Origin: Oribacterium sinus
GTDB taxonomy: Bacteria > Bacillota > Clostridia > Lachnospirales > Lachnospiraceae
DNA length: 42,547 bases
Assembly: GCF_014202695.1 (NCBI RefSeq)
Contig: NZ_JACHHH010000015.1
Location: 1 to 42,547, forward strand
Direction: 5' to 3'
Shown here: piece by piece, positions 1 through 42,547 of the stretch
Numbering within the stretch: position 1 is the first letter of the stretch
How the letters are laid out: every line of letters starts with the position of its first letter
Notes under the pieces: model-generated
What the model was told of the DNA's origin: nothing
Databases searched by the model: none
What the model saw: the letters and a program-made list of their open reading frames with translations, nothing else
Made by a program: the position numbers and the translations under genes

Positions 1-203
1 GGCAGAAATGAAATTTCAAACTGCCTGATTTTAGGGATTTTTTAAAGCTAGGTAGAATTTACCTCTGCACTGGAATTTACTTTTTCAATTTAGCATTTAT
101 ACATTTTGTCTTTAAATGAAATTATCTATTTTTAGGGACTTTTGAAGCTATTCGTCAAGCTATCTTTGCATCTTGTCGAACTCTCTATTCATCAGCTTGT
201 CTC

Positions 204-2423
204 TTAATCTTCCTTCAACTGGAATTTTTCCATAAGCTCATTTAAGGTATGAGCCTGTCCGGTTAACTCTTCGGAAGCCGCGGCACTTTCCTCCGCTGTT
301 GCGGAGTTATTTTGTACCACGGAAGAAATCTGGTCGATTCCCACACTTACCTGCTTTACGCCCTTGGCTTGTTCATCCGATGCCAGAGAAATGTTGCTGA
401 TCATACTGTTAATCTTCTTACTTTGTTCAGAAACCACCACTAAAGACTGGGCCGTTTCCTCGGAAAGCTTTGCTCCCTTACCGATGGCATCAATAGCCTC
501 TTCGATTAAGCTGCTGGTATTCTGGGCAGCCTTGGCAGACTTTTGAGCCAGGTTTCCTACCTCATCCGCCACAACGGCAAAGCCCTTTCCTGCCGCTCCG
601 GCACGGGCTGCTTCGATGGATGCATTTAGGGAGAGGATATTGGTTTGGAAAGCAATATCGTCAATGGTCTTGATGATCTTATTGATTTCCTGAGATTTCT
701 CCGTAATATCCTGCATGGCTCTGGACATCTCATCCATCTTATTGGTGCTGACATTTACAGCCTTCTCCGCATCATTGCTTAATTTTGCCACTTCCTCGGT
801 AATCTTTACCGTACTGTCAATCTTGTGGGAAATATCATCCATGGTAGCGGAGAGCTCTTCAATGGAAGAAGCCTGTTCCGTTGCCCCTTCGGAAAGAGAC
901 TGAGCGGCATTGCTGACCTGATCCGCTCCTTCCTGTACCTGCTCTGCGGAATTTCTGATTTCCTTCATGGTATTGGACAGGTCTCCCCGAATCTCTCTAA
1001 GAGACTGTAGGAGAGGTGCATAGGCACCGGCATAATACTCCTGATCCTCCATATCCACCCGATAATTTCCTTTGGACAGCTCACTGAGTTTATCCTGCAA
1101 ATCGGAAATAATGCCCCGGATTCTCTGCATGATTTCTCTCATGCTTTCTGCCAGCTCTCCGATTTCGTCTTTCTTATTGTACTGAATGTCTACATCGAAA
1201 TTTCCCTTGGCCACTTCCACTCCGGAAGAAGAAATTTTCTTTAAAGGAGCCAATGAGGTACGAATCAGGAAATGGGTAAGGCAAACTAAAATCAATACCC
1301 CCAATAAATTGGTCAACACAGCAGTCTTTACCAAAGTCATCAGAGTAGCATTATATTCTGCTTCAGAAAGGCTGACACTTACCCACCAGTCTGTATCTCC
1401 TACTTCTAGCGGAGCAAGAAAGCGCTTTACCTTACCATTATCCAAGCTATCAGTAACCACATTAAATGATTTTCCCTCTGCCTTCATGCTTTCCAGAGTA
1501 TTGTATGCATCCTCCGGCAATGTATCCTTTACGGGTTTTGCAACGGCGTCCGCATCCATAGAATAAGCAACATTGCCATCATGATCGGTTAACTCAACTG
1601 CCAAAGATGGAAAACGTTCGTCCGATTGCTGCAGAAGTTCGAAAACATCCATTTTCATATCCACAAGAACATAGCCCTTAAATTCCTCTTTAATAACAAT
1701 AGGAACCATTATGGAAAAAACCCAATCCTTGGTATAGGCATCCTGATAAATGCTGCTAACGCTAAGCTTTTGTGTTTCTTTTAAATGCTTAAAATCCTCT
1801 TCTTCCTGATAGCCTGCGGAATAGGTCTGCACAGTACGAGTCTTGGCATTTTCCTTGCTAAGATAGAGGGAATAGTCATCCACGCCGGGAATAAAGGCAC
1901 CCTTGTCAAAATAGACTCCTACGCCAAATATACTGTCATCACTGTTGACCGCCGCGTAAAGAGAGTCCAACATAGCAGACTCCGCATTATATAGATTTGC
2001 CGGAATGGCAACATTTCTTACCCGAGACTGGAAAGTAGTTGGTCCCATCACCTTGGTGGCAACGGCATTTCCATTCCCATCCACAATATTCCAGATATTG
2101 GCGGGCACAGCCCCCACCTCTTCCTGCGTCTCATAAGCCGACATAATGCCTTCTCTAATGGTTTCCGCAACTACCTGATTTTGATAGAGAATATTTTCAA
2201 TATCATTGATAGCCATGTGGGTTTTATCTACCATATTGCTGTCAACGGTCTTTTCCATACTGCTCTTACTAATATTAATTAGAATAGAACCTGTCCCGAT
2301 AAGTGCAATCGCTGAGCAAAGTCCGATTAAAATCGACATTTTGCTGCTTAAACGCAAGCTTTGGAACAAGCCTCCCTTCTTCGCTTTCGGCTCTTTTTTC
2401 TTTTGTTCCACTCCTTTTTTCAT
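204..2423 (-). CDS. Methyl-accepting chemotaxis protein with periplasmic-type Cache sensor
   Basis: This is a transmembrane chemoreceptor that would pass an extracellular ligand signal to the CheA/CheW kinase complex. The 739-residue protein has TM1 at about residues 28-50 and an extracellular region of about 310 residues resembling a double Cache sensor. TM2 lies near 366-388, followed by a HAMP domain, a second HAMP-like coiled segment, and a C-terminal signalling domain at about 490-735. The conserved hairpin tip is clear ([20 protein letters not shown] followed by ARAG and [11 protein letters not shown]). The start is supported by an AAGGAG box about 8 bases upstream. It is a single gene and no other chemotaxis genes lie nearby. 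The ligand cannot be predicted from sequence. The family assignment is essentially certain; the Cache subtype is an inference. Confidence 0.95.
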
Positions 2424-2611
2424 TTTCTCTTCTCCTTAAGTGCTAAAACACAGCTGTTCATCTGCTGACTCCTAAGTTTTTCGTCCCAAGCAAAGAAAAG
2501 AATAAGAAGTATAGAAAATTCTTATGCGTTTGACTTGATATATAAATTAAATTTTATAGCGATATGCCCAATAGAACCTATCCATTCCTGTTTTTTACTC
2601 TTTAAAAAATA

Positions 2612-2667
2612 CAAAAAAGCGGTGGAAGAAAGTCTCCGGTTTTTATCCCGTTTTTCTTTCACCGCTT
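2612..2667 (-). terminator. Intrinsic terminator of the repeat-rich surface protein gene
   Basis: An 8-bp outer stem (AAGCGGTG at 2618-2625 with CACCGCTT at 2660-2667), extended by a partly paired inner region, is followed on the minus strand by a T-rich run. It lies about 50 bases after the stop codon of the minus-strand gene at 2716. Confidence 0.7.
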
Positions 2668-2715
2668 CTTTCTTATGCATTTTCTACAAACTATTTGCTA
2701 TCCACTTAGCGCTAC

Positions 2716-5106
2716 TTAAGATAGAGAAATGGTAGCTACTTCGTATCCTTCCGCTTCAATGCGAATCTCCTGCTCTTTATCCACATTGTCTGTAGGAATG
2801 GAGAATAAAAGTAAATCTTCTAATTCTTTCTCTCCTTTTGAGTCTCCGAAGCTAAACTTCTCTCCCATCTTCAACAAATCAGTACTGAAAGGTGCCATTT
2901 GTCCGTATGTTCTTCCTGCAACGGTCAGACTCTTGATACTCTTTAGGTATTTCTGAACAGCCTTTCTGTCTCCCTGGAAAGAAAGCTCGTAATATCCCTG
3001 AGCCTCTTTCTTCTCAAGCTTATCTACTACAGGTGCGGACTTTGCCTCAGCCTGTGTGTATTCAATCACAAGATTCTCATAGCCGTCTGCTTTCAATATA
3101 AGCTTATGAGCTCCTGCTTCTTTAGGATAATAATTTAAGTTTAAAGTGATACTTGTACCCTCAGTCGTGACAAAGAAGCTTGGTTCTCCTATTCTCACAA
3201 AGGCATCAAAATATTTTTCCTCAATTTTTTGATAGTGTACATCATCAACAACTACCTCGTTAAGGGCGCCGAGAAATTCTTTTTGACCCTTACTAAGGTT
3301 ATTAAATGCGAAAAGTTTTACGTTATACTCTCCTGCCTCCGTTCTGTCGAAGTCTTTAGGGATAATCTTCTCCGGCTTCTTAAGATCTAGCTTTTCATCC
3401 TGAAGCTCTTCCTTTGTTGCATTAACATGAAGAGTTACCGGATTATAGCCATCTGCCTGAATTTCAACAGTGTTCTCTCCCTCATGGAAGGACTTTTTGT
3501 TAAAGTTAAGAGCATTGAGATATCCTCTCACCTTTTCTTTTCCCCTAAGGTCATGCCAATATGTATTTGCTTCTTTACTTAAATCCGCTTTAGCATCTCC
3601 CACTGCATATTCAGTCTGATTTACCGTAACCTTATTAATGCTAAGCAGTAACTCTTGAAGCTCATTGATCTGATTTCCTTCATCAAAGGATAAAACAAAG
3701 CAGTTTTTAGCTGCATCATAAGATAAGGTATGTGTTCCCGGCCAGTTCTTTAAATTATTTTCTGGCTGAGATGGGGTCTCAGGAGTTTCTGGCTGAGTCG
3801 GATTCTCGGGCTGGGCCGGGCTTACCGGAGTCTCCGGCTGAATCGGATTCTCGGGCTGGGCCGGGCTTACCGGAGTCTCAGGCTGAGTCGGATTCTCAGG
3901 CTGGGCTGGAGTTACCGGATTTTCTGGCTGAGTCGGATTCTCTGGCTGGGCCGGGCTTACCGGCGTCTCAGGCTGAGTCGGATTCTCTGGCTGGGCCGGA
4001 GTTACCGGATTTTCTGGCTGAGTCGGATTCTCTGGCTGGGCCGGGCTTACCGGAGTTTCTGGCTGGGCCGGAGTTACCGGAGTCTCAGGCTGAGTCGGAT
4101 TCTCAGGCTGTGCAGGGGTTACCGGAGTTTCAGGCTGTACCGGAGTTACAGGAGTTTCCGGCTGTGTCGGGTTCTCAGGCTGTGCCGGTGTCACCGGAGT
4201 TTCAGGCTGAGTCGGGTTCTCGGGTTGTGCCGGTGTCACCGGAGTTTCAGGCTGAGTCGGGTTCTCGGGCTGGGCCGGAGTTACCGGAGTTTCAGGCTGA
4301 GTCGGTGTCTCGGGCTGGGCCGGGATTACCGGAGTTGCAGGCTGTGTTCCGGGTGTTTCTGTATCTGTAGATGCTCCTGTTCCCTCTGTAGAGGGAGTAG
4401 GAGTTCCAGCGGCACTTCCTCCGGTTGCTGTTCCTGTAGCGGCTCCGGCTGTTGCAGTTCCTGCTCCTCCTGTGGTAGATGCAGTTGCTCCTCCTCCGGT
4501 GGATCCGCCACCTCCACCTCCTCCGAAGCTTCCGCCTCCGGGTGCTGCAATAGCTCTACTTGCCCCAAGAACCTGTCCGGGAAGAGCACGGCTTGCTCCT
4601 GCTACCTGCTGGGAGGACGCTGCAGAGGGAAGTCCCTTGCCTGCCTCATAGACGGCATCTCCATTTTCGCCATGAAGCCACTGTCCACTCTGATTTACAT
4701 AGTAGCCGTCCGGAGTTCTTCCATTTACCACCAGCACTCCGTAATTGTTGTCATCGGTAGGCATCAGATAATAGCAATAGCCGTCAATCCACTGCCATCC
4801 GGTTAATAATCTTCCCTGCTGTGCCCCAGATTCTGTACTGAGGAAATACCATTTTCCATCCAGCTGTAACCAACCGGTCTTTAACTGTCCGTTTTCCGGA
4901 TTCAGATAGTACCACTCCTGGTTATATACTACCCAGCCCTTTACAGACTGTCCTTCTGCATTCCGGAATACCCATGCATTGTTTTCTACCTGCCAGCTTC
5001 CCGAAGTATTGCTCTTACCTGTCTGGGCAAATGCAGAAAAGCTCGGTGCAAGCATCATTGCCATTACTGTGGCAATGACTGTCGTCTTCAAACCGCGTCT
5101 AACCAT
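2716..5106 (-). CDS. Secreted protein with cell-wall-binding repeats, Pro-rich repeat tract and DUF1533/HID-like domains
   Basis: This is a 796-residue exported surface protein. It has a signal peptide at residues 1-27 (ending near SAFA). Cell-wall-binding (choline-binding-like) repeats follow at about 35-155, with GWVVYNQEWYYLN, TGWLQLDGKWYFL and TGWQWIDGYCYYL. Next come a Gly/Ser/Thr-rich linker (about 185-255) and a Pro-rich tract built from a 15-residue unit of the type PETPVTPAQPENPTQ (about 255-450). The C-terminal 345 residues contain three or more repeats, each ending in a pattern like ADGYNPVTLHV, ADGYENLVIEY or EGYEVATISLS. These resemble DUF1533, the Shr-type hemoglobin-interacting domain. 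An adhesin or ligand-binding role attached to wall polymers is inferred. The HID link is by motif only, and haem binding is unproven. An AAAGGAA box lies about 10 bases before the start. Confidence 0.85.
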   Translation of the reverse strand: MVRRGLKTTVIATVMAMMLAPSFSAFAQTGKSNTSGSWQVENNAWVFRNAEGQSVKGWVVYNQEWYYLNPENGQLKTGWLQLDGKWYFLSTESGAQQGRLLTGWQWIDGYCYYLMPTDDNNYGVLVVNGRTPDGYYVNQSGQWLHGENGDAVYEAGKGLPSAASSQQVAGASRALPGQVLGASRAIAAPGGGSFGGGGGGGSTGGGATASTTGGAGTATAGAATGTATGGSAAGTPTPSTEGTGASTDTETPGTQPATPVIPAQPETPTQPETPVTPAQPENPTQPETPVTPAQPENPTQPETPVTPAQPENPTQPETPVTPVQPETPVTPAQPENPTQPETPVTPAQPETPVSPAQPENPTQPENPVTPAQPENPTQPETPVSPAQPENPTQPENPVTPAQPENPTQPETPVSPAQPENPIQPETPVSPAQPENPTQPETPETPSQPENNLKNWPGTHTLSYDAAKNCFVLSFDEGNQINELQELLLSINKVTVNQTEYAVGDAKADLSKEANTYWHDLRGKEKVRGYLNALNFNKKSFHEGENTVEIQADGYNPVTLHVNATKEELQDEKLDLKKPEKIIPKDFDRTEAGEYNVKLFAFNNLSKGQKEFLGALNEVVVDDVHYQKIEEKYFDAFVRIGEPSFFVTTEGTSITLNLNYYPKEAGAHKLILKADGYENLVIEYTQAEAKSAPVVDKLEKKEAQGYYELSFQGDRKAVQKYLKSIKSLTVAGRTYGQMAPFSTDLLKMGEKFSFGDSKGEKELEDLLLFSIPTDNVDKEQEIRIEAEGYEVATISLS
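3765..4335 (-). repeat. Coding minisatellite: Pro/Gln/Glu-rich 45-bp repeat tract
   Basis: This is a tandem array inside the surface protein gene, encoding variants of a 15-residue unit PETPVTPAQPENPTQ, with some shorter 9-residue units. Roughly a dozen units are present. Changes such as T to S, T to N and PTQ to PIQ distinguish copies, and many codons are identical between copies. The tract forms an extended wall-spanning stalk and is likely to vary in length by slippage or recombination. Confidence 0.85.
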
Positions 5107-5371
5107 TTCTTCTTAGTTCCTTTCAAAGTCAACTTGCTGTCCCTCTGTCTAAAATTCATTCTCTCCCTCAAATGAATATTGTGCGATTTTAGTAATATAT
5201 CATAAAAACTAAGCTAATTTTCTCTTAATACTATTGTAGTTTTTAATAATGCTATTTATAAATTAAATAGTTTGCTTGCTTTTCTTTAAGTTCGAGCTTT
5301 CTCAGTATCGGTTAGGACTGAAGACGGATTGTTTCCCATATCGCCCCCGGAATTTCTCCAAAAAAGCGCAC

Positions 5372-5573
5372 AAAAAAAGGACTGTAAAAATCAAAATAAA
5401 GAATTTTCGGCAATATAGGTCTGAATACGGGGTAGTCTGAGCCCGTCGGTACTTGCGAAAAACAAGTGAAACGAAGTTTTTCGCTTAGTATCCGCTACGA
5501 GGCGAAGCTAGCGAGAGCGTGCCCCAATTTCAGACCTATATTGCTTAGAAAATTTATTTTTACAGTCCTTTTC
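5372..5573. repeat. Long structured hairpin element, copy A
   Basis: About 200 bases with arms that pair over most of their length (AAAAGGACTGTAAAAAT... with ...TTTTTACAGTCCTTTT, and GCAATATAGGTCTGAA with TTCAGACCTATATTGC). The central core runs from GGGGTAGTCTGAGCCCG to GCGAAGCTAGCGAGAGCGTG and CCCC. Within the core, a further stem pairs GCGAAAAAC with GTTTTTCGC. It begins 18 bases after the stop of the GltD-like gene (minus strand), so it is part of that transcript's 3' end or a terminator. Copies B (7062-7188) and C (19313-19547) are related. Whether it acts as RNA or DNA is not known. Confidence 0.75.
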
Positions 5574-5590
5574 TGATTTTTACCCTTAAA

Positions 5591-6841
5591 CTAGGAAGCA
5601 CTTTCCGCGGCAGTTTTCGTCATCTCCTTCATATTCTTCTTTGCTTCACAGTAGGCTTCCATTTCCTCCGCTACAATCTTCGCTTGATGCACCGCTTCCA
5701 CTACGGTTTTGGCACCGGTTACCACGTCTCCGGAAGCAAAAGTTCCTTCCTTCGTCGTATGCCCCTTCTCATCCGTAAGCAGTAAGCCCAAGTTGTTGGT
5801 CTCCAAATCTGTAGTGTTGGAAACAATGTTGGCTCTGGGGTTCTGGCTGATGGCTACGATAATGCTGTCCGCCTTAAAGAAGACTTCTTCTTCCGGCTGT
5901 CCCTCTTCCTGCTTCTTCAGGATAATGCCCTCGTCCGTAATTTCCACCGGAGAGTGATGAAGCAGAAATTCTACGCCATCCTCCTCCGCCTCAGCGATTT
6001 CCTTCTTGCTGGCAGTCATATTTTCCATGCCCTTACGGTAAATGATGGTGGCTCTGGAGCCGCTTCTTTTTGCAGTTCTGGCAGCATCCATGGCCACATT
6101 TCCCGCACCGATGATAGCAACATTTTCTCCTAAATGATATGTCTCCGGAGACTTTAAGTAGTCAATGGCAAAATGCACATTTCCAAAGCTTTCTCCCTTG
6201 ATGCCCATGGTTCTCGGATTCCATACACCGGTACCGATGAAGGCTGCGGCATAACCGTCCTCAAAAAGCTTATCCAGAGAAAGCACCGGTCCGATCAGGA
6301 TGTTGGGACGAATCTTTACCCCCAGATCCAGCAAATGCTTTTCCAGGAGATCAATGATATATTTCGGAAGACGATACTCCGGAATGCCGTAACGAAGTAC
6401 ACCGCCGATTCTGTTTCGAGACTCGAAAATGGTTACCTTGTAGCCCTTTCTTTGCATCAGAAGAGCAATGGTAATTCCGGCAGGGCCACCACCGATTACC
6501 GCAATACGCTCCTTGTTCTCCGCACCCTTTTCAAAATGCAGTTCTTCCAGATATTTTAAAGAAATCTCCTCTTCCATCTTATAGAAGGGAATAGGAATCC
6601 CCTTCACTCCCCGAATACAATTTCCCTCACACTGCTTCTCATGTTCACAGACCAAAGCGCAGATGGCGGAAAGAGGGTTATTCTCGAAAAGAATTTCTCC
6701 CGCCTTCTTCAACTCTCCCTGCTTATACAACTCAATAACCTCCGGAATAGAGGTATTTACAGGACAATGCTTGGAGCATCGTGGATTCTTACATAACAAA
6801 CAACGATTGGCTTCTTCCATTAAAAATGTGTTCTGACTCAT
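5591..6841 (-). CDS. GltD-like NAD(P)H/FAD/Fe-S oxidoreductase
   Basis: The 416 residues match the glutamate synthase small-subunit (GltD/PreT/AegA-type) family. An N-terminal [4Fe-4S] cysteine region is present (CLLCKNPRCSKHCPV at about 14-28 and CALVCEHEKQCEGNC at about 61-75). An FAD Rossmann motif (VIGGGPAGITIAL, about 114) and an NAD(P)H motif (IIGAGNVAMDAARTAKRSGS, about 245) follow, with a C-terminal ASGDVVTGAKTVVEAV. It lacks the extra ferredoxin domains of E. coli AegA/YgfT. It is the last gene of the minus-strand purine-type operon, so it probably transfers electrons to or from the YgfK/SsnA system. It also resembles the middle third of YgfK. It is unlikely to be a true glutamate synthase subunit because no large subunit is nearby. 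RBS GGGAGGGAAG lies upstream. Confidence 0.85.
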   Translation of the reverse strand: MSQNTFLMEEANRCLLCKNPRCSKHCPVNTSIPEVIELYKQGELKKAGEILFENNPLSAICALVCEHEKQCEGNCIRGVKGIPIPFYKMEEEISLKYLEELHFEKGAENKERIAVIGGGPAGITIALLMQRKGYKVTIFESRNRIGGVLRYGIPEYRLPKYIIDLLEKHLLDLGVKIRPNILIGPVLSLDKLFEDGYAAAFIGTGVWNPRTMGIKGESFGNVHFAIDYLKSPETYHLGENVAIIGAGNVAMDAARTAKRSGSRATIIYRKGMENMTASKKEIAEAEEDGVEFLLHHSPVEITDEGIILKKQEEGQPEEEVFFKADSIIVAISQNPRANIVSNTTDLETNNLGLLLTDEKGHTTKEGTFASGDVVTGAKTVVEAVHQAKIVAEEMEAYCEAKKNMKEMTKTAAESAS

Positions 6842-7061
6842 CTTCCCTCCCTTAACCCTTACTCTAGCTTCTCGGTTTCATGGTTTACGCTAAACTCTCA
6901 CTTTACATACTTATCCTAAGTTCTTAGTCAAAAGGCTTAGTCCCATAATCTACTCAAAAGCCTTAGTCTAACTCTCTTTTTAGAAGAAAAATTCTACCAC
7001 AGTTTATTATCGACCATTGTTTATTTCTACATTCATAGTTCTAAAATTTTCATAATGAAAC

Positions 7062-7188
7062 AAAAAAGGAGCTGTAAAAATCAATTTAAATAAAATTTTT
7101 CGGCAATATTGGTCTAATACGGGGTAGTTTGAGTCCGCATTCAGACCTATATTGCTTAGAAAAATTTATTGATTTTTAACATCTCCCT
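7062..7188. repeat. Long structured hairpin element, copy B (core deleted)
   Basis: This is a shorter relative of copy A. The arms GCTGTAAAAATCAATTT...GCAATATTGGTCT and AGACCTATATTGC...AATTTATTGATTTTTAACA pair. The central part is reduced to CGGGGTAGTTTGAGTCCGCA, without the 80-base inner stem and the GAGGCGAAGCTAGCGAGAGCG strand. It starts 23 bases after the stop codon of carbamate kinase on the minus strand, and separates it from the GltD-like gene. Confidence 0.65.
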
Positions 7189-7211
7189 GACTTTCAGTTG
7201 AAAGCTTCTTC

Positions 7212-8150
7212 TTACTTCTTGGTAATCTTGGTTCCTGTCTTACCCTGTAATGCTTCTCTTGCCTTTTCCAAAAGGGTAATCATAGCTTCATTTCCCTTCT
7301 TAGCGGAAGCGAACTGGATAGCAGCCTGTACCTTTGGAAGCATGGATCCGGGAGCGAACTCGCCCTGGTCTGCATACTTCTGAGCCTCTTCTACGGAAAG
7401 GTCTGTTAACCACTCCTGATCCGGCTTACCGTAACGGATAGCAACCTTCTCTACAGCAGTCAAAATAATCAGCATATCTGCTTCCAAACTCTCTGCCAAA
7501 AGGGCTGCAGCGAAGTCCTTATCGATAACCGCAGCGGCTCCGGCAAGGTGCTTTCCTTCAGAAACCACGGGAATTCCGCCACCACCACAGCAGATTACCA
7601 GCTCTCCCGCATCGGACATAGCCTTAATTGCGGAAAGCTCTACAATCTCCTTTGGCTTTGGAGAAGCAACTACGCGACGATATCCACGTCCTGCATCTTC
7701 CTTAATATTCCAGCCTCTCTTCTGTGCCTCAGCCTCAGCCTCTTCCTTAGTCATAAAACGACCGATTGGCTTGGTAGGATTCTGGAAAGCAGGGTCATCC
7801 TTATCTACACGAACCTGAGTTACTACGGTTACTACTGGAGGTACCTTTCCTCCTCTGTTCAAGAATTCCTCTCTCAAGGCATTCTGGATATCATAACCGA
7901 TGTACGCCTGGCTCATGGCTACACATACGGAAAGAGGAGTCGGATCTTCCTTATGCTCGGAAGCAAACTCTCCCATAGCATTGTTGATAACACCAACCTG
8001 AGGACCGTTTCCGTGAACAACTACTACTTCATTTCCGTCTTCTACAAGATCAACGATAGCCTTTGCGGTGGTCTTTACGGCTACCATCTGCTCCGGCAAA
8101 TTATTTCCCAGGGCATTTCCCCCTAAGGCGATAACAATTTTCTTTCCCAT
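7212..8150 (-). CDS. arcC: Carbamate kinase
   Basis: Carbamate kinase converts carbamoyl phosphate plus ADP to ATP, ammonia and CO2 (312 residues, cytoplasmic, normal family length). Diagnostic segments are the N-terminal KKIVIALGGNALG, VVVVHGNGPQVGVINN, the YRRVVASPKPKEIVE region, VICCGGGGIPVV with DKDFAAALLAE, and the C-terminal FAPGSMLPKVQAAIQFA. It follows the YgeW carbamoyltransferase gene on the same strand with a gap of about 200 bases holding two palindromes. The position matches YqeA/ArcC-like kinases of ygeW-type islands, so it is probably the energy-conserving step of this pathway rather than part of an arginine deiminase operon. No arcA is present. GGAG lies 8 bases before the ATG. 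Confidence 0.95.
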   Translation of the reverse strand: MGKKIVIALGGNALGNNLPEQMVAVKTTAKAIVDLVEDGNEVVVVHGNGPQVGVINNAMGEFASEHKEDPTPLSVCVAMSQAYIGYDIQNALREEFLNRGGKVPPVVTVVTQVRVDKDDPAFQNPTKPIGRFMTKEEAEAEAQKRGWNIKEDAGRGYRRVVASPKPKEIVELSAIKAMSDAGELVICCGGGGIPVVSEGKHLAGAAAVIDKDFAAALLAESLEADMLIILTAVEKVAIRYGKPDQEWLTDLSVEEAQKYADQGEFAPGSMLPKVQAAIQFASAKKGNEAMITLLEKAREALQGKTGTKITKK

Positions 8151-8223
8151 ATTTTTTCTCCAATAAAAATTTTTACTCCTGAAACAGGAAAAATAGGCTT
8201 TTCAAATTCTTTTTAAGGGAAGA

Positions 8224-8252
8224 ATAGCGCCCCGAATAAATCGGGACGCTAT
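8224..8252. terminator. Hairpin after the ygeW-like gene
   Basis: A 12-bp stem with one mismatch (ATAGCGCCCCGA with TCGGGACGCTAT) and a 5-base loop. It lies about 95 bases after the ygeW stop in the minus-strand direction. The following T run is weak, so it may be a partial terminator or an mRNA stabiliser between ygeW and arcC. Confidence 0.5.
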
Positions 8253-8280
8253 ATCATTCTCCCTCTAAGCGTTTATTCTT

Positions 8281-8316
8281 AACGAGTATCGCACGCGTAG
8301 TGTGCGATATCTCGTT
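8281..8316. repeat. 36-bp near-perfect palindrome
   Basis: AACGAGTATCGCAC and GTGTGCGATATCTCGTT are inverted repeats around a short GCGTA centre, just past the ygeW stop codon. It has no downstream T tract and could be a stem-loop for RNA processing or a protein-binding dyad. Confidence 0.55.
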
Positions 8317-8347
8317 TTGCTTCAAAGGTTCTATCTGTCTGCATAAA

Positions 8348-9553
8348 TTATGCTTCGAAGATTCTATCCTGTCCGCGCTTCTGTAACTCCTCTAATACCT
8401 TTGCAGGATCCTTGAACTTCTCAAGAAGGATCATAGCTGCGATAACGTATGGCTTGTAAGAAGCCTCCTTGTAAAGTGGGTCTCTGTAACGATCGAATAC
8501 AGTTGCGTCAACCTCACCTTCCTTGCAGGATACGCCGGTGATATCAGCAGGTAAGCAGTGCATGTAAAGAGCCTTTCCGTCCTTGGTCAGCTTCATCATC
8601 TCTTCTGTACAAGCCCAATCCTTGTGCTGAGCGTTCTGTGCAAGAAGCTCCTTCTCAAGAGCCTTGATGCCCTCTGTGTCGCCCTCACCGTAAAGATTGG
8701 TTCTCTTCTCCATAGCTGCGAATGGAGCCCAAGACTTTGGATATACGATGTCAGCATCCTTGAATGCTTCCTTCATATCATTAGTAACCTTGAAAGATCC
8801 GCCGGACTCCTTAGCATTCTTCTCTGCTACGTCTACAACGTCCTTCATTACATCATATCCTTCCGGATGAGCAAGAACTACTTCCATACCAAGTCTTGTG
8901 AAAAGACCGATTACACCCTGAGGTACGGAAAGTGGCTTTCCGTAAGAAGGAGAGTATGCCCAAGTCATAGCCAGCTTCTTACCCTTTAAGTTCTCGATTC
9001 CGCCCATCTCGTGGATTACGTGTAAAGCGTCAGCCATACACTGTGTCGGGTGGTCGATATCACACTGTAAGTTAACCAGAGTAGGTCTCTGCTCTAAAAC
9101 GCCGTCCTTGTGTCCTGCCTCAACAGAGTCAGCAACCTCGTGCATGTAAGCATTTCCCTTACCGATGTACATATCATCACGGATACCGATAATGTCAGCC
9201 ATGAAAGAGATCATGTTAGCGGTCTCACGAACGGTCTCACCGTGAGCAACCTGAGACTTTCCTTCATCCAGATCCTGAACCTCTAATCCAAGAAGGTTAC
9301 AAGCGGAAGCGAAGGAGAAACGAGTTCTTGTGGAATTATCACGGAATAAAGAAATTCCTAAACCGGAATCAAAAACCTTTGTAGAGATGTTTCTCTCTCT
9401 TAAGTTTCTGAGTGCATCTGCAACATCCCATACTGCCTTTAACTCATCATCAGACTTTTCCCATGTAAGGAAGAAATCGTTTAAGTACATCTTGTCAGTC
9501 TTAAGTCCCTTAATTTCCTTTACTAACTCTTCAAACTGCTGCTTCTTATCCAT
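8348..9553 (-). CDS. ygeW: YgeW-type (knotted) carbamoyltransferase homologue
   Basis: This is a cytoplasmic transcarbamoylase of the aspartate/ornithine carbamoyltransferase superfamily, YgeW subfamily. The true substrate of that subfamily has been debated; it probably releases carbamoyl phosphate for the adjacent carbamate kinase. Seen: the carbamoyl-phosphate loop FRDNSTRTRFSFA (about residue 72), QVAHGETVRETANMISFMAD, the VNLQCDIDHPTQCMADALH region, and the HCLPADITG motif near residue 335. The start is placed at MDKKQQFEEL (401 residues). There AAGGAG lies 6 bases upstream of the ATG, whereas a longer upstream reading lacks an RBS. It sits between ygeY and arcC as in known ygeW-X-Y islands. 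Confidence 0.93.
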   Translation of the reverse strand: MDKKQQFEELVKEIKGLKTDKMYLNDFFLTWEKSDDELKAVWDVADALRNLRERNISTKVFDSGLGISLFRDNSTRTRFSFASACNLLGLEVQDLDEGKSQVAHGETVRETANMISFMADIIGIRDDMYIGKGNAYMHEVADSVEAGHKDGVLEQRPTLVNLQCDIDHPTQCMADALHVIHEMGGIENLKGKKLAMTWAYSPSYGKPLSVPQGVIGLFTRLGMEVVLAHPEGYDVMKDVVDVAEKNAKESGGSFKVTNDMKEAFKDADIVYPKSWAPFAAMEKRTNLYGEGDTEGIKALEKELLAQNAQHKDWACTEEMMKLTKDGKALYMHCLPADITGVSCKEGEVDATVFDRYRDPLYKEASYKPYVIAAMILLEKFKDPAKVLEELQKRGQDRIFEA

Positions 9554-9679
9554 TTTAATCTCCTTTAAAAATGTGTTTATCCGATAAAGCCCCATGGCTT
9601 AATCTTTATTCTTATTTTGCACCTCTACTCCGGACTTGCCGAAAAGTATAGTACTGATTTGCACTTTAGACTCTAAAAC

Positions 9680-11008
9680 TTAGTCACAGTAGTACTGCGG
9701 AAGAGCTGCGTAGAATGCTGCACAGGTTACCAAGTCCTTCTTCCATGTGATCTCGTTAGGTGCGTGAGCCTGAGCCTCAGCTCCGGGTCCGAATCCGATT
9801 ACAGGGATACCGTTTCTTCCCATGATGGAAACACCGTTTGTGGAGAAGGTCCACTTGTCAAGAAGAGGTCTTGGCTCTCTCTCTGCCACTGTATCCACTT
9901 CACCGATTCTCTTCTCACCGTAAAGATCCTTGTAAGCAGCAACGGAAGCCTTACATAACTTGTGATCCTCAGGAAGTACCCATGTTGGGAAGTAGCACTC
10001 GATTGGGTATACACATCCTGTGAAGGAAGGACGATCATAGTTGTACATAGAAACTACAACATCCTCACCGTACTTCTTTACTGCAGGAAGCTGTCTGATT
10101 TCCTCAAGACAAGACTCCCAAGTCTCTCCGGCAGTCATTCTTCTGTCCAAAGATACAGCACAGCTGTCAGCTACTGCACAACGAGAAGGAGATGTGAAGA
10201 AGATCTCGGAAGCGGTAACAGTTCCTCTTCCTAAGAAACGAGCCTCTTTCCACTGCTCATTGTACTTCGGATTTAACATCTTAACCAATCCGCGGATAGA
10301 AGTAGACTCTGCATCTCCGTTGTTGTTTAATGCACGAACATCGGAAAGAATGTCAGCCATCTTGTAGATTGCATTGTCTCCTCTTTCAGGAGCGGAACCG
10401 TGGCAGGAAACACCCTTCACGTCAATGCGGATCTCCATACGTCCTCTCTGTCCTCTGTATAATCCACCGTCAGTAGGCTCGGAAGATACAACGAACTCAG
10501 GACGAATCTTATCTTCGTTGATGATGTACTGCCAGCAAAGACCGTCACAGTCCTCTTCCTGTACAGTTCCTACTACCATTACGCGGTACTTATCGTTCAG
10601 AAGTCCCATGTCCTTCATGATCTTTGCAGCATATACAGCAGAAACGGTTCCGCCGAGCTGATCGGAAACACCTCTTCCACCGATCTTGGTGTCATCCTCG
10701 TATCCGTCGTATGGATCAAATGTCCAGTTTGATCTGTTTCCGATTCCTACGGTATCGATGTGTCCGTCGAAGCAGATCAGGGTCTTTCCGGATCCCATGA
10801 ATCCCATTACGTTACCCTGTGGGTCAACCTTAACCTCGTCAAAGCCAACCTTCTCCATCTCATTCTTGATAGTCTCAACGTGCTTTGCTTCGTCAGCGGA
10901 CTCTCCCGGATTCTTTACGATTGCTCTCAAGAAAGCACTCATGTCAGCCTTATAGCCTTCTGCTCTCTTCTTAATCTCTTCCAAAACTTCCTTATTTAAC
11001 TGTCCCAT
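9680..11008 (-). CDS. ygeY: YgeY-family M20 metallohydrolase (selenium/purine-linked)
   Basis: This 442-residue M20-type zinc peptidase/deacetylase homologue probably hydrolyses an amide or carbamoyl intermediate. Metal-site motifs are visible: [12 protein letters not shown] (His-x-Asp), [29 protein letters not shown] (catalytic Glu pair), [17 protein letters not shown], and a C-terminal histidine in [10 protein letters not shown]. The dimerisation-domain segment [20 protein letters not shown] is present. This is the family annotated YgeY, seen mainly in ygeW/ygeX/ygfK islands. RBS AAGGAGGATATT precedes the ATG. The gene lies 126 bases from ygeW and 80 from the ammonia-lyase gene, consistent with one operon. 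Confidence 0.93.
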
Positions 11009-11088
11009 ACTAATATCCTCCTTAGTTATATATAAGCCTGTTATCCAGGGTGTTGCACAATTTGTTTCTTTGAAAATAAAGTTCTATC

Positions 11089-12282
11089 TTACTTCTCTTT
11101 TGCTTCCCAGATGATGTTCTTCCAACGCTCAGGGTCTGTATCTCCCTCGGTGTTGAAGCAAAGCACCTTACTGTTCTCGTTAAGCTGTAACTTCTCTCTT
11201 AAATCCTTGAAGTCATCCTGTAACATGATGGCAGCCAATGCACCGAAGCCTGCTGCACCGGACTCTCCGGAAAATACCTGATCGTCTCCCTTTAACGGAG
11301 CGTTCAACATTCTCATTCCTCTTGCAGCAACGATATCCTCAGCAGAGATAAATGCCTTTGCATGATTCTTTAAGATATCCCAAGAAGTAATGTTTGGCTC
11401 TCCACAAGCAAGTCCTGCCATAATGGTAATCATGTCGCCGTCTACAATGCGGATGTTTCCGTCATTTGCCACAGCGCCCTTGTAAAGGCAATCTGCAACG
11501 GAAGCCTCAACCACAACCATAATAGGAGGATTCTCCTTATAACGGTTAGCGAAGTATCCTACAACTGCACCTGCCAAAGAACCTACGCCGGCCTGTACGA
11601 ATACGTGGGTAGGTCTTTCTCCCAGCTGGTCGGCAGCCTCATCCGCCATGGTTCCATAACCTTCCATAATCCATGCAGGAATCTTCTCATAGCCTTCCCA
11701 AGCGGTATCCTGTACTACGATTCCGTGCTCTTCCTTCTCGGCAAGAGCTGCAGCCTGTCTTACACACTCGTCATAGTTTACATCGGAAATCCATGCCTTG
11801 GCATTCTCAGCCTTGATGTGGTTCAAACGGGTCTCTGTAGAGCCCTTCGGCATGATGATTACACAGTTCTGTCTTAACTTATTAGCCGCCCAGGCTACTC
11901 CTCTTCCGTGGTTTCCGTCGGTAGCGGAGAAGAATGTTGCTGTTCCAAACTCTTCCTTTAACTTCTCGGAGGTTAAAACATTGTAGGGAAGCTCGGAAAT
12001 ATCCTTTCCGGTTTCCTCGGCAATGTAACGAGCGATAGCGTAGGAACCGCCTAATACCTTGAAGGCATTTAAGCCGAAACGGTAAGACTCATCCTTTACG
12101 TACACATTGCCCAGGCCAAGATATTTTGCCATATTGGGAAGCTTGCAAAGTGGGGTCTCAGAGTACTGAGGGAAGCTCTCGTGGAAGGTTCTTGCCTTCT
12201 TTACTTCTTCCATAGACATAAGAGGAAGATTCTTATCCTCTGTCTTTGGCATTTCATTAATTTTCCATTTTAAATCCTGCAT
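11089..12282 (-). CDS. dpaL: Diaminopropionate ammonia-lyase
   Basis: This is a PLP enzyme that converts 2,3-diaminopropionate to pyruvate and two ammonia molecules (YgeX/DpaL, fold type II; 397 residues, close to the family length). The Schiff-base lysine is predicted at about residue 75 in RFGLNAFKVLGGS. Other features are ATDGNHGRGVAWAA, the asparagine-containing loop, VFVQAGVGSLAGAVVGY and SGESGAAGFGAL. RBS GGAGGAATAGCC lies directly before ATG. It is the second gene of the minus-strand operon, 32 bases after the regulator's stop. In anaerobic uric-acid-degrading islands this enzyme supplies pyruvate from a purine-derived diaminopropionate; applying that here is an inference from synteny. 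Confidence 0.95.
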   Translation of the reverse strand: MQDLKWKINEMPKTEDKNLPLMSMEEVKKARTFHESFPQYSETPLCKLPNMAKYLGLGNVYVKDESYRFGLNAFKVLGGSYAIARYIAEETGKDISELPYNVLTSEKLKEEFGTATFFSATDGNHGRGVAWAANKLRQNCVIIMPKGSTETRLNHIKAENAKAWISDVNYDECVRQAAALAEKEEHGIVVQDTAWEGYEKIPAWIMEGYGTMADEAADQLGERPTHVFVQAGVGSLAGAVVGYFANRYKENPPIMVVVEASVADCLYKGAVANDGNIRIVDGDMITIMAGLACGEPNITSWDILKNHAKAFISAEDIVAARGMRMLNAPLKGDDQVFSGESGAAGFGALAAIMLQDDFKDLREKLQLNENSKVLCFNTEGDTDPERWKNIIWEAKEK

Positions 12283-12314
12283 GGCTATTCCTCCTTTTTT
12301 TCGCCACTATACTG

Positions 12315-12962
12315 TTACTTTTTGCTTTGGTCAATATAGCTGTATAAAGTAAATTTACTGATGCCGTAGAAATTGGAAACCTTGTCTCCTGACTTGGTAA
12401 TCAGGAAGGCTCCCGCATCCCGTAAGAACTGGATGGCTTGGATTTTTTCTTCCTTATTCATCAGAGCCGGCGGCTTTCCAATCCGCTTCACACTTTGATT
12501 AATCAGGTTGTCCAAAAGGTCATTCACGTTCAAAGGAATCTGTCCGTCCCCGTTACTGTCATGGCTCTCCACCGTGGTAATGGACTGCAATGCCGCATCC
12601 ACATTCATCAGTGCGGTTACATCATAGTTGATGCCCAGAACCCAGCGGTATTTTCCGGTGCTGTCCTTCAGGAAAACTGTAGAGGACTTTAGGATTCTGC
12701 CGTCCTGGGTAGTGGTGCGATAGCCCAGATGATCCACAATGATGTCTCCCTTTTCTATCGCTTCCAGGGTTTCCAGTACCACCTTTGAGGCGCCGTCTCC
12801 TATCTTTCTTCCGCTCACATGTCCGTTGATGATGAAAATGATGGTATGTTCCAAATCCTTTACGGAAAGATCATGGATACAAACCTCGCAATCCTTTCCG
12901 AACTGTCTGGCAATACCGTGAGCCGTACTCACCAGCATTTCCAAGCTGCTATCCTCTGTCAT
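12315..12962 (-). CDS. YheO/DauR-type PAS-HTH transcriptional regulator
   Basis: This is a 215-residue cytoplasmic regulator. The N-terminal two thirds match the YheO-like PAS domain (CEVCIHDL, FIINGHVSGRKIGD, SSTVFLKDSTGKYRWVLGIN). The C-terminal helix-turn-helix covers about 165-213 (KEEKIQAIQFLRDAGAFLI, GISKFTLYSYID). It is the first gene of the minus-strand operon and is transcribed divergently from ssnA-ygfK, so it probably controls both arms through the 305-base shared promoter region. The likely effector is a purine- or amino-acid-derived metabolite sensed by the PAS domain, not known. RBS AAAGGAGGGAAA sits just before the ATG. Confidence 0.9.
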   Translation of the reverse strand: MTEDSSLEMLVSTAHGIARQFGKDCEVCIHDLSVKDLEHTIIFIINGHVSGRKIGDGASKVVLETLEAIEKGDIIVDHLGYRTTTQDGRILKSSTVFLKDSTGKYRWVLGINYDVTALMNVDAALQSITTVESHDSNGDGQIPLNVNDLLDNLINQSVKRIGKPPALMNKEEKIQAIQFLRDAGAFLITKSGDKVSNFYGISKFTLYSYIDQSKK

Positions 12963-13267
12963 TTTCCCTCCTTTCTACCGGAATTTATGCTTTCAAAATC
13001 TATCGAAATGCACTACCTAAAAATTTTTTATGTACCCCCTATCTTAGCACGGTTTTTTTACTTTGCAATGGTTTTTTCAAAAAATTTTTTAGCTTCCAAA
13101 AATTTTTTTATGTTCTCCATTGCATTTACTTTCAGGGAATGATAAAATCCTATCAAATCTGTTTTTCCCTAGAATTTTCAAGGCTTTACAGCGATTTTTT
13201 TAGGAAAAACTGTATACAATTTTCGCACTGAGCCAAGGGCTCTTAGAAAGAAAAGGAGGATTGAGCT
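12963..13267. promoter_or_regulatory. Divergent control region between the regulator operon and ssnA
   Basis: This is an AT-rich intergenic region. It holds three A5-6/T6-7 tracts (13019-13029, 13079-13090, 13098-13109), and an inverted repeat TGCAATGG (13064-13071) / CCATTGCA (13117-13124) encloses two of them. Near 13210 there is CTGTATACAATTTT, close to a TGTATACA-type dyad and usable as a -10 region. A strong RBS (AAAGGAGG) precedes ssnA. Exact promoters cannot be fixed by eye. Confidence 0.5.
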
Positions 13268-14599
13268 ATGTTTTTAATCGGAAATGGACGTCTTTTCACC
13301 AGAGACGAAAAGAACAGCTTTTTCGAGAATGGCGCAGTAGTTTGGGAAGACAACACTATTGTAGAAGTAGGAGATTTTGAGACATTAAAGAAAAAATACG
13401 CAGACGCGGAATTTATTGATGCAAAGGGTGGTGTGATTCACCCGGCTTTTATCAATACCCATGAGCACATCTACTCTGCTTTGGCAAGAGGCTTATCCAT
13501 CAAGGGTTATGCTCCTAACGGATTCTTAGAGATTCTGGACGGACTTTGGTGGACTATTGACCGGAATCTGGACAACGACTTAACCAAACTTTCCGCAGAA
13601 GCTACCTATTTAGAGTGTATCAAGAACGGAGTAACTACCATCTTCGATCACCACGCTTCCTTCGGAGAGATTTCCGGATCCCTTTTCGCCATCGAAGAGG
13701 CTGCCAGAGACTTCGGCGTGCGTTCCGTTCTTTGCTATGAGATTTCCGATCGTGACGGTAAGGAAAAGGCACATGCCGCTATTAAGGAAAATGTTGACTT
13801 CGCAAAGCATGCTCTTTCCCTGAAGGACGACTTCATTAAGGGAATGATGGGTATGCATGCAAGCTTTACCATCTCCGATGAGACCATGGAGCTTTGCCGT
13901 AAGGAGAAGCCGAAGGAGATCGGATACCACATCCACGTGGCGGAGGATATCCTGGACCTTCACCGTTGCTTAAAGGAGCACGGCAAGAGAATCGTAGACA
14001 GACTCTATGACTGGGATGTATTGGGGGAGAAGACTCTCCTTGCCCACTGCATCTATGTAAATCCTCACGAGATGGATTTGATTCGCGATACCAATACCAT
14101 GGTAGTACACAACCCGGAGTCCAACATGGGTAATGCCTGCGGATGTCCTCCTACCATGGAGATTGTACATAAAGGAATTCTTACAGGATTAGGTACAGAC
14201 GGATACACCCATGATATGATAGAATCTTGGAAGGTGGCTAATATTCTCCATAAGCATCATTTGGTAGACCCGGGTGCCGCTTGGGCAGAGGTTCCTGAAA
14301 TGCTTTTCCAGGGCAATGCTCGTATCGCTAACCGTTATTTTGAAAAGAAGCTGGGCGTATTAGAGAAGGGTGCGGCTGCGGATATCATCATCACCGACTA
14401 TATCCCGCCAACACCGATGAATGCCGGCAACTTAAACGGCCACATGCTCTTCGGTATGAACGGTCGTTCCGTAGTTACCACCGTAGGAAACGGTAAGGTT
14501 CTGATGAAGAACAGAGAGCTTCAGGGAATCGACGAAGAGAGATGCCTTGCCAAGATTCGCGAGGGTGCAGCTCGTTTAGAGAAGAAAATTAACGGTTAA
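13268..14599 (+). CDS. ssnA: SsnA-type aminohydrolase
   Basis: This amidohydrolase-superfamily enzyme (443 residues) is related to guanine deaminases and chlorohydrolases. Metal ligands are visible: HPAFINTHEHIYS (His-x-His, about residue 65), GYHIHVAEDILDLHR (about 220), LLAHCIYVN (about 258) and LGTDGYTHDM (about 316). SsnA homologues are named for an E. coli gene next to ygfK and occur in purine/uric-acid islands. The exact substrate is uncertain, though a purine-derived ring is plausible. The start ATG has AAAGGAGG 8 bases upstream. It forms an operon with ygfK, separated by about 200 bases containing hairpins. Confidence 0.93.
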   Translation: MFLIGNGRLFTRDEKNSFFENGAVVWEDNTIVEVGDFETLKKKYADAEFIDAKGGVIHPAFINTHEHIYSALARGLSIKGYAPNGFLEILDGLWWTIDRNLDNDLTKLSAEATYLECIKNGVTTIFDHHASFGEISGSLFAIEEAARDFGVRSVLCYEISDRDGKEKAHAAIKENVDFAKHALSLKDDFIKGMMGMHASFTISDETMELCRKEKPKEIGYHIHVAEDILDLHRCLKEHGKRIVDRLYDWDVLGEKTLLAHCIYVNPHEMDLIRDTNTMVVHNPESNMGNACGCPPTMEIVHKGILTGLGTDGYTHDMIESWKVANILHKHHLVDPGAAWAEVPEMLFQGNARIANRYFEKKLGVLEKGAAADIIITDYIPPTPMNAGNLNGHMLFGMNGRSVVTTVGNGKVLMKNRELQGIDEERCLAKIREGAARLEKKING

Positions 14600-14632
14600 A
14601 ACGGAATTTCACAAAAAGCAAAGTATTTCTAT

Positions 14633-14666
14633 AGAAGAAAAGGGTAGCTGAGAACCCTTTTCTTCT
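14633..14666 (+). terminator. Perfect 13-bp hairpin after ssnA
   Basis: AGAAGAAAAGGGT (14633-14645) pairs fully with ACCCTTTTCTTCT (14654-14666) around an 8-base loop, 34 bases after the ssnA stop. It is not followed by a T run. It may reduce read-through to ygfK or protect the ssnA mRNA end. Confidence 0.55.
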
Positions 14667-14707
14667 GGAAACTTTGTTCGCAACATTAATGGGCCATTCT
14701 TGGTCAG

Positions 14708-14802
14708 GCAAGAATACCCCATCAGGGAAAAGCCCTCCTGTCTATCAGGAGAAGACGCAGGATCTTAAGCAGGAGGGCAAAATTCCCGAAAAGGAGATTT
14801 CC
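14708..14802 (+). promoter_or_regulatory. ygfK leader with mutually exclusive hairpins
   Basis: The segment CTCCTG at 14735-14740 can pair with CAGGAG at 14746-14751 (5-base loop). Extended to GCCCTCCTG (14732-14740), it can instead pair with CAGGAGGGC at 14770-14778, which also holds an AGGAGG. An upstream CAGGG offers a third partner. The ygfK RBS AAGGAG follows at 14791-14796. The alternative pairing suggests an attenuator-like leader; the ligand or factor is unknown. Confidence 0.4.
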
Positions 14803-17796
14803 ATGAGTGATATTATGACCCCGATTCCCTTTGACAGATTGATGAACCGTATTTTGGTAGAGCATCAACAGGGAGCTGTTTTTGGTATGCAGAAATGCTA
14901 CCAGGCAAAAAACCTTCAGCCAAACACTCTTTTTGGCAGAAAATTAGAAGGACAGATTGGACCTGCTGCAGGACCTAACACCCAGCTTGCCCAGAACATC
15001 GTTGCTTCTTACTACGGCGGCGCTCGTTTCTTCGAGTTAAAGACCGTACAGAAGATGGACGGTAGAGAGCTGGCAGCTTGTGTAGCAAAGCCCTGTATCA
15101 CAGCAGAGGACGAGTGTTACAACTGTGAGTGGTCCACAGAGTTGGAAGTACCACAGGCTTTTGCAGAGTATGTAAAGGGCTGGTTCGCTTGTAAGGTTAT
15201 GGCGAAGGAGTATGATTTAGGCGATCCGGATGCTTTCCAGTTCAACATTTCCGTAGGATATGACCTGGAAGGAATCAAGCTTCCTAAGGTAGACCGTTTC
15301 ATCAACGAGATGAAGGACGCTAAGGATACCGAAATCTTTAAGGAGTGTAAGGCATGGCTTTTGGCTAACCTTGACCGTTTCCAGAAGGTGACCAAGGAAG
15401 ATGTAGAGGCTATTCAGTCCGAAATCATCAACAGCGTTACCGTTTCCACCCTTCACGGCTGTCCTCCTTCCGAGATTGAGGCGATTGCTTCTTACCTGAT
15501 TCAGGAAAAGCATTTGCACACCTTCGTAAAGTGTAACCCTACTCTCTTAGGATATGAAACCGCTCGTGCAATCTTAGACGAGATGGGCTACGACTACATC
15601 GCTTTCACAGACTTCCACTTCAAGGATGACTTACAGTACAGCGATGCAGTACCTATGTTAAAGCGTTTGCAGGAATTGGCAAAGAGCTTGAACTTAGCCT
15701 TCGGTGTAAAGATTACCAACACCTTCCCTGTAGATGTGAAGAACAACGAGCTTCCTTCTCAGGAAATGTACATGTCCGGAAAGTCCCTCTTCGCTCTTTC
15801 CATGTCTGTAGCAAAGATGCTGACCAGAGACTTTAACGGAAGCCTTCGTATCTCCTTCTCCGGCGGTGCGGATTACTTCAACATTGAGCGTATCGTGGAG
15901 GCCGGCATTTGGCCTGTAACCATGGCAACCACCCTCTTAAAGACCGGTGGATACCTTCGTTTCATCCAGATGGCTGAGCTTTTAGAGAAGAACCTTGCAA
16001 AGCCTTGGGAAAAGGTTGAGCTTTCCTTAGTGGAGAAGATGATTGCAGACGCTAAGAGCGATAAGCACTTAGTAAAGCCTGTTAAGCCCCTTCCCAACAG
16101 AAAGTCCGATAAGAAGGTTCCTTTGGTTGATTGCTACACCATGCCCTGTCGTGACCGTTGCCCAATCCACCAGGATATCACCAGCTACGGCCGCCTGGTA
16201 AATGAAGGCAAGTTCCAGGAAGCTTTAGAGGTTATCTTAGATAAGAACCCGCTTCCCTTCATGACCGGAAATATCTGTACTCATACCTGTCAGTCTGCTT
16301 GTACCAGAAATCACTATGAGACAGACGTACAGATTCGTACCAACAAGTTAATCGCTGCAAGAGGCGGATATGATGCCGTTCTTCCCGGATTAAAGCAGGA
16401 AGGTTCTGTGCAGAAGAAGGTTGGTGTTATCGGAGCAGGTCCTGCAGGTATCTCTGCCGCTTTCTTCTTGGCAAGAGCAGGCGTAGAAGTTCATGTTTAC
16501 GATAAGGACGCTGTAGCCGGCGGTGTAGTAGCCAACGTTATCCCCGGATTCCGTATCCCTGCTGAAGAAATTCAGAAGGACGTAAATCTTGCGAAGCAGT
16601 ACGGCGCTCAGTTCCACCTTGGACAGGAAGTTAGCGATATTGACGCTTTCCGTAAGGAAAATAACTTTGATGCGGTAATCGTTGCTATCGGTGCCCACAA
16701 GGAAGCTCCACTTGTTCTGGAAAAGGGAGAGGCTTACAACGCCCTTCACTTCCTGGCTGACTTCAAGACACAGGGCGGCAAGGTAAACTTAGGAAAGAAC
16801 GTTGTTGTAGTAGGTGCAGGAAACACCGCTATGGACGTTGCAAGAGCTGCGAAGAGAAATGCAGGAGTAGAAAATGTTTATCTGGTTTACAGAAGAACAA
16901 AGCGCTACATGCCTGCGGATCAGGAAGAATTGGAAGAGGCTATCGAAGAGGGCGTAAACTTCCAGGAGCTCCTTGCTCCATTTACCCACGAGAACGGTAA
17001 GTTACTTTGCCACCGCATGGTACTCTCCGATGTGGATGCTTCCGGAAGACGTTCCGTTAAGGAAAGCGACGAAGTGGTTGAGATTCCTTGTGATACCGTA
17101 ATCGCTTCCATCGGTGAGAAGGTAGACGGTTCTTTCTATGAGAAGAACGGTATTGCTGTTACCGACAAGGGACTTCCTGTATTAAAGAAGGAAAGCAATG
17201 AGACTTCCGTAGCCGGCGTTTATGCTGCAGGAGACGGTGCTTTCGGCGCTTCCGTAATCGTAAAGGCTATTGCCGATGCGAAACTTGCTTGCGAAGCAAT
17301 CTTAAACAAGACCATCGGTACAGATCGTCCATCCTTAACCACAGACGAGAAGATCTATGCTAAGAAGGGTAATCTAGTAGAGCCGGAGAAGGGATTAAAT
17401 CCTGACAAGCGTTGTCTTGCCTGCGACCACATCTGTGAGAACTGCTGCGATGTATGTCCTAACCGTGCAAACTTCGCCATCAAGGTTCCCGGCGTAGAGA
17501 TGCACCAGATTATCCACGTGGATTATATGTGTAACGAGTGCGGTAACTGTGAGACCTTCTGCCCATACAATTCCGCTCCTTACAAGGAGAAGTTCACTCT
17601 CTTCCACAGAGCCGAGGAAATGGAAGACTCCACCAACGACGGATTTGCATTCGTTGACAATGATGGAAATGCCATTGTTCGCGTAGGCGGCGAGAAGATG
17701 AACTACAAGGTAGGCGATAAGAATACAAAGCTCTTCTATCGTCTGGCTGAACTGGTAGATACCGTTTACAACGATTATTCCTACCTTCTGATTTAA
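14803..17796 (+). CDS. ygfK: YgfK, putative selenate-reductase-type / purine-linked Fe-S flavoprotein
   Basis: This is a large soluble redox protein (997 residues from this start; E. coli YgfK is about 1030). The N-terminal half is a dihydroorotate dehydrogenase/GltB-like barrel (for example VSTLHGCPPSEIEAIA and ISFSGGADYFNIERI). The middle is a GltD-like module with a cysteine region (CYTMPCRDRCPIHQD, GNICTHTCQSACTRN), FAD motif VGVIGAGPAGISAAF and NAD(P)H motif VVVGAGNTAMDVARAAKRN. The C-terminus carries ferredoxin-type cysteines (CLACDHICENCCDVCP, CNECGNCETFCP). The start MSDIMTPIPFDRL is chosen because AAGGAG lies 6 bases upstream; an earlier TTG at 14674 lacks an RBS and its extension looks non-native. 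Its family is linked to selenate reduction and anaerobic uric acid breakdown; the true reaction remains uncertain. Confidence 0.94.
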   Translation: MSDIMTPIPFDRLMNRILVEHQQGAVFGMQKCYQAKNLQPNTLFGRKLEGQIGPAAGPNTQLAQNIVASYYGGARFFELKTVQKMDGRELAACVAKPCITAEDECYNCEWSTELEVPQAFAEYVKGWFACKVMAKEYDLGDPDAFQFNISVGYDLEGIKLPKVDRFINEMKDAKDTEIFKECKAWLLANLDRFQKVTKEDVEAIQSEIINSVTVSTLHGCPPSEIEAIASYLIQEKHLHTFVKCNPTLLGYETARAILDEMGYDYIAFTDFHFKDDLQYSDAVPMLKRLQELAKSLNLAFGVKITNTFPVDVKNNELPSQEMYMSGKSLFALSMSVAKMLTRDFNGSLRISFSGGADYFNIERIVEAGIWPVTMATTLLKTGGYLRFIQMAELLEKNLAKPWEKVELSLVEKMIADAKSDKHLVKPVKPLPNRKSDKKVPLVDCYTMPCRDRCPIHQDITSYGRLVNEGKFQEALEVILDKNPLPFMTGNICTHTCQSACTRNHYETDVQIRTNKLIAARGGYDAVLPGLKQEGSVQKKVGVIGAGPAGISAAFFLARAGVEVHVYDKDAVAGGVVANVIPGFRIPAEEIQKDVNLAKQYGAQFHLGQEVSDIDAFRKENNFDAVIVAIGAHKEAPLVLEKGEAYNALHFLADFKTQGGKVNLGKNVVVVGAGNTAMDVARAAKRNAGVENVYLVYRRTKRYMPADQEELEEAIEEGVNFQELLAPFTHENGKLLCHRMVLSDVDASGRRSVKESDEVVEIPCDTVIASIGEKVDGSFYEKNGIAVTDKGLPVLKKESNETSVAGVYAAGDGAFGASVIVKAIADAKLACEAILNKTIGTDRPSLTTDEKIYAKKGNLVEPEKGLNPDKRCLACDHICENCCDVCPNRANFAIKVPGVEMHQIIHVDYMCNECGNCETFCPYNSAPYKEKFTLFHRAEEMEDSTNDGFAFVDNDGNAIVRVGGEKMNYKVGDKNTKLFYRLAELVDTVYNDYSYLLI

Positions 17797-17808
17797 CATT
17801 TAATAATA

Positions 17809-17854
17809 AAAAAAGGACTGCAGAAAAAGTTATGTTTTCTGCAGTCTTTTTTAT
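17809..17854 (+). terminator. Intrinsic terminator of ssnA-ygfK
   Basis: A perfect 12-bp stem (GACTGCAGAAAA at 17816-17827 with TTTTCTGCAGTC at 17835-17846) and 7-base loop, followed by TTTTTT, start about 12 bases after the ygfK stop. Confidence 0.9.
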
Positions 17855-18082
17855 TTCTTTCTCTTCTTTATTTTGTAACCAAATCTTCCCTTTTCTGTCT
17901 TTCCTAATGTGCTATCATTTTAAGGTGTTGCAAATCCTTAATTATCCTAATGTTTTTAAGAATTTACAATAACCCGGGAACAAGTTGAGTGACAAAGCTA
18001 AGCTTCTAAAGCCTTCCATCGTTCTAAGCTTTCAGAAATAGAAGGAGTGATAGGAGCTTATAAATCTATAAGGAGTGTTATG

Positions 18083-19306
18083 ATGAAAATGTTGAATCGA
18101 AATAAGACGAATCAAGCGCCTTCTTTTATGAAAGGAGCTCTTCTCTCTTTCCTCTTTCTTTGCTTTTTTGCCCTTCTCCCTTTATTCGGAGTAAGAAAAA
18201 GCTTTGCGGAGGAGCATCATTTGAAGTCCTACTATAGTTTGTACGGAGCGGATACCGGCTTCCAAAGCTACAGTAACGATAGCCAAAGGCAGATGAAAGC
18301 AGGAAATTATCCCACCGCAGTAAAGATTCTTTTAAAGCATCAGCCGGAGGGAAGTACCGGTACCATTCAGTATCAGGTCAACATTTCCGGTAGCGGCTGG
18401 AGTAAAACCTATGAGAATGGACAGGTCGCCGGAGAAGGGCAGAGCATGCCTTTAGAGGGAATCCGCGTTTTCCTAAACGGCAATTTAAAAGATCAGTATG
18501 ATGTGTACTATAAAACCTCGGTACTGGGCACCTGGCAGGATTGGGCGAAAAACGGAGAAGACAGCGGAAAAATCGGTGTAGGAATGCACATTGACGGCAT
18601 TTTAGTCACTGTGGTAGCAAAGGGGGAAAGCCCCAGAGAGGAACAGCCGGAGCAGAGCCATAAGGTCTCCAAGAGCAATGTGGACGCTTCCAAGCCCATG
18701 GTTGCCCTGACCTTTGATGACGGTCCCGGAAAATATGAAGACCGTATTCTGGCAGCCTTCCAAAAGTATGGCGGAAAAGGAACCTTCTTCTTCGTAGGAA
18801 CTCAGGCAGAAAAATATCCTTCCGTAGTGAAGCGTGTGGCAGAGGCAGGACATGAAGTTGGTAACCACAGCTATAAGCATGAGAATCTTCCAAAGCTTTC
18901 TCAGGCAGGAGCAAGCCAGTCTCTGGCAAAGACCAACGAAATTTTAAGAAAACTTTCCGGTCAATCCGTTTCTCTGGTTCGCCCTCCCTACGGAGCTACC
19001 TCCGCCAGCGTTAAGGCCGCTTTACAAAGCCAGGGACAGCCTTCCATTCTTTGGAGCATTGATACCCTGGATTGGAAAACCAGAAACTCCAAAAGTACCA
19101 TTAACACGGTATTACAGCACGTAAAGGACGGAGATGTCATCCTGATGCATTCTATCTATTCCCAAAGTGCCGATGCGGCAGAGGTACTGATTCCCGCCTT
19201 ACAGGAAAGAGGCTTCCAGCTGGTAACCGTATCCGAGCTGGCGAAGGCAAAGGGCGTAGACCTGCAGGCAGGACACAACTACGGCTCCTTCCATAAGAAA
19301 GGTTAA
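18083..19306 (+). CDS. Secreted ChW-repeat polysaccharide deacetylase
   Basis: This is an exported carbohydrate esterase family 4 (NodB-type) deacetylase that probably removes acetyl groups from peptidoglycan or another polysaccharide. Seen: a hydrophobic signal/anchor at about residues 17-42. Two ChW-like repeats follow at about 70-190 (NISGSGWSKTYENGQVAGEG, TWQDWAKNGEDSGKIG). The NodB domain spans about 205-395 with LTFDDGPG, metal ligands in GNHSYKHEN, RPPYGATSA and VILMHSIYSQ. The start at 18083 leaves AGGAG 7 bases upstream and gives 407 residues; a second ATG at 18080 is also possible. It is a single gene, flanked by the ygfK terminator and repeat copy C. Family certain; substrate inferred. 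Confidence 0.93.
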   Translation: MKMLNRNKTNQAPSFMKGALLSFLFLCFFALLPLFGVRKSFAEEHHLKSYYSLYGADTGFQSYSNDSQRQMKAGNYPTAVKILLKHQPEGSTGTIQYQVNISGSGWSKTYENGQVAGEGQSMPLEGIRVFLNGNLKDQYDVYYKTSVLGTWQDWAKNGEDSGKIGVGMHIDGILVTVVAKGESPREEQPEQSHKVSKSNVDASKPMVALTFDDGPGKYEDRILAAFQKYGGKGTFFFVGTQAEKYPSVVKRVAEAGHEVGNHSYKHENLPKLSQAGASQSLAKTNEILRKLSGQSVSLVRPPYGATSASVKAALQSQGQPSILWSIDTLDWKTRNSKSTINTVLQHVKDGDVILMHSIYSQSADAAEVLIPALQERGFQLVTVSELAKAKGVDLQAGHNYGSFHKKG

Positions 19307-19312
19307 TGTTCA

Positions 19313-19547
19313 AAGAAAAAAGGAAATAATAAAAGAGCTGAATCAGTAAAGACATCAGAAGGCTTTTCAGAAAAATAACTTCGGAATAAGGGGCAATCTG
19401 AGCCCGCGGGTTCTTGGCTTTTGTTTTATAAAAGCTTAGAACCCCTGCGAGGCGAGGTTAGCGGGAGCGTGCCCCTGTTTCGAAGTTATTTTGTATTGAA
19501 AAGCTAAAATAATAGTCTTTATTCAGCTCTTTTTATTTCCTTTTTTC
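19313..19547. repeat. Long structured hairpin element, copy C
   Basis: It lies between two convergent genes. The outer arms pair (AAAAAAGGAAATAATAAAAG and GAGCTGAAT with ATTCAGCTC and TTTATTTCCTTTTTT; AATAACTTCG with CGAAGTTATT). The core GGGGCAATCTGAGCCCG ... GCGAGGCGAGGTTAGCGG ... GCGTGCCCC matches copy A. The inner stem GGGTTCT-GCTTTT / AAAAGC-AGAACCC differs in sequence from copy A but still pairs. It could terminate transcription from both sides. Confidence 0.75.
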
Positions 19548-19555
19548 TACTTAGA

Positions 19556-20341
19556 TTACCTTCCCATAAGAAGGTTCTTCCGTACTGCCTCCAGGAAGTC
19601 CCTGCAGGACTCGCTGCAGCTGTCCTTGTCTACGGGAATCAGCGCATTGCCACCGATATCCAAAAGATACAACGTCTCCATATCTATGATGTTTTTCAGC
19701 TCTTCATAGTACACAATCATGCTGCTGCGTTCCGTCTTCATCAAAAAGTAGTTTTTATAGAAGGCGATGCTTACCGGTAAATTCAGCTTTTTATTGGAAG
19801 ACCGATACAGATTCTGAAGTTGTCCCTTATAAAGATAAAACAGCAAAAATGGAACAAGAACCATAAGAATTACCATGCAAATGGCAAAAAAGCTATTTCC
19901 CATCCAATACTGAGTAAATGCCAAAAGGCCTAGAGCAAACCAAAAGATAAAAACCAATCCCCAGATTTTCTTCTTATAATAGGACATCATGAAACGAATA
20001 AACTTCTCTTCACCGGGCAAATATCCTGCGGTATATTCCGGAATCTTATCTCCTGCGCGGCGATAACGATGAAGCTCTTCCGTAGTCCATCTTCCGTTTT
20101 TCAGGCCATCTACGTCCTGCTCTGAAGAAGTATTCTTCTGTCCTGCCTCGGTGATTCCTTCCTTGTTCTGTCCTCTTCTATCTTCAGAAAATTCTTCTTG
20201 ATTTTTAGCCCTAAGCTTCTCGGATTCTTCTTCGATAAGATGGTACTGCTCCTCCTTGGATCTTCTGGCATTCCATCTGGCTAAGTCTTCGGAAAGCCCC
20301 ACCAGCTCTTCTTCCATGTCTTTATTTTCTTCTGCTGCCAT
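19556..20341 (-). CDS. YcxB-like two-TM membrane protein
   Basis: This is a 261-residue protein of unknown function. The N-terminal 120 residues are acidic and charged, probably cytoplasmic. Two adjacent TM helices (about residues 128-170; LVFIFWFALGLLAFTQYWMG and FFAICMVILMVLVPFLLFYL) are followed by a C-terminal YcxB-like domain (IAFYKNYFLMKTERSSMIVY, LKNIIDMETLYLLDI, NALIPVDKD). The start MAAEENKDME is selected because AAAGGAA precedes it. It overlaps the end of the flavin reductase gene by 20 bases, implying translational coupling. A longer in-frame extension would lie wholly inside the upstream gene. Family assignment is by motif pattern. Confidence 0.75.
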   Translation of the reverse strand: MAAEENKDMEEELVGLSEDLARWNARRSKEEQYHLIEEESEKLRAKNQEEFSEDRRGQNKEGITEAGQKNTSSEQDVDGLKNGRWTTEELHRYRRAGDKIPEYTAGYLPGEEKFIRFMMSYYKKKIWGLVFIFWFALGLLAFTQYWMGNSFFAICMVILMVLVPFLLFYLYKGQLQNLYRSSNKKLNLPVSIAFYKNYFLMKTERSSMIVYYEELKNIIDMETLYLLDIGGNALIPVDKDSCSESCRDFLEAVRKNLLMGR

Positions 20342-20939
20342 GCTTTTTCCTTTCTGTTCCTGCTGTCTTTTTCTTTGCTCCTTTTCGCACGGAAAATCCG
20401 AAACTTCCCAAGACTTTTCCAAGACCGAAATATTGTCCGTGGGAATAAGCCAAAAGCTTTGCCTTTTCCAGTTGCAAGCGTTTCTTTTCATCCAATAAGG
20501 AAGAGTCTACATGAACCGCCAGGATTTCCGCCAAAAACAGATCGTGACTTCCCAGCTCCAATACCTGCTTTACTTTACATTCCATATTTACCGGGCACTC
20601 TGAAATCATGGGAACGGAAAGCATTTTCCCCTCTTCCTGATGCAAATGCAGCTTTTCCCACTTATTGATATTTCTTCCGGAACGTACACCGGCCTCATCC
20701 GTTTCCCGTACCAAATCTTCCGTAGGAAGATTTACTACAAACTCTCCGGTTTCCATCAACATAGCATGGGAGTAACGCTCCTTCCGAACGGAAATGGAGA
20801 GCATAGCCGGTGTGGAGCAGACTGTTCCTGCCCAGGCCACCGTAAGCATGTTGCTTTCTCCTTTTTTATTTTGACAAGTCACCAGCACAGGAGGCACCGG
20901 ATACAGCATATTTCCGGGCTTCCACATTTCCTTGGCCAT
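20322..20939 (-). CDS. Flavin reductase-like FMN-binding protein
   Basis: This 205-residue cytoplasmic protein of the flavin reductase-like domain family has PGNMLYPVPPVLVTCQN at the N-terminus, NMLTVAWAGTVCSTPAMLSI, FVVNLPTEDLVRETDEAGVRSG, the KVKQVLELGSHDLFLAEILAVHVD core, and YFGLGKVLGSFGFSVRKG near the end. Related proteins bind FMN and may act as flavin reductases or iron-flavoproteins. The partner is not evident. AAAGGAAGCTCT lies before the ATG at 20939; a further in-frame ATG 24 bases upstream has no RBS. It is co-transcribed with the YcxB-like gene. Confidence 0.88.
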   Translation of the reverse strand: MAKEMWKPGNMLYPVPPVLVTCQNKKGESNMLTVAWAGTVCSTPAMLSISVRKERYSHAMLMETGEFVVNLPTEDLVRETDEAGVRSGRNINKWEKLHLHQEEGKMLSVPMISECPVNMECKVKQVLELGSHDLFLAEILAVHVDSSLLDEKKRLQLEKAKLLAYSHGQYFGLGKVLGSFGFSVRKGAKKKTAGTERKKHGSRRK

Positions 20940-21002
20940 AGAGCTTCCTTTCTTCCAAAACAATACAATTCATTGTATCGAGATTAGGATGGAAATTCCT
21001 CT

Positions 21003-21389
21003 TTATACGATGGGGGGATGATCCAAATAGGGGCCCACAAAAGCCAGGAAAAAGCTGAGAATTGCCGCTCCGAACAACATTGTCAGAACAATTCCCACCA
21101 CAATGGCAATCAGCTGGGCTCTGGCAAAATTTCGAATATTCTTATTTTTCGTAGCTCCGAGACTCATGATAATCACCACAATAAGTCCTACCAGAGGAAT
21201 CGCAAAAACCACCTGATACAGGAAGAAGTGAAGAGCCGGTACCACCTTAAGCTCCTCAGGCAGGTCTTCCTCGGAAATATCCCATGGTCCGGGCCTTCTT
21301 TCCAAAGTATCTCTGCTGTACTGTTTTTCCATGCTCTGCTGCTCTCCGCCTACATTACCGTTATTGTTCTCGTATCCCTGTTCTTCCAT
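21003..21389 (-). CDS. Small two-TM membrane protein of unknown function
   Basis: This is a 128-residue protein. The first 55 residues are polar, rich in N, E, Q and G (DISEEDLPEELKVVPALHFF). Two TM helices follow (about 62-84, VVFAIPLVGLIVVIIMSL; about 96-118, LIAIVVGIVLTMLFGAAILS) with NKNIRNFARAQ between them, ending in a short tail. The layout resembles small DUF4190/DUF4870-type membrane proteins, but I cannot name a family. RBS AAAGGAGGCACT is strong. It is on the same strand as, and upstream of, the flavin reductase gene, with a 63-base gap. Confidence 0.75.
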   Translation of the reverse strand: MEEQGYENNNGNVGGEQQSMEKQYSRDTLERRPGPWDISEEDLPEELKVVPALHFFLYQVVFAIPLVGLIVVIIMSLGATKNKNIRNFARAQLIAIVVGIVLTMLFGAAILSFFLAFVGPYLDHPPIV

Positions 21390-21550
21390 AGTGCCTCCTT
21401 TATGCTGTCCTTTTCCAATCCTTCTCCAACCCTTTGTTTATACCATGAATCGGCTTTCGGTAGCAAGCGAAAGGCATTTCAAAACCATCGTTTGCTTTCT
21501 GAAATTGTGCATTATATAATAGAAAAAAACATTTGAAAGGAGAATTTGCT

Positions 21551-23032
21551 ATGTCTTGTACAACAATTTTGGTTGGTAAGGATGCCAGCTACGACGGTTC
21601 CACTATGATCGCCCGTAATATGGATTCCGGTTCCGGAGAGTATACTCTGAAGAAAATGATTTCCGTTTCCGGAAAGAATCCTCCCAAGAAATACCGTTCC
21701 GTGCTGTCTCATGTGGAGATTCCTCTTCCGGACAAGGCACTGGATTACATTTGCTTCCCCAACGCCTTAAACGATAATGGTATCTGGGCAGGCGCCGGCA
21801 CCAACAGTGCCAATGTCTCCGTTTCCGCTACGGAAACCATTACCAGTAACGAGCTGGTACTGGCAGCGGATCCCTTGGTAGTACTTCACAAGGAAGGCAG
21901 GGCAGAAATTCCCGGAGGCATCGGGGAAGAAGATATGGTAAGCTTGCTGCTGCCCTATATTCATTCCGCAAGAGAAGGAGTCCTTCGTCTCGGAGAGCTT
22001 TTGGAAAAGTACGGCACCTATGAGATGAACGGAATCGCCTTTTCCGATACCAAGGAGATTTGGTGGCTGGAAACCATCGGCGGACACCATTTCATCGCCA
22101 AAAGAGTTCCGGATGATTCCTATGTGATGATGGCCAACCAGCAAGGCATCGACTCCTTTGATTTAAAGGATGCCTTCGGAAAGCAGGAATCCCATATCTG
22201 CTCCAAGGATTTAAGGGAATTTATCGCAGAGCATCATTTGAATCTTTCCTATGAGGAAGAGTTCAATCCAAGAGACGCCTTCGGTAGCCACTCCGATGCG
22301 GACCATGTGTATAACACTCCCAGAACCTGGTATATGCTGAAGACCTTGAATCCCCACTGCTTCCGTTATGAAGGGGAAAATGCAGACTTCACCCCGGATT
22401 CCGATGACATCCCCTGGAGCATGGTGCCGGAGAAGAAGATTAGTCCCATGGATGTAAAATACGTGCTCTCCTCTCATTTCCAAGGCACCAAATATGACTG
22501 CTACGGAAAATACGGTGATGCCAGTCATGTGGGACAGTTCCGTCCCATCGGCATCGAGCGCACCTGTTTCCTGTCTCTCCATCAGAATAAAGAAGAAAAG
22601 ATTAAGGACTTGGAGTGCATTACCTGGCTTGCCTTCGGAAGCAATGTCTTTAATGCCCTGATTCCCCTCTTCTCCTCCGTGGGAAAGATTCCCGCTTACT
22701 TCAGCACCACCAGGAAGGAAGTCAGCACCGACAGCTTTTATTGGAACAACCGGCTCATCGGCGCTTTGGCAAATGCTTCCTACGCCATCAGCCGTTTCCA
22801 CGTGGAGCGCTATCAGAACTCCGTACAAGCCAAGTGCTATCAGCTGATTCTGGAGTGCAAGAAGGAAATTGCAAAGAAAAAGAGAAGTCAGGAAGAAATT
22901 CGAGCAATGCTGGAAGAATGCAATGAAAAGATTGCCCGTTGTGCCAAGCAGGAAACCGCCGAGCTTTTGGACAAGGTATTGTTTGAAGCCAGCAGCGTGA
23001 TGAAAAACTCCTATTCCCGCTCCGACGCTTAG
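21551..23032 (+). CDS. C69-family dipeptidase
   Basis: This cytoplasmic dipeptidase belongs to peptidase family C69 (PepD/PepDA type, N-terminal nucleophile hydrolase), 493 residues. The N-terminus MSCTTILVGKDASYDGSTMI carries the expected nucleophilic cysteine at residue 3, followed by ARNMDSG. Further family features are ALNDNGIWAGAGTNSANVSVSATE, EIWWLETIGGHHFIAKRVPD and RTWYMLKTLNP. It probably releases amino acids from dipeptides and precedes a DUF819 membrane protein. AAAGGAG with 9-base spacing supports the start at 21551. Confidence 0.93.
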   Translation: MSCTTILVGKDASYDGSTMIARNMDSGSGEYTLKKMISVSGKNPPKKYRSVLSHVEIPLPDKALDYICFPNALNDNGIWAGAGTNSANVSVSATETITSNELVLAADPLVVLHKEGRAEIPGGIGEEDMVSLLLPYIHSAREGVLRLGELLEKYGTYEMNGIAFSDTKEIWWLETIGGHHFIAKRVPDDSYVMMANQQGIDSFDLKDAFGKQESHICSKDLREFIAEHHLNLSYEEEFNPRDAFGSHSDADHVYNTPRTWYMLKTLNPHCFRYEGENADFTPDSDDIPWSMVPEKKISPMDVKYVLSSHFQGTKYDCYGKYGDASHVGQFRPIGIERTCFLSLHQNKEEKIKDLECITWLAFGSNVFNALIPLFSSVGKIPAYFSTTRKEVSTDSFYWNNRLIGALANASYAISRFHVERYQNSVQAKCYQLILECKKEIAKKKRSQEEIRAMLEECNEKIARCAKQETAELLDKVLFEASSVMKNSYSRSDA

Positions 23033-23067
23033 AGTACTGTAAAGGCGGCATAGGCCAAGCGGCCAAA

Positions 23068-23100
23068 AGGCATTGCCCCTTAAAGCAATAGGCAATGCCT
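23068..23100 (+). repeat. 10-bp inverted repeat between dipeptidase and DUF819 genes
   Basis: AGGCATTGCC (23068-23077) and GGCAATGCCT (23091-23100) form a stem with a 13-base loop. No T run follows. It may be an mRNA-processing or stability hairpin in the two-gene transcript. Confidence 0.4.
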
Positions 23101-23162
23101 AATTGCGAAGCGTAATGCCCCAGGATAAGAGGAAATTCCCCATTATAGAAAGAGGTATATTT

Positions 23163-24374
23163 ATGACAACATTGATTTCCGCGGAAGATACTTGGGCGCT
23201 ATGGACTATTCTGTCCCTTAGCGTGGCTATCTCTATCTACCTGGAACAAAAATATGTCTGGGCCAACAAGATTACCGGCTGTATCTTAGCCACAATCTTC
23301 ACTTTGGTGCTGGCAAACCTGAACATCATCCCTACAGAGTCACCGGTATATGATGCGGTATGGAGCTATGTGGTTCCCCTGGCGGTGCCCCTGCTTCTCT
23401 TCAATGCCAATGTAAAAAAGATTTTAAAAGAATCCGGCAGAATGCTGGCCATCTATCTTCTGAGTAGTGCCGGAACTCTCTTGGGGGGCTTTGTCGCTTA
23501 CTTTAGCTTGAAAAATGCTATCCCCAAGCTCAACGATATTATCCCTATGTTCGTAGGAACCTATACCGGCGGCGCAGTAAACTTCGTGGCAATGTCCGAG
23601 CAGTATGCTGTTCCGGGAAAAACCGTTTCCGCTGCCATCGTTGCGGATAATCTTTTGATGGCACTATATGTTTTCGTCCTTATTTCCCTGCCTTCCATGG
23701 CCATCATCAAAAAACTGTATAAGCAGCCCTATGAGGATGCCCTCTTGGCACAATCCGAAGAGGACCGGGATAAAAACAAAACCATGGCAGCGAAGTTTTG
23801 GGGGGCAAAAAGCATTTCCCTAAAGGACATTGCCTTTGCGGTAGGGATTGCCTTTACCATCGTAACTGTTTCCACCAAGCTCTCCGGAGTCATCAGCGGA
23901 TTCTTCTCCGGAAAGGACGCCTTCAGTCAGTTTATGGGCGGTTTCTTCGGGAACAAATACCTGCTGATTACCACTATTACCATGATGATTGCCTCATTCT
24001 TCCCGAAGCAAATGTCTTCCGTGAAAGGCTCTCAGGAAATCGGTACCTTCCTGATTTACCTCTTCTTTGCGGTAATCGGTGCCCCTGCCTCCATTCTTTT
24101 GATTATTAAAGAATCCCCTCTGCTTTTGGTTCTGGCTTTGATTATGGTAGCGGTAAATATGATTATTTCCCTGATTTTCGGAAAAATCTTCAAGTTCTCC
24201 ATCGAAGAAATCATCATTGCCTCCAATGCCAATATCGGCGGCCCCACAACAGCAGCGGCCATGGCCGTATCCAAAGGTTGGACAGAGCTGATTATCCCGG
24301 GACTACTGATCGGAACTCTGGGCTATGTGATTGGAAATTATCTGGGCATCTTTGTGGGAATGGTTTTGCATTAA
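23163..24374 (+). CDS. DUF819 family integral membrane protein (YjcL-like)
   Basis: This is a 403-residue polytopic membrane protein with about ten or more hydrophobic helices. Motifs are typical of DUF819: AVPLLLFNANVKKILKESGR, a GTYTGGAVNFVAM segment, VADNLLMALYVFVL and IIASNANIGGPTTAAAMA near the C-terminus. DUF819 members resemble secondary transporters; the substrate is unknown. Its position behind a dipeptidase suggests peptide or amino acid handling, which is an inference. Start MTTLISAEDTW has AAAGAGG upstream. An earlier alternative start at 23103 overlaps the intergenic hairpin and lacks an RBS. Confidence 0.88.
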   Translation: MTTLISAEDTWALWTILSLSVAISIYLEQKYVWANKITGCILATIFTLVLANLNIIPTESPVYDAVWSYVVPLAVPLLLFNANVKKILKESGRMLAIYLLSSAGTLLGGFVAYFSLKNAIPKLNDIIPMFVGTYTGGAVNFVAMSEQYAVPGKTVSAAIVADNLLMALYVFVLISLPSMAIIKKLYKQPYEDALLAQSEEDRDKNKTMAAKFWGAKSISLKDIAFAVGIAFTIVTVSTKLSGVISGFFSGKDAFSQFMGGFFGNKYLLITTITMMIASFFPKQMSSVKGSQEIGTFLIYLFFAVIGAPASILLIIKESPLLLVLALIMVAVNMIISLIFGKIFKFSIEEIIIASNANIGGPTTAAAMAVSKGWTELIIPGLLIGTLGYVIGNYLGIFVGMVLH

Positions 24375-24500
24375 ACAAAACTTTACCGACTTTGTAAAAG
24401 AATCTCATTCTGATAAAGCGCAAAAAATCAAAAGAATAAAGCACAAAAAAAGCAGAAGAACAAAACACAAAGAAATCGGAAGAAACAGAAGAAAAAAGAG

Positions 24501-24571
24501 GCTTGCAAAAAATCAAAACTGTCTCCTATACAGCATGAAGACTATGGATATCTTGATTTTTTGTAGGCCCT
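24501..24571 (+). terminator. Terminator between convergent DUF819 and ATPase genes
   Basis: CAAAAAATCAA (24506-24516) pairs with TTGATTTTTTG (24553-24563), flanked by GGC/GCC pairing, and is followed by TTTTT. The loop is long (about 36 bases). The 24375-24500 stretch before it is very A/G-rich and holds no supported gene. Confidence 0.6.
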
Positions 24572-24575
24572 TTTT

Positions 24576-25892
24576 CTAGTTCAGTAGCCAATCAATTAAG
24601 CTTACAACATGAATTCCCTCATATTCCTCGTCCAATGCTTTGTCTAAAGTAATCACCATTTTTGTATAATTATCGGGAATTTGCTGTAAAGGCTTCAATT
24701 CTCTGTTTCTTACCGTCTCCTCCAGCATGCTCTCCGTAACTTGTACATAAAGCTTTTCATTGGCCTTTGTAGCAACAAAATCAAGCTCCAAACTAGCTAT
24801 TTTTCCAATAGCAACATCATAGCCTCGGCGCAATAATTCAAAATACACTATATTTTCCAAGCTATGTCCCCTATCTCTATCCCGAAAACCTAAGAGATAA
24901 TTTCTTAATCCGATATCCACGATGTAATATTTCCCCAGAGTTCTCAAATACTCCTTCCCCTTAATATCAAATCGCTTGACTTCGTAGAACATAAAGGATT
25001 CTTTTAAAGCGCTTACATAAGTTGCTATAGTTTGGGTTGCCGGCCTCCCCTGCCTCTCACGATTTTCCAGCAAATTTTCCGATACCAGAGTATTGCTCAC
25101 GGAATTTAAGGATGTAGTGTTGCCGATATTATCAGCTAAAAATAGTATGATTTTTCTAAGAAGCTCCGCATCCGTAATCTGCCGCTGTCCTCTTCTTTTT
25201 TCCCGTTCTAAGATGTCTCGAAGCACCACCGTTGAATAGATGCCGTCCAGCGCAGTCATCACTCTATCTTGCTCCAAGCCAAAATCTGCAATTCCTGGCA
25301 TTCCGCCATAGCGCATGTAAGCATCAAGTAAATCTCTTGTTTCTGCGATTTCTCCATTTTCCTTCCAGGCACGTTTTTTTGTTTCCCCAATAGGAGTCTG
25401 ATAGTCTTTCAAAATATAACCATGAAAGTCTATGAATTCCTTAAAGGACAACGGATACATTTTCACTTCTATATATCTTCCGGCCAAGTAGGTGGAATAC
25501 TCCGAAGACAAAAGATAGGAATTCGATCCTGTAATATAAATATCGCAGTTAAAATCTACTCGAAAGGAATTAATTGCATTTTCCCATTGATGAATTCTTT
25601 GTAATTCATCAAAAAACAAATAAGTTCTTTGATTCTTCGAAATCTTTTTTTTCACATAAGCATATAAATCCTTATAACTCATTTCTTGAAATTCTAAGGA
25701 TTCAAAATTGATTGCTATAATCTGCTCTTGTTTTACTCCCGAATGCAAGAGATGTTCCTGCATCAGCTTTAAAAGACTGGACTTACCACACCTTCTGATT
25801 CCCGTAATAACCTTCACCGGCTCCGTGTCTTTAAAAGCAATCAATTTATTCAAGTAAATACCACGTTTCTTTAATTTTCTATTCTCGTCCAC
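24576..25892 (-). CDS. AAA-type ATPase with DUF4143 domain
   Basis: This is a 438-residue P-loop ATPase. The Walker A-like motif is GIRRCGKSSLLKLM (about residue 38). Walker B-like residues are in TYLFFDELQRIHQWENAI (about 95), followed by the sensor-type YITGSNSYLLSSE. The SLSFKEF-like segment YPLSFKEFIDFHG and a winged-helix/DUF4143 C-terminal nuclease-like region (NIVYFELLRRGYDVAIGK, LELDFVATKANEKLYVQVTES) follow. Such proteins are widespread in Firmicutes and Bacteroidetes, are often multicopy, and have no settled role. The start codon is GTG with AAGGAGG 8 bases upstream. A long inverted repeat sits immediately upstream. Confidence 0.9.
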   Translation of the reverse strand: MDENRKLKKRGIYLNKLIAFKDTEPVKVITGIRRCGKSSLLKLMQEHLLHSGVKQEQIIAINFESLEFQEMSYKDLYAYVKKKISKNQRTYLFFDELQRIHQWENAINSFRVDFNCDIYITGSNSYLLSSEYSTYLAGRYIEVKMYPLSFKEFIDFHGYILKDYQTPIGETKKRAWKENGEIAETRDLLDAYMRYGGMPGIADFGLEQDRVMTALDGIYSTVVLRDILEREKRRGQRQITDAELLRKIILFLADNIGNTTSLNSVSNTLVSENLLENRERQGRPATQTIATYVSALKESFMFYEVKRFDIKGKEYLRTLGKYYIVDIGLRNYLLGFRDRDRGHSLENIVYFELLRRGYDVAIGKIASLELDFVATKANEKLYVQVTESMLEETVRNRELKPLQQIPDNYTKMVITLDKALDEEYEGIHVVSLIDWLLN

Positions 25893-25910
25893 CTCTTACA
25901 CCTCCTTGCT

Positions 25911-25978
25911 AAAGTTGATAATAAGAATACCCTAAACTTTTATTTTTTTCAAGTTTAGGGTATTTATCAATCAAACTT
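25911..25978. promoter_or_regulatory. Long inverted repeat upstream of the ATPase gene
   Basis: ATACCCTAAACTT (25926-25938) and AAGTTTAGGGTAT (25951-25963) form a perfect 13-bp inverted repeat. It is extended outward by TTGATAA/TTATCAA after a 5-base bulge and then AAAGTT/AACTTT. It begins about 20 bases before the GTG start of the minus-strand ATPase gene. It could be an operator, an attenuator stem or the end of a small mobile unit. Confidence 0.55.
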
Positions 25979-26104
25979 TTTTATTTTCTATTTTTCCTAT
26001 TCTGCTTTTTCTGCCCCTTGTTTGTCTCCCCTCTATGTTGTAAAATAGTTATGTTGTATTTTTTCTTGTTTGCTGATGAATTTTAAGCTATAAAGGAGGA
26101 TTGC

Positions 26105-27100
26105 ATGGCAGATTTTCAAGAAAATTACCTAGGAACAAATCGGCAGGAAGAGCAGGAGCGAGTACGACAGCTGGCCGATGACCCTGAGGTGCAGGCACGA
26201 CTCACAAAGATTCGTGGGGAGATGCAGGAAAATATTAAATGGAAAAATTATCTTATCGTTGCGGCCATCGTAGCCGGTTTACTGATTATTGTATTTAAGC
26301 TACTCGGAATATTGCTCGTAGGGCTCCTTTATTTTTTTGTCTATCGTCCGAAAAAAGAGCAAAGAAACGCTTACTTTGCAAAAGGCGGTAAGAATAACGA
26401 TGATTTGTATGCGGAGGAATTCCTAAAGCCCATTCTTCAGAAAATCTTCCCAAAAGCAAATCTTGGACAAAGAGGAAGCCTGCCTCTACAGGCCATGAAA
26501 AAGGTAACGCCCAAATCAGAAAAATATGAGCCTTTCTTCTTCCTGTCTTTAGGAGATGAGCAGGACACCCGCATGTGTAATCTCTACTCTTCCCACATGG
26601 AGACCAGAATAGAGACCCGAAACGGAAAGGAATATGCAAAAAACGTTCAGGTGACAGACTTTGTCGGACAGGTATTTTCCATGCAGCTTCCCGTAAACTT
26701 TAACGGACAGCTACGGGTTGTTCCTACCAAAAAAACTTTAGTTCTAAAACGAGAAGTACAGGATGCCTATCCCGGAGCCCTTCCCGGAGAGCAGAAAATT
26801 GATGTGGAGGATATTCAGCATAACGAAAACTTCAACATCTACTGCAGTGATGAGCTTTCCGCAAGAAAGTTCCTAAGCCCAAGAGTTTTAACCTGGTTTG
26901 ACGAACACATTTCTCAAAACGGTCTTTGTGTCTATCTGGAAGGAAATAAGCTGTATATCTCCTTATATACCGATAACTTTATCTTCCCCACACCTCAGAC
27001 TCCTGAAGAAGTAGACGGCCTGTCCATTGAGAAGGAATATAAGGAGCTTCGGAAGCAGCTGGATTTTCTTTTGGATTTTACGAAGGTATTCCAAAGCTAA
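26105..27100 (+). CDS. DUF3137 membrane protein, copy 1
   Basis: This is a 331-residue protein. An N-terminal charged segment (1-45) is followed by one or two TM helices (about 48-80, YLIVAAIVAGLLIIVFKLLG) and a DUF3137-type soluble domain (about 100-331). Conserved segments shared with the paralogue at 29224-30168 are PKSEKYEPFF, NLYSSHMETR, VQVTDFVGQVF, GQLRVVPTKK, GEQKIDVEDIQHNENFNIYC and ARKFLSPRVLTWFDEHIS. Function is unknown. AAAGGAGGATTGC precedes the ATG. It is convergent with the prepilin peptidase gene, with a shared terminator between them. Confidence 0.8.
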   Translation: MADFQENYLGTNRQEEQERVRQLADDPEVQARLTKIRGEMQENIKWKNYLIVAAIVAGLLIIVFKLLGILLVGLLYFFVYRPKKEQRNAYFAKGGKNNDDLYAEEFLKPILQKIFPKANLGQRGSLPLQAMKKVTPKSEKYEPFFFLSLGDEQDTRMCNLYSSHMETRIETRNGKEYAKNVQVTDFVGQVFSMQLPVNFNGQLRVVPTKKTLVLKREVQDAYPGALPGEQKIDVEDIQHNENFNIYCSDELSARKFLSPRVLTWFDEHISQNGLCVYLEGNKLYISLYTDNFIFPTPQTPEEVDGLSIEKEYKELRKQLDFLLDFTKVFQS

Positions 27101-27131
27101 AAGAAAAAGAGCCTTTTTAGGAAAGCCCATC

Positions 27132-27177
27132 AAAAAGACCGATAAACCCGCATAGCGATGGTTTATCGGTCTTTTTT
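27132..27177. terminator. Bidirectional terminator between DUF3137 copy 1 and prepilin peptidase
   Basis: AAAAAGACCGATAAAC (27132-27147) pairs with GTTTATCGGTCTTTTT around a 13-base loop. There are A- and T-rich flanks on both sides, so it can serve both convergent genes. Confidence 0.88.
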
Positions 27178-27219
27178 CTTTGGGGGAACTTTCCTACTGT
27201 TCCATTCAAGAGCACCGTA

Positions 27220-27906
27220 CTATATCAAGGACAGCATCAAGCTGATACCATAGCCTACAAAGATAAAGCCCCCCATAGGAAAGGCATCTTTCATCTTTAT
27301 TTTCTTTAGAAGCAGAAAGGGGATGAACGTAATCGCACAAAGAATAAAGGAGAAAAGAAGAATGATACAGGCTGCACTGATACCGGAATAAAAGGCAATG
27401 GCAGCATATAATTTCACATCTCCCATTCCCAGTCCCCCCTTTGATAGGAATACCATCAATAGAAGAAAGAGCAACATAATAAACAGGGAGCCTAAGGACT
27501 GGAAAAGGAATTCTTTCCACCCAAGGTGATAATGCAAAATTTCAATGAGGCCTATCACTACCCCTGCCACCAGAAAAATCAGTACTAAGATATTCGGAAT
27601 AATATATTTTTCCCCGTCTACAATGGCCGCTACAGCCAAAATAAAATACAGCAAAGTCAGACGAACGATAGCAAAGGTATCTACTGCATTCTGTGCTGTA
27701 AAGTAGCCAAATACAGCGGAAAACAGAATAAACAATCCATACAATATATTTTTTGCCTTTTTATTGAAAATCGGATGGGTTTCCTTTTTATCTATCCCTT
27801 TTCGCTGTTGCTGTTTTTGATGCCATACCAGCAAAATGTGGCTTAGCTTAATAGCTAACACAGAGAGAAGCAGATATAATACACCGATGCCTAGTTTTAA
27901 AGCCAT
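27220..27906 (-). CDS. Prepilin peptidase (A24 family, Tad/CpaA type)
   Basis: This is a 228-residue polytopic membrane aspartyl protease that cleaves prepilin-type leader peptides. The two active-site aspartates are predicted in ILAVAAIVDGEKYIIPN and in the GxGD-type motif KGGLGMGDVKLYAAIAFYSG. There are six to seven TM helices. It lacks the N-terminal methyltransferase domain of PilD, as in the short CpaA/TadV group. It lies 10 bases after the TadE-like gene and is the last gene of the minus-strand pilus set; AAAGGGG precedes the ATG. The nearby TadE-like proteins are its likely substrates. Confidence 0.88.
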   Translation of the reverse strand: MALKLGIGVLYLLLSVLAIKLSHILLVWHQKQQQRKGIDKKETHPIFNKKAKNILYGLFILFSAVFGYFTAQNAVDTFAIVRLTLLYFILAVAAIVDGEKYIIPNILVLIFLVAGVVIGLIEILHYHLGWKEFLFQSLGSLFIMLLFLLLMVFLSKGGLGMGDVKLYAAIAFYSGISAACIILLFSFILCAITFIPFLLLKKIKMKDAFPMGGFIFVGYGISLMLSLI

Positions 27907-27916
27907 GTTTTCCCCT

Positions 27917-28537
27917 TTAATAGTCTTCCAATCCCCACAAATGAACCTTCACCTTCTGGGATAAGTCCAATGGTTCTGTTTTAAAAAGATTAAACCAAAA
28001 CTTCATCTTGTACTTGGCAACAAGGGTTAAGTCGCCGTTATTGACCGTCCCGCTAAGCTCCATGTTCCCTACTACCCCCAATTTTTTTAATTTAGTATAA
28101 GCACTGAGTTTATTTCCATCCCCGGTAAAATAGGAATAAAACCGATCCTCCAGTACACCGGAAGACACTGTTTCATTCTTGTGCCAGCTTTCCGCAGAAG
28201 AGAAGCTTTGGTCTCGTACCACATAACGCTCAAATCTTTGCAAAATAGTACTTACACTGGTATTCTCCAAGCTTATTTTTTCATTCCAATAAGGATCCAG
28301 ACTCAGACTATTGGCCGTTTGCACCAAAGTATGCATCACCTGATTCTGCGCCGAAAACACAAAGAACACACCATTCAATGCCATAAATAAAAAGCAGAAT
28401 ATGGGCAAGATAATCGCCGCCTCTAAGGTAACGGAAGCTCTTTCTCTAAGCAGCGTCTCTTTAAGATTATTTTCAACGGTATCTTCAACGTGATTTCGAT
28501 TGCTCTTCATTTTATCGTTTTCCTCTTTTCCCATCAT
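27917..28537 (-). CDS. TadE-like pseudopilin-type membrane protein 1
   Basis: This is a 206-residue protein with a charged N-terminus (about 33 residues) followed by a TadE-like segment: ERASVTLEAAIILPIFCFLF continuing into a single TM helix. The glutamate after the hydrophobic start (LEAAIILP) is typical of type IV pilin-like leaders. The remainder is an extracellular domain with no clear homology. The start overlaps the stop of the preceding TadE-like gene (ATGATG/TGA), indicating translational coupling. Inferred minor pilin of a Tad-like system. Confidence 0.78.
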   Translation of the reverse strand: MMGKEENDKMKSNRNHVEDTVENNLKETLLRERASVTLEAAIILPIFCFLFMALNGVFFVFSAQNQVMHTLVQTANSLSLDPYWNEKISLENTSVSTILQRFERYVVRDQSFSSAESWHKNETVSSGVLEDRFYSYFTGDGNKLSAYTKLKKLGVVGNMELSGTVNNGDLTLVAKYKMKFWFNLFKTEPLDLSQKVKVHLWGLEDY

Positions 28538-29190
28538 GAATCCTCTCCAAAAGAAGTAACCAAACCGAACAAATCCTTTCCTAGATTGATAAAGGAATCT
28601 ACCAATCCTGCTATCTTGGAAAGATCACTTATTTTATTATTAAAATACTGGCTAAAATGGACCGTATTGACGTAATGAAGCACATCCAGGGTTGAGGCAA
28701 CTGCCACTACTTTTACTTTGTTGGATTCTTTTAAGTCGACTTTCTCCAACAAGGGTGCAAAAAGAAAATCAAAGCTTTTTTCCGCTTCCAGTACATAATG
28801 GCATCGTCCAAGATCATCCGGAACTCTCTTTACCCTTACCGTTTCCTTACCGCCACCATTTCCGCCACTGTACTTCGTAAGTCTAAATCCTAAAAAACTA
28901 CTTGCTTTCTCATTTCCGTGTATGAGAAGATTAATTTGTTTCAGACTAAGATAGCGATACAAGCCTATATTTTCAATATCTTGTACCGTTATCTCCTCTT
29001 TGTATTCCAAGCCTTCGTATTTATAATTCTCTGCCACTCTCACTACCGCCGCATTGCAGGCTGCTGTAAACATGTTTCGCTGATACAAATGAACGGATAA
29101 GGCCAAAAAAAACATAAGAATAAAGATAGAAAATATCATTCCTATCCCCCATTCCAGCATTATGGTTCCCTCTTCACTTCGAACATCCAT
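28534..29190 (-). CDS. TadE-like pseudopilin-type membrane protein 2
   Basis: This is a 218-residue protein that begins MDVRSEEGTIMLEWGIGMIF with a following hydrophobic helix to about residue 33, resembling a TadE/TadF leader with a glutamate early in the hydrophobic stretch (LEWG). The remaining extracellular part has no recognised domain. RBS AGAGGTGAG is upstream. It directly precedes and overlaps the other TadE-like gene and follows the DUF3137 gene by 33 bases, so it belongs to the same operon. Confidence 0.72.
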   Translation of the reverse strand: MDVRSEEGTIMLEWGIGMIFSIFILMFFLALSVHLYQRNMFTAACNAAVVRVAENYKYEGLEYKEEITVQDIENIGLYRYLSLKQINLLIHGNEKASSFLGFRLTKYSGGNGGGKETVRVKRVPDDLGRCHYVLEAEKSFDFLFAPLLEKVDLKESNKVKVVAVASTLDVLHYVNTVHFSQYFNNKISDLSKIAGLVDSFINLGKDLFGLVTSFGEDS

Positions 29191-29223
29191 AACTCACCTC
29201 TTTTGTTCCCATTGTTTACATTA

Positions 29224-30168
29224 CTATTTAGAAAAAACCGATGCCATAGCCTTTGCTTCCTGACTTAAGTCTTTTAGATAGAGAGCCGCTTTTTCCACCG
29301 ACCACTCACTCAGCTTCTTCTTGGTGTACGGCACCGGAAACATATATTCATTGGTATATTTGCTGATATAAAGTTTATTCCCCTTAAGGTAGGCACAAAG
29401 TCCCTGATCTGAAATCTGCTCATCAAACCAAGCCAGAACACTTGGACTTAAGAACTTTCGGGCAGCAATCTCATCCGTACAGTAAATGTTGTAATTTTCA
29501 TTGTGCCGCACATCCTCCACATCAATCTTCTGCTCTCCCTCTAAGGCTCCCGCATATTTTCCCTGGGTCTCTATATTCAAATGCGCAAGTTTCTTTGTGG
29601 GCACAATCCGTACATGCCCTTGATAAACTTCCGTCAGAGTTAGGGCGTACAAAACGCCTTGGAAATCCCTCACTGTCTTAGTTCGTTTTTCCTTTCCACT
29701 CTTGTACTCTTCTTCATGCCAGGCATACAAATTACAAACACTAAGGTTTCGTTCATCATGAAATTTCAGTGCATAGAATTGATTATACTTCTCTGACTTG
29801 GGAACCGCATATTTTACATCCTCTATAGGCTCTTCTCCCCAGGAGTGAATCTTAGCCTTCGGAAGTATTGCCCCCAGTATCAGATTAAGAATCTGTTCTG
29901 TATAGATATCATCCAAATCGATATCACTTTTGCTCTTAAAAAAGGGGATGATGATTAAGACAAACAGCAGGACTACTGCCAAAGGAAAGCCTGCACGACG
30001 AGGCAGATAGCACAACACGAAGAGACAAATTAGTCCCTTGGCAGCCATGTCTACACCTTGCCTGTCTCTTTTTACAAGTTCGTCTTTTATCAGTTTATAG
30101 TTTTTTTTAAACTCTTCAGTGCGTTTAAGTTCCTTTAATTTCTCTACTTCTTCAGCTGTTAATGCCAT
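29224..30168 (-). CDS. DUF3137 membrane protein, copy 2
   Basis: This is a 314-residue paralogue of the protein at 26105-27100. The N-terminal 45 residues are charged and helical, followed by TM helices (about 46-85; LICLFVLCYLPRRAGFPLAV) and a DUF3137-type domain with VPKSEKYNQFYALKF, NLYAWHEEEY, VRIVPTKK, GEQKIDVEDVRHNENYNIYC and ARKFLSPSVLAWFDEQIS. It is embedded in the pilus-type operon between the DUF5702-like gene and the TadE-like genes. Function is unknown; the association with Tad genes suggests a role in the envelope or in assembly. RBS AAAGGAG lies upstream. Confidence 0.8.
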   Translation of the reverse strand: MALTAEEVEKLKELKRTEEFKKNYKLIKDELVKRDRQGVDMAAKGLICLFVLCYLPRRAGFPLAVVLLFVLIIIPFFKSKSDIDLDDIYTEQILNLILGAILPKAKIHSWGEEPIEDVKYAVPKSEKYNQFYALKFHDERNLSVCNLYAWHEEEYKSGKEKRTKTVRDFQGVLYALTLTEVYQGHVRIVPTKKLAHLNIETQGKYAGALEGEQKIDVEDVRHNENYNIYCTDEIAARKFLSPSVLAWFDEQISDQGLCAYLKGNKLYISKYTNEYMFPVPYTKKKLSEWSVEKAALYLKDLSQEAKAMASVFSK

Positions 30169-30256
30169 TTTCCTATTTTCTCCTTTAAAATTGTACTTCC
30201 GTGAATGCTTTCACCTCTGATGCAATTTATTGGCCTTCCCTTATTTCTCCTCTATC

Positions 30257-30487
30257 TTACATCGATAACTGATAAAAAATACCCACCGTATCTCTAATCT
30301 CTTGATTCAACTCTTTAAGGCTGAGTGCTGCTTTTTCTACTGACCATGCATCCAGCATTTTCTGTGTATATGGTACTTGGAACAGATAGTGATCCTGATA
30401 TACTGAAATAAACAGCTTATTTTCTTTCAAATATAATGATAATCCTTGCTTCGACTTTCCGTTTCCGATATATACTTTAAACCTCAT
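30257..30487 (-). pseudogene. C-terminal fragment of a third DUF3137 gene
   Basis: The readable frame ends KQGLSLYLKENKLFISVYQD, then VPYTQKMLDAWSVEKAALSL. This aligns to the last 70 residues of DUF3137 copy 2 (QGLCAYLKGNKLYIS, VPYTKKKLSEWSVEKAALYL). The first 240 residues of the family are missing. The frame extends upstream to 30526 into the end of the DUF5702-like gene, but without homology there. It is most likely a decayed tandem duplicate; an expressed short protein starting MRFKVYIGNG is possible but lacks a clear RBS. Confidence 0.7.
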
Positions 30488-30501
30488 AATAATACTGTTC
30501 T

Positions 30502-33276
30502 CTAATACCCAAGCGTTTTCGTACAATCAAGTTTAAACCCGCCAGTACTTTTTGTAATGGGCACAAATTCATTTAATTGATACTCTGTGGTAGCGGTAAT
30601 TCCGGTATAAGCTTTACTCAAATGATAATCCGTTTTTTCCTTATACTTTTCCTTTGCCTCCAATTGCACAAGGTTCTGTAACCGCATAAGATACTGATCT
30701 TGATTTGTTCCTAAAAGCATCAAAATTAAACAATGCTCCCCATAGTCCAGCTTCATAAGGCCTTTCTCATCTTTTAAGCCCATGGCCTCTGTGGCTGTGG
30801 TTTCCTTTGGTTCTTGCGGAACAGTATTCCCTGAGTTGGAATTATCATTTTGGGGCTTCGTACTATCCTTTGTAGCTTTCGATGCATTGTTCTCTGAATT
30901 GGAATTATCATTATCTGGTTTTGTGGTATCTTTGGTAGCTTTCGATTCAGCGTTCTCTGTTTTAGAATCGTTGTTATCTGATTCTTCACTGCTTTCTGTC
31001 GTACCTCCGAATGTACTATTTATTTTATTTTTTGCTTCTGCTGCGATCTTATCCGCTGTATCCTGAGTGCCCTTTTTGATTTGTTTCGCTGTTTCATCAT
31101 TTAACCCCCTACACTTTGAAAAATCCTCGATAAAGTTTGATATGCCTTCAGTAGACATATAGGCCTTCATCTTAATAAGACTAACGGATTGTTTGTTTAC
31201 CAAAAGTATCATATCTATAAATGACTCTAGTAAAAGAAGTATCACAAAAACAACTACTACGAAGGGACCGGTAACACTTGTTTCTGTAATCCAGTCAGAA
31301 CTTGCAATAGCCGGGAGATTAGAGACCAATCTTAATAAGAAGCCATTAAAGAAGGTACCCACCTGTGCACCTTTTTCCGAGTTGGAACCGGTTAAAAGAT
31401 ACTCCAGCTCTGCTCCCTTGTAGAGTTTGTCCCTTCCTTCCACATTATCCATTTTAGGATAATGCCAGAAATCTCCGTCTAGAAAACCGATATTATAAGT
31501 ACCACCGGCCATTTCAAAAATATTACTATACTCATATCCCGTTAAACTGGAACCATCACTATAATTGGTTCTATTTGGCATATTGTAAACACCATAGCCA
31601 TAGAGCAGAAAATTCTTCCCCAGGGACTCTCCACCGGAAAGTAGACGCCCAAGATTTTGGAGCCTGCTACTTGCCCAATCAAATATACCCTTAAAGAAGG
31701 TGACTAGGCTCTTCAAAAAAGTTCCAAGAGCTGTTAACGTCGCGAAAAAATCTCCATCTGCTGCCGCCATTAAGAACTGCCAAATAGAAGATAATAAATT
31801 CACAACGCTATCCGTTATTTCCGCTGTCCCCAAGTCCAGCACACCGCTTTGATTAATCAACTCACTGGGATCCAAATTAGAATCTAAGGAACCATCATAT
31901 AATACTTTTGTCCCTATAATCTGATACAGTAAGTCCTTAAGACTTCTTACAAGATCAATCGTAGAATCAGAGCCTTTAATGGTATTTTCCATTTCTCCAT
32001 ATAAGGCAGCCGTTATTTTATCAATACTTTCTGCTTCAGAGAGAACAATATATCCTTCAATTTTATCATCTGCTTCAGCAGAGTAAGACTCCAGTTTTTT
32101 AGCCTGCGCTTCTAGTTTTTCATCATCTTCTTGTCCGTCATTATATATTTCCTTTTGCTGGTTATCTATAAATTTTTGAGCCTGATTATTCATTACATTA
32201 TAAGTGGCAAAAAAAGGATCCTCTATTGTATCTTTACCATACTTATTCTTATACTTATTCTTATAGTATTCTTGGGTATTGCTCAGTAGTTCATCTAATC
32301 CTTTTGCATATTTTTCCCTGCTTTTTAAAAAATCTCTCTCTTTCTCTTTTAAAGAAGAAAGCCTCTCTTTTAAATCATCGGTAGCTGTGCCAAAGGCTCT
32401 GGCCTTGCTATCTACTTCACTAATGTAAGAATCCAAAGAAATCTCTTCTCCATTATCTTTCCTGCTTCTTGCCTCTTCTAAAGCTTGATACGCATTATCA
32501 TAGGCCTTTCTTGCTTCTTTATACTTTGTTAAAGACTCTACATATTTCTTTGCTTCATCGCAGTATTCTTTTAAAGATTTTGCCATATTAATAGCAGAAT
32601 CCGTAATATCAATTACATTGTTTCCACTATCCAGTAAATTTTTGCAAATCTGTAAAGGATTTTTTTTATGGTAGTAATCCAATAATTCTTTTATATTTAA
32701 GCCCTCTTCCAAAGTATTGATGGGTACGGAAAGCTCACTGTACTCGAATACCTCCTGCCTTAATACTAAAGGTTCAATAAGCGAGTTTTTTCCCTCTGCC
32801 GAGCTTCCTGATAAGCTGATGGCCTTTCCGAATCCTTGAACATTCGCTTCCAGATAGCTTTGATAACGAGAATCCAAAGACTCCTCCTGATCCTGTCTCA
32901 CCGCCATAAAACCGAAACGTTCATCCAAGTAGGGGTCATAATGGGCAAGAGCAGAAAAAATAGAGCTTCCCATCAGCTCTTCAATAATGGCTTGTGCGCT
33001 TTGTATTCTGGCATATTCCACGAAAATCAAAGTACACATCAACAAAGGAGAAACGGTTAATGCCAAAAAAATAGAAATCATTCCCTTTCCGCCATTGACA
33101 TGAGAATACAGAAAGAACTTTAGTTTTTTATGAAATTCTAAAATATTCATGGGAACGATTCTGTCCCTAAGCTTTGGAATGAAAATTACCGGCAAGAAAA
33201 TAATCCATAGAATAAGAGTCATAAAATTTTTCATGACTCTCCCATGGAAAGAAATACTCATTGAAAACTTTTCCAT
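30502..33276 (-). CDS. Large Tad-associated membrane protein (DUF5702-like)
   Basis: This is a roughly 920-residue protein. There is an N-terminal hydrophobic segment (about 20-37), then a TadE/G-like start around residues 65-90 (GGKGMISIFLALTVSPLLM). A long, highly helical region follows at about 240-440 rich in K, E and D (coiled-coil-like). Further hydrophobic segments occur near 510-540 and 685-705 (VVVVFVILLLLESFIDMIL). A low-complexity linker of repeated KATKDTTKPDNDNSNSENN-type units lies at about 765-845. It resembles DUF5702 proteins found with Tad pilus genes in Clostridia. It is the first gene of the minus-strand pilus set. Start MEKFSM (33276) follows a GGGGGG box; a longer start at 33291 has no RBS. 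The family call is by layout, not certain. Confidence 0.7.
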   Translation of the reverse strand: MEKFSMSISFHGRVMKNFMTLILWIIFLPVIFIPKLRDRIVPMNILEFHKKLKFFLYSHVNGGKGMISIFLALTVSPLLMCTLIFVEYARIQSAQAIIEELMGSSIFSALAHYDPYLDERFGFMAVRQDQEESLDSRYQSYLEANVQGFGKAISLSGSSAEGKNSLIEPLVLRQEVFEYSELSVPINTLEEGLNIKELLDYYHKKNPLQICKNLLDSGNNVIDITDSAINMAKSLKEYCDEAKKYVESLTKYKEARKAYDNAYQALEEARSRKDNGEEISLDSYISEVDSKARAFGTATDDLKERLSSLKEKERDFLKSREKYAKGLDELLSNTQEYYKNKYKNKYGKDTIEDPFFATYNVMNNQAQKFIDNQQKEIYNDGQEDDEKLEAQAKKLESYSAEADDKIEGYIVLSEAESIDKITAALYGEMENTIKGSDSTIDLVRSLKDLLYQIIGTKVLYDGSLDSNLDPSELINQSGVLDLGTAEITDSVVNLLSSIWQFLMAAADGDFFATLTALGTFLKSLVTFFKGIFDWASSRLQNLGRLLSGGESLGKNFLLYGYGVYNMPNRTNYSDGSSLTGYEYSNIFEMAGGTYNIGFLDGDFWHYPKMDNVEGRDKLYKGAELEYLLTGSNSEKGAQVGTFFNGFLLRLVSNLPAIASSDWITETSVTGPFVVVVFVILLLLESFIDMILLVNKQSVSLIKMKAYMSTEGISNFIEDFSKCRGLNDETAKQIKKGTQDTADKIAAEAKNKINSTFGGTTESSEESDNNDSKTENAESKATKDTTKPDNDNSNSENNASKATKDSTKPQNDNSNSGNTVPQEPKETTATEAMGLKDEKGLMKLDYGEHCLILMLLGTNQDQYLMRLQNLVQLEAKEKYKEKTDYHLSKAYTGITATTEYQLNEFVPITKSTGGFKLDCTKTLGY

Positions 33277-33331
33277 CTGTCCCCCCTGCATAAACGCATC
33301 TTTTTAGATAGTGAACTACCATTGTTATTTT

Positions 33332-33359
33332 TCTATACATATTACATAACTTTAAACAA
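33332..33359 (-). promoter_or_regulatory. Possible sigma-A-type promoter of the pilus-type operon
   Basis: Reading the minus strand, TTGTTT (33359-33354) and TATAGA (33337-33332) are spaced by 16 bases, about 55 bases before the start of the DUF5702-like gene in very AT-rich DNA. This is seen by eye only; neighbouring AT-rich boxes could serve as well. Confidence 0.3.
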
Positions 33360-33469
33360 TTCTCTATTATAGTTTATACTAACTTATGGATTCTTATTTT
33401 TCAATATTTATATTAAATTATTTCTATTCTTATCTATAATTAATGCCATTAAAGCTATCGGGAGTTTGA

Positions 33470-33873
33470 CAGTTAAATAGTTCCAAAATCTCCTCAGGCC
33501 TTGAAAAGCCTGACTGCAAGCTCCATCACGTTTACCGTGCACTGGAAATCCTTGCAAAAGAGAATGATTTTTTCCGGTCTCAACTTTACAAGAATTCCGA
33601 AATGGTACTGAATCGACATAAAAGAGTTCTTTACTATGACTGCACTAACTATTACTTCGAGATTGAGGAAGTGGATGATTTCAGAAAATATGGTCATTCC
33701 AAAGAAAACCGTCCGAATCCGATTGTTCAGATGCAGGACTATCATCAACTTCAAACCGTGTCTTCAACAACACGCCGAACCGGAAATTTGTTACAATGCA
33801 ACTAATTAGAACGGATTACGAGATTATATCTCAAAGAGAAATAAAAAAGATTTTAAACGCAAAGCGAAAGTAG
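33470..33873 (+). pseudogene. IS1634-type transposase remnant with internal deletion
   Basis: From 33470 a frame reads PDCKLHHVYRALEILAKEND, then KNSEMVLNRHKRVLYYDCTN and YYFEIEE, then SKENRPNPIVQM. This is characteristic of the catalytic region of IS1634-family transposases. It then becomes non-homologous and stops at 33805. In another frame, LIRTDYEIISQREIKKILNA ending at 33873 resembles the C-terminus of the same family. So most of the gene between is deleted and the N-terminus is absent. No intact copy or clear terminal inverted repeats are visible. Confidence 0.75.
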
Positions 33874-33894
33874 AAATATTGCTAGAATTCAAAA

Positions 33895-33915
33895 AGAAAC
33901 GTGCGTCGCTAGGCG
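33895..33915. repeat. 21-base repeat at the intron 3' junction
   Basis: AGAAACGTGCGTCGCTAGGCG is a 20/21 match to 35799-35819, which is the first part of the intron (minus strand). The two copies are direct repeats about 1.9 kb apart. The downstream copy may be the truncated start of a second tandem intron. Confidence 0.75.
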
Positions 33916-33916
33916 A

Positions 33917-33986
33917 TCGAGTAGGAGGCGGCGACTAACCGCCGTCCTCTCACAGCACTGTACGTACGGTTCTCGTATACAGCGCT
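33917..33986 (-). ncRNA. Group II intron domains V and VI
   Basis: Domain V (minus strand, 33986-33954): AGCGCTGTA pairs with TACAGTGCT. Beyond a 2-base CG bulge, TACG pairs with CGTA around an AGAAC loop. The AGC triad and two-base bulge are hallmarks of the catalytic domain. Domain VI (33951-33917): CGGCG/CGCCG and AGG/CCT pair, with an unpaired A in the strand CCTACTC as branch-point candidate. Confidence 0.85.
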
Positions 33987-33987
33987 T

Positions 33988-35382
33988 TCAATAGTTGACG
34001 TGCACAGACTGATAGGCTGTGGCTAAATCGTAAAAGCCACTGTTTATCAGTCTTTCTTTTGTCATTGCCATGTTCATGACAACTGTATGTGTTGTAAACC
34101 AATAGCCTCGTCTGCTGTTTGCCGTTTTCCACCCTAGGTCTTGAGGAACTCCCATGACCCTCAGGTTTCGGTATCTGGTTCGCACACATTTCCATTGTTT
34201 CCATACACACATACGTATTCTGTGATAGAGCCATCCGTTGATATCATTCATGTTGCTCTTCATACTTGCTATTCCATAGTAGTTAAGCCACCCTCTTGCG
34301 TATACCTTGATTCTTTCTAGGCTCGGCTTGATTGACTGACAGCGCTTACGGGAAGAAAGCTCTTTCAGTTTCGACTTAAACTTCTCCCAAGACTTTGCAT
34401 GAACTCGGACATATATGCCACTTCTGTTCCTTCCCAGTGCAAAGCCAAGGAATTTAAAATTTCGGATTGCAAATACACTGACAGTGCGGCTTTTCTCTCG
34501 ATTCACTGTAAGTTTCAGTTTCTCCTCAAGATACCTCGTACTGCTCTCTAAGAGTCTCTCTGATGCCTTTCTGCTTTTCGCAAGAAGCACTATGTCATCT
34601 GCATACCTTATGCATGGGACACCTCTTTTCAAAAACTCCCGGTCGAACTCATTGAGGTAGATATTCGCGAGCAAAGGGGATAAATTCCCTCCTTGTGGCG
34701 ACCCTTCCTCTGTTTCAATAACCACTCCATTTTCCATTACGCCACTTTTCAGATACCTCTTGATAAGTTGCACCACACGTTCATCTTTAACATTTTTCCT
34801 CAGAAGGTTGATAAGAATCTCGTGGTTGATTGTATCGAAATATTTCGATAAATCTAGAACTACCGCATATGTGTAGCCCTGTTCAGCGTACTCCTTAATC
34901 TTAAGTATTGCTCCTTTTGCGTCTCTGTTTGGACGGTAACCGTAGCTGCCGTCTGTAAAAAGTGGCTCATAGATTGGAACTAACTGTTGTGTTATCGCCT
35001 GTTGAAGTGTACGGTCTATCACTGTTGGTATGCCAAGCTTTCGCACACCACCATCTGGTTTGGGAATCTCAACTCGTCTTACTGGAGACGGAGTATACTT
35101 TCCACGATAGATACGGTTAGTTAACTCCTGTTGATGTTCCTGAAGATAAGGAAGTGCCTCTTCGATGGTCATACCATCAATTCCAGGTGCTCCCTTGTTT
35201 GCCTTCACTCTCTTATACGCTCTGTTAAAGTTATCTTTATGCAGTATCGCTTCTAAGAGCTTCGGCTGTGCACTGCCTCTTTCTTTCCATATCAGATTGA
35301 ATGACCTACGCGCTTTCGCATACCCTTCATGTTCCGCACTATCTCTTTGCGAACAGCCATTGTTTTCAATGTTTTCTGCCAT
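33988..35382 (-). CDS. ltrA: Group II intron reverse transcriptase/maturase
   Basis: This is a 464-residue intron-encoded protein that splices the intron RNA and copies it into DNA. Reverse transcriptase blocks are visible: NKGAPGIDGMTIEE, RRVEIPKPDGGVRKLGIPTV, YGYRPNRDAKGAI, VVLDLSKYFDTINHEILI, EGSPQGGNLSPLLANIYLNE and the catalytic IRYADDIVLLAKS. A maturase (X) domain follows (YARGWLNYYGI, RIRMCVWKQWK). There is no HNH endonuclease domain at the C-terminus, as in class C introns. It appears intact. AAAGGAGG lies upstream of the ATG. Confidence 0.95.
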   Translation of the reverse strand: MAENIENNGCSQRDSAEHEGYAKARRSFNLIWKERGSAQPKLLEAILHKDNFNRAYKRVKANKGAPGIDGMTIEEALPYLQEHQQELTNRIYRGKYTPSPVRRVEIPKPDGGVRKLGIPTVIDRTLQQAITQQLVPIYEPLFTDGSYGYRPNRDAKGAILKIKEYAEQGYTYAVVLDLSKYFDTINHEILINLLRKNVKDERVVQLIKRYLKSGVMENGVVIETEEGSPQGGNLSPLLANIYLNEFDREFLKRGVPCIRYADDIVLLAKSRKASERLLESSTRYLEEKLKLTVNREKSRTVSVFAIRNFKFLGFALGRNRSGIYVRVHAKSWEKFKSKLKELSSRKRCQSIKPSLERIKVYARGWLNYYGIASMKSNMNDINGWLYHRIRMCVWKQWKCVRTRYRNLRVMGVPQDLGWKTANSRRGYWFTTHTVVMNMAMTKERLINSGFYDLATAYQSVHVNY

Positions 35383-35827
35383 AACCAGTCATTCCTCCTT
35401 TCTCAGTCATACTTGAGACTCCTACTGATTCGGTCCTTTGTCTCTCGACTACTATGACCTCTGCTGACTTCTGTGTGTTCAGCATTGCTTTGGACAATGG
35501 TTACCTCTTTCGAGGCATATCACACAGACCTCCCTAGGTACCACACGTTTCTTCCTCTCCATATATCTGCCTCATCTATCATGCATGATTCCGTGTAGTT
35601 ATTGGACTTTGGCTTGTCTTGCAGTCTTATCCTCATGCATAACCTCATATGAGATTTCTGTTCGTCAGACCAGAGATTTGCCCATGAGTTAGTATCTTCC
35701 TCATATCCAGCTTCCTTCAGATTCGAGGTCACCCTCGACACCCTTGCCTTCGGCTATATCCTTCCCACTACCGGGCGGATTCGGGACTTTAACCCGTTAG
35801 AAACGTGCGCCGCTAGGCGCACCACAA

Positions 35828-35871
35828 CAAGAGCCCATAAATGGCGTAATTACGCCGTTTATGGGCTCTTG
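35828..35871. terminator. 44-base palindromic terminator; intron target site
   Basis: CAAGAGCCCATAAA (35828-35841) pairs perfectly with TTTATGGGCTCTTG (35858-35871), and the centre GGCGTAATTACGCC is itself palindromic. It lies about 110 bases after the stop of the giant surface-protein gene on the minus strand. The intron begins 5 bases beyond it. Confidence 0.85.
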
Positions 35872-35931
35872 ACTCTTTCGCAACTGTCAAAGACGGGACT
35901 ATACGCTTTTCTCCTTTGTTCTGTCAATTAT

Positions 35932-35974
35932 TTTCTGTCTTGAAAGTCAAAATTTCTGTCTTGAAAGTCAAAAA
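35932..35974. repeat. Tandem 21-bp duplication
   Basis: TTTCTGTCTTGAAAGTCAAAA occurs twice with a 21-base period, just downstream of the giant surface-protein gene. This is probably a simple slippage duplication. Confidence 0.8.
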
Positions 35975-35979
35975 TTTTC

Positions 35980-38900
35980 CTATCTTATCTTTCCCCTCAG
36001 TCTTCTCCGCTTCAGCTCCTGTAAGAGGCTTGGGCCGTTGACCAGGCAGGACAGTCCCATTAAGCCTGCCACAGTAGCGATGGCGGCATTTCTGGCAAAG
36101 TTTTTCTGAGAAATAAGACGAAGCAAAGGATTGTTGGTAATCACGAAGTCGGAAACTTCCTTTCGGCTTTCATTGCCGGCTGCATCTCTTGCTACCACCA
36201 AAAGCTTATGTCGTTTTCCCTTTTCTCCGGAAATCTGCAAGGGGAAGCTGTCCTTTGCAACCGCTTCCTGCAAGCTCTTGTCCTTCCAGCTTAGTTCTTC
36301 CGTTCCATCCACGATGGCATCCACCTGCTCCAGCCACAGGTTATCCTGTACGGATAAATCCAGATCCAGGGAATCACCACGGTATACCCCCTGATTGTCC
36401 ACATTGGAAAGCAGGATTCTGGGGGGTGTTCTGTCGATACCGAAGCGAAGCTCTGCCCCTCTTTCGGTCTGTTCCGTGCTGGCAAGGTTTCCTGCCTTAT
36501 CCTGAGAGGAAATCTGCAAATGATACAGGCCTTCCTTGTCGAAGTTATCCTTCTTAATCAGATAATCTCCCCGATACCATTTTCCGTTTCCGCCGGAGCG
36601 AGTAGTCTGATACTCCGCCCCCTCGGAAAGGGCATGCTTCTCCTCATTTCTGTATAAGGTTAAAGCAGAAGACAAAACCTCATCCGCGTTGATTTCCGAA
36701 ATCAGAATCTCTTCTCCCTCTTTCTGGTAGGTACCCTGCAGAGCCTTCGCCCTGTCGGACAGAAGATAGGTGGAACCGAAACGATTTACGGAGAACCAAA
36801 GCTCTTCCGTAGTTTCATTTCCCGCCATGTCCACAATCTTTGCGGAAAGCCGGTACACATCGTCCGTATCCGGCTCCTCCGGGAAGTTTTGGAAGGAAAG
36901 ATTTCCCTCTTCTCCCCCTGCGGAGCTTTGGTAAACAATGCCCTCTTTCTCCTCCTGCTTCTGCTTTTGAGACTCGGTTTCCTCCATAGACTTCTGCATA
37001 GGAAGGTTTAAGGCATCCGTTCTGGCTATGGAAATGCTTCCGCCCTGCTGAGAAGACAGCTCATGCTCTCCATGTACCTCTCCTACAAGCTTCAAAGACA
37101 AAGCATCCTGATCCAGATAGCGATCCCCGTAAGAAATCTTGGGACTGACCTCTCCCTTATTGGCAGACTCGTTCAAAATATCACTAATCGTCAGACTGGG
37201 AGCCGTTCTGTCAATGACAAAATGATCTTCCGGATAAGCCAGGGCCTCATTTCCCGCCAAATCCTTCACCCGGATGTTGAACTGATAGTCTCCATCCTCT
37301 TCATAGGAAATGCTTGCCTGATGATGAAGCTCGGAAACGCCCCGACCTTCTCCACCGCTAAAGGAGGACAGGGCGCTGCCATGACCCTCTCGGCCGCCAT
37401 CCTTCAACACGGAATAGTCCACAAGATCCGAACGGAAATTTTTCTCCTCAATGGAAATCTCCGCCCTTCTTCCTTCCTTGTAATAAAACTCATGGTTTGC
37501 GGTATTGTTGTCATAGCTTACACTGAGTACAGGGGCAGTTTTATCCACGGTAAAGTCCAAAGCTGCCTGAGTACCCTCTGCATAGACCAGGTCTTCCATG
37601 GCATTTCCGGCCAAATCCTCTCCGGTGATGGAAAGCTGATAATCTCCGTCCTTATTGAAGTAAATACGGCTTTCCCATCTGGTGCTGTCTCCGCTTCCGG
37701 AAACCTTTTGGAAGGAATCCCTTTCCACCTCCAAAAGCCTGCCGTCCTTTCCTCCCGCCGGGTCTGTAATCAAAATCTTGAAGGCATCCTGGGAGAAGTT
37801 TCTCTCCTCTACCGTAATGGTAGCCGTTCGATTTTCTTTAAAATAAAACTCATTTTCCACACGATTGTTGTCGAAAGATAATGTGACCCTCGGTTTTGTA
37901 ATATCAATGCTAAGACGCTCTTCCTTTACCGTTTGGTTTCCGGCATTGTCCACTGCCTTGATTTTCAGTAACACGTCATTACTGTTGTTGTCCTTAGCCA
38001 AAATCGTAAGAGCATGAGCATCATCATAGGACTTCTTTAAGTCGTTTAACTGGGGCTCCTCCTTGGAAAAATGATAGAGAGAGCCTGCCTGGGTTTCTAT
38101 ACCGTCTCTGTAAACGGTATAGCTTACATCCTTTAAACCGGCATAGCTGTTTCCGGGGCTGGGCTCCGTTACGGAAATGCCTACCACCACATCCTTCTTA
38201 TAGAGGCCGTTCTTCTCCTCTTCCTTAGGCAAAGTAATGTGAATTTCCGGATTCTGCTGGTCTAAAATTACCCCATCAGAGCTTAGGTAATACTGGTTTC
38301 CGGCCATATCCTTTAAGTGGACATAGGTAATAAAGGTCTCATTAGGAGAGATTTCTTTGGACCAGTAACCGTCCTTTACTTCGCCGGTAACATTCTTAAA
38401 TGCAGAACTTGCCTGCAGGTCTGCAAGACTCATCTTCTCCCTTGTCCGAAGAACTTCCACCAGCCCGACACCGCTTAAGTTATCCTCCGCCTGCAAACGA
38501 ATGACCTGCTTCTTATTGCTGAATCGACCAAAGCTGATACGATCCAGGAGCTTGGTCCAAAGGGTTCCATCCTTGGAACGATCCCAATCACCAATCTTCA
38601 AGGCACCTGTGGGGGCTTTTCTATCCACCACAAAATCAAAGGCCGCCTTGGTCTCTCCTACTTCGATGGGGGCATTTTCATTGCCCGCATAGTCCTTCAC
38701 CTTTAGGCCAAGATGATAAATGCCGTCTTCAGTAAACTCTACCAAGCAGGTATATTTATTTCCCTCTTGTGTCCAGCTCTCCGAGTTCTTCAAATATGCT
38801 GCATGATTCCTTGCGGTAGATACCGGATTCCCCGCCTTGTCCTTTACGGAAAAATCAATCTGAAGAGAAGAGAAATCCAAGTGGGCATCCTCGATTTCGA

Positions 38901-41900
38901 TTTTTCCCCTTCTCGCTTCTCTAAAGTATTTCTCATTGGCCAAGCCGTCATTGGATAAAGTCAGCCGAATCTTAGGCGGTGTTTTATCCACCACCAAAAT
39001 GTTGGAAGCGCTGGCGGTTCTTCCGGAAAAATCTGTGGTATGTAAGTTCACCACATATTTACCATCTTCACTTAAGGAAAGCTCCGCCTTATTTAAGGTG
39101 GAATCGGAAGCCTTTTCCTTCTTCCAGCTTATATTGTTCGGCCGTATACTTCTTTCCCCTGTTCCGGAAGAAAGGCTGCTGGAACTTGCCACAGCAGTTC
39201 GCCCCTCCACCCTATCCGGGGTAAATACATAAGAAAGATCGGTGGCTGCCGGATTAAAGTTTTCTTCCAGCACATTGGCCTTCAGCTTAACATCCTTGGC
39301 AAAGTACCGTACCTGTCCACTTTCGGAAGAAGGGTCAAAGAAAATCTTGGGATCCGTATGATCCACAGTGATAGCCAGTTCTCCATTCTTCTCTAATCCT
39401 AAAGTATTCTTCCATTCTAAAGCATTTCCGGAAGGATCCTTATAGTCAAAGGACAAACGATAATGTCCTTCCTGGGTGAAATTCATTGTCAAATCATTCT
39501 GTTCCCCATTAGGCATGATTTGTACGAAGGAAGTAGAATTGTCCTTTAACAAGCTCTCTCTTCCATCACTAATGAAAGTAGAATTCTTCTTTAAGGTGAG
39601 AGCTTCCCTATTGCCCTGCACTCTATAGGAACTTTCTTTGTCTTCTCCATTTCTTCTGCTATAAACCTTCAAAGAAAAATCTTGATCCTCCGGAAAAAAG
39701 TTCTTTTCTTCCACATTCAGAGTTAAAAATGCCTTATCTTGAAAATAAAAGTGGTCATTAACTTTCTTACCCTTAGGCTGAAAATCGAAGCTTCCCTTTG
39801 GTTTTATTGTATCCACTACCAAATACTTATCGGTTTTAAGAGGCTGATCTTCATTTGTATTGTCTGCGTTATCTACCGCGAAGAATACAATCTTTCCCCT
39901 GAATTGAGGATCAATCTTGATTTTTGCAATGGCTCTGAAATCATCCGGTTTGCTAAATCTCTCGTCATTATCCGTAAGCTTGTACAAAGTATTTCCCTGA
40001 TGAACAATCCCATCACTATCTTGTAGGTCAAAACGATAACAGATGGCAGCCATCCCGGAACGCTCATCCCTAGCTTCTAGTTCCACTTCCAGTGTGTCTT
40101 TATAGAAGTCATAGCCCGCAAGGGTTTTGACTCTGGACTCTTTGTCCGTCCTATAGGAAATGGAGATAAGCTTCGGCTTGGTAGTATCAATATTATACTT
40201 TTCAAGTACATACGCTTTACCAATTTCTCCGTTAGGTTTCTTGATAAAAAGTTCTCTTCCTTCCAAAGCACCGTCTTTTTCCTCAATTGAAAAACTTTTT
40301 TTCCACTTATTCTTAGTGTCATCCCAGGAATCACTATCGGAAATGCTATCATTTTTTGACTTAGGGGAGAATATTATATTCGTGTTATACCAGCCCTTAT
40401 CATTAGCTTTCCCTTGCTTATCTATGAAATTAGAGAAGTCCGGATAAACCACATTGATTTCCGCATAAATGGTCTTTGGATCATAATTTCCTGTTGGGTC
40501 AACAGATGTAGCAGATATTAGGACAGGACCAACTTTACTGTTTTTAAAAGTAAGGACTCCTGTCTGTGCATTAAAATCAGCAATATCCTCTCCTGCTTCA
40601 AGCTTATAACTTACACTCGTGCCTGTAGCGCCTCTGGTACTTACGCGAAAAGAGTGTTTGCCTAAAGTCCTTCCGCCCTCCTGATTCTCCTTTCCATAAT
40701 GCACGGTATACCGGAATACCTTATTCCCTCCCCTTTCTTCTTCACTTGGCTGTCCAAAATCTTTTAAACTAAAGGAAAATTGGTTCTGGTTCCCGGGGGT
40801 AATCGTTATATAAATTATCTCCGGTTCAGCCGTATATATTGTTCCATCCTTAGGGTCTACCCAATCATCTACTCTGGCCTCTATTCTAGCCTTTCCAATA
40901 TGCCTCATTCTTATTATGCGTCTATTTTCATCAAGTTCAATAGAAGCATTTAATTTCGGAGAAACAATAGAGTAGTAAACCTTAGCTTTAAATATTTCAT
41001 TAATTTCCGGCTGAATCTCTTCACCCTTTTTCAGTGGTATTTTAATGTTTTTATTTATAATGATTTCTCCATTAAAGCGTTTTTTTACAACTAAACTCCT
41101 TGCTTCCTCTAAAAACGCATGATTGGCGTCCTCCGGTACTCTGGCGATGATGGTATATCTTCCGGAAGTACCAACTAAAAAAGCAGTAGGATCATAAATC
41201 CGAGTTCTATCTCCCCTGGAATTCGCAAGGTAATATTCTATTTGGGGTACAGTTACATCCTCTTCCTCACTGGCCTTTTGATAGTATGCTTCCAAAGGAA
41301 TAGGATTGCTTTCCCCCTCCTTCAAAATTACATCATTTACCGGAGGAAATACTAAGTTTCCTTGCCACTGCTTTTTCTTTTTTTGATTCAACTTAAGCTC
41401 TATAGTTCTATACAGGTCATCCGGTAAATTTCCGTCTGTAATACGTTCTTCATATAAACCAGACGTTTCATAAGACTTATTACTTCCTCGTACACGAATC
41501 TCTATCGTATAGTTTTTGGTCATATACTCTGCCGGAATTTCCTGGGAAATTTCTCCATCTTGATTGGTTTGTCCGGTATAAAATAAAACTTTCTGAACAA
41601 TTCCATAAGTCGGATGTATCTTGTTAGAAGGTTTATCTTCACTATATTTCGAACTGGGATAATAGTGTTTGAATCCGTCACTCTCATCCCAGTTGACTTG
41701 TTCTTTAGTATAGTTACCGTCCGGTTCTATTCCGAAAGTACTGGAGCTAGTCTTTTCTTTCCCTTCATCTTCAAAAAAAGAAGCTGATACCTTTTCCTCC
41801 TTATCTTTATCCATCACGGAAGAAGACAGCACGTTTTCATCTGTCTCTTCTGTCTTTTTTGCATCGATTTTTTTATATACAACAAGCTCTACCTCCACCT

Positions 41901-42093
41901 TGATTGAGCCGGCTCGTTCTGAGTTATGATCTACAAAAGAAAAATCTAGTTTTGTAACTTTCTCTGCTTGACTTCCTTCTGCTTGACTTCCCTCCGCTTT
42001 CCATTCTACAGGAAATTGAAAAAGCACTTGTAATATAACAAGGCACAGGGCTATTAGCCTCTTTCCTCTCTTCCCCAAGATAAAGCTTTTCAT
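35980..42093 (-). CDS. Giant Ig-like repeat cell-surface protein
   Basis: This is a 2037-residue exported protein. A signal peptide lies at 1-33 (RLIALCLVILQVLFQFPVEW). A region of about 600 residues has cadherin/Big-like beta segments. About ten to eleven Ig-like units of roughly 110-130 residues follow, each opened by a motif such as VDKTAPVLSVSYDNN, IDITKPRVTLSFDNN, VDHTDPKIFFD or IDRTPPRILLS and containing DLAGNxx-type loops. The C-terminus has a hydrophobic anchor (AAIATVAGLMGLSCLV, about 2005-2025) and a basic tail (RRRLRGKIR), not an LPXTG motif. An adhesin or envelope-structure role is inferred. RBS AAGGAG lies before the ATG. It is probably downstream of the cell-wall-binding protein gene at the window edge. 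Confidence 0.88.
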   Translation of the reverse strand: MKSFILGKRGKRLIALCLVILQVLFQFPVEWKAEGSQAEGSQAEKVTKLDFSFVDHNSERAGSIKVEVELVVYKKIDAKKTEETDENVLSSSVMDKDKEEKVSASFFEDEGKEKTSSSTFGIEPDGNYTKEQVNWDESDGFKHYYPSSKYSEDKPSNKIHPTYGIVQKVLFYTGQTNQDGEISQEIPAEYMTKNYTIEIRVRGSNKSYETSGLYEERITDGNLPDDLYRTIELKLNQKKKKQWQGNLVFPPVNDVILKEGESNPIPLEAYYQKASEEEDVTVPQIEYYLANSRGDRTRIYDPTAFLVGTSGRYTIIARVPEDANHAFLEEARSLVVKKRFNGEIIINKNIKIPLKKGEEIQPEINEIFKAKVYYSIVSPKLNASIELDENRRIIRMRHIGKARIEARVDDWVDPKDGTIYTAEPEIIYITITPGNQNQFSFSLKDFGQPSEEERGGNKVFRYTVHYGKENQEGGRTLGKHSFRVSTRGATGTSVSYKLEAGEDIADFNAQTGVLTFKNSKVGPVLISATSVDPTGNYDPKTIYAEINVVYPDFSNFIDKQGKANDKGWYNTNIIFSPKSKNDSISDSDSWDDTKNKWKKSFSIEEKDGALEGRELFIKKPNGEIGKAYVLEKYNIDTTKPKLISISYRTDKESRVKTLAGYDFYKDTLEVELEARDERSGMAAICYRFDLQDSDGIVHQGNTLYKLTDNDERFSKPDDFRAIAKIKIDPQFRGKIVFFAVDNADNTNEDQPLKTDKYLVVDTIKPKGSFDFQPKGKKVNDHFYFQDKAFLTLNVEEKNFFPEDQDFSLKVYSRRNGEDKESSYRVQGNREALTLKKNSTFISDGRESLLKDNSTSFVQIMPNGEQNDLTMNFTQEGHYRLSFDYKDPSGNALEWKNTLGLEKNGELAITVDHTDPKIFFDPSSESGQVRYFAKDVKLKANVLEENFNPAATDLSYVFTPDRVEGRTAVASSSSLSSGTGERSIRPNNISWKKEKASDSTLNKAELSLSEDGKYVVNLHTTDFSGRTASASNILVVDKTPPKIRLTLSNDGLANEKYFREARRGKIEIEDAHLDFSSLQIDFSVKDKAGNPVSTARNHAAYLKNSESWTQEGNKYTCLVEFTEDGIYHLGLKVKDYAGNENAPIEVGETKAAFDFVVDRKAPTGALKIGDWDRSKDGTLWTKLLDRISFGRFSNKKQVIRLQAEDNLSGVGLVEVLRTREKMSLADLQASSAFKNVTGEVKDGYWSKEISPNETFITYVHLKDMAGNQYYLSSDGVILDQQNPEIHITLPKEEEKNGLYKKDVVVGISVTEPSPGNSYAGLKDVSYTVYRDGIETQAGSLYHFSKEEPQLNDLKKSYDDAHALTILAKDNNSNDVLLKIKAVDNAGNQTVKEERLSIDITKPRVTLSFDNNRVENEFYFKENRTATITVEERNFSQDAFKILITDPAGGKDGRLLEVERDSFQKVSGSGDSTRWESRIYFNKDGDYQLSITGEDLAGNAMEDLVYAEGTQAALDFTVDKTAPVLSVSYDNNTANHEFYYKEGRRAEISIEEKNFRSDLVDYSVLKDGGREGHGSALSSFSGGEGRGVSELHHQASISYEEDGDYQFNIRVKDLAGNEALAYPEDHFVIDRTAPSLTISDILNESANKGEVSPKISYGDRYLDQDALSLKLVGEVHGEHELSSQQGGSISIARTDALNLPMQKSMEETESQKQKQEEKEGIVYQSSAGGEEGNLSFQNFPEEPDTDDVYRLSAKIVDMAGNETTEELWFSVNRFGSTYLLSDRAKALQGTYQKEGEEILISEINADEVLSSALTLYRNEEKHALSEGAEYQTTRSGGNGKWYRGDYLIKKDNFDKEGLYHLQISSQDKAGNLASTEQTERGAELRFGIDRTPPRILLSNVDNQGVYRGDSLDLDLSVQDNLWLEQVDAIVDGTEELSWKDKSLQEAVAKDSFPLQISGEKGKRHKLLVVARDAAGNESRKEVSDFVITNNPLLRLISQKNFARNAAIATVAGLMGLSCLVNGPSLLQELKRRRLRGKIR

Positions 42094-42112
42094 AAATTAC
42101 TCCTTCTTCCAC

Positions 42113-42147
42113 AAACCGAGACAGAAGCATCTCTTCTATCTCGGTTT
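42113..42147. promoter_or_regulatory. Hairpin directly upstream of the giant surface-protein gene
   Basis: AAACCGAGACAGAAG pairs with CTTCTATCTCGGTTT (one mismatch) around a short loop. On the minus strand it ends 20 bases before the ATG and next to the RBS, without a T run. It may terminate or attenuate transcription from the upstream gene. Confidence 0.5.
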
Positions 42148-42256
42148 CTTTGCCTTTTGCATTGTTGAATTTCTGTTTAGAATTACTGTCTTTTTCTATT
42201 TTAGCTTTTCCCTAAAATAGATTATATAAACATTTCTATAAAACATAATGGCTGTT

Positions 42257-42547
42257 TTACTTTTTTTGCACCACTCCATTCACTACCCATCTTCCTTCCG
42301 AGTCTACTGTAAACCCATCGGGAGTAGTGGTGTTTCTATAGAGAGCACCCTCATTCTGTCCTTGCGGGTCTAAGTAGTAGCAGTTTCCATCAATCCACTG
42401 CCAACCGGTGAGCATTCTACCCTTCCATCCATCAGAGTTTGGGAAGAGATAATATTTACTGCCGTTTACCTCTACCCAGCCTGTAGCCATATAGCCGGAA
42501 TCCAAGAAATAGTACCAGTAAGACTTTCCATTATAGGCTTCATAGCC
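42257..42547 (-). CDS. Cell-wall-binding-repeat protein, C-terminal part (runs off window)
   Basis: This is the C-terminal 96 residues of a larger protein whose start lies beyond the window; the frame is open to the last base (GYEAYNGKSYWYYFLDSGY at the edge). It shows cell-wall-binding repeats (TGWVEVNGSKYYLFPNSDGW, MLTGWQWIDGNCYYL) and ends TPDGFTVDSEGRWVVNGVVQ before two lysines. The same GWQWIDG module and TPDGYYVNQSG-like end occur in the surface protein at 2716-5106, so the two are paralogous in this part. The rest of the protein, and so its role, cannot be seen. Confidence 0.85.
   Translation of the reverse strand, partial: GYEAYNGKSYWYYFLDSGYMATGWVEVNGSKYYLFPNSDGWKGRMLTGWQWIDGNCYYLDPQGQNEGALYRNTTTPDGFTVDSEGRWVVNGVVQKK

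Follow-up and report, generated by a model that had tools for sequence, protein, structure and literature searches.

The window, by which we mean the whole 42,547-nt stretch of the Oribacterium sinus contig analyzed here, contains three hairpin elements on the plus strand, at 5372-5573 (copy A), 7062-7188 (copy B), and 19313-19547 (copy C), as the original prediction had described. By position, all three lie at the 3' end of a gene, but the neighboring open reading frames of copies A (5591-6841) and B (7212-8150) are encoded by the minus strand, so that the core strand is antisense to them in these two copies, and only in copy C is the core in sense with the adjoining gene. An 8-nt flanking repeat was found at copy C alone.

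Copy A is a whole element consisting of self-complementary arms and a core, as seen from its inverted repeats and folds. The left arm (5375-5428), with the terminator-like outer end AAAAGGACTGTAAAAATC and the inner part GGCAATATAGGTCTGAAT, pairs as an inverted repeat with the right arm (5526-5572), which ends with ACAGTCCTTTT. The 97-nt core between them (5429-5525) comprises the closing helix P1, helix P2 with a bulge and tandem G-A, the hairpin P3, and the side hairpin P4 (5511-5518), which reads GC-GAGA-GC and has a GNRA tetraloop. Copy C is also a whole element by inverted repeat and folds. Its core is 86 nt long (19390-19475), with a P3 of subtype 3, TTGGCTTTTGT, and a P4 that reads GC-GGGA-GC and again forms a GNRA tetraloop (19461-19468). 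Overall, 108 of 111 distinct cores possess a P4 side hairpin with a GNRA loop. A covariance model of the core matched copy A with 106.4 bits and copy C with 92.7 bits, scores that are not independent because both copies were among the 39 sequences used for training. As had been claimed, the outer arms of copy A have no sequence relationship to those of copy C, while each copy's arms pair with themselves.

The conserved core sequence GGGGYARTYTGAGYCCG is present at 5429, 7121, and 19390 without a single mismatch, and four matches were found in the window when up to three mismatches were allowed, compared to 0.80 expected. GGGGTAG in copy A reads GGGGCAA in copy C. The view of three like copies holds for A and C, but in copy B only the arms and, at 7121-7137, the left core half remain, without the right half, as indicated by its repeats. 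The core model at E <= 0.01 missed it, with window matches at 5429 and 19390 only. Copy B thus reads as a deletion derivative in which most of the core is gone. Seven further hairpins with arms and a short loop, five in the same genome and two in the congener G009, likewise read as deletions, with core fragments still present in them. The inner stems that had been compared between A and C do pair in both copies, but they are not the same helix: the counterpart of GGGTTCT/AGAACCC of copy C is CGGTACT/AGTATCCG in copy A, and the pairing GCGAAAAAC/GTTTTTCGC of copy A is one helix further up.

A dispersed family with patchy distribution

The predicted further copies exist in large numbers. With up to two mismatches, the left half of the core occurs at 81+83 = 164 places in the same genome (reversed control 0+0) and the right half at 88+81 = 169 places (reversed control 0+1), which corresponds to about 165 copies. 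The covariance model of the ~97-nt core found matches in 144 of 397 genomes of the same family, which is probably Lachnospiraceae, and in one sampled genome outside the class. The distribution among relatives is patchy: in 17 genomes of the genus, the right-half pattern with up to one mismatch was numerous only in G000 (71+69) and G009 (17+25), with 0-3 places in each of the others, and genome G321 had eight core-model matches, with zero in its 22 congeners. An exact-pattern scan of IMG/VR with one narrow pattern gave 0 matches.

Insertions are missing from orthologous sites. An element of G321 lies between two genes that were identified by eye as fmt and zmp, and the 11 readable junctions of congeners are short and contain neither the element nor a hairpin. 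Likewise, the nrdD-nrdG junction of G009 holds an element, and the orthologous junction of G000 has neither element nor hairpin, which speaks against a pre-existing hairpin as the insertion target at these sites. Target-site duplications of at least 5 nt were detected at 3 of 137 copies, not above the cross-copy background of 2.9%, and terminal repeats common to the copies were absent except in a subfamily with arm type a. No transposase was noticed adjoining a copy. As candidates for a mobilizer, we considered the Y1 transposase (PF01797), which 7 of 12 carriers lack, and RVT_1 (PF00078), which is missing from 4 of these 12 genomes (G024, G369, G309, and G430); neither is thus common to all carriers. 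A protein partner encoded beside the copies was also considered, but at 28 loci, 26 of which have a gene on both sides, the neighboring genes looked unrelated by eye.

Core fold and arms

The core is a conserved strand whose fold comprises P1, a P2 that contains a bulge and tandem G-A, P3, and P4 with its GNRA loop. In the covariance analysis that had been suggested as a check, the core helices covaried: 39 core sequences gave 86 double-change cells versus 21.4 after shuffling, and 72 distinct rows gave 341 versus 90.9, the latter in an alignment that was fitted to the model. A single R-Y pair was A-T in 37, G-C in 34, and A-C in one of 72 readable copies. Outside of two columns with habitual G-U, the G-U:A-C ratios in the core were 6:11 (A2) and 12:12 (A3), and covariation alone is therefore no proof of RNA in the core. 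What is strand-specific in the core is the GNRA loop, together with the bulge, the tandem G-A, and the two wobble columns. Among copies, arm types reassort with P3 types, as arm a was combined with P3-1 in 35, with P3-2 in 4, and with P3-3 in 4 copies. At several loci (L001, L045, L046, L051, L057, and L061), copies sit inside the P3 of other copies.

Arms matched their own partners better than those of other copies. Own-arm complementarity was 22.6 (n=92), compared to 12.3 between copies and 8.6 after shuffling, and in other genera it was 20.3 (n=76), compared to 7.5 and 7.9, respectively. The best shuffled score was exceeded in 85 of 92 and 52 of 76 copies, and strong arms are thus not universal. 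Identical 97-nt cores were found with arms that were just 45-50% alike, and the distal arms were random-like in 32 of 58 same-genome pairs with core identities of at least 0.88. In G369 and in some G024 copies, the arms were clearly related, with distal identities up to 0.98, so in these cases the arms were inherited as well. The arm-a copies have the common ends GGGGCTGTAAAAAATC..GATTTTTTACAGCCCC, flanked by A and T runs, and share their arms to the outer ends.

The self-pairing of otherwise unrelated arms had been regarded as a signature of selection on RNA folding. This interpretation did not hold up, as identical cores can carry unrelated arms, arm mismatches have little preference for a strand, and orthologous arms changed for the most part jointly on the two sides. 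Mismatches in arms were G-U in 285 and A-C in 243 cases (pooled one-sided p 0.037), a slight G-U excess that leaves room for some strand-specific selection. In five orthologous copy pairs from sister species, 26 of 164 arm pairs had changes in both partners and 7 in a single partner, and 15 of the 24 clean double changes were transversions. These comparisons suggest that one arm is copied from the other at the level of DNA. A palindromic stem at the tip of P3 distinguishes the two members of one orthologous pair (L194:2572-2704 versus L287:3940-4022).

Interpretation and comparison with known families

Based on these sequence comparisons, copies A, B, and C probably belong to a dispersed mobile element that is non-autonomous, measures about 150-220 bp, and forms one long imperfect palindrome with a core recognized by its fold and with arms kept palindromic by DNA copying. 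Of the four options originally put forward, the non-autonomous mobile unit fits best. The core would be recognized as a folded single strand, RNA or single-stranded DNA, by a mobility or binding factor, and its likeness among copies would be kept by functional constraint together with recombination between copies. In the DNA, hairpin-templated copying from one arm to its partner would maintain the palindromes, which would explain why arms drift fast without losing their pairing. The placement at gene ends would have no gene-specific role; copies may be mostly found there because insertions do damage at other sites and some arms also act as terminators. A more far-reaching version, which we put forward tentatively, is a self-rewriting palindrome in which hairpin turn-around DNA synthesis recopies the arms and replaces blocks of both arms in place while sparing the core. 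The core would fold the strand back, with the other arm or flanking DNA as template, and the same turn-around might add palindromic stems at the P3 tip and build arms at new insertion sites. If this is true, the covariation seen here is largely a product of DNA copying and a trap for methods that take covariation as a sign of RNA selection.

Gene-end position could also point to a cis-acting structured 3'-UTR RNA, a REP-like stabilizer that protects or processes the message and whose arms are selected as RNA stems. The conserved fold with its GNRA loop and the slight G-U excess in the arms would fit, and 43 of 91 copies in G000 and G009 lie between convergent genes, whereas 7 of 104 gaps free of the element are convergent. 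However, among copies at co-directional gene pairs, the core was in sense in 37 and in antisense in 51 (two-sided p 0.165), hence without sense bias, 44 of 67 copies in other genera lie between co-directional genes, some of them at operon-like junctions, and the double changes in the arms were mostly transversions. We therefore regard a 3'-UTR element as unlikely. The preference for convergent genes would also suit bidirectional intrinsic terminators that spread together with a conserved tip, and so would the arm-a ends with their flanking A and T runs. In a strict test for terminators, which consist of a G+C stem with a T run behind it, 28 of 80 copies from G000 and G009 were positive on either strand (cross-copy control 0.04), but only 10 of the 80 on both strands, and in other genera only 5 of 57 on either strand. 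As conserved tandem G-A, bulges, and a GNRA side hairpin are needless for termination, it is improbable that the family as a whole consists of terminators, although a minority of copies may act as such. The element may also be a small RNA.

The occurrence of identical cores on unrelated arms raises the question whether the ~97-nt core alone is the mobile unit and enters the hairpin loops of terminators or other copies, with the arms being the stem of the target. The terminator-like ends and the copies nested in P3 of others agree with this, but the element-free fmt-zmp and nrdD-nrdG sites have no hairpin, arm-a copies are alike out to the arm ends, and orthologous copies alter their arms while staying in place, which makes it quite unlikely. 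A doubtful but more plausible alternative is that selection acts on the fold in single-stranded DNA and not in RNA, with the element serving as a substrate for structure-specific recombination in the manner of an integron attC site. GNRA-type loops are stable in DNA also. A constant fold with variable sequence, nearly strand-symmetric arm mismatches, and the missing sense bias would be expected; however, Y1_Tnp and RVT_1, the enzymes looked for, did not yield a common recombinase.

The element family is large, occurs in an abundant group of gut bacteria, and is missing from the RNA and repeat resources examined. It offers natural evidence that both arms of perfect palindromes can be rewritten simultaneously in bacteria, a point of relevance to palindrome stability and to the limits of covariation as proof of RNA structure. 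The core model can be used to annotate the family in other genomes.

In agreement with the original view that the core is not a named RNA family, Rfam 15 gave no match on any element at the gathering threshold in the window and 18 further loci. When copy A, L139, and a long-form copy were searched permissively against Rfam, all hits stayed below threshold. The best were SSRC8_2 at 17.3 of 72 bits (E 0.0081) and c-di-GMP-I-UAU at 21.6 of 65.9 bits (E 0.013), and one of these searches had a best E of 0.21. None of the titles found in searches of open-access PMC text, PMC2267715 among them, describes this element family. A set of candidate structured RNAs from the human microbiome contains 3161 models, 250 of them palindromic, and the same kind of object could occur there; the available descriptions, as distinct from the models themselves, mention none like it (PMC8040213).

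Like MITEs, the element is short, palindromic, dispersed, and non-coding, but it differs from them in having neither target-site duplications nor terminal repeats conserved across copies. The bcr1-bcr3 elements of the Bacillus cereus group are, according to PMC3446304, intergenic, multi-copy, foldable, and MITE-like, with about half of the bcr copies being transcribed. The present element is likewise intergenic, foldable, and present in many copies, but unlike bcr1-bcr3 it lacks target duplication and arms common to the copies, and no Rfam match or sequence link between the two was seen. According to PMC3733652 and PMC3116915, REP, BIME, and REPIN sequences are dispersed extragenic palindromes found mostly 3' of coding regions, between co-directional or convergent genes and often paired in opposite orientation, and REPs are 20-40 bp long, carry GTAG or CGTC tags, and are linked to RAYTs. 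Our family resembles them in its many dispersed extragenic palindromes and similar gene-end placement. It differs from these accounts in that the RAYT-type Y1 transposase is lacking in the seven carriers mentioned above and in that the far longer unit combines a branched core with copy-specific arms.

Copies in the window and in related genomes

Hairpins A (5372-5573) and C (19313-19547) are whole copies of the element: in each, two long self-complementary arms flank a core with GGGG(Y)A(R)TCTGAGCCCG at its start and GCGA(R)G(Y)TAGCG(R)GAGCGTGCCCC at its end. B (7062-7188) has the arms and the left core half only. In the 2.73-Mb Oribacterium sinus genome (25 contigs, the window being contig 15), the right core half was found at 88+81 places and the left half at 81+83, with at most two mismatches, compared with 0+1 and 0+0 for the reversed controls. 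A, B, and C thus represent a minor share of a family with roughly 165 copies. In seven more hairpins, five in this genome and two in its congener G009, the arm-a stem (that of the CAATATAGGTCT arm) closes a short loop that retains pieces of the core; B is consistent with such a deletion derivative. Simple coreless hairpins resembling the outer ends of the arms of A (AAAAAAAGGACTGCAGAAA.. and AAAAGAGGCTTGCAAAAAATC..) lie at 17808-17850 and 24493-24575. A near direct repeat (CCATAAGAAAGGTT at 19291-19304, CCATAAGAAGGTT at 19564-19576; 8 nt scored) surrounds C and is not general in the element family.

The window also contains a group II intron on the minus strand (33916-35738; Rfam matches to D1D4-3, D1D4-1, and domain V) with a 464-aa ORF (33988-35382) that matches RVT_1, and a near-perfect 22-bp palindrome (35828-35871) directly past it. 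Tandem 45-nt repeats (3709-4434; 18 registered copies of a 222-nt reference) are located inside a 796-aa ORF on the minus strand (2716-5106). A 221-nt inverted repeat with 74% complementarity (26768-26988 and 29336-29556) probably represents related genes in opposite orientation.

Further copies were expected in relatives and were found there. Among 17 genomes of the genus, including its own, the right half (at most one mismatch) occurred at 140 places in O. sinus, 42 in G009, and 0-3 in the rest. A covariance model of the core matched 144 of 397 genomes of the bacterial family (E <= 0.01); as 10 candidates at most were scored per genome, copy numbers per genome are lower bounds. From contig titles, we infer that this family is Lachnospiraceae: the contigs from the pattern scan were, among the matches listed, mostly titled so, with Eisenbergiella tayi DSM 26961, Pseudobutyrivibrio xylanivorans MZ8, and Butyrivibrio, Roseburia, and Blautia bins, and a few bins titled as other groups. 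Phylum-wide, five of 398 genomes had matches at E <= 0.001, four in the same family and one, with eight matches, in another class.

A covarying core

We aligned 39 cores from four genomes (O. sinus, G009, G024, and G027) and scored on this alignment a hand-written structure of 24 pairs in helices P1 to P4. Paired cells amounted to 96.6%, 13 of the 24 pairs had changed on both sides, and double-change cells numbered 86, compared with 21.4 in shuffles; shifting the partner by 1-3 columns reduced pairing to 32-47%. In 72 distinct matches from other genera, an alignment fitted to the core model itself, 96.1% of cells were paired, 20 of 24 pairs were changed on both sides, and 341 double-change cells compared with 90.9. 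The degenerate R and Y are partners: among 94 copies, 72 had both positions readable, with 37 A-T, 34 G-C, and 1 A-C. The P4 loop is GNRA with variable N and R in 108 of 111 distinct cores, and a tandem G-A motif is part of P2 in O. sinus and G009.

A long form of the core (12 copies in G009, L026-L041 and L077; three in O. sinus, L042, L043, and L060) has an extra 100-110 nt or so between P3 and the second P2 strand, which form further hairpins with likewise copy-specific stems. Six loci have a second right half lying beyond the first, which gives the appearance of a copy nested in P3 of another.

Pairing and replacement of the arms

The two arms of a copy fitted each other far better (mean score 22.6) than those of other copies (12.3; shuffled 8.6) in 92 copies from O. 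sinus and G009, of which seven did not exceed the best shuffled score; for 76 copies from other genera, the values were 20.3, 7.5, and 7.9, with 24 not exceeding it. Similar cores do not imply similar arms. In one pair of G009 copies the 97-nt cores are identical and the arms 45-50% alike, which is chance level, and in L134 and L136 of G321 the cores are 0.99 and the distal arms 0.46 alike. Of 58 pairs from within one genome whose cores were at least 0.88 alike, 32 had random-like distal arms (G321 8/8, G396 8/8, G219 2/2, G340 2/2, G024 4/9, G309 1/3, G369 7/26); in the remaining pairs, mainly from G369, the arms were related. Several combinations of arm and P3 types occur.

Among all loci collected, four sister-species locus pairs, 78-91% alike, contained five orthologous copies. 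Of their 164 arm pairs, 126 were unchanged, 26 changed on both sides, seven on one side, and five unaligned; the two-sided to one-sided ratios were 11/1, 1/0, 3/0, 11/4, and 0/2, the last without any joint change. Self-pairing arms had been taken as a mark of selection on RNA folding, a view that these changes do not bear out. Of the 26 two-sided changes, 24 are Watson-Crick in both species. Transversions, for which there is no route via a G-U pair, account for 15 of these 24 clean double changes. Arm mismatches (G-U to A-C 151:115 and 134:128) showed only a slight G-U excess (pooled one-sided p 0.037). Long blocks differ in both arms of L290 and L301, where 83 of 85 core positions are alike, and L194 and L287 have wholly different outer arms with the inner arms kept; substitution counts within such replaced blocks are alignment-dependent. 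The copies at a second L194/L287 site differ in a palindrome that extends the tip of P3. From these sequence comparisons, we read the changes as putative DNA-level copying, with one arm serving as template for the other.

Sites, proposed mobility, and known families

Gene context was classified with a simple ORF caller. Of 91 copies in O. sinus and G009, 43 lay between convergent and 4 between divergent genes; among those between co-directional genes, the core was antisense in 25 and sense in 19. For comparison, 104 gaps lacking the element were convergent in 7 cases, co-directional in 70, and divergent in 27. The 67 copies from other genera divided into 15 convergent and 8 divergent sites, with 26 antisense and 18 sense copies between co-directional genes; of 32 control gaps there, 3 were convergent, 23 were co-directional, and 6 were divergent. 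The core showed no sense bias in the pooled co-directional sites (37 sense, 51 antisense, p 0.165). Strict terminator-like ends were present in 28 of 80 copies from O. sinus and G009 and 5 of 57 elsewhere.

The number of copies, their patchy distribution, orthologous sites that lack the element, the fold of the core, and the behavior of the arms were all observed, and we read the element as a probable non-autonomous mobile palindrome with a conserved folded core. G321 has eight core matches and its 22 congeners none; at the junction of fmt and the next gene (names by eye), it carries an element with both arms, and the 11 readable congener junctions have a short gap only. G009 carries a copy between nrdD and nrdG (names by eye), and no hairpin is present there in O. 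sinus; at other orthologous sites subtype or orientation differs between the two. Movement would proceed via a folded strand, either RNA or single-stranded DNA, possibly with templated arm copying and recombination between cores. Target-site duplications were not found, as repeats of at least 5 nt flanked 3 of 137 copies, compared with 2.9% for mismatched flanks. Nor did PF01797 or PF00078 emerge as mobiliser in 12 carriers, being absent from seven and four of these, respectively. In L126 of G309 (1400-3860), three tandem units hold element copies in alternating orientation; two are about 900 bp long with a similar ORF, and one of the units also has a second element, most of which has been lost between short GGCAC repeats.

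The core had not been recognized as a named RNA family at first reading. At gathering level, Rfam matched no element in the window or in 18 other loci, and permissive scans gave sub-threshold matches only. No description of the family was found in open PMC text; the set of 3161 candidate RNAs of PMC8040213 may include elements of this kind. The element resembles REP/BIME elements and bcr repeats in context and copy number, but it does not show the defining features tested, namely size and tag, RAYT, target duplication, and shared terminal repeats.
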